IMG/VR virus record: IMGVR_UViG_3300032334_000967
Span: 1 to 38,090 of that record
Source of the DNA: a virus
Direction: 5' to 3' (one strand)
Length of the DNA stretch: 38,090 nt
The position numbers were made by a program, and so were the translations under genes. How positions within the stretch are numbered: position 1 is the stretch's first letter; the number at the start of each line of letters is the position of its first letter. Positions 1 through 38,090 of the stretch are shown here, one piece after another. The notes beneath the pieces are model-generated. The model searched no databases and was not told the DNA's origin. It was given only the letters and a program-made list of their open reading frames with translations.

Positions 1-121
1 CCCAGACTAGTACATCATCATTCTCATGGTCTTCTACCATTTCTAGAATTTCATGGAATGTTTTGTCCTCTGGATAAGCAGAGAGATAATGGTCTAGTGC
101 GAATTTTTGATATGCATTCAT
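1..121 (-). CDS. 5' part of a small hypothetical protein, cut by the window edge
   Basis: The gene starts at the ATG ending at 121, preceded by AGGAG at a good distance, and reads MNAYQKFALDHYLSAYPED onward for 40 codons before leaving the window. The residues are acidic and helical. I do not recognise a family. It is the last gene of the run of tiny genes that fills the left 3 kb. Confidence 0.6.
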   Translation of the reverse strand, partial: MNAYQKFALDHYLSAYPEDKTFHEILEMVEDHENDDVLVW

Positions 122-137
122 TTGTTTTCTCCTTTGA

Positions 138-326
138 CTAGAACCAACCACCTGACTTAGATGCGGTTCTTGCTCTTACACTACTGATTCCCTTGTATTG
201 GGTATTTGCACAGAAAAATGTCATTACATTATGACTTTCTGCGTTTTCTTCTAGATTGAGGAATTCTACATCTTTGACGCTATGGGAATCTTGACAGCCG
301 TAGCAATAGATTTCAGTCTCTTTCAT
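138..326 (-). CDS. Small Cys-containing hypothetical protein (62 aa)
   Basis: The chosen start is the ATG at 326 (MKETEIYCYGC), which overlaps the end of the upstream gene by 14 bp; an upstream start at 365 would overlap more. A CxxC pair near residues 8-11 and a later FFCAN cysteine suggest a small zinc-binding fold, but a complete four-ligand set is not obvious. The function is unknown. Confidence 0.6.
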   Translation of the reverse strand: MKETEIYCYGCQDSHSVKDVEFLNLEENAESHNVMTFFCANTQYKGISSVRARTASKSGGWF

Positions 327-741
327 TCTTGTTAAACTCCAGTTCGAAGATGTAATGTCCGCCACGACGAGTTTGATAATGTGTCATCCACCAAAGCATT
401 TCATTCTTTTGCATTGCCTTGATAATCGACTCATTGCCTGACCAGCCAGCGGTTGAGATTTCAAACTTCAGCACAGTTTCGCCTTCACGGAATCGGTGCG
501 GAACAGCCTCAGATGACCAGCCCCAATCAGATGCGTACCAGAGACCATGGATGAAGTCAAACCATGTCACCGCAAACTCATGGTGCCACGTTTCAATCAG
601 GTGTAAAGCATCAACCGTGGGATAACCATCGTCATCCTTCGATTCGCAATACTCCTTAAAGTAATCACGCTCAAGTTCAAACTTCGCTCTTTGCATCTTA
701 TTGTATGCAGTGGCTTTGAATAAAAACTCATCACGATTCAT
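313..741 (-). CDS. Hypothetical protein (142 aa), Trp/His rich
   Basis: The ATG at 741 (MNRDEFLF) sits in a TAATG overlap with the stop of the upstream 56-aa gene, so it is preferred over an earlier in-frame start. The protein is rich in Trp, His and aromatic residues (ETWHHEF, WYASDWGW). I recognise no family, signal peptide or membrane segment. It belongs to the co-directional run of small early-type genes. Confidence 0.7.
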   Translation of the reverse strand: MNRDEFLFKATAYNKMQRAKFELERDYFKEYCESKDDDGYPTVDALHLIETWHHEFAVTWFDFIHGLWYASDWGWSSEAVPHRFREGETVLKFEISTAGWSGNESIIKAMQKNEMLWWMTHYQTRRGGHYIFELEFNKNERD

Positions 742-911
742 TATTTGACAACTCCAAACCATTTAGGACCAAAGTATGATCGCAGCAATTGCATTTTTGC
801 TTTATCAGCCTCTTCCTCTGAAAGATCAGGTCTTGCTTCCCTGACTGTTTCTTCTAAGAGGTTCAAGATAAACGTGGTCACGGCACATTCTTCACGTTCT
901 GGTGCTTTCAT
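741..911 (-). CDS. Small hypothetical protein (56 aa)
   Basis: Translated by eye: MKAPEREECAVTTFILNLL at the start, ending in FGPKWFGVVK. The start forms an ATGA overlap with the upstream gene and the stop a TAATG overlap with the downstream gene, which is strong context for a real gene. It is predicted helical with a charged middle. The function is unknown. Confidence 0.65.
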   Translation of the reverse strand: MKAPEREECAVTTFILNLLEETVREARPDLSEEEADKAKMQLLRSYFGPKWFGVVK

Positions 912-1108
912 TCTTCAACTCCAAAATGTTCTTTTGTGGGTTTATTCATATGCCAAGCATTATGTCCCTTGGCAATAAGTTGCTCTTGAACAGATAAAAC
1001 TTCTTGAACAATCAACTCGGCAAACTTCTCAACCTCTTCCATCTTACCATCAGATTCATACTGGATAAGACCAGACTGTTTTGCGAGCCTTAAAATACGT
1101 TCATTCAT
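908..1108 (-). CDS. Small phage protein of a repeated MNxxIL..A..G family (66 aa)
   Basis: The ATG at 1108 overlaps the upstream stop (ATGA), so it is chosen over the ATG two codons earlier. It begins MNERILRLAKQSG, followed later by EKFAELIVQE. The same layout (MNxxIL/IxxAxxAG, a variable 15-25 residue loop, then E/ARFAxxI) is seen in the genes at 1510-1725 and 5569-5781, so this is one of three paralogues. The function is unknown. The predicted fold is two helices joined by a variable loop. Confidence 0.7.
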   Translation of the reverse strand: MNERILRLAKQSGLIQYESDGKMEEVEKFAELIVQEVLSVQEQLIAKGHNAWHMNKPTKEHFGVEE

Positions 1109-1293
1109 CACCATGGACCTTCCATCATGTCCTGCAGGTAATTATAAACTAGATTCGGCTCAGAGTCAAATGTTTTACGCGGAGTTTCTCCATCAAAGAT
1201 CTTGTTCGGAGAATCCCACCACTGATCAACATAATCTTCACCGACTATAGCAGTCACTAGTGCATTACAACGGTTGCGCAAAGATTCATTCAT
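1108..1293 (-). CDS. MbcA/ParS/Xre-type (DUF2384-like) small protein (61 aa)
   Basis: The pattern DQWWDSPNKIFDG followed by TPRKTF and a C-terminal VYNYLQDM helix resembles the antitoxin Xre/MbcA/ParS toxin-binding domain. In that family, W-x-x-x-PN-x-x-(F/L)-x-G-x-x-P is the conserved core. No N-terminal HTH is present and no RES-type toxin lies next to it. It may be a free-standing antitoxin-like domain or simply share the fold. The family resemblance is by eye. Confidence 0.6.
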   Translation of the reverse strand: MNESLRNRCNALVTAIVGEDYVDQWWDSPNKIFDGETPRKTFDSEPNLVYNYLQDMMEGPW

Positions 1294-1513
1294 GATTCAC
1301 CTCAAATTCCAAAGCCTTCGATTTGCGCGCTGGCTTCTTTAGTTTGGCGATTTCGTTTGCCAATTCAACGTAGTTATCATACACCTGATTTGCGAGCAGG
1401 TGCAAAGATTTGTCTTGCGTCTTAAGACGTTCTATCAATACAACAAGGTTCCCGTCTATGAATCCGTTCAGCGTGTAAACCTTTTCCATGTCGATAGGAT
1501 TCTTCTTGGTCAT
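1286..1513 (-). CDS. Small hypothetical protein (75 aa)
   Basis: It begins MTKKNPIDMEKVYTLNGF. The body is helical and possibly coiled (residues 25-60), with a basic KKPARKSK patch near the C-terminus. Both ends overlap neighbouring genes by a few bases. I recognise no family. The basic patch could contact nucleic acid. Confidence 0.6.
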   Translation of the reverse strand: MTKKNPIDMEKVYTLNGFIDGNLVVLIERLKTQDKSLHLLANQVYDNYVELANEIAKLKKPARKSKALEFEVNHE

Positions 1514-1725
1514 TTGTCACCCCTCGCACGTATTGCCCGTGCAGCCATGTCTGTTGCGTAATGACCTTCGCAAACGTCAGCACACGCCTTACGCTCAGCA
1601 GCGGCGACAAGGTTGGCAAAGCGTTCAATAGCCTCTACGTGCGAAACACTCCAAGGATTTATGATGTACAATCCTTCTACGCACCCAGCCTCCCGCGCCA
1701 TGCGGATGATGTCATCGCGGTTCAT
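1510..1725 (-). CDS. Second member of the MNxxIL..A..G family (71 aa)
   Basis: The sequence MNRDDIIRMAREAGC leads into a loop (LYIINPWSVSHVEA) and then ERFANLVAAAERKAC. The start overlaps the stop of the upstream membrane protein. It is paralogous to the products at 908-1108 and 5569-5781. The C-terminal helix ends in a Cys/His-containing tail (ADVCEGHYATDMA). The function is unknown. Confidence 0.7.
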   Translation of the reverse strand: MNRDDIIRMAREAGCVEGLYIINPWSVSHVEAIERFANLVAAAERKACADVCEGHYATDMAARAIRARGDK

Positions 1726-1883
1726 TTCTTTTCAGTCTCCCAGCAGAGAATATAACCAAGACAGAAAGAGGGGAAGATAAGAGTCATGACCCCAGTCAAC
1801 CCTGCGATGCCCTGAGAGAAGAACGCAGCCAGAAACCAGCCGACGAACCAGAGCACACTAATTACAATTGCTGCATACTTCAT
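1722..1883 (-). CDS. Small membrane protein with two hydrophobic segments (53 aa)
   Basis: Translated by eye from the ATG at 1883, which overlaps the upstream stop (ATGA): MKYAAIVISVLWFVGWFLAA at the start, a second hydrophobic run, and the tail CWETEKK. The stop overlaps the next ATG. It is predicted to have two transmembrane helices joined by a short Gly/Thr loop. It could be a small inner-membrane effector. The function is unknown. Confidence 0.65.
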   Translation of the reverse strand: MKYAAIVISVLWFVGWFLAAFFSQGIAGLTGVMTLIFPSFCLGYILCWETEKK

Positions 1884-2098
1884 CACTTCACCTCCACAGT
1901 CTTAAGAGACTCTTTACTGATACATTCATAGCCACCATATACTTCCATGTAAATACCATTAGCATTTGCACAAGCATCGGCTTTCTTATTTTGTTCTAAT
2001 AAAGCAAAAGGATATGCAATAACCAGAAAAATACCAAACAACATAAGGATAAAGAAAAAAATATTGAGAATCTTGTCAGAAATCCATTCAAAACTCAT
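1883..2098 (-). CDS. Single-pass membrane protein with a Cys-containing periplasmic tail (71 aa)
   Basis: Residues 10-33 are strongly hydrophobic (ILNIFFFILMLFGIFLVIAY). They are followed by about 35 polar residues with two cysteines (ADACANANG and GYECISKE) that could form a disulfide outside the cytoplasm. It is paired with the adjacent two-helix membrane protein. Unknown family. Confidence 0.65.
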   Translation of the reverse strand: MSFEWISDKILNIFFFILMLFGIFLVIAYPFALLEQNKKADACANANGIYMEVYGGYECISKESLKTVEVK

Positions 2099-2619
2099 TA
2101 CAGCAACTCCTCTTGTTCAAATGATTCATTCCAATTCTTTTCTTCTTCTTCCTGTTCCTGAAGATAGTACGCTAGGTCTTCAGGAAGACCAGACCATTCA
2201 AGCAGGTCAACAGGAATGTGGTCGAGGGAATTTTCATTCTCGAAATTCCAATCATAATCCTCTTCCACGCCATCCATGAACCTGCCAACGAACGCACAGC
2301 CAGGCTCATAGTACATCGCATCAACTTTCCAACCCTGCTCTTCCATCTTGCGATAGACGCCAATCGGTGGCGACCAAGCAGTTTGAAACGTCATATGGAG
2401 CGACTTTTCATCTTGCGAATAATACACTTCAGAAGTATCCCACTTCGTGCCCCAATTTTCAACGCACCAAGAATACCAATCTTCGGTGCCTTCAGGCATG
2501 GGGTGAACGTGCTGAAAGAATACGTCATTGCCTTCGACTTCAAGTCGAGCAACCAACGCTTCAACAACACCCTTATCTTCGTGAGTCAGAATCACGGAAT
2601 TCGAACACCAATTAGGCAT
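2098..2619 (-). CDS. DUF1281 / Api92-like ferredoxin-fold protein (173 aa)
   Basis: The N-terminus MPNWCSNSVILTH, then HPMPEG, ENWGTKWD, FQTAWSPPIG and YEPGCAFVG, are landmarks of the Api92/YubB-like family (DUF1281) of plasmids and phages. They occur here in the usual order. The C-terminal 40 residues are very acidic (EQEEEEKNW). The biochemical function of this family is not established. No catalytic residues can be assigned from sequence. Confidence 0.85.
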   Translation of the reverse strand: MPNWCSNSVILTHEDKGVVEALVARLEVEGNDVFFQHVHPMPEGTEDWYSWCVENWGTKWDTSEVYYSQDEKSLHMTFQTAWSPPIGVYRKMEEQGWKVDAMYYEPGCAFVGRFMDGVEEDYDWNFENENSLDHIPVDLLEWSGLPEDLAYYLQEQEEEEKNWNESFEQEELL

Positions 2620-2807
2620 TACAGTTTATCCTTTTGAGCAAGTTTATTAATAAGAAGATTGCGCTGCGCTCGCAGCCGCTTTACCAAATCCCGTTCTTGT
2701 TGGAGTTGGCGTGTTAATTCTAGCACCGTGGGAAGCGAGTCAATCCTTTCTAGGATTTCGTCAACCCATACAGGCAGCGGAAGTTTCGGTGGCGTCTTAA
2801 GTTGCAT
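2619..2807 (-). CDS. Small coiled-coil hypothetical protein (62 aa)
   Basis: A Pro-rich N-terminus (MQLKTPPKLPLPVWVDEIL) is followed by an Arg/Gln/Leu-rich helix (residues 28-60) with heptad-like leucines. The start overlaps the upstream gene by 11 bp. I recognise no family. Confidence 0.55.
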   Translation of the reverse strand: MQLKTPPKLPLPVWVDEILERIDSLPTVLELTRQLQQERDLVKRLRAQRNLLINKLAQKDKL

Positions 2808-2985
2808 CGGGCAAAACCTTGCCGTCCGGCGAACGAGGCAGCATCATCCACTCTAACAGGATATCTTTCGCCTCTCGTCGATCCAGCCCGAACACGTCAA
2901 CAAGATACGAGGCAGCACCAAACATATTGGTGGCACCACTCTCACGCAGATCTTCCAAGAAATAGAAATATGCTTTCTTATCCAT
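2797..2985 (-). CDS. Small conserved phage protein (62 aa)
   Basis: The chosen start is the ATG at 2985 (MDKKAYFYFLEDLRESG), because GGGAG lies 8 bases upstream; the ATG two codons earlier would sit almost on the Shine-Dalgarno. The pattern DLRESGATNMFGAASYL followed by FGLDRREAKDIL resembles a small protein common in phage genomes whose function is unknown. It is predicted fully helical. Confidence 0.7.
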   Translation of the reverse strand: MDKKAYFYFLEDLRESGATNMFGAASYLVDVFGLDRREAKDILLEWMMLPRSPDGKVLPDAT

Positions 2986-3172
2986 TTTCATTCTCCCGAA
3001 TCTTATCTAACTCACGCAGAACCTTCACCTCGAGCGAATAAAGGCGATCAAGGATCGGATCCACAAACTTGCCTTCTTCGAACAACGCAGTTATTTCGTT
3101 GTTCATTTCGCGCTCAGCGATTACAAAATGCAGGCAGTTGTAAATACTGCACAATTCATCTTCATTGAACAT
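2978..3172 (-). CDS. Small helical hypothetical protein (64 aa)
   Basis: The ATG at 3172 (MFNEDELCSIYNCLHF) is chosen because it lies just downstream of the AAA-ATPase stop and has a purine-rich AGGAAATAAG leader. The protein is acidic and helical, ending RELDKIRENENG. The function is unknown. Confidence 0.6.
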   Translation of the reverse strand: MFNEDELCSIYNCLHFVIAEREMNNEITALFEEGKFVDPILDRLYSLEVKVLRELDKIRENENG

Positions 3173-3183
3173 CTTATTTCCTC

Positions 3184-4047
3184 TTACTTGCAGCAGAGAA
3201 CACGAGCACGCGATTCCCAACGGTCAGGCATCGCTGCCTTCAGGTCAGCAATCTTAACAACGATACGCAGCGACAACTCACGCAGGGTATCAGCATTCTT
3301 TTCGATGAACTTCATGATTTCGTTTTCATCGACCTGATTCAAACCACGAGTACGCAGCATGCCATCTTCCAACTTCATCTTGATGCGCGTCAGGTAATCC
3401 TTGCGCGTCTTCATCTTGAGGTCAAGATACTGCGACCGCGAGACGAGTGCCTCAAAGTGCGGCGACAACTTTGAGCCACGAGCGATGAAATCGTCGAAAT
3501 CGTAGTTGGTGATAAAGATAACGGTGCCTTCGAATTCGAAGTTGCGCGGCAAACGCTCACCGTCTTCATCTTCCATCTTCGATTCAGCGAGCCAAGAAAG
3601 AGTGCGCTTCTTGGTAGTATCGCATGCCTTCTTGAGAAGGTTCAGCGAAACGTCATCGTTGAAAATCGAGTCAGCGTCGTCAAACACGACAACTGAGCCC
3701 TTGTGGCGGTACTCATGCAGCGTCTTATACAGACCAGTCGGGCGCACGAAACCCGAAATCATGGCATAGAACGGATTGCGCTCTTCGAGCACACGGATGA
3801 CTTCCGACGATTTACCCAAGCCCGCAGGACCAGAGATGACAACCGCACGGACGACACCGTCGATCGCAGCATGGGTGACGTCAGTGAGAGTTTCAAAACG
3901 CTCAGCCAACTTCTGACGAATTTCAGTTTCCGACTGCTCCACGACGGGAGCAAGCACGATCTTAGAAACGGTCAACGGCTTGGTGACACCAGCAGCCATG
4001 CGCTTCTTCGTCTTACGGAAACCATTTTTCGGAACACCACGAGGCAT
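3184..4047 (-). CDS. AAA-type ATPase (287 aa)
   Basis: Walker A is GPAGLGKS at residues 73-80 and Walker B is VVVFDDAD at about 119-126. A sensor-1-like FITNYD and an Arg-rich segment follow. The first 20 residues are basic (RGVPKNGFRKTKKR). The protein is one small AAA domain without a recognisable partner domain. Similar ATPases in phages are usually annotated only as P-loop/AAA proteins; a role in DNA or protein remodelling is inference. It has its own strong promoter at 4080-4135. Confidence 0.85.
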   Translation of the reverse strand: MPRGVPKNGFRKTKKRMAAGVTKPLTVSKIVLAPVVEQSETEIRQKLAERFETLTDVTHAAIDGVVRAVVISGPAGLGKSSEVIRVLEERNPFYAMISGFVRPTGLYKTLHEYRHKGSVVVFDDADSIFNDDVSLNLLKKACDTTKKRTLSWLAESKMEDEDGERLPRNFEFEGTVIFITNYDFDDFIARGSKLSPHFEALVSRSQYLDLKMKTRKDYLTRIKMKLEDGMLRTRGLNQVDENEIMKFIEKNADTLRELSLRIVVKIADLKAAMPDRWESRARVLCCK

Positions 4048-4079
4048 AAAAATTCCTTAATTCACTAACCTATAAGACA

Positions 4080-4135
4080 ATTGTACTAAAAATAAGAGGA
4101 TAAGACAAACTAAAAAAACCTAATGAAATCAATGA
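4080..4135 (-). promoter_or_regulatory. Strong sigma70-like promoter with conserved upstream element (AAA-ATPase gene)
   Basis: Read on the minus strand, -35 TTGTCT (4103-4108) and -10 TACAAT (4080-4085) are separated by exactly 17 bp. Just upstream lies TTGATTTCATTAGGTTTTTT, a block nearly identical to the ones upstream of the promoters at 4965 and 10417. Transcription would enter the AAA-ATPase gene. Confidence 0.75.
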
Positions 4136-4160
4136 CTTACATGCCGAACGTAAGTCATTG
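4130..4160 (-). terminator. Perfect 11-bp hairpin after the GP88-like gene
   Basis: CAATGACTTAC and its exact complement GTAAGTCATTG flank a 9-base loop. On the minus strand the hairpin is followed, after 11 bases, by a run of seven T. It lies between the stop at 4176 and the next promoter, so it is a plausible terminator or mRNA 3'-end stabiliser. The gap before the T-run makes it imperfect as an intrinsic terminator. Confidence 0.6.
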
Positions 4161-4175
4161 ATTCTTATAGGGATT

Positions 4176-4934
4176 TTACGCTGCTACGGCGAAACCAGAA
4201 GTTGACTTCTTCGCCTTGCCCTTCGCCTTCAAACCAACCACGACGCCTTTCTTATCTTTGAAGCGCAGGTCACTTTCGTCACCGTTGATGACTTCGAAAC
4301 CCTTATAAGAAGAAGGCAGCGTCTTATCCTTAAACACCACGGCATAATTCATGCCACGACCATAATTCTTCTGCGCCTTATCCCAAATCTTGGCGAATTG
4401 CTTTCGCGCAGAGACAGAGAAAGTCATATGGTAATTGGGAATGTGCGCAACTGCACGATTCGGAATCTTCGTGTAGTCATAGAATTGAATATTGGAGAAT
4501 ATTTCAAAGATGGTCTTATTATCAGCAACAATAAGATCTTCCCAGCGGATATCGCTGGTGCCATTGAGGCGAACAGCGAGCATGTAGCCCATCTTGTCAG
4601 CCTTCTTCTTTGCGGCAATTATTTCTTTGCGCAACTGAATGAAAAACGCAACCCGATCCTCAAAAAAGAATCGAGTGCGAGCAATGCGTGCTTTTTGCAC
4701 GGCATTGAGTTTGACGATGTGACCGTCAATTTCGATCGTTTCAGCATCAGCACGTGCCATGCCACCACGACCAGCAGTATTGAGGCAGTCACCGATGCAA
4801 CCAGCAATTTCCGCCAACGGGCAAACTTGGTAGCCAGACAACTTCCAAGGAGCCAAGTACATAATAGCAGTCAAGACGCCTTGCGTCTCGCCCTTGACCG
4901 TCTTCGAATCAGCAGAAATGGTAAGCAGGTCCAT
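4176..4934 (-). CDS. GP88-like phage protein (252 aa)
   Basis: The arrangement of KTVKGETQGVLTAIMYLAP, a cysteine cluster CPLAEIAGCIGDCLNTAGRGG (approximately residues 38-58), RIARTRFFFEDR and RLNGTSDIRWEDL matches the phage gene-product-88 family. The three cysteines could bind a metal or cluster. The function is not established; the C-terminal tail is Lys/Ala rich. It has its own promoter at 4965-5020, with an inverted repeat across the -10, so it is probably an early and highly expressed gene. Confidence 0.8.
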   Translation of the reverse strand: MDLLTISADSKTVKGETQGVLTAIMYLAPWKLSGYQVCPLAEIAGCIGDCLNTAGRGGMARADAETIEIDGHIVKLNAVQKARIARTRFFFEDRVAFFIQLRKEIIAAKKKADKMGYMLAVRLNGTSDIRWEDLIVADNKTIFEIFSNIQFYDYTKIPNRAVAHIPNYHMTFSVSARKQFAKIWDKAQKNYGRGMNYAVVFKDKTLPSSYKGFEVINGDESDLRFKDKKGVVVGLKAKGKAKKSTSGFAVAA

Positions 4935-4964
4935 CTTTTTTCCCTTAATCTTTACTATAAGAGT

Positions 4965-5020
4965 ATTGTACTCTTACAGCATAATAAAGTAAAGGGGAAA
5001 AAACCTGAATGAAATCAACA
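4965..5020 (-). promoter_or_regulatory. Strong sigma70-like promoter with conserved upstream element (GP88-like gene)
   Basis: On the minus strand -35 TTTACT (4988-4993) and -10 TACAAT (4965-4970) have a 17-bp spacer. The upstream block TTGATTTCATTCAGGTTTTTT lies next to the -35. An inverted repeat TAAGAGTA-N3-TACTCTTA (4958-4976) is centred on the -10 and could be an operator. Confidence 0.8.
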
Positions 5021-5022
5021 AC

Positions 5023-5289
5023 TTAGTCGGCGTCAGGCGCAGGATTCTTCATGTACTTCTTAAGTTTCTCGATTTTACGGTCTCCCGCCTTCATAATAGC
5101 CTCAGGATTAATATATCCCTCTTCCATTAGGATCTTACATAAAGCAAAAACATCACCCATTTCACTTTCGATGTTTTTCATATTTAAATCAGTTTTGCCA
5201 AAACGATTTAGTTTGGCAATTGCTTGAACCAATTCGCCACATTCTTCCTGTAAAACAACAAGAAGCTCTTCTTCACGATTAAGATCCAT
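5023..5289 (-). CDS. MazG-like nucleotide pyrophosphohydrolase (88 aa)
   Basis: LQEECGELVQAIAK (residues 13-26) and ESEMGDVFAL (around 41-50) give the ExxE...ExxD metal-binding pattern of the all-alpha NTP pyrophosphatase (MazG-like) superfamily. The length fits single-domain phage members. Such enzymes hydrolyse (d)NTPs to monophosphates. In phages they are proposed to clean nucleotide pools or lower alarmones, and which applies here is unknown. Confidence 0.8.
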   Translation of the reverse strand: MDLNREEELLVVLQEECGELVQAIAKLNRFGKTDLNMKNIESEMGDVFALCKILMEEGYINPEAIMKAGDRKIEKLKKYMKNPAPDAD

Positions 5290-5291
5290 TA

Positions 5292-5564
5292 TTAAGCACC
5301 AATTCCCTTTTTCTCTAACTTAAACTTTCGCTCAGGAGCAGCACGAGAAATAACCTGCAGCATTTCTACTGCTAGCATTTCAAACTGCGTATCCTCAAAT
5401 AACTTTGCACCACTCACGAGAGAATATTGATCGAGGCTTGCAACCACGTCATCATTTTCTTCGTCAATGATCAAAATATAACTGATTCCCATTGCAATAT
5501 CTCTTGCAGTGGTATCGCCTTCTTCCTCGATTGTACCAAGGTCGTCAAAAATAGATTGATTCAT
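5292..5564 (-). CDS. Hypothetical acidic protein (90 aa)
   Basis: It starts MNQSIFDDLGTIEEEGDTTA. The body has alternating hydrophobic and acidic segments (ISYILIIDEENDDVV) and a basic C-terminus (PERKFKLEKKG). It lies 2 bp upstream of the MazG-like gene and may be co-translated with it. No family recognised. Confidence 0.65.
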   Translation of the reverse strand: MNQSIFDDLGTIEEEGDTTARDIAMGISYILIIDEENDDVVASLDQYSLVSGAKLFEDTQFEMLAVEMLQVISRAAPERKFKLEKKGIGA

Positions 5565-5568
5565 TTTA

Positions 5569-5781
5569 TTACCTCTTAAAATATTCTACGATTTCAGGAC
5601 CAATATCAGTGTCTTCCATATCTTCCATATAGTTTGCAATTTCAGCGCACTGATTAATGATTGCATCAGCAAATCGAGCTAAAGCAATATCTGCTGCTTC
5701 ATCAGGATTAAGAATGATAATATTATCACCCCAAAAACCAATACCCGCCTTCTCTGCAATTTCTAAAATTTTCTTATTCAT
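5569..5781 (-). CDS. Third member of the MNxxIL..A..G family (70 aa)
   Basis: MNKKILEIAEKAGIGFW, then a loop, then ALARFADAIINQCAEIANY. It has the same architecture as the products at 908-1108 and 1510-1725, but lies 4 kb away. Its start overlaps the end of the large glycosyltransferase gene. The function is unknown. Confidence 0.7.
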   Translation of the reverse strand: MNKKILEIAEKAGIGFWGDNIIILNPDEAADIALARFADAIINQCAEIANYMEDMEDTDIGPEIVEYFKR

Positions 5782-7609
5782 AATTCAATTCAGCCTTTAT
5801 TTTAGATTCTAATTTTGAGATTGCAATATTATGCAACTGTTGGGGAAAGGGGCTTTTATCATGGTAGATGTATGTTGATATGATGAATATAAACTCAGGG
5901 AAAGGACAAATTCTTTCAGGGTCAATTAGCCTTTCAGTACATTGCAGCATCTTTGCGTAATCTTCCATTTTCTCATATGTTTGGGCGAGACAAACTAGAT
6001 GTTCATTTCTTTTGGGGCAAAATGCTTCAGCCCATTTATAATACTGGATTGCATTTTCGATGTCACCTATAAATCTATAGGCGCTACCGATGCAATAAAA
6101 TGCAAAGTATGACATTTCATCAATGTACTTTGGTTGTTTTGTATTATCAAAATCATGGAATAAGTTTACATATTCTCTAAAGAAGAAAATGCTTCTTCTC
6201 GCATATTCATCTTGCTGAATCTTTCTGAGTGGCAATTCAGTATTTTGATACGAGTCGCTATAACTTTTACCAATATACCAAAAATGATAACCATCACTGA
6301 GAAGAGTATTTTCTCTCATCATTCTTTCTTCAAGTTTTAAAGCATCGCTCAAATACTTGGTTGGTGCTTGATAACTTTCACCATATGAATCACCAGAAAC
6401 CATTCTAAAAGAAGAAGGTAAATTGACTCTGTCAAAGCCTTCACCAATTCCATCAACATCCATTGCAATTGTTTCGTGAGCAGGGTCGTGATTAAACTTC
6501 CATGGGAATCTTGTATTCCAAATCCAGGCACGATAATAAACAATACTGGGAGCCTCTGATTGAACATGGAATGAATGAATATCTAAGTTATTCATTATTG
6601 ACCAGTCAAAATCTGGGTCAATAACTAGAGTTTCATCACAGTCCATTTTCATGAGCCAATGACATTTATGGTCAGATTTCAAAAAGGTTTGCAAAACATG
6701 GTCACGATTCCAACCAAATCCAACCCAACCCTCATCTACTTTATACATGAAACCAGGAATGTTAGTTTCTTTCGCCCACTGATGAACAATGTCTGGAGTT
6801 CCATCAGTGGATCCATTATCCTGCATAACCCAATAACTAATATATGGAGTTACAGAATCAAGCATGGCGCGAATATTCTTCGCCTCATTCTTAAACATGG
6901 ATATCATACCAAGGCGAGGTTTCTCAATGGTATTTTGAAAATACCGATTGTATTCATCTGGACTTATTGGAAACTCATATTGATTCTTATCTCTACTCAT
7001 GAAGTTGAATGCATTCGGAAAATTGGTTGCAATCCAAAATTCACAATTAAACCTTCCATGAGGAGCATCATACAGATAATTCTTATCTAAAGAAGCAACG
7101 TAGTTTGCATTTGCCCACCAGAAATTCCCAGCATAGTGTGGTTTATCTGTAACTAATATGTCATTTTGGATAGCATTTTGATAATATTCTGTTCCCACAA
7201 TGTCATGGGAATTGCAGTGTTCTAAGCAGGTTTTCCAGTTATCAATGACAAAATATTCAAGATATTCACGCCAACATTTGGTAGAATTTTCAAATTCTGT
7301 ATTGTGCCAAGTAACACCCTTTGCATGCAAAAATAGAACTTTATAGTCTGGATTATTCTTACAAAATTCAGCCATATCAATAAGAGTTTCTATTTCTGAG
7401 CTGGTATTTCTGTTTCTCTTGAGAACACCATGTTGCTCGACTTTATCTAAGTTAAATGGCATTCTATAGCTGCCATTAACACCAATATGAATATAATCGG
7501 CAGCGTCATATAAACCAGACCTTTGCAATCTAGTTATTTGATGTTCAAATACTTGTTTCCAATTACCTATCTGATATAGATGATAAAAGATTGCAATCTT
7601 GTTTGCCAT
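5774..7609 (-). CDS. Large bimodular glycosyltransferase with C-terminal TPR-like region (611 aa)
   Basis: The ATG at 7609 (MANKIAIFYHLYQ) is chosen over a TTG two codons earlier. Residues 1-230 form an N-terminal domain of a type often found next to glycosyltransferases (FLHAKGVTWHN, AGNFWWANANY). Residues about 233-420 are a GT2 GT-A domain: LGMISMFKNEAKNI, VMQDNGSTDGT and the metal-binding MDCDE. The last 130 residues contain TPR-like helices (YCIGSAYRFIGDIENAIQYY). It probably decorates a phage or host glycan; the substrate is unknown. Confidence 0.8.
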   Translation of the reverse strand: MANKIAIFYHLYQIGNWKQVFEHQITRLQRSGLYDAADYIHIGVNGSYRMPFNLDKVEQHGVLKRNRNTSSEIETLIDMAEFCKNNPDYKVLFLHAKGVTWHNTEFENSTKCWREYLEYFVIDNWKTCLEHCNSHDIVGTEYYQNAIQNDILVTDKPHYAGNFWWANANYVASLDKNYLYDAPHGRFNCEFWIATNFPNAFNFMSRDKNQYEFPISPDEYNRYFQNTIEKPRLGMISMFKNEAKNIRAMLDSVTPYISYWVMQDNGSTDGTPDIVHQWAKETNIPGFMYKVDEGWVGFGWNRDHVLQTFLKSDHKCHWLMKMDCDETLVIDPDFDWSIMNNLDIHSFHVQSEAPSIVYYRAWIWNTRFPWKFNHDPAHETIAMDVDGIGEGFDRVNLPSSFRMVSGDSYGESYQAPTKYLSDALKLEERMMRENTLLSDGYHFWYIGKSYSDSYQNTELPLRKIQQDEYARRSIFFFREYVNLFHDFDNTKQPKYIDEMSYFAFYCIGSAYRFIGDIENAIQYYKWAEAFCPKRNEHLVCLAQTYEKMEDYAKMLQCTERLIDPERICPFPEFIFIISTYIYHDKSPFPQQLHNIAISKLESKIKAELNYE

Positions 7610-7611
7610 TA

Positions 7612-7731
7612 TCAACTCACTTGTTTCTTGGGCGTTTTCTTCTTTGGCTTCTTAAAGATATTATCCCAGTTATCATCAAACTGCTTTTGAGGGACACTCA
7701 AAGGGCGAGGTTTGCTTCCCTTTCCGTTCAT
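7612..7731 (-). CDS. Tiny Lys-rich protein (39 aa)
   Basis: Translated by eye: MNGKGSKPRPLSVPQKQFDD, then NWDNIFKKPKKKTPKKQVS. It fits exactly between the stop of the secreted protein (7732) and the start of the glycosyltransferase. The W-D-N plus Lys-rich tail resembles the 59-aa product at 10482-10661 (NDWDNASEYKKVSKKK). No function can be given. Confidence 0.5.
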   Translation of the reverse strand: MNGKGSKPRPLSVPQKQFDDNWDNIFKKPKKKTPKKQVS

Positions 7732-8424
7732 TTACTTATACAAGCTCTTGACATCAAAGCCAGGATGACTAGGGTCTTCATGCTTTACATCAGTTGGGGC
7801 TTGCGGAGCAGCGACTAGAGGTGGCTCGAAACATTCAATACCAGCAGCCTTCATTGCTTCATCAATCTCAGAATCTTGTCTTGCACGGAAGCAGGCAGCA
7901 GTAGGATAACCCAATTGAACAAGAAGTTGAACTTGTTTAATCATAACGCAATTCTTATCGACGATAGTCTTACCACCAGAAACACCGACAATTTGTGTTT
8001 GTACTGCTGCAGTAGCGGAACCGAGACAGGTATCAAGACCAGAAGTCAAACTGCCTGAATATGCACTATTGACTGCGGGGCGATAATCACGATAGTTTTG
8101 AGTGATGTTTGTAGAATTTCCACTTCCATTACCAGTTGCAGTAGCGATAGATTGCTGATTCTGATCCTGTCGCTGACTTTGGTCTTGAGTTTGACCTTGG
8201 CTCTGATTTAGATTATTGACGTTTGTGCTATTCACATCATTACGATTGCGATTTACATTATCGACAACATTTGTATTGGTATTCGTCAATGAAGAGTTAA
8301 CAGTGGTTACAGGAGCTCCACCTGGAGGATTGTTGTTATTGTTATTTTCATCATCACTTGCACAAACAGGTGAAGCAAAAAGGATTGCCGAAATTGCTGA
8401 CACCAAAATCATATTCTTATTCAT
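7732..8424 (-). CDS. Secreted Asn/Gln-rich low-complexity protein (230 aa)
   Basis: A classical Sec signal peptide occupies residues 1-22 (MNKNMILVSAISAILFASPV, then CA). Residues 26-110 are dominated by Asn, Gln, Ser and Thr, including a run of six Asn and QSQGQTQDQSQRQDQNQQ, which is prion-like composition. The C-terminal 100 residues form a separate region with four cysteines suited to disulfides. It is probably periplasmic or envelope-exposed. I recognise no family; the low-complexity part could aggregate or act as a linker. Confidence 0.75.
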   Translation of the reverse strand: MNKNMILVSAISAILFASPVCASDDENNNNNNPPGGAPVTTVNSSLTNTNTNVVDNVNRNRNDVNSTNVNNLNQSQGQTQDQSQRQDQNQQSIATATGNGSGNSTNITQNYRDYRPAVNSAYSGSLTSGLDTCLGSATAAVQTQIVGVSGGKTIVDKNCVMIKQVQLLVQLGYPTAACFRARQDSEIDEAMKAAGIECFEPPLVAAPQAPTDVKHEDPSHPGFDVKSLYK

Positions 8425-8433
8425 AAAAACTCC

Positions 8434-8625
8434 TTAACCAAGATATGCTTGAAAAATAATACCATCTTCAATAACTAGATTGACACGTTTGAAATTAGAA
8501 GTGCCTGGGTTGTCTATAAGATGTGCTCCATCTCGATTGACAACTCTCCAAGTATAATTCATTTCAGCAATGTATTTTCTTGCGTCAAGTTCATGCATGC
8601 CGATAAGATTACTTGGTGTTAACAT
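8434..8625 (-). CDS. Peptidase-inhibitor-I78-like small protein (63 aa)
   Basis: The layout LIGMHELDARKYIAEMNYTWRV followed by NRDG and RVNLVIEDGIIFQAYLG resembles the I78/potato-inhibitor-I fold. In that family an N-terminal helix precedes a reactive loop and the N-V-x-x-D-x-x-G-x-I strand. A protease-inhibitor role is inference from the fold. It lies directly upstream of the secreted Asn/Gln-rich protein but has no signal peptide, so it would act in the cytoplasm. Confidence 0.5.
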   Translation of the reverse strand: MLTPSNLIGMHELDARKYIAEMNYTWRVVNRDGAHLIDNPGTSNFKRVNLVIEDGIIFQAYLG

Positions 8626-8634
8626 TCTTCTTCC

Positions 8635-9249
8635 TTAATTTAGATTGGGTTTGAAATACCAATCATCCCAACGAGATACATCAGTGTTAAATCGCTGATA
8701 ACCCTTTGATGTTAGTAATTCAAAGATTGGTTGCCTTTCAGCACCCCAATTATGTTCAACTGTGATTAGTGACACATCATACTTATCCCAGTTCAAACTC
8801 TTTAAGATTTCATACTCTCCGCCTTCGGTATCTACGCTCATATAGTCAATCTTTGATGGTGCATTATATAGCGCGAGAAGATCGTTAAGAGAAATAGAAA
8901 GAACATTAAAATTCTTTTCATAAGAAGTTTGATCTGCTTTAAACTCTTGAATGCAGGATAGCAACCCAAGATCTTTGTCACCGGAATCAAAGAATGAAAG
9001 AATTTTACCAGTTTCAGGATAGACACATTGCGTATTGATGTGACAATTTCTATTGTTGAAAAGTGTCTTATGGTGACGAATGAGAGGTTCACAGACGATT
9101 CCATTCCAAGCATAATCTTCTTCTAGGAGAAGAGAATTGCTGAATGTCTTACCGTCTGATGCTCCAAATTCAACAAAGAAACCATCTTTCTTGTAATTTA
9201 AATTTTGCAGAACCCAGATATCTTGCTGAATTTGTGCGTATGTCTTCAC
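8635..9249 (-). CDS. FkbM-family SAM-dependent methyltransferase (204 aa)
   Basis: The start is GTG at 9249, with AGGAGA upstream. FFVEFGASDGKTFSN (residues 24-38) is the SAM-binding motif I, followed by VCEPL and then IDYMSVDTEGGEYEIL, the hallmark motif of FkbM methyltransferases. These enzymes usually O-methylate sugars. With the glycosyltransferases at 5774 and 14553 it suggests glycan tailoring; the acceptor is unknown. Confidence 0.85.
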   Translation of the reverse strand: MKTYAQIQQDIWVLQNLNYKKDGFFVEFGASDGKTFSNSLLLEEDYAWNGIVCEPLIRHHKTLFNNRNCHINTQCVYPETGKILSFFDSGDKDLGLLSCIQEFKADQTSYEKNFNVLSISLNDLLALYNAPSKIDYMSVDTEGGEYEILKSLNWDKYDVSLITVEHNWGAERQPIFELLTSKGYQRFNTDVSRWDDWYFKPNLN

Positions 9250-9268
9250 GTGAACATTCTCCTAAATT

Positions 9269-9303
9269 TGGTACGAGTGGCGGGACTCGAACCCGCATTC
9301 GAA
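9269..9303 (-). pseudogene. tRNA 3'-half fragment (T-arm, acceptor strand, CCA)
   Basis: On the minus strand there is a perfect T stem-loop (GCGGG-TTCGAGT-CCCGC), then CACTCGT, A and CCA, but no D-arm or anticodon arm. It is a near copy of the 3' end of the adjacent tRNA-Leu, with paired substitutions that keep the T stem intact. It is read here as a duplicated tRNA remnant; it could also be a recombination scar. Confidence 0.75.
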
Positions 9304-9305
9304 TT

Positions 9306-9389
9306 TGGTGCGAGTAGTGGGACTCGAACCCACATGCCTTTCAGCGTCTGATTTTAAGTCAGATATGTATGCCATTCCATCATACTCGC
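9306..9389 (-). tRNA. tRNA-Leu (anticodon UAA)
   Basis: The 7-bp acceptor GCGAGTA/TACTCGC, anticodon stem TCTGA/TCAGA with loop CTTAAAA (anticodon TAA), a long class II variable arm, and the T arm GTGGG-TTCGAGT-CCCAC are all present. The discriminator is A, and CCA is encoded (9306-9308). The gene body is 9309-9389. Its 5' end overlaps the HNH gene's stop by about 10 bases. Confidence 0.93.
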
Positions 9390-9832
9390 GTATTTTTTCC
9401 TCGATATGTTTCTGTTTGTGCATGACAGTTTGGACATATAATTCTTAGATTTGAAAGAAGATGATTATTTTTATCACCATCTATATGGTCTAATTCTAGA
9501 GAAATAGGTTTTCCCATCCATTCTGTCGTACTACAAATTTCACATATCCTACTTTTAATACCTTCTTTAATTAATCTGTTTCTTATCTTATTTGATTGAT
9601 ATTGTGGATGTTTACCAGTTAAAATATCAATAAGATCAATTTTGCGAGAATCATTATTATTCTTTTTTAAGCCTTTACCAGATTGATTCGTCTCAAATAC
9701 ACCTAATCTTAGCGCATGTCTTCTGTATGTACCATATTGAATACCCAAAGAAGCAGCTGCTGAAGTTGCAGATTTATGTGTTTTTGATGCGTAAATTATT
9801 TCAGTATCAGTCGCTTGTATCTTTTTACCCAT
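9380..9832 (-). CDS. Free-standing HNH endonuclease (150 aa)
   Basis: The ATG at 9832 (MGKKIQATDTEI) has GGAG 6 bases upstream and is preferred to a TTG at 9844. An N-terminal HTH-like region (SATSAAASLGIQYGTYRRHA) is followed by CEIC, LELDHIDGDKNNHLLSNL and CPNCH, which is the HNH/zinc-knuckle core. It sits between two tRNA genes and is preceded by a T4-type late promoter box, as is typical of phage homing endonucleases. The stop codon lies inside the tRNA-Leu gene. Confidence 0.9.
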   Translation of the reverse strand: MGKKIQATDTEIIYASKTHKSATSAAASLGIQYGTYRRHALRLGVFETNQSGKGLKKNNNDSRKIDLIDILTGKHPQYQSNKIRNRLIKEGIKSRICEICSTTEWMGKPISLELDHIDGDKNNHLLSNLRIICPNCHAQTETYRGKNTRV

Positions 9833-9863
9833 TAGACGCTCCAATTATATTATCTGATACGTC

Positions 9864-9871
9864 TATTTATA
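9864..9871 (-). promoter_or_regulatory. T4-type late promoter box TATAAATA
   Basis: The exact T4 late -10 consensus TATAAATA reads on the minus strand 32 bases upstream of the HNH endonuclease ATG. No -35 is needed for gp55-type late transcription. It lies downstream of tRNA-Arg, so it would serve only the HNH gene and the following tRNA. Confidence 0.6.
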
Positions 9872-9899
9872 AAAAAGATAAAATCACACTCGCATTGTT

Positions 9900-9976
9900 T
9901 GGCGCCCCCAGAAGGACTCGAACCTCCGACCTGATGGGTAGAAACCATTTGCTCTAATCCGCTGAGCTATGGGGGC
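9900..9976 (-). tRNA. tRNA-Arg (anticodon UCU)
   Basis: The acceptor GCCCCCA/TGGGGGC, D arm GCTC...GAGC, anticodon loop TTTCTAC (anticodon TCT) and T arm GGAGG-TTCGAGT-CCTTC are present. The discriminator is G and CCA is encoded (9900-9902). The first anticodon-stem pair is an A-C mismatch. It decodes AGA, a codon that AT-rich phages often use more than their hosts do. Confidence 0.93.
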
Positions 9977-9993
9977 AATGACTTATATATGCA

Positions 9994-10410
9994 TCATGCA
10001 GACAACTTCGCATGAACTCCCTTAACATGGCGACAATTCTTGCGATATTGGAAGCCAAGGCAGTCACAAGTATACTTGTTTGCATTCTTGATTACAGTAT
10101 AAACTTTATTTTCGGTTTTGACTTTGAATGCACGAATGTCTGAGGTCATCTTTGACATGGAAGCAGAACCACTTAGGATTTCAATACTTACAACATTGTC
10201 AAGAGAGATATTTCGCTTAGTCATTCGCGAATCACCAGTCATATTAAACGTGAATGGATGGTCACGCTTCTCTGAAGGAAGCACGATACCCTCATGGATA
10301 AAATGGTTGAATGGCTTGGTCTGGTAATCGAGATAGTAAATGTTACGGTGCTTGGTTGTAACACGTACACGAGAACCAGGATTAGGGATTTTTACGTTAA
10401 CGCTACTCAT
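9994..10410 (-). CDS. SWIM zinc-finger protein (138 aa)
   Basis: The C-terminus holds YTCDCLGFQYRKNCRHVKGV, the C-x-C...C-x-H signature of the SWIM zinc finger (about residues 113-131), which usually binds DNA or protein. The upstream part has beta-rich segments (RVRVTTKHRNIYYLDY). Expressed from the promoter at 10417-10476 as the first gene of its unit. The precise role is unknown. Confidence 0.8.
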   Translation of the reverse strand: MSSVNVKIPNPGSRVRVTTKHRNIYYLDYQTKPFNHFIHEGIVLPSEKRDHPFTFNMTGDSRMTKRNISLDNVVSIEILSGSASMSKMTSDIRAFKVKTENKVYTVIKNANKYTCDCLGFQYRKNCRHVKGVHAKLSA

Positions 10411-10416
10411 AATAAT

Positions 10417-10476
10417 AGTATACTCTTTTTATCTTGAAAAGTAAAAAGAAAAAAACTTCAATGAAATCAACAGGTT
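10417..10476 (-). promoter_or_regulatory. Strong sigma70-like promoter with conserved upstream element (SWIM gene)
   Basis: On the minus strand -35 TTTACT (10440-10445) and -10 TATACT (10417-10422) have a 17-bp spacer. The upstream block TTGATTTCATTGAAGTTTTT matches the elements at 4112-4135 and 4998-5020. The -10 lies only a few bases from the ATG, so the mRNA would have a very short leader. Confidence 0.75.
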
Positions 10477-10481
10477 AGGCG

Positions 10482-10661
10482 TTAGCGGTAATCTTCTTCA
10501 TATTCATAATCATCTTCAGAGTAACTTTGATTCGCATTATAGCGCCAGTTTTTGCTACTGGTGGACTCTTCGCGAGGTTTCGCCTTTTTCTTTGAAACCT
10601 TTTTATATTCACTCGCGTTATCCCAATCGTTCTCTTCGAACTCATACTTTTTCTTGCCCAT
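10482..10661 (-). CDS. Small charged protein (59 aa)
   Basis: Translated by eye: MGKKKYEFEENDWDNASEYK at the start, a Lys-rich middle (KVSKKKAKPREE) and a Tyr/acidic tail (YSEDDYEYEEDYR). It starts 1 bp after the zincin stop, which supports a real gene. It shares the D-x-W-D-N plus Lys-rich pattern with the 39-aa product at 7612-7731. Likely disordered; function unknown. Confidence 0.6.
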   Translation of the reverse strand: MGKKKYEFEENDWDNASEYKKVSKKKAKPREESTSSKNWRYNANQSYSEDDYEYEEDYR

Positions 10662-10662
10662 A

Positions 10663-11193
10663 TTATTTACTCTTAGTTTCCTCTTTCATCTTGTTACAAA
10701 ACATCTTATACAGACCCCATTCGCGACCATAGGCTTCAATTTCCCATGGACTCTCGAAATACTTTTCTTCATTCTCATAATGAGAAGGATCAAAACGCAT
10801 ACCCTTGAAACGAACATCTCCTGACTTATAGTCAAAGATCTCACCATTCAAGTATTGCTTGACGTGAGTCAGTTCATGTCCAAGATCGACCAGCAAAGAT
10901 CTGTATTTGATCAGTGCTTTCTTTGCTGTCTTGCTGATTGAATTGATATTCACAACGACGGTAAACTTCTTCTTCTCATTCTCGATGCCATCATAGGTGC
11001 ACCAAGCATTATAGTTCTTGAGATCGTTCTTGTCGACCTCAGCATCAAATTCTTCCGGACTCATAACCTTGATGATAACCTTAGACTTGTTTTGGATCCC
11101 ACGGCGAACCATACGATTCAGAACAAAACTCGCATACTTTCTAATGAAAGACTTTTCTTTCGCATTCAAATAATTGCTTGAAACTACAATCAT
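10663..11193 (-). CDS. Zincin-like metallopeptidase-fold protein (176 aa)
   Basis: LGHELTHVKQYLNGE (H106-E107-x-x-H110) is a textbook HExxH zinc site, and PWEIEAYGREW (E151 or E153) supplies a plausible third, gluzincin-type ligand. The N-terminal 90 residues are basic, with a beta-rich insert. Proteins of this layout are common in large phages as putative metallopeptidases. The substrate is unknown. A good AGGAG-like site (CCTGGAGTAG) precedes the ATG. Confidence 0.8.
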   Translation of the reverse strand: MIVVSSNYLNAKEKSFIRKYASFVLNRMVRRGIQNKSKVIIKVMSPEEFDAEVDKNDLKNYNAWCTYDGIENEKKKFTVVVNINSISKTAKKALIKYRSLLVDLGHELTHVKQYLNGEIFDYKSGDVRFKGMRFDPSHYENEEKYFESPWEIEAYGREWGLYKMFCNKMKEETKSK

Positions 11194-11228
11194 TTCTACT
11201 CCAGGATAGTCCTATGTATAGGTATTTA

Positions 11229-12299
11229 TTACTTTATCACTCGAAGAATGACAACATCCTTACCAAATTTGCCATTCGTCGGACTCGACTTAGCATTGAT
11301 AGAATCCATCAGTTTCCTGAGTGCAATCTTACCACCATCAATAACAGTCGCCAATACCTTCTCTGGTTGGCGTAAAGTTTTCAGGTAAGACTCTTGAATA
11401 GAGTGGTTTTCTACCTTCGTTCCTTTTAGGAGCAATCCGACGCTATCTAGAGCCGAATAGACACCTAATTTACGCGATTTGGTATTGAAAAACCAGACCT
11501 GAGACGCACCAATGATATTTACAGGGTTTATTGACTGAATCTTGTATTTGTCGTCTTTTGGCTTATACTGTACCTTAGAAGCCATTTTCTCGAAAGAAAC
11601 AGGCTTTTTCTTGCGGGGCTTGCGAGTCTTACTGACGTTACCTGAGAGACGCTCTGCATCGCTTACAATATTGGTCATTACAGCAAGAATGTTCTTGACC
11701 TTATCTTTACCAATACGCAGATAGGCATCTCGATATTCTTTATCTGTGCCCTCGATTGAATTGAGGATCTCAGCAGCCCTTTCGCGGAACCAATCTGCAA
11801 TCTTGGTTGCATGGATGGGCTTGACTTCGCTCTTAATGAGCCAGTCATATGCCTTAAACTTGTTTGCAGTCAGACTATGACCATAATCGTCAACCAAGCC
11901 CTCAAGTTCACCGATGTATTGCTTGGTTTTTGCAGCAATACGTTCCTGTAAATTTACAACAGGAGCAGCCACAACCTCATTACCATCATCGTCAATGACT
12001 GGTTTGATTACTTTGGAGGATTCAACAGCCGCATCATATGCAACCTTCATCTCATTAATTGCAGTTTCTGTACTCTCAGGGAAAATGAAACCACGATTCC
12101 TCATCTGCACTGCCCAAGCATATGATCGATGATTACGAGCAATCTTGAGTTCGCAGCCAAGGATTTTAGCTGCGTCTTTTTCAGTTTTCTCTTCATTGTA
12201 CCAATTCATTGCATGAATGATATCAATAGAAGATGCCGGAGCCTCCCCAGTATAGGAAGGCTCCGAGTTGTTCACAAATACATGTTTACGTTTTGCCAC
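11229..12299 (-). CDS. Conserved hypothetical protein (356 aa)
   Basis: The N-terminal 75 residues look helical (IDIIHAMNWYNEEKTEKDAAKILG). The middle is helical, with a Lys/Arg cluster (KTRKPRKKKPVSF, around 218-230) suggesting nucleic-acid contact. The C-terminal third is beta-rich (NIIGASQVWFFNTKSRKLGVY) and resembles segments seen in proteins of large T4-like phages. I do not know a function, and no catalytic motif is visible. Confidence 0.75.
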   Translation of the reverse strand: MAKRKHVFVNNSEPSYTGEAPASSIDIIHAMNWYNEEKTEKDAAKILGCELKIARNHRSYAWAVQMRNRGFIFPESTETAINEMKVAYDAAVESSKVIKPVIDDDGNEVVAAPVVNLQERIAAKTKQYIGELEGLVDDYGHSLTANKFKAYDWLIKSEVKPIHATKIADWFRERAAEILNSIEGTDKEYRDAYLRIGKDKVKNILAVMTNIVSDAERLSGNVSKTRKPRKKKPVSFEKMASKVQYKPKDDKYKIQSINPVNIIGASQVWFFNTKSRKLGVYSALDSVGLLLKGTKVENHSIQESYLKTLRQPEKVLATVIDGGKIALRKLMDSINAKSSPTNGKFGKDVVILRVIK

Positions 12300-12304
12300 T
12301 TACA

Positions 12305-12580
12305 TTACTCAGTTAGAAGACTACGAGTAGAACCACCAGTATTTCGGATTTCAGTCACAGAATCAACACGGAACGAACGCCACTCACTGAGATCTAAGTC
12401 ATAGACGCGAATTGTATTCCCAGCCTCAGTCAATAAAGTTCCCTTTCCACGAAACTGCTCAGGAAGGTATTCATCCTGAAGAGTGCAGCGCATGACTCGC
12501 GAGCTCCCATCAACCTTTGTGAAAGTTACGGTTGCAACACCAGACTTGAGCAAATTATAAATTCCATTAAAATCAAACAT
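12305..12580 (-). CDS. DUF2693-like SH3-fold protein (91 aa)
   Basis: VATVTFTKVDGSSRVMRCTL (residues 15-34) followed by IRVYDLDLSEWRSFRVDSV is the pattern of the small DUF2693-like proteins widespread in T4-like phages, predicted to be SH3/WYL-like beta barrels. Function is unknown, possibly host-transcription related. It is transcribed from the promoter at 12612-12640. Confidence 0.75.
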   Translation of the reverse strand: MFDFNGIYNLLKSGVATVTFTKVDGSSRVMRCTLQDEYLPEQFRGKGTLLTEAGNTIRVYDLDLSEWRSFRVDSVTEIRNTGGSTRSLLTE

Positions 12581-12611
12581 TACATACTCCTACATCAACG
12601 GGTAAGACTAT

Positions 12612-12640
12612 ATTCTACCGTATATGAGTTGTAAAGGCAA
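12612..12640 (-). promoter_or_regulatory. Sigma70-like promoter of a second class
   Basis: Minus-strand TTGCCT (12635-12640) and TAGAAT (12612-12617) have a 17-bp spacer. The pattern TTGCyTTTA...GGTAGAATA is shared with the promoter at 21599-21627, and both lack the TTGATTTCATT block of the other class. Confidence 0.65.
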
Positions 12641-12645
12641 ATAAT

Positions 12646-13038
12646 TTATACTATTTCAACTTCGGATTTCTTTTCCGCTACTTGACCTAGAACGTTCAAC
12701 AGCTTTGTATTGAAAATTTTCTTAATAATTTCATCTGATTTCTTGCTCTTCTTAAGGATGAAACCTTCCTTATTCATGTTAACGTACTTCTTAACATGAT
12801 GCTGTAAATCTCCGAGTACTGCTTCGAACGCATCAGCGTTGTCATCATCTTCATATGTTACAATGTGATACTTGTAACCCATTTCTGTTTTTACAAAATT
12901 TCTATCTGATTCTTCGTTCAATTTCATTGTCATGAAATGCCATTCTTCGTTTTCGTCATTTTCGCTGGTTATATGAAAGTGTATACCATCAATTTCTTCT
13001 TCATCAATCTTTAGATTCTTTAGTGTTACTTGATCCAT
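12646..13038 (-). CDS. Hypothetical acidic protein (130 aa)
   Basis: It begins MDQVTLKNLKIDEEEIDG. It is beta-rich and acidic in the first 85 residues (GIHFHITSENDENEEWHFM, YHIVTYEDDDNADA), with a lysine-rich helix at the end. Its start overlaps the RuvC-like nuclease gene by 35 bp, so the two are probably coupled. No family recognised. Confidence 0.7.
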   Translation of the reverse strand: MDQVTLKNLKIDEEEIDGIHFHITSENDENEEWHFMTMKLNEESDRNFVKTEMGYKYHIVTYEDDDNADAFEAVLGDLQHHVKKYVNMNKEGFILKKSKKSDEIIKKIFNTKLLNVLGQVAEKKSEVEIV

Positions 13039-13588
13039 TTTTGACTTCCTTATTTAAAGTTGAAAAGCCATACTTGGCGATATAATAAGAATCAACGATG
13101 TCAGTGACAGGGCTGCCCAATGTGCCTGTCTTTGAATAAAATTGAATCAGGTTTTGTCCAGTTTCTTCGAGAAATGTATCATACATTTTTTGTTTATCTG
13201 CGTTACCTTTACCTGTTGCAAACTTCTTAATTGCTGAGGGTGCGAATGTCGTAAACCTAAGACCAATTTCCCACAACTTGTATTTTAATAATCCACAATT
13301 CTCAGCAATGTGGAATACTCGCCCAGTAGAGCCGAATGAATAGTCTTCAATGAAGACTTGGGGAATGGATGGGCGAAGTGGGATCTTATTTAAGAAGAAC
13401 TCAGCAATATTATCATAGCGTTCTTGCTCTGAGAAATACTCTTTATGCTCATAACCAACTGCATTACCAAAAGTCCCCACCATTTTCTTATTAGATGTTA
13501 GATAGTAAAACATACACTTATTATAAGTGGGTTCTACCATAACGCACATGGCGGGGGAAGTCAAAGAATAGTCAATCCCAATTACCAT
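13004..13588 (-). CDS. RuvC-like RNase H-fold nuclease (194 aa)
   Basis: VIGIDYSLTSPAM places the first Asp at residue 5. FIEDYSFG supplies the central Glu, and VTDIVDSYYIA gives the D-x-x-D pair, the same spacing as D138/D141 of RuvC. It probably resolves branched DNA during replication or packaging, taking the place of a T4 gp49-type resolvase, though that assignment is inference. The last 15 residues are polar and disordered. Confidence 0.8.
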   Translation of the reverse strand: MVIGIDYSLTSPAMCVMVEPTYNKCMFYYLTSNKKMVGTFGNAVGYEHKEYFSEQERYDNIAEFFLNKIPLRPSIPQVFIEDYSFGSTGRVFHIAENCGLLKYKLWEIGLRFTTFAPSAIKKFATGKGNADKQKMYDTFLEETGQNLIQFYSKTGTLGSPVTDIVDSYYIAKYGFSTLNKEVKNGSSNTKESKD

Positions 13589-13770
13589 GACACATCTTCG
13601 GTTTCTTCTTCGTCTTCTTCTACAAGATCTTTTTCTTCTTCAGTTGGCATTTCATCGCCACAGAAAGGGCAATATTCAACATTACCATTAACTTCTTCGA
13701 GTAAATAATCTACCGCATACTGCGATTCGCAATTTGGGCAGGAAACTCTTAAATATGCATCTGCTGTCAT
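13582..13770 (-). CDS. Zinc-ribbon protein (62 aa)
   Basis: Two CxxC knuckles, CPNCES (residues 11-16) and CPFCGDE (34-40), form a zinc ribbon. The last 20 residues are almost all acidic. AAGGAG lies 9 bases before the ATG. Its leader is the structured RNA at 13799-13946, so its translation might be RNA-controlled. Probably a protein- or nucleic-acid-binding adaptor. Confidence 0.8.
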   Translation of the reverse strand: MTADAYLRVSCPNCESQYAVDYLLEEVNGNVEYCPFCGDEMPTEEEKDLVEEDEEETEDVSW

Positions 13771-13798
13771 CTAAAACACTCCTTTAAACTATAGAAAA

Positions 13799-13946
13799 AT
13801 AGATGGAAAGGATTAACCTTTCGGGGTGCCGCAGTAGTGGAACATATACCACTCTTGCCACTAGCGTCAGAATGCATCAGGTATCCGGGAGAGGCTCCCT
13901 CCAGTTTCTTGCTAGCTGCTGCGAGCGCATCTCGCCAGCCATCTAT
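13799..13946 (-). ncRNA. Structured RNA candidate (~150 nt) in the leader of the zinc-ribbon gene
   Basis: Ends pair perfectly: ATAGATGG with CCATCTAT (13939-13946 with 13799-13806). Inside are hairpins GCGAG/CTCGC (13921-13935), GGGAG/CTCCC, AGTGG/CCACT and GAAAGG/CCTTTC (13806-13822). A long-range CTAGC/GCTAG helix, plus GCAG/CTGC, encloses the middle hairpins. The minus-strand 3' end is followed by TTTTT. The region is more GC-rich than its surroundings and has no minus-strand ORF. The orientation is inferred from neighbours. I cannot match it to TPP, B12, SAM or hammerhead consensus. Confidence 0.65.
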
Positions 13947-13970
13947 TCTCTATATATGGGTGTTTATTTC

Positions 13971-14543
13971 TTAGTCGAAAAAGAAAATTTGGAATAAACG
14001 TGAGTCTGTTATGTCTTTCCCACAATACTTCGTTGCAGCATGGAAACAACGAGCATCAAATATGATTAATCGATTGTATACATTGCCCACAGTATCGACC
14101 AATTCAAACTTTGTGCTGTCAATAAATCCACCATTGAAGCATTCTCCAGCATTTGGGTGCTCATCTATATGACGAATTCTTGTTTTCTTATGGGCGTAGA
14201 GGCTAGTTCCAGTTTCAAATGGAGCATTAGGTGTTAGATAAACAATTGCAGCCCAAGTTTGAAAATCGTTATGGTACACCAACATATCTTCTGGTAAGCA
14301 GTACTGGAATTTACCATTCATTCCATGACTTTCCCATTCACGGATTTTGATTCCCATAATATCTTCGAAGGCGTGTTTGGTTTGCGGAAATAGGAAATTA
14401 TTAAATGTTCTTCTTCCCTTATACCAGTCAGATCCATTTTCATATTCTTGGTTTAAAGCAAGTTCTCTAATCTCATCAGGATCAGAGTAAAAATTATCTA
14501 CAACAAATAATCTTTTCTTAAAAGCTGGATTGATTTCGAACAT
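13971..14543 (-). CDS. 2OG-Fe(II) oxygenase-like protein (190 aa)
   Basis: VYHNDFQTWAAIVYLTPNAP gives the H-x-D pair (H91, D93) at the start of a double-stranded beta-helix. ARCFHAA supplies the distal His (H168) and SRLFQIFFF the Arg (R182) for 2-oxoglutarate. The layout is that of the DUF6445-like oxygenases of cyanophages and other marine phages. The substrate is unknown. It follows a glycosyltransferase-methyltransferase gene, so a glycan or surface modification is possible. Confidence 0.75.
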   Translation of the reverse strand: MFEINPAFKKRLFVVDNFYSDPDEIRELALNQEYENGSDWYKGRRTFNNFLFPQTKHAFEDIMGIKIREWESHGMNGKFQYCLPEDMLVYHNDFQTWAAIVYLTPNAPFETGTSLYAHKKTRIRHIDEHPNAGECFNGGFIDSTKFELVDTVGNVYNRLIIFDARCFHAATKYCGKDITDSRLFQIFFFD

Positions 14544-14552
14544 AACTCACCT

Positions 14553-15794
14553 CTAGATTTGACTTAAATGTGGTCTGCGCGCATCACTTTTCTTTGCAAC
14601 TAGCCATGCATTGGTTACAGCAATCTGATCTTCCCACCAAATCGTGTCCAATCTAAATGCCTGGAATCGAATATCTTTATTGCGAATGAACATTGCTTTA
14701 TCTTCTCTAATGTAATACCAAAAAGAGTTTTCATTCCAATAACTGACATGTGTGGGATCTTGGAATGCACCACGACCATCTGTGCTTGGAACCTCGATAA
14801 ATGCCCAACCACCATCGGCAAGTACGCGATGAATTTCCTTCATAATCTTATGTTTGTCGTGCAGATGCTCAACAAGATGAGATGCATTCAATACACCAAC
14901 GCTATTATCAGGAAGTGGAATTCCATCATTCAAATCGCAGATGATATCTGCATTTTCTTGGTCTAAAGTAATACAACCTGGCTTTGGATTGATTCCACCA
15001 CCAAGTTCAACAACACCAAGACCTCGCAACTCTGCTTCACGAACAGCAAGTTTCCAAGCATTCTGATTAAAAATCTCTACAGTTTTTTGTTGGATTGCAG
15101 CATTTCTTTCTAACCAAGTATTTTCACCAGTTACTCTATAGATGTATAGAACTTTGGGAATATGTTTCATCTTTGTATTGAGATAGGTGCGAATCATCAA
15201 TTCATGATCATCGCAAATCTCGTATGCTGGATCGTGTCCACCAATGCTCTTGTAAACGTTCTTTCTCCATGCTCTAACATGGTCTGGTGCATACCAAATA
15301 AATGCAACGCTCTTACTAGTTGGATCAAAGGAATCCATAGAGAAAAGTTCTTTACCCTTCCAATTAAATGTCTTATGTGACCAACCATAAGCTGAACCAT
15401 AAGGTATGAATTCATTTTTTGTATGGTATACTGCACAATCGCTAAATGCAAACCCGATGTCTTCTTCCTGAAAGGCAACATTTAATTCTTCTAGGCAATT
15501 CTCAGTAATCATGTCATCATGATCAATTTCAACAAGAACATCACCAGTTCCTAGATTGAAAGCTTTGTTCTTGTTATAACCAACAGAAGTATTTGAGTCA
15601 TCGCTGACAAAGATCTTTACTCTGTCATCCTCTTTGATTCTAGAACTGACGAAAGCAGTGCTCGCACCACCATTCAACCAAAGAACCCATTCCCAGTTGG
15701 TATATGTTTGAGCAATGATGCTGTCATACAATTCATCGAGAAATGAGTTCTTGATGTGAGTTGGAGTAATAATACTAAATTTCAAATTATTCAT
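14553..15794 (-). CDS. Fused GT2 glycosyltransferase and SAM-dependent methyltransferase (413 aa)
   Basis: Residues 1-235 are a GT-A glycosyltransferase: FSIITPTHIKNSFLDELYDS, VEIDHDDMI (metal-binding acidic motif) and ICDDHELMIRTY. Residues about 258-400 are a methyltransferase: VVELGGGINPKPG as a SAM-binding-like motif, DLNDGIPLPDNS, and HLVEHLHDKHKIMKEIHRVL, as in Methyltransf_11 proteins. It would transfer and then methylate a sugar. The acceptor is unknown. Confidence 0.82.
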   Translation of the reverse strand: MNNLKFSIITPTHIKNSFLDELYDSIIAQTYTNWEWVLWLNGGASTAFVSSRIKEDDRVKIFVSDDSNTSVGYNKNKAFNLGTGDVLVEIDHDDMITENCLEELNVAFQEEDIGFAFSDCAVYHTKNEFIPYGSAYGWSHKTFNWKGKELFSMDSFDPTSKSVAFIWYAPDHVRAWRKNVYKSIGGHDPAYEICDDHELMIRTYLNTKMKHIPKVLYIYRVTGENTWLERNAAIQQKTVEIFNQNAWKLAVREAELRGLGVVELGGGINPKPGCITLDQENADIICDLNDGIPLPDNSVGVLNASHLVEHLHDKHKIMKEIHRVLADGGWAFIEVPSTDGRGAFQDPTHVSYWNENSFWYYIREDKAMFIRNKDIRFQAFRLDTIWWEDQIAVTNAWLVAKKSDARRPHLSQI

Positions 15795-15805
15795 AATTTA
15801 CCTTT

Positions 15806-16216
15806 TTACTTGAACCAGCCGATCTTCTCTCCAGCTTCCTTACGACGCTTCCATTCTTCTAGAGTTCCAGGATAGCGGATTGCCCAAATCATCCAGAATG
15901 CCATGAATAAACTTACACCAAGAACAAGTTTCCAATTATGAGTTGTGAGCCAAAGAATGACAAGACTTGCATCCATAGAAGCAAACATAATCCACTTTAC
16001 CTTGGTTGGATAGACTCTATTTTCCTTCCAATTAGTTAGGAATGGACCAAAGAGTTTATGATTCATCATCCAATTATACCACTTATCAGAGCTCTTAGCA
16101 AAACAGTAAGCGGCTAAAACACTAGGTGTACTCCAGGGGATACCTGGAGTCACCACTCCGATGTAAGCAATACCAAGGCAAATCATTCCAGCAACAAAGA
16201 ATAATAACTTTTTCAT
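15806..16216 (-). CDS. DUF454 (YbaN-like) inner-membrane protein (136 aa)
   Basis: The ATG at 16216 (MKKLLFFVAGM) is chosen because AGGA lies 8 bases upstream and an earlier start would run into nrdJ. VVTPGIPWSTPSVLAAYCFAKSS, followed by MNHKLFGPFLTNW, matches the DUF454/YbaN family. Three hydrophobic segments are visible. The family's function is not established. It lies four genes downstream of PlcP/Agt, so a membrane-adaptation role is possible but unproven. Confidence 0.8.
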   Translation of the reverse strand: MKKLLFFVAGMICLGIAYIGVVTPGIPWSTPSVLAAYCFAKSSDKWYNWMMNHKLFGPFLTNWKENRVYPTKVKWIMFASMDASLVILWLTTHNWKLVLGVSLFMAFWMIWAIRYPGTLEEWKRRKEAGEKIGWFK

Positions 16217-16224
16217 TTTAATTC

Positions 16225-18132
16225 CTAAATTTCGCAGCCGCCAGCAGAAGAACATGCGAGAGTTTGTGCACCTTCAGTTGTATCTGTTACTTCCGTGAAC
16301 TCAGTCCAGTTGATTTCAACATTCTGAGTTGCGAGGAGTTCGTTATACTTAGCCTCATCAATTTCCTCATATGGAGCCTGACGATACGAACCAGTATCGC
16401 GTGGTAGGAACGAAACACCCGAGAGCGAAGCCATATTCTTGTAAACCCAAGCGCCAACATCCATCCACTCATCATCGCCGACGAATACAGTGATAGATGG
16501 CTTGTGCTCGCACCAGTGGTCCTGGTAAACTTTCCACAACTCAAGCTGCTGAATAGCAGTTACATCCTTGGTAAGGATTGCACCATCAGGAGCCTTCATT
16601 GGGAAAGAGAACACCCAATTGCTCTTGCCGTAGAAATCTTCTTCAGCAGTATATCCCTTACCAATCATAAAGTCAGCAAGTGGATCCTTCTTGTCAGCGC
16701 GGACACGACGGATGTAGTACTTGCTATAACGTGGGTGAATACCAGAAGCAGAGTCAACCAACTGGCTTACGGTGCCCGATGGCTTGACGCAAGTGATAGC
16801 AGCAGACTGTTCAATACCAAGGATGTCGGCAAACTTCTTATTGGTATCAACACATTCCTTACGCATTTCTTGTAGTGCGCGAGGAAGATCGCCATGCTGA
16901 TAATTTGCAGGGTTGCTACCATTCAACAAAGCATGGTCCATGATACCAGTTAGCGAAACGCCAAGCAAACGCTCTTCATCGCAGTTCTTCTTCCACTTCT
17001 TATTGATATAACGGAAGTCAGTCATAGTGGACTGAAGTGTACCAATGATTGTGGCGAGTCTCGCCTTACGCTTTAGATCTTCAACGGTATCTTCTGCGCG
17101 AACAACAACCTCAGAAAGATTGCAGAACTCATATGGGCGAAGGATAATCTCAGAGCAAGGATTGGTTCCAAACTCATGATTGGGGTCACGACGCTCATAC
17201 TTTGCAGCAATTGCCTTTGATGCCTGACGCGAAAAAATACCACGTTCACCAGACTTCGACATGTATAGAGCAACCCACTCGCTCATGAACGTATCCATGT
17301 CTGGCTTCTGTTCATAGACAGCAGAGTTGTTGGCTAGTGCACGCTGACCATCGGCAAGCCACCAAGAACCAGATTTAGCATGACGAGCAGCGTCGTCATT
17401 AAGATCGGAAAGAGAAATAAGAGCAGAACGACGTACACCTCCGCAAACCACGATGTCAGCAATTTTACAAACGATGTCATGACATTCCAATGTGGTCAAC
17501 TTACGACCACGTGCTTTGTTGAAGATGTTGAGAGTAAAGTTGAGCAGGTCAATTAGCGGCTCTGGTCCTGATGCTCTTCCACCGAAGGTCTTGAGTCGTT
17601 CACCCTTCTTACGAACCTTTGATACGTCCCACTTAGCCAACTTTCCAGAATAAAGCAAAGAAACGAATTCTCGATAACCAGTCGCCCAACCGATCTTGGA
17701 ATCTGCAAAAACCACTGTAGTGTCGGTTGAATGAATTTCATCTGGCACCTCTGGGAGCTTGTTGGTATAACGAGACTCAACACTGAATCCAACACCAGTG
17801 CCGCACATCAGAACATACATGATTTCGTCAAAAGACTTTGGGCTGTCAATAACAACGTATGAGCAATTGTACCCAGCAACCTGATCCTTTTCAAGAGCAG
17901 GACCAGCAGTCATCAAGCAACGCATAGAAGGCATGACTTCCAAGTTCAAAATTGCATTGCGGATATCTTCCCAAGGCACCTTCTTATTGTTGTTGGTGCG
18001 CTTTTGGAAAAATGAAATGTAACGATCGACCGTCTCGCTCCATGTTTCGCGACGACCAAGTGCATCATTGAAACGTGCATAGCGCGAAATATGGATATAG
18101 TCTTGATAAATGCTAGGGAGTCTTGTTGACAT
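16225..18132 (-). CDS. nrdJ: Adenosylcobalamin-dependent (class II) ribonucleotide reductase
   Basis: NPCSEIILRPYEFC (N324, C326, E328, C337) has the same spacing as the catalytic N406/C408/E410/C419 of the Lactobacillus monomeric class II enzyme, and C90 (GYNCS) is the partner of C337. The C-terminal LACSSAGGC provides the redox cysteines (C627, C633). At 635 residues it is shorter than the 739-residue Lactobacillus enzyme. It makes dNTPs for phage replication without oxygen dependence, but needs host B12. It lies beside thyX. Confidence 0.92.
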   Translation of the reverse strand: MSTRLPSIYQDYIHISRYARFNDALGRRETWSETVDRYISFFQKRTNNNKKVPWEDIRNAILNLEVMPSMRCLMTAGPALEKDQVAGYNCSYVVIDSPKSFDEIMYVLMCGTGVGFSVESRYTNKLPEVPDEIHSTDTTVVFADSKIGWATGYREFVSLLYSGKLAKWDVSKVRKKGERLKTFGGRASGPEPLIDLLNFTLNIFNKARGRKLTTLECHDIVCKIADIVVCGGVRRSALISLSDLNDDAARHAKSGSWWLADGQRALANNSAVYEQKPDMDTFMSEWVALYMSKSGERGIFSRQASKAIAAKYERRDPNHEFGTNPCSEIILRPYEFCNLSEVVVRAEDTVEDLKRKARLATIIGTLQSTMTDFRYINKKWKKNCDEERLLGVSLTGIMDHALLNGSNPANYQHGDLPRALQEMRKECVDTNKKFADILGIEQSAAITCVKPSGTVSQLVDSASGIHPRYSKYYIRRVRADKKDPLADFMIGKGYTAEEDFYGKSNWVFSFPMKAPDGAILTKDVTAIQQLELWKVYQDHWCEHKPSITVFVGDDEWMDVGAWVYKNMASLSGVSFLPRDTGSYRQAPYEEIDEAKYNELLATQNVEINWTEFTEVTDTTEGAQTLACSSAGGCEI

Positions 18133-18133
18133 G

Positions 18134-18799
18134 TTATGCCTCTGTTGTTAGTTCTTTTGTTAGTGGAAAAATTTTAGCGATTACTTCTGCGCAAGCCTTA
18201 GCAATCTCCATATGTTCTTTTTGTGTGCCGTTTGCGCATCTGAGCTCTATATAGTGTATCCATGAGCGAAGAGTTCCGTTCATGTACATGCGGGACTTTG
18301 TGAGTCCTTCAGGAAGAACTGCACGAGCAACTTCCTTAGCAATACCATTATCGATAGCCCACTTATATGTTTCTCTTGCTTTTTCAATAAGTTCACGCTG
18401 CGCAACATACCATGCATACTGTAGATCGCTATCTGCGCCTTCGATACTATTCTGTCGATTCTTAAGATCTTGCAACCTGCAATCGCGATACTCAAAGTCT
18501 AGATCCTTAACTGGATCTGCATAACGCTGCGAAAATTCTTGGAAAGAAAAGCTGCGATGACGTAGAATCTGACGGGCAATATCGCGAGTCGTTTCAATCT
18601 CAAGGCATGCACTTACCATCTCAAGAGGTGACCAGTGCTGATGTTTAACAAGATACTTGATCAATTTCTCTGAGGTTTCTATGTTCAATTGATTGGCAGG
18701 ATTAGAAACTCTTGCGCAATATGCAATAAGTTCCTGCGGTGTCTTAATATATTCAGGCAATTCAACTGCCTGTGAGCAACTAATCAATCTCACTTTCAT
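18134..18799 (-). CDS. thyX: Flavin-dependent thymidylate synthase ThyX (221 aa)
   Basis: RHRSFSFQEFSQR at residues 80-92 is the ThyX signature (RHRxxSxxxxSxR). GLTKSRMYMNGTLRSWIHYI carries the substrate-binding C-terminal motif. The length is typical. It converts dUMP to dTMP with FAD and methylene-tetrahydrofolate. It ends one base before the start of nrdJ, so the two dNTP genes are co-expressed. Confidence 0.95.
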   Translation of the reverse strand: MKVRLISCSQAVELPEYIKTPQELIAYCARVSNPANQLNIETSEKLIKYLVKHQHWSPLEMVSACLEIETTRDIARQILRHRSFSFQEFSQRYADPVKDLDFEYRDCRLQDLKNRQNSIEGADSDLQYAWYVAQRELIEKARETYKWAIDNGIAKEVARAVLPEGLTKSRMYMNGTLRSWIHYIELRCANGTQKEHMEIAKACAEVIAKIFPLTKELTTEA

Positions 18800-18805
18800 A
18801 TTATA

Positions 18806-19807
18806 CTATTCCTCTGCGTATTTTACAAATTGTTTTGCTGAATTTTTCCAGCTAATATTTTTAACTGTTGAGTGTGTATCTGTTCTTTTGACTGTTAGGC
18901 AATTAAGAACGGCAGTTAACAAGTCACTATCAACGTATCCATTTTTTCCATCAATAATCTGGTCGATTGGTCCGGTTACAGGATAAGCGGCAACAGGAGT
19001 TCCGCATGCCATTGATTCAAGAACTACAATTCCATAGGTGTCTGACTTGCTAGGGAAAACGAAAACATCTGCATTTTGGTAATAAGAAGCCAACTCTTCA
19101 CCAAACTTATATCCAACAAATTTAATGTTAGGATATTTCTTTTGCATCTTTTCTTTTTCTGGTCCATCGCCAACCACGATCTTATCAAATTCATATCTTC
19201 CATAAGAATTGGGCAATTTGCAAAAGTCTTCAATGTTCTTTTCTTTGCTCACTCTACTGACAAACAATAGAGTTTTTCTTGTAGAATCTTTTCTATTTGT
19301 AAACTTGAAATGTTCATCATATCCTTTCCCGAGAACAACACTGTTCCAGCGGGAATTTTCTTTAGCATTAGATTTGGAAGAACACATTACAAGCTTGGAG
19401 TTTTTATGGAACCAATCGAAATACCACTTAGTCATCCAAACAGGAATTCCATACATCTTATTGATGAATTCAGGAAACTTTGTGTGGTATGCACTGGTGT
19501 ATCGTATCTTGGCTTTCTCCAAAACTCGACGAGCTTGCAACCCAAGCGGACCTTCTGTTGCAATATGGAACTTTGTGTTATAGAAAAACAAATTCATATT
19601 CGTGAGTAAACGATCTTCCATATTCTTATAAGAACACTGTGCGATATCAATTCCCTTATAGAAAGGGAAAGCAAAGTTCTTGAATAGCCCAGGATGAATA
19701 ACTTCCACTACAGTAGAAGTATTCTTAATGATATTCTTATAAGTTGTCACCACACCATTAACTTGAGGATCCCAAGCATCGGTGATGATTACTATTTTTG
19801 TTGCCAT
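18806..19807 (-). CDS. GT4 glycosyltransferase, Agt-like diacylglycerol glycosyltransferase candidate (333 aa)
   Basis: The N-terminus IVIITDAWDPQVNGVVTTYK and the C-terminal FVFPSKSDTYGIVVLESMACG, then PVAAYPVTGPIDQI, are typical of the GT4 subgroup with MgtA/SqdX-like and alphaproteobacterial Agt enzymes. These use a (S/T)DT(F/Y)G motif where most GT4 enzymes have Glu. It overlaps the PlcP-like gene by 16 bp. In bacteria plcP and agt are adjacent and replace phospholipid by glycolipid under phosphate starvation. The donor sugar cannot be predicted. Confidence 0.75.
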   Translation of the reverse strand: MATKIVIITDAWDPQVNGVVTTYKNIIKNTSTVVEVIHPGLFKNFAFPFYKGIDIAQCSYKNMEDRLLTNMNLFFYNTKFHIATEGPLGLQARRVLEKAKIRYTSAYHTKFPEFINKMYGIPVWMTKWYFDWFHKNSKLVMCSSKSNAKENSRWNSVVLGKGYDEHFKFTNRKDSTRKTLLFVSRVSKEKNIEDFCKLPNSYGRYEFDKIVVGDGPEKEKMQKKYPNIKFVGYKFGEELASYYQNADVFVFPSKSDTYGIVVLESMACGTPVAAYPVTGPIDQIIDGKNGYVDSDLLTAVLNCLTVKRTDTHSTVKNISWKNSAKQFVKYAEE

Positions 19808-20550
19808 TTAATGATTTCCCAAGTTCCATCATAATTTTCCACAAGAGCTGTGCAGCTTTCTACCCAGTCTCCATCATTCATATAGACAACACCACCTATC
19901 TGCTTTATGTCAGCTTTATGGATGTGCCCACAGATAATTCCATCTGCTTTTTTATTCTTGCAGTAAGATGCAATTAATTCTTCAAAGTCAGAAACATACG
20001 AAACTGCTTCTTTGGTCTTATTCTTTAGATATGCGCTAAGACTCCAATATGGCATACCGACTTTACGTCGGAACCAAGCAAGTACTTCATTTAGCGATAG
20101 AAGAAAATCATAAGCCACAGCACCAAGGTGATAGAGAAATTTTAACTTGCCTTGTAAAGCAGTGTCGAACATATCACCATGGCATACAATGTATTCTTTA
20201 CCATCTAGTCCATGATGACGATAGATGTTCTTAATCTCGATATTGCCAAAGGTCAAATCATAAATCATAGTTTCACGAAGTGCTTCATCATGATTGCCAG
20301 CAATGTATACAACATGAGTGCCGCGCTTTGCTGCAGTTAAAATTCGACGAATCACATTAGTGTGTGATTGATGCCAATAGAACTTTTGGCTCAGTCTCCA
20401 TCCATCAATGATGTCACCAACAAGATAGAGATTTTCTGCTGTGTTCTTCTTTAAGAAGTCACACAGTTCATCTGCTTTACAACCCTTTGTGCCAAGGTGT
20501 ACGTCTGAGATGAATATTGAACGATATGCGGTTATTATACTTTCTTCCAT
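19792..20550 (-). CDS. plcP: PlcP-like phospholipase C (calcineurin-like metallophosphoesterase, 252 aa)
   Basis: All phosphoesterase metal motifs are present: D16-x-H18 (SDVHLG), D46 (VGDIIDGW), N86-H87-D88 (GNHDE), H124 (CHGDMFD) and GHIH (208-211). The wider sequence (GTKGCKADELCDFL, WRLSQKFYWHQSH, PYWSLSAYLKNKTKEAV, DGDWVESCTALVE) resembles PlcP, the starvation-induced phospholipase C, more than LpxH. LpxH and PlcP share COG2908, so an LpxH role is the main alternative. Agt-like gene adjacent. Confidence 0.75.
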   Translation of the reverse strand: MEESIITAYRSIFISDVHLGTKGCKADELCDFLKKNTAENLYLVGDIIDGWRLSQKFYWHQSHTNVIRRILTAAKRGTHVVYIAGNHDEALRETMIYDLTFGNIEIKNIYRHHGLDGKEYIVCHGDMFDTALQGKLKFLYHLGAVAYDFLLSLNEVLAWFRRKVGMPYWSLSAYLKNKTKEAVSYVSDFEELIASYCKNKKADGIICGHIHKADIKQIGGVVYMNDGDWVESCTALVENYDGTWEIIKWQQK

Positions 20551-21566
20551 CCTACAAACCTCAATTTAGCTTCTAGACCTGTGAATGTATTTGCATCGAT
20601 CATAACTTTAATGTCTTCAACACCCATACCATTCTGAATCATCTCATTTATATCTTTCCCTGGAGCATCCTCAGGAAATAGACATACAGTATAATCGCCT
20701 TCGATTGCTCGAGAAATCTGTTTTACAATTTCTTTATTTCTCGGCTCATTGTCATAAACAAGAACACAATTAGAATCTTTCAAATACTCAGCAACGCTGC
20801 ATAGATTACTATCGCCACTGGCAATACTGTTAGGAACAAAGAACGAATCAAATTGCCCCTCAAGAACATAGACTGTTTTATTGGCTTGCAACCTGTGCAA
20901 GCCGAACAACTTTTTCTCATCGGTCAATTTCACCGTGCAATAGCGAATATTTGTCTTCCCCAATGCTCTCCCAGCAACGTTTGTTATATCACCTTTTTCA
21001 TTGGTGTAAAACAAAATTATTCTGGGATCGTTGGGAACGTCTTCTTTACCGTGTTCAGGGAAGGCTGCATCTAGAAAGTCTTTGAAAGAGTCATGATAGA
21101 ATATCTCTTTCCAATGTTTCTTAGGAATCCCCCTGCTCTCTATATATTTGACCGCAGGGTGTTGTGGGTCAAGTTTATCAATACTTTTTAGTTCTATAGT
21201 ATCGAGATTAATCTTATTTTTTAAGACTTCAGAAGGTTTTGGTCCTGCTAGATTAAATTTCGGCTTTTCATAGTTCGAATGACCGCTGTCCCCGTTAGTA
21301 TAGCGTTCAAGAACATACTCGCGATGTATATTGGTATCAACATATTTTAGAAACTTTGAGAAAGTGGTGCCTGTGTGGCAATTGTGACATAGAAAAAAAT
21401 AATCATTACCTTTACGGAATATATAGCCTCTGGCTTTTAGTTTATTCTTCTTGGAGTCGCCACAGATCGGGCATCGGAAATTGAATAAGTCTTGGTTCTT
21501 CTGAGCGAATCGCTCCAGTTGAGAAGAGACTAGTAATAGGAATTTCCTGTCAATGTAAACGGACAT
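20535..21566 (-). CDS. DNA primase, T4 gp61-like (343 aa)
   Basis: An N-terminal zinc ribbon (CPICGDSKKN at 34-43 and CHNCHTG around 60-66) is followed by a TOPRIM-type domain: VYVLEGQFDSFFV with the catalytic Glu, and CVLVYDNEPRNKEI with the acidic metal-binding residue. The size and order match T4 gp61-type primases. It is the first gene of the operon that continues through PlcP, Agt, ThyX and NrdJ. Confidence 0.88.
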   Translation of the reverse strand: MSVYIDRKFLLLVSSQLERFAQKNQDLFNFRCPICGDSKKNKLKARGYIFRKGNDYFFLCHNCHTGTTFSKFLKYVDTNIHREYVLERYTNGDSGHSNYEKPKFNLAGPKPSEVLKNKINLDTIELKSIDKLDPQHPAVKYIESRGIPKKHWKEIFYHDSFKDFLDAAFPEHGKEDVPNDPRIILFYTNEKGDITNVAGRALGKTNIRYCTVKLTDEKKLFGLHRLQANKTVYVLEGQFDSFFVPNSIASGDSNLCSVAEYLKDSNCVLVYDNEPRNKEIVKQISRAIEGDYTVCLFPEDAPGKDINEMIQNGMGVEDIKVMIDANTFTGLEAKLRFVGWKKV

Positions 21567-21598
21567 AATAAACTCACGATAGAATAGGTTTAACTACT

Positions 21599-21627
21599 AT
21601 TCTACCTCTTTTCTAGGTTAAAAGCAA
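21599..21627 (-). promoter_or_regulatory. Promoter of the primase/lipid/nucleotide operon
   Basis: Minus-strand TTGCTT (21622-21627) and TAGAAT (21599-21604) are separated by 17 bp. It shares TTGCyTTTA...GGTAGAATA with the promoter at 12612-12640. It is the only clear promoter I see for the genes from primase to the 2OG oxygenase. Confidence 0.65.
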
Positions 21628-21628
21628 A

Positions 21629-22024
21629 CTATTTCAGGAATTCAGCAGCCTTGGATAGAAGGAAGCCGACAACAGCAGCACCACCCATCATTTGCCAACG
21701 CCACTTGTCGAGGCTTTCAATCTTGCTGTTCATCTTGCTATTCTCTGCATCTCTCGATACACTCATTTCATTTCTGAGTGCTTTAATTTCATCCATGATT
21801 TTGGTTTCCGTATCTTGAATTTTACGGTAAACCTCGCGAAGATCATCATTAGTTTCGTTTCTACGATCTTCCATTAGGATCTGTACCTTGCTTAATGTTT
21901 CATCGAATTTTCCGTATATAACATTAAAAAATGATACTTTTTCTCTTAGCGCGCCGACTTCAACTTTCAAATCATTAATATCGCTGTCCAAACGTACTAG
22001 TTTTGCGTTGTCGAAATCTGCCAT
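21629..22024 (-). CDS. Coiled-coil protein with C-terminal membrane anchor (131 aa)
   Basis: Residues 1-105 form a long charged coiled coil (DSDINDLKVEVGALREKVSF, VYRKIQDTETKIMDEIKAL). One transmembrane segment (MMGGAAVVGFLLSKAAEF) ends the protein. This is the layout of XhlA/holin-accessory and tail-anchored phage proteins. It lies directly downstream of the spanins, so a lysis-accessory role is plausible. Confidence 0.7.
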   Translation of the reverse strand: MADFDNAKLVRLDSDINDLKVEVGALREKVSFFNVIYGKFDETLSKVQILMEDRRNETNDDLREVYRKIQDTETKIMDEIKALRNEMSVSRDAENSKMNSKIESLDKWRWQMMGGAAVVGFLLSKAAEFLK

Positions 22025-22029
22025 TTATT

Positions 22030-22614
22030 TTATCTCTCTATTAGACCACTGGATCCACCTTCATCAGATGGAGGAGATGTAGACTCAGATGGCGTTACAC
22101 CATTGTCTCTATTTATCTTACCAACAGCAATTTGCTGATCCTTTATCCAATTTTGCAACGCAGTTAACCTTTCTGCGTTGGCTGCACACGTTCCGTAGTT
22201 TTCGACGACGGTTGCGAGGGCTTCAGTGTCTTTAATTTCTGAGGAGGCTCCATCAGCTGCGGCGGTGGAGTTGGCATCACGACCCTCTGCTGCGGAATCA
22301 TGGACGTGCACCCAACCAGAAGACAACTCACAATTAGAAGGGACTTCTTTAACGATTTCAACATTTTTAGTTCTCCACTTGGTTACATAAACAATACGAT
22401 CCACGTACTCAGTTATAATTTTTTCATTAACAGTATTCTTTGCCTTTTCATAAGCTGCTTGCAATTCTTGGTATTGTGCGATTGATTGAGCCTTAAAAAG
22501 TTTTAACTTATCATTACCTACCTGCAAACCTTTCATATATCCGTAACCGAATATACCACAGATTACAAGAACTGCAATTAAAATCTTATATGGAAACGGA
22601 ATCATGTTTAACAT
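22030..22614 (-). CDS. Inner-membrane spanin (Rz-like, 194 aa)
   Basis: An N-terminal transmembrane segment (residues 9-27, YKILIAVLVICGIFGYGYM) is followed by a periplasmic coiled-coil domain (QYQELQAAYEKAKNTVNEKI). Another reading frame inside the gene encodes a lipoprotein (22164-22364), the standard Rz/Rz1 arrangement. Together they fuse the inner and outer membranes at the end of lysis. The C-terminus is Ser/Pro rich. Confidence 0.8.
   Translation of the reverse strand: MLNMIPFPYKILIAVLVICGIFGYGYMKGLQVGNDKLKLFKAQSIAQYQELQAAYEKAKNTVNEKIITEYVDRIVYVTKWRTKNVEIVKEVPSNCELSSGWVHVHDSAAEGRDANSTAAADGASSEIKDTEALATVVENYGTCAANAERLTALQNWIKDQQIAVGKINRDNGVTPSESTSPPSDEGGSSGLIER
22164..22364 (-). CDS. 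Embedded outer-membrane spanin lipoprotein (Rz1-like, 66 aa)
   Basis: The gene is wholly nested in a different frame of the i-spanin gene. MLKSLKKSLLIVSCLLVGC has an n-region, an h-region and a lipobox ending at C19. The mature 48 residues are rich in Pro, Gln and Lys (MPTPPPQLMEPPQ), as in Rz1. Unlike most shadow ORFs this one has a complete lipoprotein signal, so it is accepted as real. Confidence 0.85.
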   Translation of the reverse strand: MLKSLKKSLLIVSCLLVGCTSMIPQQRVVMPTPPPQLMEPPQKLKTLKPSQPSSKTTERVQPTQKG

Positions 22615-22967
22615 TAGTCGTGCTCATATCCATGGGTTTTGATTGTCATATATCTCTTTGGGTCTTCGTTAGAAGCAACCATATGATGGTACGCATGAAT
22701 CTTAGCAGGACCACGATAATGCGTCATATGATATGTCGTCAAATATGGATGAGTTCCAACTTCAATTTTATATGCACCAGGACCATGTTGAGTTACATCA
22801 AATTTAGATTCAGAACCCATTCTCATTGCCATGCGATGACTGTCAAAAGTGGGATGCTTGATAATAGCATTAAACTTGGCTTTGCCCAAACCCTCTAATG
22901 CTTCCTTACCAGTAGCATAGTGGGTTTCTTTGTGCTCTTCAGCCAAAAAATGCTTGAATGTTTTCAC
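22614..22967 (-). CDS. Probable internal capsid protein with T4-type CTS (117 aa)
   Basis: The GTG at 22967 is the chosen start: it overlaps the upstream stop (GTGA) and gives MKTFKHFLAE at the N-terminus, close to the T4 internal-protein leader MKTYQEFIAE, which gp21 cleaves after the Glu. An upstream ATG at 22982 would hide this. The mature part is His-rich (RGPAKIHAYHHM) with no recognised family. It would be packaged in the head and injected with DNA. Confidence 0.7.
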   Translation of the reverse strand: MKTFKHFLAEEHKETHYATGKEALEGLGKAKFNAIIKHPTFDSHRMAMRMGSESKFDVTQHGPGAYKIEVGTHPYLTTYHMTHYRGPAKIHAYHHMVASNEDPKRYMTIKTHGYEHD

Positions 22968-23374
22968 TCGTTGCAATTCCATCTTCTCAATGATGCGGCT
23001 TTGCGAGTTGGGCGACCCTTCTCATCCTTCATTGGTCCTGGCATTCCACTCATACGAGCACAGAATGACTTACGACGTTTTGCTGCTTTACTGCCAGGCT
23101 TTAGTTTGCTTGGTGGAGTTGTTACAGCCGTCTTTATACCGTAGTGCTTAGCACCCTTTGGAGTCAAACCAGCACCTGACTCTGTTGAGCGAAAATAACC
23201 TTTGTTATCTGCTCCACGTTCATTAATAGTTTCTTCTTTTACTGGAACGCAGTTAGGAACTTTTCTGCCATTTTTGTCTTTCATTCCAACGGCAGTGTAA
23301 CCTTTCCAGCAAGCATTCTTTAGATTGCCTGTTGGTTTCTTAACTTCTGATAAAAAGGACTTGAATGTTTTCAT
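22964..23374 (-). CDS. Probable internal capsid protein with T4-type CTS (136 aa)
   Basis: The first ten residues MKTFKSFLSE match the T4 internal-protein leader with a cleavage site after the Glu. Two motifs follow: ACWKGYTAVGMKDKNGRKVP then NCVPV, and KRRKSFCARMSGM with LRRWNC, the latter like phage DUF6321 proteins. The protein is strongly basic, which suits DNA-associated packaging. The activity in the cell is unknown. Confidence 0.75.
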   Translation of the reverse strand: MKTFKSFLSEVKKPTGNLKNACWKGYTAVGMKDKNGRKVPNCVPVKEETINERGADNKGYFRSTESGAGLTPKGAKHYGIKTAVTTPPSKLKPGSKAAKRRKSFCARMSGMPGPMKDEKGRPTRKAASLRRWNCNE

Positions 23375-23794
23375 TTATTCGCACCAAGACTTCTTCTTGT
23401 CGCCAAAGTATTCTCTGGCGAAACCATTTTTGACTAATTCAGCTCTCAGGCTCTTTCCGTCTACATTGACGTCACCTAGAACTCGACCGCCGAATTTGTC
23501 CCATTCTTTAATATCAACAGTTACGACTTTACCCTTTAAAAACTTCTTGGTAAATTCTGTGGCTGCTGCTCCACGCTCTGCCTCTGCTGGGCAGCTGGCT
23601 CTTCCACCTTTTTCTGGAGTATCTACTCCGTAGATCCGTATTTTTAATTTATCACCCAATTCTACTGGGAGCCACTTTACTTGCACTTCAACAGTATCAC
23701 CATCGACAGCACGTGTGACTTTCCAAGGATATGGATTGGCAACGGCTGTCGTGGCTACTGTTAGTAGCAATAATGCACTAACTAACTTTCTCAT
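23375..23794 (-). CDS. Secreted SNase-like (thermonuclease) nuclease (139 aa)
   Basis: A signal peptide (MRKLVSALLLLTVATTAVA, cleavage after about A19) is followed by the SNase domain: AVDGDTVEV (D31, D33), RIYGVDTPEKGG (R53, D58, E61) and DKFGGRVLG (R104), equivalent to the staphylococcal nuclease metal and catalytic residues. Exported to the periplasm, it may degrade competing DNA or help release progeny. ATGA overlap with the preceding 35-aa gene. Confidence 0.88.
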   Translation of the reverse strand: MRKLVSALLLLTVATTAVANPYPWKVTRAVDGDTVEVQVKWLPVELGDKLKIRIYGVDTPEKGGRASCPAEAERGAAATEFTKKFLKGKVVTVDIKEWDKFGGRVLGDVNVDGKSLRAELVKNGFAREYFGDKKKSWCE

Positions 23795-23898
23795 AGATAT
23801 TTGTCAACTTCATTTTCAATTTTTACAACCCATGCTGGTTTTGGTACATACCAACCAATTAGAGCGCCAACAACAATCCCAACAATTAATGTAAACAT
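23791..23898 (-). CDS. Tiny single-pass membrane protein (35 aa)
   Basis: Translated by eye: MFTLIVGIVVGALIGWYVPK, then PAWVVKIENEVDKYL. It fits precisely between the holin-like stop and the SNase start (ATGA overlap), which argues for a real gene. One transmembrane helix is followed by a short charged tail. Probably part of the lysis cassette; it could be a holin partner. Confidence 0.65.
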   Translation of the reverse strand: MFTLIVGIVVGALIGWYVPKPAWVVKIENEVDKYL

Positions 23899-23899
23899 T

Positions 23900-24133
23900 T
23901 TAATCCTTTTTCTTTGGTGCAAACTTCTCTGCGACAGTTGTTCCTAGACCAGCTAGGACAATAGTCATCATAGAACTATACATAAATTCTTCAATAGTCA
24001 ATTTCCAAAACAAATTGGCTACAAAAGCCATTGCAACTAACAACGTTGCGACGAATGTAATCACGCGCTTAGAAGAAATCGAGCCGTTTTCTCCGTCTGC
24101 AAGCATAGATTTAATGTTACTCGAGAATGACAT
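23900..24133 (-). CDS. Holin-like membrane protein (77 aa)
   Basis: Two predicted membrane helices (VITFVATLLVAMAFVANLFW, about 24-43, and YSSMMTIVLAGLGTTVAEKF) are joined by a short acidic turn. A polar N-terminus and a KKK tail follow the class II/III holin pattern. It lies in the cluster with the SNase, spanins and endolysin. It is my best holin candidate but has no diagnostic motif. Confidence 0.7.
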   Translation of the reverse strand: MSFSSNIKSMLADGENGSISSKRVITFVATLLVAMAFVANLFWKLTIEEFMYSSMMTIVLAGLGTTVAEKFAPKKKD

Positions 24134-24201
24134 TTTAATCTCCTATGCTAACTTTTACTTCTCTATTTAGGTTTCTGTGTCCTTACAGATTTTCAACAAA
24201 G

Positions 24202-24849
24202 TTAGGTAAATTCTATCAAGTTAAATGTGCCCCACAAATCCAACTTTGTTGCGTTGTCGACTCTCTTGGCCATCAATGTTAGCAAGGTTCCTGGTGTAGC
24301 CGTTCCCGTTCCGTTTAAATCTGTATGAACACTGTCTCCGCCCTGAGTTGTGCCAATAATAATACCAGAATGCACCATAGTGCACCCACTAAAACTGGTT
24401 ACTGTTGTGCCATTTTGACTGCTGTACCAGTCAGTATAAAATCTGTATTCTAACCTCGTGCCGACTGATGTAAAAGATGGCACTGCTGCTCCACCAAATG
24501 TCAAAGGACCCAACCACCATTCATACACAATAGTACTCGCAGTGGCGTTATTATTTCCTAATTCATAATCTTCTAACTCAGCGAGTTGCGAAGTACTAAT
24601 GTCAGCCTTACAACGTATGCTCATCATAGGGACCATAGCATCTGATTCAATTGTCCATCCTCTATGCACATTAATAGCATGATTATTAAAAGAATAGTGC
24701 AATCCAGGTTTATGATCTTGGTAGACTGTACCAGTAACTGGAAAGGGATTGTCAGCAGTGACAATATCGCCAGCATTTTGTATTTTTGTTGTTAATACAA
24801 TACTATCAGTAACATTAGATTTTGTGTTTGCATTAAATAGATAAGACAT
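24202..24849 (-). CDS. Putative virion structural protein (215 aa)
   Basis: The N-terminus MSYLFNANTKSNVTDSIVLT is followed by a beta-rich, Gly/Thr-rich body with few charged residues. It follows a 772-residue adhesin-like gene and precedes the lysis genes, so it is probably a fibre-associated or tip protein. No family recognised. Confidence 0.6.
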   Translation of the reverse strand: MSYLFNANTKSNVTDSIVLTTKIQNAGDIVTADNPFPVTGTVYQDHKPGLHYSFNNHAINVHRGWTIESDAMVPMMSIRCKADISTSQLAELEDYELGNNNATASTIVYEWWLGPLTFGGAAVPSFTSVGTRLEYRFYTDWYSSQNGTTVTSFSGCTMVHSGIIIGTTQGGDSVHTDLNGTGTATPGTLLTLMAKRVDNATKLDLWGTFNLIEFT

Positions 24850-24865
24850 TAGATACTTCCGTTAA

Positions 24866-27184
24866 TTAAGAAAAGAACTCTAGTCCTTTGCCTTGTGGTG
24901 GGGTGAACTGTATACCGTAGTTGTTGCCATTATTGACATTTCCGTTGGATGTTAGTGCCTTCCAAACGCTGGCTGTTCCCGCAAAAAAGTCTTTAATTGT
25001 GCAATAACTTAGGCTAACTGCAGTAGAATTAGACTTTGAAATAGTGTAGGTGCTACCAGAAGTCGCACTTTGTATGGTCAGTCGGAAACTGGAAGTGCCA
25101 GTACAATTAAATGTGCCAAATGTGAAGGTTTTTCCTGCTTCAAACGACATTGTTCGTGTTGATGTAACTGTATGCGTGAAGTTTTCAATGGTTCCGCCAT
25201 ATCTGTATGTGGTGTTGCCTGAAGTGCTAACAACAACATTATTAAAATTGTAAGTACCAAAATACAAACTAGTATCTAGCAAATTTGTTGCTGTTATTGT
25301 AGACGTTCCAGGATACAGTGTGCCGCTATAAGTAACAGGTGTATAAAAATAAAATCCTCGAGTGGTTACACTACTACTCTTCAGATACATCAAAGCAGCG
25401 CCAAAGACAGGAGAAAATAAGAAACCTGCAACATCTATAGTTTTATCATTACTGTCAAATGTTCCACGATATACATATATACCGCATGTGACTTCGCCAA
25501 CGGTTGTTGCAGTAAGATTATCGTTTAACACATAAGTTGCAGCGCCTTCACATGCATAGTATGCAGCATCACCATTAAATCCATTGGTTGTTATGTATTG
25601 TGTAACACCTGTTCCACCTTTAAGGTGAAATCCACCCTGGGCTCCAACTCCCGAAGTCATTAAAGATGTCATGGTGGCGCTGAGTGTCAAATCTCCATAT
25701 ATGTAAAGAGGATCAAGTGATACAAATGATATTCTACTCGAAGAACCAGTAAAATCTAAATTTTTAAAATGACCTATAATTTGCACAGTTGGCTGTGTAG
25801 TTTTGATGTAAAGACTTATTGCTTTGGATTCTGCCCCGCCTGCACCGTTGCCGTGATAGTAATTTCTCGTTCCCGTACCTACCCCACTAGTTTCTACCCT
25901 GGAAGTACCAGTGTAGGAAAAATTAGTAATAGTTGGACAATTCCAAAGTGTTGCTGTACCAATACCTACTCTTGACAGTACAATTTTTCCCGTAGTACCA
26001 AATGCGATTACTCTGGTCGCAGTATCATTTGCCTGTGTAAAAAGACCAGTAGTAAATGTAAAGTTGTTTAGATCCAAAGTACCGCTGTTCATGGTAAATG
26101 TCAGCGTATTGGTCATGGTAAATGCACCTTGCAGTTGGATACTTGAAGTGCTGCCAGACAGTGTGCATGCACTTGTTATAGTTTTTCCATTTGTTGTCAC
26201 GTTACTTACACCAGCAAAGAGTGTTGTATTACTGAGGGTGCTTACGGTCATTGTAGAACTGAAAGTTAAATTACCTTCAATTCTTCTATTAGATGTGCTG
26301 GAAAATGTTCCGCTAAATCCAGTAAAGTCAAGATTTTTAACACAAGCATAACTAGACGACACAGCATTTAATGTAACAGTATTTGTTCCTGCATTGACTT
26401 TTACGTTATAAATTGAAGAACCACTTGGCATCAGACCAGCCATTGCCTGAGACATGCTTATGGCTGTGGTTGATACTCCCGCAGTACTAGTAAATTCTAC
26501 ATTACAAGAACCTGAAGCATATGCATAAGTTCCAGTGTTACTATTTACACCATCAAAATCTTTCCATACAGTAGTGTCAGCACCTGTAACGATTATTTTA
26601 CCGGTAGTTCCAAATATTAATCTATATGAATTCGTTGGTTGGATTTGTGTTAGATCTACACTGTGTGTTGTTAAAGTTTTGCCGTTTAAGTTTAAATTTA
26701 CACCATTTAATAAATTAAATATTGCAGTAAAACCGCCGCTTGGAAAATTGGATGAAAAAGTTAAATTATCATTTAGTGTAAGTGTGTAACCACTATTATC
26801 ATCAGCTAATAGAAAATAACCCGAAGGTATAGAAACTCCATTAGTAGTGATAGAAGCGTTTTTTGTGAGAACATATGTTATAGAACTTGCGCCCGAAAAA
26901 GAAAAATTAGTTGCAGGTAATGTTACATTACCTGTAATAAAAAAGTCTCCCGCACTTAAAGTCATAGCACCATCTAACGAGCCAATGGTTAAGTCTTGAC
27001 ATTGTGGATCAACAGCAGTAACTGTAAAAGAACTGGTTCCCGTGTTTGAATTGGCGTCAAAAACAACATTGTCTGAAGATGTTGGAACACCTGCATTACC
27101 TGCACCACCAGAACTAGCTGCCCAATTTGTGGTTGTAGTACTATCCCATGTGCCGCTTCCACCTACCCAGTAATAAGTAGCCAT
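24866..27184 (-). CDS. Large beta-rich adhesin-like tail protein (772 aa)
   Basis: The sequence is dominated by Thr, Ser, Gly and Asn in short alternating strands, with repeated motifs such as the FGTTGKI element (three copies) and LDFTG/LDLNN elements, as in beta-helix adhesins. MATYYWVGGSGTWDSTTTTN begins it. It lies between collagen-like and structural genes, so a host-recognition tail fibre or spike is the likeliest role. No catalytic motif visible. Confidence 0.75.
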   Translation of the reverse strand: MATYYWVGGSGTWDSTTTTNWAASSGGAGNAGVPTSSDNVVFDANSNTGTSSFTVTAVDPQCQDLTIGSLDGAMTLSAGDFFITGNVTLPATNFSFSGASSITYVLTKNASITTNGVSIPSGYFLLADDNSGYTLTLNDNLTFSSNFPSGGFTAIFNLLNGVNLNLNGKTLTTHSVDLTQIQPTNSYRLIFGTTGKIIVTGADTTVWKDFDGVNSNTGTYAYASGSCNVEFTSTAGVSTTAISMSQAMAGLMPSGSSIYNVKVNAGTNTVTLNAVSSSYACVKNLDFTGFSGTFSSTSNRRIEGNLTFSSTMTVSTLSNTTLFAGVSNVTTNGKTITSACTLSGSTSSIQLQGAFTMTNTLTFTMNSGTLDLNNFTFTTGLFTQANDTATRVIAFGTTGKIVLSRVGIGTATLWNCPTITNFSYTGTSRVETSGVGTGTRNYYHGNGAGGAESKAISLYIKTTQPTVQIIGHFKNLDFTGSSSRISFVSLDPLYIYGDLTLSATMTSLMTSGVGAQGGFHLKGGTGVTQYITTNGFNGDAAYYACEGAATYVLNDNLTATTVGEVTCGIYVYRGTFDSNDKTIDVAGFLFSPVFGAALMYLKSSSVTTRGFYFYTPVTYSGTLYPGTSTITATNLLDTSLYFGTYNFNNVVVSTSGNTTYRYGGTIENFTHTVTSTRTMSFEAGKTFTFGTFNCTGTSSFRLTIQSATSGSTYTISKSNSTAVSLSYCTIKDFFAGTASVWKALTSNGNVNNGNNYGIQFTPPQGKGLEFFS

Positions 27185-27187
27185 CTA

Positions 27188-27373
27188 TTAGACCTCTGGT
27201 TCTTCTTCTGGCGGTGGTTCAGGATATTCTGTTGTCAATTCTATCACCCAATTATCAAACCTTGCCTGCATCATGGCTTCTAGTTCTTGCTCAGTATAGG
27301 TGTGGTCATCGGGAAGATTTAGTGCATCATCCAGTGTGTATGTACCATCAGTCTTAGTAAAACGTATTTGCAT
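27188..27373 (-). CDS. Small tail-fibre-associated protein (61 aa)
   Basis: The ATG at 27373 (MQIRFTKTDGTYTLDDALNL) starts 2 bp after the upstream stop; a longer in-frame start would overlap the upstream gene. Acidic helix TYTEQELEAMMQARFDNWVI, then a Pro/Glu-rich tail. Small proteins of this kind often follow phage fibre genes. Function unknown. Confidence 0.65.
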   Translation of the reverse strand: MQIRFTKTDGTYTLDDALNLPDDHTYTEQELEAMMQARFDNWVIELTTEYPEPPPEEEPEV

Positions 27374-27375
27374 GT

Positions 27376-27891
27376 TTAGAATCCGAAAACAGTAGCGATT
27401 AATTGCCACTTGGTGGCTGTAGAATTATAGATAAATCCGATATAATCATATTTATTGCTGCCACTTGAAACTGATGGGAGTGTTAAATCCGTTGACCCAG
27501 CAAATACAGAATTCCAGCTAAAGGTTTGTACATTAGTTGATTGCAGTCTTATCATCAACTTTTGACCATTAGCCAATGTTCCTGTCGGTGCATTTATTGT
27601 CAATGTTCCTACAGCTTGTGTATTTGTTTGAGTTGCTAATTCAGTAGTATCTGCGTTGATGGTGATTGATGTGGCATCAGAATAATTAATAACCTTCACT
27701 CCCCAAGGAATACCTTGAGATCCCTGAAATCCTTGATTTCCTTGCGCTCCAGTGACCCCCTGAGATCCCTGAGAACCAGTTGCACCTTGAGATCCCTGGG
27801 ATCCTTGGACGCCTTGAGCTCCAGTAACACCTTGAGCGCCTTGAGCACCACGCAAATTCCCAGAAAGTATTTGATCTAATGGAAATGACAT
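27376..27891 (-). CDS. Collagen-like tail fibre protein (171 aa)
   Basis: Residues about 13-61 are Gly-x-y repeats (GAQGAQGVTGAQGVQGSQGS), a collagen-like triple-helix segment. The C-terminal 110 residues form a beta-rich domain with ITINADTTELA and LTINAPTGTLANGQKL, resembling the fibre-tip repeats of the neighbouring 404-aa protein. It should trimerise. Probably a tail fibre. Confidence 0.8.
   Translation of the reverse strand: MSFPLDQILSGNLRGAQGAQGVTGAQGVQGSQGSQGATGSQGSQGVTGAQGNQGFQGSQGIPWGVKVINYSDATSITINADTTELATQTNTQAVGTLTINAPTGTLANGQKLMIRLQSTNVQTFSWNSVFAGSTDLTLPSVSSGSNKYDYIGFIYNSTATKWQLIATVFGF
27705..27858 (-). repeat. Collagen-like Gly-x-y coding repeat
   Basis: Tandem 9-bp-type units encoding Gly-x-Gln and similar triplets (e.g. 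CCTTGAGATCCCTG on the plus strand) run for about 150 bp. Low-complexity tandem coding repeats like these can change copy number by slippage or recombination. Confidence 0.8.
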
Positions 27892-27892
27892 A

Positions 27893-29107
27893 TTAAATTA
27901 TTCTCCAACCATTTCGATATAACAATTGCACACCACCATTATCTATTTGTAGAATAAATCCACCAACATCATTGTCTACTGTTCCAGAAACAGTTATGGG
28001 GTTTATTGATGCATTTCCTGATTCATCTTTAATCGAAATTATTCTTCCTGTATTTGCTGTTGCAGGTAAAGTTATACTGGTTGGTCCTGCATAATTAACG
28101 CCAATATACCAATCAGAAGTAGTCACTGTATACGTTGCTGTTGTCACAGAAGTAGTATTTACTTCACCATATCCAGCTGGTCCTCTAGGACCAAGAGTTG
28201 CAGCAACCTGCCATGTTTCTATTCCAGGATTTCCGTTATACACAAGCTTAATAATAATTCCCTTATTATTGCTTGTCATATCGTCAGAAATGCCTTCAAT
28301 GGTAGAACCATTTCTAGCAATTGTTATAGGATTTACAGACCAATCAGAACCATCCATAATGGTTACATCTTGCCCAGTAACTGGAGATGCAGGAAGTGTG
28401 ATTGTTATTGCACCAGCAGAAGTATCTCCAATAATTCTATCGCCAGTTGATGCTGTATAGTTTGCTGTTTTTAAAATCCAGGGATTTATATTACCAACAT
28501 CATCAAGTCTAAATGCTCCACGAGTCCAACGAAGAACTCTTCCTTCAGCATATGTCGAAGAATCGAAGTCATCGGTAGCGCCGATTCTGACCACACCAGT
28601 ACCACCACCACCCATTGAGAGAGTTCCCAATCGAGCCATGATATTTGCGATTTGTTTCTTTAGAGCATTTAGTTCGCTGTTTTGCAGCTTAGAACCTAAA
28701 GTTTCTTCTTTATCTTCCTTATCAGTAAACTTAGTATTTGATATTGCGTTTACTGTTTGTTTGATTAGGTCTTCTCTATCAACACCACGAATTTGATCTA
28801 CTCCAGTTTGAGCAACATCTGGAGATGGAGGTATAATTGCTTCTACAACTGGTTCTGATACTTCTTCAACAACAGGTTCTGGAACTATTTCTACGATCGG
28901 TTCTGGTACTTCTTCCACAACAGGTAGTTCTTCAACCACCTCATTTTTCTTGTCAATAATTGTTGGGACTTCAGGCTCAACAAAGCCAAACATCATCTTA
29001 GATAATCTTTCTTCTTTTTCTATAGACTCGAGCAATGCTGGATCAATAGGCTGACCCAACATCTTGGCGAACTTGACAAGCATTTTCTTTTCATTCAAGC
29101 TTTTCAT
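27893..29107 (-). CDS. Fibre/structural protein with Pro-Glu hinge (404 aa)
   Basis: A helical N-terminus (KMLVKFAKMLGQP) is followed by a Pro/Glu/Val-rich hinge (VPEPIVEIVPEPVVEEVSEP, around 68-90), a coiled coil (LNALKKQIANIMARLGTL), and then at least two repeated beta modules of the type ITLPAS/ITLPAT...NPITI. The flexible hinge and repeat ends suggest a head- or tail-attached fibre. Exact virion position unknown. Confidence 0.75.
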   Translation of the reverse strand: MKSLNEKKMLVKFAKMLGQPIDPALLESIEKEERLSKMMFGFVEPEVPTIIDKKNEVVEELPVVEEVPEPIVEIVPEPVVEEVSEPVVEAIIPPSPDVAQTGVDQIRGVDREDLIKQTVNAISNTKFTDKEDKEETLGSKLQNSELNALKKQIANIMARLGTLSMGGGGTGVVRIGATDDFDSSTYAEGRVLRWTRGAFRLDDVGNINPWILKTANYTASTGDRIIGDTSAGAITITLPASPVTGQDVTIMDGSDWSVNPITIARNGSTIEGISDDMTSNNKGIIIKLVYNGNPGIETWQVAATLGPRGPAGYGEVNTTSVTTATYTVTTSDWYIGVNYAGPTSITLPATANTGRIISIKDESGNASINPITVSGTVDNDVGGFILQIDNGGVQLLYRNGWRII

Positions 29108-29126
29108 AGTTTTTATGAGTTGGAGA

Positions 29127-29150
29127 AACTGGCATCTGCAGATGCCAGTT
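29127..29150. repeat. Perfect 24-bp palindrome (12-bp arms)
   Basis: AACTGGCATCTG is followed directly by its reverse complement. It lies between the endolysin stop and the fibre-protein start. As RNA it would form a 10-bp hairpin with a TGCA loop. T-rich sequence follows on the plus side, not the minus side, so a terminator of minus transcription is uncertain; it could be an RNase-processing or protein-binding site. Confidence 0.85.
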
Positions 29151-29174
29151 CTTTTCCTCTTACACCCCTGCGAG

Positions 29175-29861
29175 TTATTTACCTGATGATAGAATCTTCA
29201 ACGCCTTTTCATAGTGCGCTTTTCTTTCTTCAAGACCGATTGTGCCACCATTAATCTTCTTAGTCATACCAAGAATATCACCCTTATCTGCAAAGGCATT
29301 TAATCCATTTGCGTTCCAGAACCAAAGAGCAGATTTAAATGCTCCTTCTAGAGTAATTAGGTAATCTGGATTAGCAATTAGGTCTACACCAATTGACTTT
29401 CCACACTTGGTGTAGTTATCTTTACCTGTTAGCTGAATGAATCCGCGACCACGGAACTTCCATCCATCGCCTGAGGCAACCGGACCATTTCCCATTCTGT
29501 CTGCGTATACGTTGTTAGCAATTAGCTCAGGCTTGCGCTGAATCTGATTTGCTAGAGCATTTGGCTTGATTGGCTTAATTGCATTTCCCTGCGCATCTTT
29601 CTCAGCAAAACGCTTTGGCCAAGTTCCTGCTAGACCTGCAGCACCATAGTTTAAGTTCTCTACGACAGCGCAGAAGTTACCGGATTCATGACCACACTGA
29701 GAAATAAATGCCGATTGTCTGTTACGATTTGCAAAATTAGTTTCATCAGTTAGTGATGCTAGGGCAACATTGAGTTGCTCAACTAGAGCATCTAAACCTA
29801 GTTTTGTATTCTTAGCGTTAGGTAAAATTTCAAGTAGTTGTTCTTTCGTTAAGGATGTCAT
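29175..29861 (-). CDS. GH19 endolysin (chitinase-class lysozyme, 228 aa)
   Basis: FISQCGHESGNF places the catalytic Glu at residue 59, and GDGWKFRGRGFIQLTGKDNY is the GH19 substrate-binding motif. There is no signal peptide, so a holin is needed for release. It cleaves peptidoglycan at the end of infection. Start overlaps the upstream 52-aa gene. Confidence 0.9.
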   Translation of the reverse strand: MTSLTKEQLLEILPNAKNTKLGLDALVEQLNVALASLTDETNFANRNRQSAFISQCGHESGNFCAVVENLNYGAAGLAGTWPKRFAEKDAQGNAIKPIKPNALANQIQRKPELIANNVYADRMGNGPVASGDGWKFRGRGFIQLTGKDNYTKCGKSIGVDLIANPDYLITLEGAFKSALWFWNANGLNAFADKGDILGMTKKINGGTIGLEERKAHYEKALKILSSGK

Positions 29862-30016
29862 AGTTTTGGCTTCCTTCTTCTTAGCATTTTTGTCATGTTT
29901 TTCTTATATCGATTTACTTGCAGAGCATAAGCATCTGTTGGGTTGGTTAGAGAAGGAACTGATCCACCACCAACACTCATTGTGGCATCTTCTGCTACTT
30001 TAGATTTCTGAGACAT
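29858..30016 (-). CDS. Small basic protein (52 aa)
   Basis: Translated by eye: MSQKSKVAEDATMSVGGGSV at the start and a basic end (RYKKNMTKMLRRRKPKL). Its stop overlaps the endolysin ATG and its start lies inside the end of the upstream gene, which supports it as real. Function unknown. Confidence 0.6.
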   Translation of the reverse strand: MSQKSKVAEDATMSVGGGSVPSLTNPTDAYALQVNRYKKNMTKMLRRRKPKL

Positions 30017-30384
30017 TCTATTGCACCTGTATCTAGTTGAATATCATTCGTTATTATGTTCTTACCTTTTATCCCATAAACAATCTTAGGAAGAAAGTTT
30101 AAGAACATTAAGAAGGGTTTTAATATTTTATAATCTTCTTCATCTAATTTGAAGAAGAGAATTCTAGTTGCTGCCTCAACGCCAAACACATTGTAAAGAA
30201 TTACAAGATGGTTTAGTATGAGTCGTTCTTTAAGAACACCACTTGTATCATACTTGGTCAGCAATCTTTTTATGTAGAGGATTCTGTTTATGTCTTCTTC
30301 AAATTCACTCATTACTGCATTTGGTTTATCATAAACTTTCGCAGCATACAGCATAAAATTGTTATCATTTAAGTCATCAAACAT
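29995..30384 (-). CDS. Conserved T4-like phage protein (129 aa)
   Basis: MFDDLNDNNFMLYAAKVYDK followed by LKERLILNHLVILYNVFG and ILKPFLMFLNFLP resembles a small helical protein common in T4-like marine phage genomes near structural genes. Its function is unknown. No motif indicates catalysis. Confidence 0.7.
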   Translation of the reverse strand: MFDDLNDNNFMLYAAKVYDKPNAVMSEFEEDINRILYIKRLLTKYDTSGVLKERLILNHLVILYNVFGVEAATRILFFKLDEEDYKILKPFLMFLNFLPKIVYGIKGKNIITNDIQLDTGAIECLRNLK

Positions 30385-30387
30385 AGA

Positions 30388-30756
30388 TTAATCGTCTGCT
30401 GAGCGACGAACTTGTCTCAAGTATGGTGACACTAATTGTCTTTGTTCGACTTCATCAGTTTCAATATCCATATTCAAAACATCATCTAAACCATCACTAT
30501 CAACGAATTGAGCATAGGCATCATAGTGCCCCTTATCATCTTGATCAATCATAATGCAAAGATACAAATCATCGTCTGCTTTGTATACGATCTGCTCATC
30601 AAAGCCTGTTGGGTGCAGCTCGGGAAGAATAACGCCGAAACGTTCTAGAATTCCACGAACTGTTTGCACCACAAGGTATGCAGTAGAGAATTTCCCATTA
30701 ACGAGTTCATCGAAATGAGAATTGATTACATCTACTGCATCATCTTGATCAATCAT
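30388..30756 (-). CDS. Conserved hypothetical acidic protein (122 aa)
   Basis: MIDQDDAVDVINSHFDELVN begins a helical N-terminal half. The centre is acidic (DQDDKGHYDAYAQFVDSDG, VLNMDIETDEVEQ). It overlaps the 445-aa internal-protein gene by 8 bp. Probably co-translated with it. Function unknown. Confidence 0.65.
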   Translation of the reverse strand: MIDQDDAVDVINSHFDELVNGKFSTAYLVVQTVRGILERFGVILPELHPTGFDEQIVYKADDDLYLCIMIDQDDKGHYDAYAQFVDSDGLDDVLNMDIETDEVEQRQLVSPYLRQVRRSADD

Positions 30757-32086
30757 TTGTCGATTCCTTATAGATTTTCACATGGTCGGCGACTTGATTG
30801 GTATGGGTTCTTCTTGTTCCAGTACCCTTTCCCTTGATGCCGCCACGGAAAGTCTTGAATGATTGAGATTGCTTTGCTGCGATTGCATAGTTTTCTTTAG
30901 TCATTTCGCGATTAGCTGTATATTCACTTCTTGGTTCTGGCTTTCTACCAGCATCTGAGAAAGGTGATTTATATTGATTAGACTTTCTTTTAGCAGCAGG
31001 ACCTAAATTTTGCTGAGTTCTTGCTTTCGTTTTTGCTCTAAAATCTGCAATCTGATCTTCAGCTGACTTAGACTTAGGTGTAAAAGCTCTCTTTATGGCA
31101 TCGACTAAACCTTCGTTTAGCTCACCATCCATATAGTTAGCTGCGGTTACGATATAGTCCTCAGCAAGAGTAATCTTGCTTTGAACCCACTCAGGAAGAT
31201 TTGTATCTGGCTTGAGCATGTCATGGAGCTTTTGAGCATTTGCGATTACGCTCTTAAGCTGCGACATTGCCATATCACCTTCATAGTCGTACTCACCTTT
31301 ATTTTTGACTTCTTCGCTGATGCCGTGTTTTTTCTTTAGTGCTGCAAGTGCTTTTTCATATTCATTATTAGTCTTTGGTTTAGTTGGTTCTGGTTCTTTG
31401 GGGTGATCATCCCTTTCATAACGATTAACTACATCACCGCAGTTTGTGCATTTTAAATGAGCACCATAAATATCTTTTTCTACATATTTTCCTTTTTTAC
31501 ATTCTTGACATTTCGTATAAGATCTATCGTCATTATACGCTTCTTCTTTTATATTTTTATGAGGAACATGAACATCAAGACCTTCATCGCCGTGCCATGC
31601 TTGTGGACGAACTATTGCATGAGTTGGTGTTACTTGCACAACTTTACCACCATCAAATGACATTGGTTTGCGAGTGTGTCTGGCTGTTCCAGCAACAGGC
31701 TCATTAAACTTCACACGTTGGCCAACCTTAACATTGCTTTCTTTAACAGACTTCATGCTAGCAAATGGATTGCTGTTATCTTCAGAATCTTTGTCTAATT
31801 GCTCTTTTGCCTTACGCTTTTCTTCTTCTTTCTTTGCTTTTCTTGCACGCTCATGTTCTACATTAGCGTTAGCAGCACTTAGCGCATAAGGAATCATTTC
31901 AGAAATTGCAGATTCTAGTAACTTAACAGAATGAACTGTTGCGCCATACTTGTTGTCAAGCGAGTCTGCCTTTTTATGCGCAGACTTTGAGCTTGTGTGA
32001 TAACTCACAACATTCCCACCACGAGTTACTGCGTGAGTGTGTTCAGGCTTACGAGTTGCTTCGTCGATGAATGTCTTAAATTTCAT
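30749..32086 (-). CDS. Large basic protein with T4-type CTS and zinc ribbon (445 aa)
   Basis: The N-terminus MKFKTFIDEATRK fits a T4-like internal-protein leader with a cleavage site after FIDE. KOW/SH3-like (VKVGQRVKFNEPVAG) and zinc-ribbon (CQECKKGKYVEKD...CTNCGDV) segments follow. Further LxE/IxE sites (ISEM, GISEEV, ELNEGL) could be cleaved. The protein is Lys-rich and probably packaged in the capsid; this is inference. Confidence 0.7.
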   Translation of the reverse strand: MKFKTFIDEATRKPEHTHAVTRGGNVVSYHTSSKSAHKKADSLDNKYGATVHSVKLLESAISEMIPYALSAANANVEHERARKAKKEEEKRKAKEQLDKDSEDNSNPFASMKSVKESNVKVGQRVKFNEPVAGTARHTRKPMSFDGGKVVQVTPTHAIVRPQAWHGDEGLDVHVPHKNIKEEAYNDDRSYTKCQECKKGKYVEKDIYGAHLKCTNCGDVVNRYERDDHPKEPEPTKPKTNNEYEKALAALKKKHGISEEVKNKGEYDYEGDMAMSQLKSVIANAQKLHDMLKPDTNLPEWVQSKITLAEDYIVTAANYMDGELNEGLVDAIKRAFTPKSKSAEDQIADFRAKTKARTQQNLGPAAKRKSNQYKSPFSDAGRKPEPRSEYTANREMTKENYAIAAKQSQSFKTFRGGIKGKGTGTRRTHTNQVADHVKIYKESTND

Positions 32087-33888
32087 TTCTCATCCTTATG
32101 GCTCTTAGCGCCCTTTCTCTTCATCCACCATGCTAGTGCAAATGGATTGTCGATCTCAGAATGCTTCTTCATTGCCTTAACAGTTCCTTCCCATCCAGGA
32201 GGTGCCATTTCAGCGATTGGTGTCTTGTGCACTGAAGCTCTTTTACCAGAGATACTTAGCTTGTTTGCTACGTTGTGTGCATGACCTGCAGAACCAAATG
32301 TCTTCCACTTCTTTCCATCGATATGAACATCATGTGGAGTTTGGTCGTGGTGCGCTGGTCCTGATGGAGTCTCATGAGCTAGTTCGTGTTCTAATTCACG
32401 GCTCTTGAATGCGCGCTTTGAGTCTTGGAATGGATCGTGTGTCTTGTCATAAGCACTTCCGAAAGCTTTGCGTCCTTTATATCCTTCTTCAACTGTTTTG
32501 CTAGCAGCTCTTTTTGCTCTTCTAGCAGCTTCTTCTTTTTCACGAGTAGCTTTCATTCTAGCTGTGGCTTCATCGCTAGACATACCTTTACTAATGCGCT
32601 TTGCCTGTCTTTGAACTTCACTATGGCGCCACTCATCAAGCTCGACTTCTTCTCTTACTCTATGCGCGGCGAGAACTTCTTTTTCTGCTTCTCTTCTAGA
32701 ATCAAAACCTACGGAATTGAATTTAGTTTTGTGGTGCTTTGCATACCACTTACCATTACCTGGTGACGCCTCATCATCAATTCCAGTTTCGCCAATTTCT
32801 TTTCCGTTATGGAAAACTGGCTTGGATTTTAGATTAGCCTCATCAAGCTCGACTTCTTCTTTTCTAGTCATAAGTTTGATTTTATCAATAGGGCGTCTTC
32901 CTGCAGGAGCAGGTTTTTGAGCATTGCTGGCATCATCAATTCTTTTTTGTAGTCCAGGATTTAGTGCTTGCGCAGAAGTTGGCTCATAAACTCTACGATA
33001 GTTGAGGTCTTCACCCATGCTTCTAAGATGATCTTTGACATCATTTTTTGTATAGTCCGGGCTAATCTTAGAAATACGACGAGCGTACTTATTAGTATTT
33101 GATTTAGCACGGTTTGTCTTGCTTAGAGCATCTTTGATGCGTCTTGCTGTTGGAGTTAATGCAGCTTGAGCAGCTTCTAGGCTGTGGCGTGAATTGACCT
33201 CATCAATCTGCTCGACTTCTTCGTTCGTATTTACAGATTTTACACCTTTGTTATGGTACATTTTTTCTGTTGGCGCACCTTTGCTTAGCAATTTTTTGCT
33301 TCTATCTTTTAGACGTCTTTGCACAGTAGGATTATCCGACCCAACAGTAACATCACGACCTTTATCAAACGCATTAGCATTCTTAGTTGCAGTTGCTAGG
33401 TTCTTTTTCATCACGCTGCCAGGTTTTTTAAACCCAGTTCCGTTGAAAACTTGAGTCCATCTTTTGTGAAGATAATTATCTAATGTACCAATACTTACTT
33501 CATCAACCTGCTCGACTTCTTCTTTCTTCACACCACGCATTCCCTGTTTGGCAAGATTTTTAGCAACATTACCAATTTTAATCTTATTGCCAAACTTGTC
33601 TTGATGTGGCTTTGCTGGTTTTGCATTATCAAACGGAACTGATGATTGAGCATGATGCATATAATCACTCATTCCACCATCATCTTCATCTTCAGCCTTA
33701 CGCTTCATCGCACCTTCATTAAGCTTCGTGACTTTTTGAATAGGAACAATGCTTATGAGCGGTGCATAAACACCACAGACAGGTGCCTTGATGTGCACAT
33801 GTCCTTCCTTGATATTCATTACAGTTCCGGTTACTCTGGCTGAGCCTCTTATGCCTACAACCTTATCTCCGATCTTTATTTCGCTCAT
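32083..33888 (-). CDS. Putative cleavable internal polyprotein (601 aa)
   Basis: The N-terminus (MSEIKIGDKVVGIRGSARVT) is a KOW/SH3-like domain. Four repeated sites, EEVEQVDE (to 130), EEVEQIDE (to 230), EEVELDE (to 350) and EEVELDE (to 419), plus KLNE (58), divide the protein into basic modules of 69-182 residues. They match the (I/L/V)-x-E consensus of T4 gp21-type prohead proteases. Together with the 545-residue neighbour it looks like a multi-protein precursor. Confidence 0.7.
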   Translation of the reverse strand: MSEIKIGDKVVGIRGSARVTGTVMNIKEGHVHIKAPVCGVYAPLISIVPIQKVTKLNEGAMKRKAEDEDDGGMSDYMHHAQSSVPFDNAKPAKPHQDKFGNKIKIGNVAKNLAKQGMRGVKKEEVEQVDEVSIGTLDNYLHKRWTQVFNGTGFKKPGSVMKKNLATATKNANAFDKGRDVTVGSDNPTVQRRLKDRSKKLLSKGAPTEKMYHNKGVKSVNTNEEVEQIDEVNSRHSLEAAQAALTPTARRIKDALSKTNRAKSNTNKYARRISKISPDYTKNDVKDHLRSMGEDLNYRRVYEPTSAQALNPGLQKRIDDASNAQKPAPAGRRPIDKIKLMTRKEEVELDEANLKSKPVFHNGKEIGETGIDDEASPGNGKWYAKHHKTKFNSVGFDSRREAEKEVLAAHRVREEVELDEWRHSEVQRQAKRISKGMSSDEATARMKATREKEEAARRAKRAASKTVEEGYKGRKAFGSAYDKTHDPFQDSKRAFKSRELEHELAHETPSGPAHHDQTPHDVHIDGKKWKTFGSAGHAHNVANKLSISGKRASVHKTPIAEMAPPGWEGTVKAMKKHSEIDNPFALAWWMKRKGAKSHKDEK

Positions 33889-33889
33889 T

Positions 33890-35527
33890 TCAGTTTCCCT
33901 TCTTGTGCTTGGCGCGTAGTGCTTTAAAGTCTTGCGCTGTTAGTTTACCATATGGCTTTGCAACGTCTAGTGCTGTTTGATTGCCCTTTAGCTCTTCATC
34001 AACAGCAATACTGTGCAATCCACCTGTCTTAATTCTACCCTGAGACTTAACAGCATTCACGGCACCACCAGCAGTGCTTGTGTTGTGACCAGTGATACTT
34101 GTACGACCACCAGAACCAACATTCATACCGCTACGGCTTCCACCCTTGGCATAGTATTCTTTCTGACGCTCTATATTCTGGCGACGCACTTTCTGTGCTG
34201 GAGTTTCATCTTTTGGCTCAGCCTTTGGAGCTGCTTTCTTCTTTGCACCAAAGCTTTGAGCTAGAGCTGCCATTGGCGATTCTTTTGCCTTTGGTGCTGC
34301 TCTACCTGCTCTCTTTCCTACTGCTGCAGAAGTTGGGGCTGGTTCAGCCTTTGGAGTTTCCTTTCCTGCCTTCTTATCACGGGCTTCTAGACGAGCTCTT
34401 GCAGCTGCACTTAGTTTCGATCGATCAATAGCCTTACCGAATCTTCCTTCATTAATCTGCTCAGCATCTTCTTTTAGAGCCTTAACAGGTTGCCACAAAG
34501 GATTTGAAGGTACGAAAGGAGTTTCCCAACCACCTGTGCCGTGATTTTTTGTTGCGGCTGTTGCTAGTTTTTTAGCATGTTCGTCATCTTTTGCGTGTAC
34601 ATGAACTTCAAGAGTTCTTGATGGACCTCTCCAACCTGCTGCAGCTGTAGGATGCTGTGTCATGTAAACAGCATGGGTTGCAGGCTTGTCGCCATGAGCT
34701 TTAACAACGGCTTTAACTTCGTCAATTTGCTCGACCTCTTCTGCAACGCCATGCAATTTCTTAAACGCACTTAATGCTTTTCCGTATTTCTTACCCTTTG
34801 CGTGATATTTTCCTAAAGAAGGATCAGCCTTAATATCTCTTTTTAGAGTTGGATTTGGAGTCTTGTTGTTTTCAGCACCAGCATCAAACGCACGAAGACG
34901 GTCACTAGCACGATGTATTCCTTTGTATTTTTTAGAGTCATAACCCCATTCTTTATTGTACCTAGCCTGTGCAGTTTTTGTTTTTTTACTATTAGCACCA
35001 TTATAAACTTGACTTCTTTCTACTTTAGAATCAGCGTCATGACGCTGATCTACTCTTTGTTTTATATAACTTTTTATAGTGCTTTGCTTTAGTTCATCAA
35101 TCTGCTCGGCTTCTTCTTTGGCTAATCTTGATAATGCTCTTTCTACACCCTTATCGCGAGATTTATCTCTACGCACTTCTTTCTTACCACCTATTGCATT
35201 ACTAATTTCTCCGTGGGTTGCCTTTCTGCGCTCTGTTCCTGCAATATAGCCATAAGCTTGTCCAGCTTTTGACACTCTTTTGCCTTGGTCCCAATATGCC
35301 TTTCCGACATAACTACTTAGAGTCTTCTTCGAAAGTTCATCAAGCTGTTCTGCATCTTCTTTCACAAAGTGATTAGGAACATTAAGATTCATAACTCTCT
35401 GAACCATATCGCTTTCGATAGGCTTTGTATCAGCAAAGTCTCTGACCTTGGTTGGCTGCTCTTGCATAATCTTATTTGCAATTTCAGCAATTGACTTGTT
35501 TGTTTTGTCGCTTAGAGTGTTTGACAT
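33890..35527 (-). CDS. Putative cleavable internal polyprotein (545 aa)
   Basis: Repeated sites EDAEQLDE (to 64), EEAEQIDE (to 145), EEVEQIDE (to 270) and EDAEQINE (to 360) separate basic modules. The modules that follow begin alike (LSKKTLSSYVGK, LKQSTIKSYIKQ). The N-terminus MSNTLSDKTNKSIAEIANKI resembles that of the adjacent Dps. Lys-rich, no membrane segment. Likely prohead-core or injected proteins after cleavage. Confidence 0.7.
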   Translation of the reverse strand: MSNTLSDKTNKSIAEIANKIMQEQPTKVRDFADTKPIESDMVQRVMNLNVPNHFVKEDAEQLDELSKKTLSSYVGKAYWDQGKRVSKAGQAYGYIAGTERRKATHGEISNAIGGKKEVRRDKSRDKGVERALSRLAKEEAEQIDELKQSTIKSYIKQRVDQRHDADSKVERSQVYNGANSKKTKTAQARYNKEWGYDSKKYKGIHRASDRLRAFDAGAENNKTPNPTLKRDIKADPSLGKYHAKGKKYGKALSAFKKLHGVAEEVEQIDEVKAVVKAHGDKPATHAVYMTQHPTAAAGWRGPSRTLEVHVHAKDDEHAKKLATAATKNHGTGGWETPFVPSNPLWQPVKALKEDAEQINEGRFGKAIDRSKLSAAARARLEARDKKAGKETPKAEPAPTSAAVGKRAGRAAPKAKESPMAALAQSFGAKKKAAPKAEPKDETPAQKVRRQNIERQKEYYAKGGSRSGMNVGSGGRTSITGHNTSTAGGAVNAVKSQGRIKTGGLHSIAVDEELKGNQTALDVAKPYGKLTAQDFKALRAKHKKGN

Positions 35528-35528
35528 C

Positions 35529-36059
35529 TTAGATACCCTTTCCTGTAGAAGTAAGTTTCCAACTTAGTTTTTTGTGTTTATCGACTAAATCTTGTAGAAA
35601 ATTTGAGAGACCTGGCTCATTTGCAGATTCAGCTAATCTGTAACCAGCAATTAAACCTTGAATAATTTTTTCATTATCTGATAGTAGATCGTTTACCATT
35701 TGCTGTGGTGCAACGACACCTGCAGCTTCTGTTAGAGAAGTCATTGATAGTAATTGTGAGAGCGCAGTTGGAGCATACGCACCAAGAGCACGAATCTGTT
35801 CAGCAATAGGATCTAAATTACCAAAAACTTCTTCGTAAATCTCTGAGAAGAAATCATGGTACTGTGGGAAATTAGAACCCTCAACATTCCAATGGAATGT
35901 GTGAGCCTTAAAGTAGAACACATAACCATCAGCAAGAATCTTCTTCATCTGAGTGACGAGTTCCATGCTAACATTCTCTTTTAAGTTTGTTAGACCCATC
36001 ACCTTTCTTACTGCTTCAGCCACATTCTTTGTGCGCTTGTCGCTTAGTGAATAACTCAT
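35529..36059 (-). CDS. dps: Dps-family ferritin-like DNA-protection protein (176 aa)
   Basis: FHWNVEGSNFPQYHDFF and LDPIAEQIRALG are the Dps signature. H56, H68, D83 and E87 have the same spacing (12, 15, 4) as E. coli Dps ferroxidase ligands H51, H63, D78, E82; the position of D67 is Ser72. The usual basic tail is replaced by a 29-residue extension similar to the next polyprotein (LSDKxxKxxAExxxKxM), ending at LKE, a possible protease site. Confidence 0.88.
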   Translation of the reverse strand: MSYSLSDKRTKNVAEAVRKVMGLTNLKENVSMELVTQMKKILADGYVFYFKAHTFHWNVEGSNFPQYHDFFSEIYEEVFGNLDPIAEQIRALGAYAPTALSQLLSMTSLTEAAGVVAPQQMVNDLLSDNEKIIQGLIAGYRLAESANEPGLSNFLQDLVDKHKKLSWKLTSTGKGI

Positions 36060-36060
36060 A

Positions 36061-37665
36061 TTAATTTCCCTTTAATTTTTTGGTAAAGTCGCGAACCAAA
36101 GTTGATTCTGCTCTGTATGCTGTGATGGATGCTGCTGATGGATTTCCAAAATTAGCCACATCACCCTGCATCGCTAAACCAGGTGTTGTTTGGAATTTCT
36201 TTTTCTTCGTTACTGGCTTATCTTCATTATAGACAGGAGAGCCAATAGGAAGACTTGCAACACCAGTAGAACCTAATGCAACACTCTTTGTGTTACCATA
36301 GTCGCCTGGTGGTATTGATTGTTTCTTAATTACTTTTATTTCTGCGATTGTTCTCTCAGCAGAATTAAAACCTGCCACTGCAGTTCCACCGGACACATCC
36401 CCACAACTACATTTTCCAGTGCAAGATTTGCAAGTAGCTTTCTTGATAGCTCTATCAGCTTCTGAGTAAGTTCGTACCACATTGGATTTTTCCTGTCCTG
36501 GTGTTAAGGCGCGAATAAAGTCTGCTGTTGATTTTGTACCAACCTCCAGAACTCTCTCATCCATCCACTTCAATGCGGCAGCATTGCTTGGCTTCTTAAC
36601 TAGGAAACCATCGACTGTTTCAGATAGTTCAATTAGCCAATTAGCAATTTCTTTCTTCTTATCTTCATTAACTGATAGTATGTTATTAGAGTTATCGTAT
36701 AGTACGAAACCCTCAAACATATCAACATATGCGTGCATATTTGTTACTGAATTATTATACTTTCTTAAACGAACACTTTCATTAAAGGTCTTAGCACCCT
36801 TCATGATTCTTAGGTCGTTTCTCTTCTTTGATTCTTCTTCAGAAGTATGAACGTAAATCATTGCAGTATCATAACCCATTGATTCAAGGATTGCTTTTGC
36901 AACAATAATTTTATCTTTATTGTCAGCATTACCATTTACAATAATGGAAGGAAAGTCATTCAATTCTTGCATATCGGTTTGCTCTAGAATTGACTTAAAC
37001 AACTTTTCTAGAGAGACTTCTTTTAGATTAGACTCGCCCAATACTGAATGGATTAAGAAGTCCTTACCACTTCCTGGACCACCAACTAGGAACAATGCCT
37101 TAAAGTTTGGTACATGGTTTTCAACATGCATTCCCTTTCTTACTGCATGGAAAAGGCTCTTAGCATGTGATTTGTTAGGCACACCTTTAGAAAATTCTGA
37201 GAAATTATTATTCTTGGCGTGATCTCTCATCTTGGATGCAGACATACCTTCAGCACCTTCTGCGTCAGGGTCACGATGACCTGCGGATACTACATTAATC
37301 TTATGGAAGTGATAGTCTTTTCCATTTTGCTTATGCAATAATTTGTGGAATTCGTCCACTCTATCAGAGCCAACAACCATCGTAACTTCTTTATGACCCT
37401 TTGCGGCTAAATGTTTCATAGCATCAATAGGTGTCTTTACGTCTGGGTGGCTTACAACATTTGCCTTTGGGAAGAATTTACGAAGAAAGCTGACCTTTTG
37501 TTCGTGGTGTAGTGGATTCTTCTTGGCTTCTTGAGTGTGCGATGGGAAAACATAATGTTCAGCACCATGTTCGTGTGCGTGTTGCACAACCTTGTCGACT
37601 AGTTTCTTGTGACCAGTCGTAGGTGGATTCATTCTTCCGAAAGTAAAAACTGCGTGCTTTGACAT
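36061..37665 (-). CDS. Cytidylyltransferase/kinase fusion (534 aa)
   Basis: Residues 1-165 are a nucleotidyltransferase: FTFGRMNPPTTGHKKLVD (H-x-G-H-like, T16-H19) and MSASKMRDHA, the family's ISSTxIR-like motif. Residues about 190-350 contain a P-loop (GGPGSGKD, 195-202). This order resembles NadR-type NMN adenylyltransferase/kinase fusions, but the substrate is not certain. The last 120 residues, with CKSCTGKCSCG, are unassigned. Confidence 0.78.
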   Translation of the reverse strand: MSKHAVFTFGRMNPPTTGHKKLVDKVVQHAHEHGAEHYVFPSHTQEAKKNPLHHEQKVSFLRKFFPKANVVSHPDVKTPIDAMKHLAAKGHKEVTMVVGSDRVDEFHKLLHKQNGKDYHFHKINVVSAGHRDPDAEGAEGMSASKMRDHAKNNNFSEFSKGVPNKSHAKSLFHAVRKGMHVENHVPNFKALFLVGGPGSGKDFLIHSVLGESNLKEVSLEKLFKSILEQTDMQELNDFPSIIVNGNADNKDKIIVAKAILESMGYDTAMIYVHTSEEESKKRNDLRIMKGAKTFNESVRLRKYNNSVTNMHAYVDMFEGFVLYDNSNNILSVNEDKKKEIANWLIELSETVDGFLVKKPSNAAALKWMDERVLEVGTKSTADFIRALTPGQEKSNVVRTYSEADRAIKKATCKSCTGKCSCGDVSGGTAVAGFNSAERTIAEIKVIKKQSIPPGDYGNTKSVALGSTGVASLPIGSPVYNEDKPVTKKKKFQTTPGLAMQGDVANFGNPSAASITAYRAESTLVRDFTKKLKGN

Positions 37666-37699
37666 TATTTTCCCACACTTTGGGGTTAAGACCTAATAT

Positions 37700-37707
37700 T
37701 ATTTATC
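37700..37707 (-). promoter_or_regulatory. Possible late promoter box (GATAAATA)
   Basis: GATAAATA reads on the minus strand about 35 bases upstream of the 36061-37665 gene and differs from TATAAATA at the first base. It overlaps the end of the upstream gene. It may start the internal-protein gene group. Confidence 0.4.
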
Positions 37708-38090
37708 TATTCTTTGATTTTAAGAAATTCAATCTAGAGAATTCCTTACGATTAACAAGCTTAGATAAAATGCCCTTGTTCTGAATAACAAACCCTTCTG
37801 GGTTTGTTGGTGTGTCGCCAACTCTATGATTAAACTTAGTTTGGGAACGAGAAAGAGAATCAACTAAAGCATTTTTTGCTTTTTGTACGTGGTTATGGAT
37901 CTTAAAGAAAGATTCAAGCTGTGGGTTATTCTCTTCTACGTTTTGGATATGTGCGTCTAGTTCTTTTTGTTTACCGAACTTCGACTGCATTCTCTTAAGC
38001 TTATCAATAGACTTACCATACTTATAACGCAAAAAATTCTTGTATCCAGAAACAGAAGGTTCTGATTCATTCTTAACAGTATCATTTACA
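37703..38090 (-). CDS. C-terminal part of an unrecognised phage protein (partial)
   Basis: The frame is open to the right edge, so the gene starts outside the window. The visible part is Lys/Arg rich and includes NPEGFVIQNKGILSKLVNRK, EFSRLNFLKSKNR. The pattern PEG-(F/Y)-V followed by KLVxRxEFS resembles the end of phage DUF6267-like or nucleotidyltransferase-like proteins; I cannot decide. It precedes the cytidylyltransferase-kinase gene. Confidence 0.55.
   Translation of the reverse strand, partial: VNDTVKNESEPSVSGYKNFLRYKYGKSIDKLKRMQSKFGKQKELDAHIQNVEENNPQLESFFKIHNHVQKAKNALVDSLSRSQTKFNHRVGDTPTNPEGFVIQNKGILSKLVNRKEFSRLNFLKSKNR

Follow-up and report, generated by a model that had tools for sequence, protein, structure and literature searches.

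Probable capsid-targeting leaders of the T4 type on three proteins of a cyanophage-like T4 relative, and a possibly modular head cargo

Are proteins of a T4-like phage that share little more than a short N-terminal peptide packaged in the phage head, and what would they bring to the next host? The question is raised by a stretch of 38,090 nucleotides of viral DNA (hereafter the window), where a first-pass annotation had pointed to three minus-strand genes, at 22614-22967, 22964-23374 and 30749-32086, whose products begin with a sequence matching the T4 internal-protein leader MKTYQEFIAE, and had predicted that these products are packaged in the head, cleaved after Glu by a gp21-like protease and injected. 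The window covers part of the genome of a T4-like phage and includes a gp61-type primase at 20535-21566; its best GenBank matches are cyanophages, and no near-identical phage was found in GenBank by megablast. It is likely that the three N-terminal peptides are capsid-targeting sequences of a head-cargo system, and that this explanation applies as a whole, cleavage and ejection included. Packaging is well supported, cleavage is likely and injection is inferred, there being no cleavage, injection or virion data for this phage.

All three leaders are present on the minus strand, as had been claimed: VKTFKHFLAE at 22938..22967, MKTFKSFLSE at 23345..23374 and MKFKTFIDE at 32060..32086, with predicted cleavage after E10, E10 and E9, respectively. 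Scored with a leader profile they reach 19.0, 20.4 (the top of the window) and 17.7 bits and take the first three ranks, the next gene in the window scoring 7.2. This margin is somewhat favoured, as the three were among the 91 leaders from which the profile was built. The pattern M.{0,3}[FY]..[FYLI][ILVM].E (M, at most three residues, an aromatic residue, two residues, a hydrophobic residue, one of ILVM, any residue and E) was set a priori from T4 and gave two matches at first starts in the window versus 0.04 expected when each N-terminus was shuffled. The third leader matches at the GTG at 22967 and not at the first start of its gene. This GTG overlaps the stop of the upstream gene (GTGA), and orthologues from three relatives (L059, L060, and L180) have an ATG at the equivalent codon, followed by the leaders MKTFKEFMTE, MKSFSEFLSE, and MKTFKEFILE, so that the GTG is taken to be the correct start, as the first-pass annotation had proposed. 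The upstream ATG at 22982 would add the five residues MELQR, which are absent from all three orthologues. In the AlphaFold2 model of this protein the leader is of low confidence and the chain becomes confident from about residue 11.

The likeness to T4 also held, with one small correction. T4 ipII and ipIII both start MKTYQEFIAEA and ipI starts MKTFKEF (read from the T4 record), whereas MKFKTFIDE, which is conserved in the relative L141, is one residue shorter, lacking the T at position 3, with the aromatic-x-x-aromatic-[LI]-x-E register intact. In T4, genetic work has shown the first ten residues to be enough for targeting, with residues 4 and 7 important for that step and residues 8 and 10 for processing, and has placed the gp21 cut after L/I-x-E (PMC9026906). 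The targeting and processing positions, and the L/I-x-E, are kept in all three leaders of the window.

As the motif is short and degenerate, it could be argued that the resemblance is a coincidence of short amphipathic N-termini. Genes were called in the window, in IMG/VR relatives, in the Methylophilales phage Melnitz, and in a portion of T4, which together made 198 sources and 2.2 Mb. The leader was found far above chance: 82 of 2,894 unique genes bear it at the first start versus 4.05 expected from shuffled N-termini, or 8.9 if the expectation is drawn from the rate at internal methionines. In orthologues the leader is conserved where other residues vary, and it is associated with detection in virions (see below). 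Coincidence is all but excluded by these observations. The leader spans more than a dozen unrelated protein families, including DUF6321 and cytidylyltransferase-like proteins, and the occurrence of one leader on many unrelated mature parts is the signature of a sorting signal.

The T4-type system also includes a gp21-family prohead protease in the same phage. None is present in the window, which is only a 38 kb fragment, but a gp21-family (S77) protease was found in the relatives G001, G003, S-SM1, S-SZBM1, S-CREM2, and Melnitz. In G001, a near-complete relative of 178,732 bp, it is located at 115031-115675 and retains the catalytic-type motifs GELGHP and GVSSRG (GELNHP and GVSSRG in T4). A basic protein of 92 aa starting MKTFKEFLLTE directly adjoins this protease gene, and at 76472-80228 the same genome carries five leader genes in a row, in a block that is syntenic with the window at 30-38 kb. 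In the major capsid proteins of G001, S-CREM2, S-SM1, and Melnitz, an L-x-E site lies close to where T4 has FLTE|A (FLSE|A in Melnitz, and LLTE|A, ILTE|T, and ILAE|A), the sites having been placed by eye on the N-termini.

The predicted packaging can be tested against published virion proteomes of related cyanophages. In S-CREM2 the five top leader scores among 216 called genes (ORFs 154, 14, 6, 136, and 13) all fall on virion-detected proteins (PMC10665884, Table 3). They include a cytidylyltransferase (MKNFSSFLTE), an APH-like kinase (VKRFDAFLTE), and a SAM hydrolase (MKDFDSFLEE), as well as hypothetical virion proteins with the leaders MQTFSMFFSE and MKDLHSFLTE. With 50 of the 216 genes represented in virions, the chance of finding five out of five is by our own arithmetic about 6 in 10,000; a leader score threshold of 8 is associated with virion detection (Fisher p=0.003), and all three matches to the strict pattern are virion-detected (p=0.012). 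Over the whole ranking, leader scores of all virion-detected and all other S-CREM2 genes did not differ significantly (p=0.39). No such difference is to be expected, since tail and shell components, which have no leader, make up the bulk of the virion proteins; the information lies in the top ranks alone. In S-SM1 the virion-reported cytidylyltransferase starts MKKFSAFLNE|A (PMC3037559), and S-SZBM1_140, also virion-reported, starts MRFRQFIIE|A (PMC9146016). The best leader of S-SZBM1 (MKSFKSFLSE, on a protein of 105 aa) was not among its virion proteins, of which only 30 were detected. The authors of the S-CREM2 study left open whether such proteins are packaged or co-purify (PMC10665884); the leader favours packaging. 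A virion protein of S-CREM2 annotated as Cas9 was also seen to carry an offset leader, LRFASFMAE|A, after a short extension.

Taken with the orthologues and the synteny with a protease-bearing relative, these proteomes support the head packaging that had been predicted. By analogy with T4, where this has been shown, the leaders would dock their proteins onto the prohead core during head assembly. The gp21-family protease would then cut after the Glu of [LI]-x-E, a step inferred from the consensus and likely, with no peptide data for this phage. Basic mature proteins would be left packed with the DNA and may be ejected along with the genome into the next host, for which inference is the only ground. 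It is conceivable that the leaders do target the prohead core, but that the products are assembly or scaffold parts that are cut up and mostly expelled rather than injected. The T4 proteins gp67, gp68, and gp22 are assembly and scaffold components with that fate. The leader protein adjoining the G001 protease, at 92 aa and very basic, is of a core type, and the multi-site proteins described below could be scaffold-type cores. Against this, the leader-bearing enzymes of S-CREM2 (SAM hydrolase, kinase, and cytidylyltransferase) are retained in purified virions, and the cargo families vary between relatives while core genes do not. A scaffold role is considered unlikely and injected cargo remains the preferred reading.

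What the leaders would deliver is less clear. The mature parts of the three proteins are basic (pI 8.8, 10.4, and 9.3, in the order given above). The first, which we call module D (22614..22937, minus strand; 107 aa, pI 8.8), is modelled as an alpha+beta fold with a pLDDT of 78.5, and the fold had no match at E<=0.001 in the PDB or BFVD. The protein of 22964-23374 consists of the leader, a module A (GYTAVG..GRKVPNCVP; 23219..23344, minus strand) that ends in an internal site, EETINE (E52), and a module B (22964..23218, minus strand; 84 aa, pI 10.9) that belongs to DUF6321 (PF19846, Pfam E=1.9e-16). The domain match covers residues 67-132 at 60.9 bits, with a Pfam gathering cut-off of 28.5, and 27 relatives could be aligned. 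Residues 46-52 form a linker with a pLDDT below 50 in the AlphaFold2 model, and the parts beyond it are more confident. The third mature part (30749..32059, minus strand; 436 aa, pI 9.3) is a multi-module protein with a Cys-rich stretch, and includes a module C (EYDYEGDM...NYM; 31112..31312, minus strand) flanked by HGISE and GELNE sites. Modules A and C are found combined in L059 and L180.

Apart from DUF6321, Pfam returned nothing for the mature parts; they had no match in the PDB by sequence, neither of the two AlphaFold2 models (22614 and 22964) had a fold match in the PDB at E<=0.001, and a PADLOC search matched no defence or anti-defence model. The earlier statement that no mature part resembles a T4 internal protein thus held (no match in Pfam, PHROGs, or the PDB), with the qualification that one of them is DUF6321, a widespread phage domain that was already known. 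The function of the mature parts is unknown. The likeliest role may be in early host interaction, for example inhibition of defence, or in DNA binding by DUF6321, and this is inference only. For modules D and C one would guess first at a defence-related role, and for the strongly basic DUF6321 module at binding to DNA.

The first-pass annotation had missed the second, internal site and with it the modular pattern of the cargo. Of 15 proteins with the DUF6321 module, 13 have [LIVM]xE directly before it (many of the 15 are related, so that perhaps six contexts are independent), and this site is either the end of a leader (MIGFKEFITE|RGED, MDTFKQYISE|RGAD) or internal (EETINE|RGAD). Module D also occurs inside a 909-aa protein of G001, between NEAINE and VNHIDE sites, and the C-terminus of the module in the window coincides with the boundary of the G001 module at the IDE site. 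Module C occurs 49 times, next to varying neighbours, and in most cases its end is GE[LM][NS]E. The cargo looks modular: a given module may follow a leader in one protein and lie between internal [LIV]-x-E sites in another. Cleavage at the internal sites is inferred from position and conservation.

Genes near the third leader extend the picture, all on the minus strand. A multi-module protein at 32083..33888 has four internal EEVE(Q)[IV]DE / EEVELDE sites and no capsid-targeting leader, and another at 33890..35527, whose N-terminus is different, has four internal E[ED][VA]EQ[IL][DN]E sites. A Dps/ferritin-like protein at 35529..36059 (Ferritin PF00210, 3.7e-21, domain from residue 37) has an N-terminal extension of ~30 residues ending NLKE. 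The cytidylyltransferase-like and P-loop kinase-like protein at 36061..37665 has no leader in the window copy, and none was found in frame upstream; the copies of the cytidylyltransferase-like family in S-SM1, S-SZBM1, S-CREM2, and Melnitz do have one. The gene at 30388..30756 is an apparent relative, by eye, of a family that bears the leader MQTFNQFLTE in 14 other loci, and is itself without a leader.

Across the gene set, acidic [ILV]xE motifs number 192, where reversed proteins give 7 and shuffled ones 8, and 52 genes have two or more, with a median spacing of 85 residues. The locus would be part of a larger cargo system in which small modules stand singly behind a leader or are strung between [LIV]-x-E sites, where the prohead protease may cut them into several mature peptides, as inferred from position and conservation. 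It is tempting to speculate further that head cargo is made as polyproteins, with interchangeable small modules between prohead-protease sites of the form [ED][ED]xE.[ILV]xE, and that cleavage within the prohead would release many injected peptides, each acting on its own, single modules being delivered behind the classical leader as well. This bolder reading is judged slightly less likely than not. With a wider, internal-site pattern, four of five motif-bearing non-core genes of S-CREM2 were virion-detected (p=0.001), which is only suggestive as the pattern was chosen after seeing the data. A blind comparison of homology boundaries with [LIVM]xE sites was mixed, being clear for the 22964 protein (0.52 versus 0.18) and without signal for the 32083 protein (0.26 versus 0.25), for which reason polyproteins are treated here as possible rather than established. 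Alternatively, motifs of the EEVEQIDE type may never be cut and may serve as binding sites or as flexible acidic linkers, which would leave the long proteins multidomain, as are the polyvalent proteins, a known class of injected multidomain proteins (PMC5512222). The mixed boundary test is in favour of this, and basic domains could plausibly be joined by acidic linkers with no cut being made. On the other hand the last three residues of the motif follow the protease consensus, leader end and internal site share the position before DUF6321 in those 13 of 15 proteins, and module D of the window ends where the G001 module meets its IDE site. We lean slightly against the linker explanation.

Compared with known systems, the locus is closest to the internal proteins IPI, IPII, and IPIII of T4 (Straboviridae), all of which inhibit type IV restriction enzymes (PMC12373910). 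Common to both are the N-terminal decapeptide in the same register, basic and mutually unrelated mature parts behind one leader, and a gp21-type protease, here in relatives. The mature parts, unlike those of T4, have no sequence or fold relation to the internal proteins, include modules joined by internal protease-type sites, and are set in cyanophage-type T4 relatives. Cytidylyltransferase/NMNAT-like proteins of cyanophage virions (T4-GC190; S-SZBM1_140; S-CREM2 ORF154) are of the same family as the product of 36061-37665, and are leader-bearing and virion-detected, unlike the window copy. Earlier papers noted this protein in virions and gave no explanation. Polyvalent proteins (Iyer et al., 2017, PMC5512222) are likewise multidomain, and their entry into the host together with the DNA has been predicted. 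The modules of the window differ in being small, in having for the most part no known enzymatic domain and in being set apart by sites of the prohead-protease type, whereas the processing described for polyvalent proteins is by zincin-like metallopeptidases (PMC5512222). The polyvalent criterion of several disparate enzymatic domains per polypeptide is not met by the 30749, 32083, and 33890 proteins, in which domain searches including Pfam found no enzymatic domain. The ejection proteins of phiKZ, SPN3US, and 201phi2-1 are a further parallel: many head proteins there carry propeptides that a gp21-family protease removes by cutting after Glu, and one propeptide may hold several sites. The SPN3US motif differs, being A-x-E (PMC10052503), and these ejection proteins are not known to have a short leader in common.

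Capsid targeting of this kind is already known from T4, and the novelty lies in where it is found, how widely it occurs and the modular nature of the cargo. Searches of the literature on the leader in cyanophages and on DUF6321, which did not extend to subscription journals, turned up no paper that connects the leader with virion proteins. The leader offers a sequence rule for predicting head cargo in a very large T4-like group, the cyanophages and their freshwater and marine relatives, in which most genes have so far no function. It is a simple reason for three leader-bearing enzymes (SAM hydrolase, kinase, and cytidylyltransferase) to be present in published virion proteomes, and in its offset form it may also account for the Cas9-annotated virion protein. 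If internal cleavage proves true, it would mean a polyprotein strategy in the head of a tailed phage, and dozens of candidate injected anti-defence proteins.

A short block, A..LGL..G.G.Y.D...G.I, was recognized by eye, seemingly downstream of the leader, in the cytidylyltransferase of cyanophage S-SM1 (locus L225, 48256-49419) and in two proteins of cyanophage S-CREM2 (locus L227), i.e., a kinase (10579-12846) and a virion-detected protein annotated as CRISPR Cas9/Csn1 (7704-10313). The latter has a leader-like LRFASFMAE close to its N-terminus, with the predicted cut before the following A. Conceivably, these proteins share, in this block, a further element for targeting or docking; a single regular expression found no match to it among the genes of the 198 sources. 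In the window, a multi-module protein (33890-35527) and the Dps-like protein (35529-36059) have in common another kind of N-terminus, MS..LSDK..K.[IV]AE...KxM, whose multi-module form is also found in the near-complete relative G001 and in loci L009 and L141. This N-terminus might represent a targeting sequence of a second kind.

The window leader protein at 30749-32086 contains a zinc-ribbon-like CxxC...CxxC stretch at about residues 190-225. Elsewhere in the window, an outer-spanin-like lipoprotein frame (22164-22364) is nested in an inner-spanin-like gene (22030-22614), and these would be lysis genes.

The window proteins at 30388-30756 and 29858-30016 have no leader. Apparent relatives of the former start with the leader MQTFNQFLTE in 14 other loci, and an apparent relative of the latter starts with MKKFKEFINE in locus L162. 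The window member (10663-11193) of a putative HELTH-type metallopeptidase family (phrog_16532; cf. L040, 19194-19715) is likewise leaderless, and in G001 a protein weakly matching phrog_16532 carries the leader MKTFKQYLNE. The window DUF6267 protein is represented by its C-terminal part (37703-38032), truncated by the window end; a K.DG motif resembling that of nucleotidyltransferases or ligases occurs in its relatives, some of which start with a leader-like sequence. In the cytidylyltransferase family (members include Melnitz 14914-16866 and S-SM1 148256-149419) several relatives bear the leader but the window copy (36061-37665) does not, and the tag therefore appears to have been gained and lost between orthologues.
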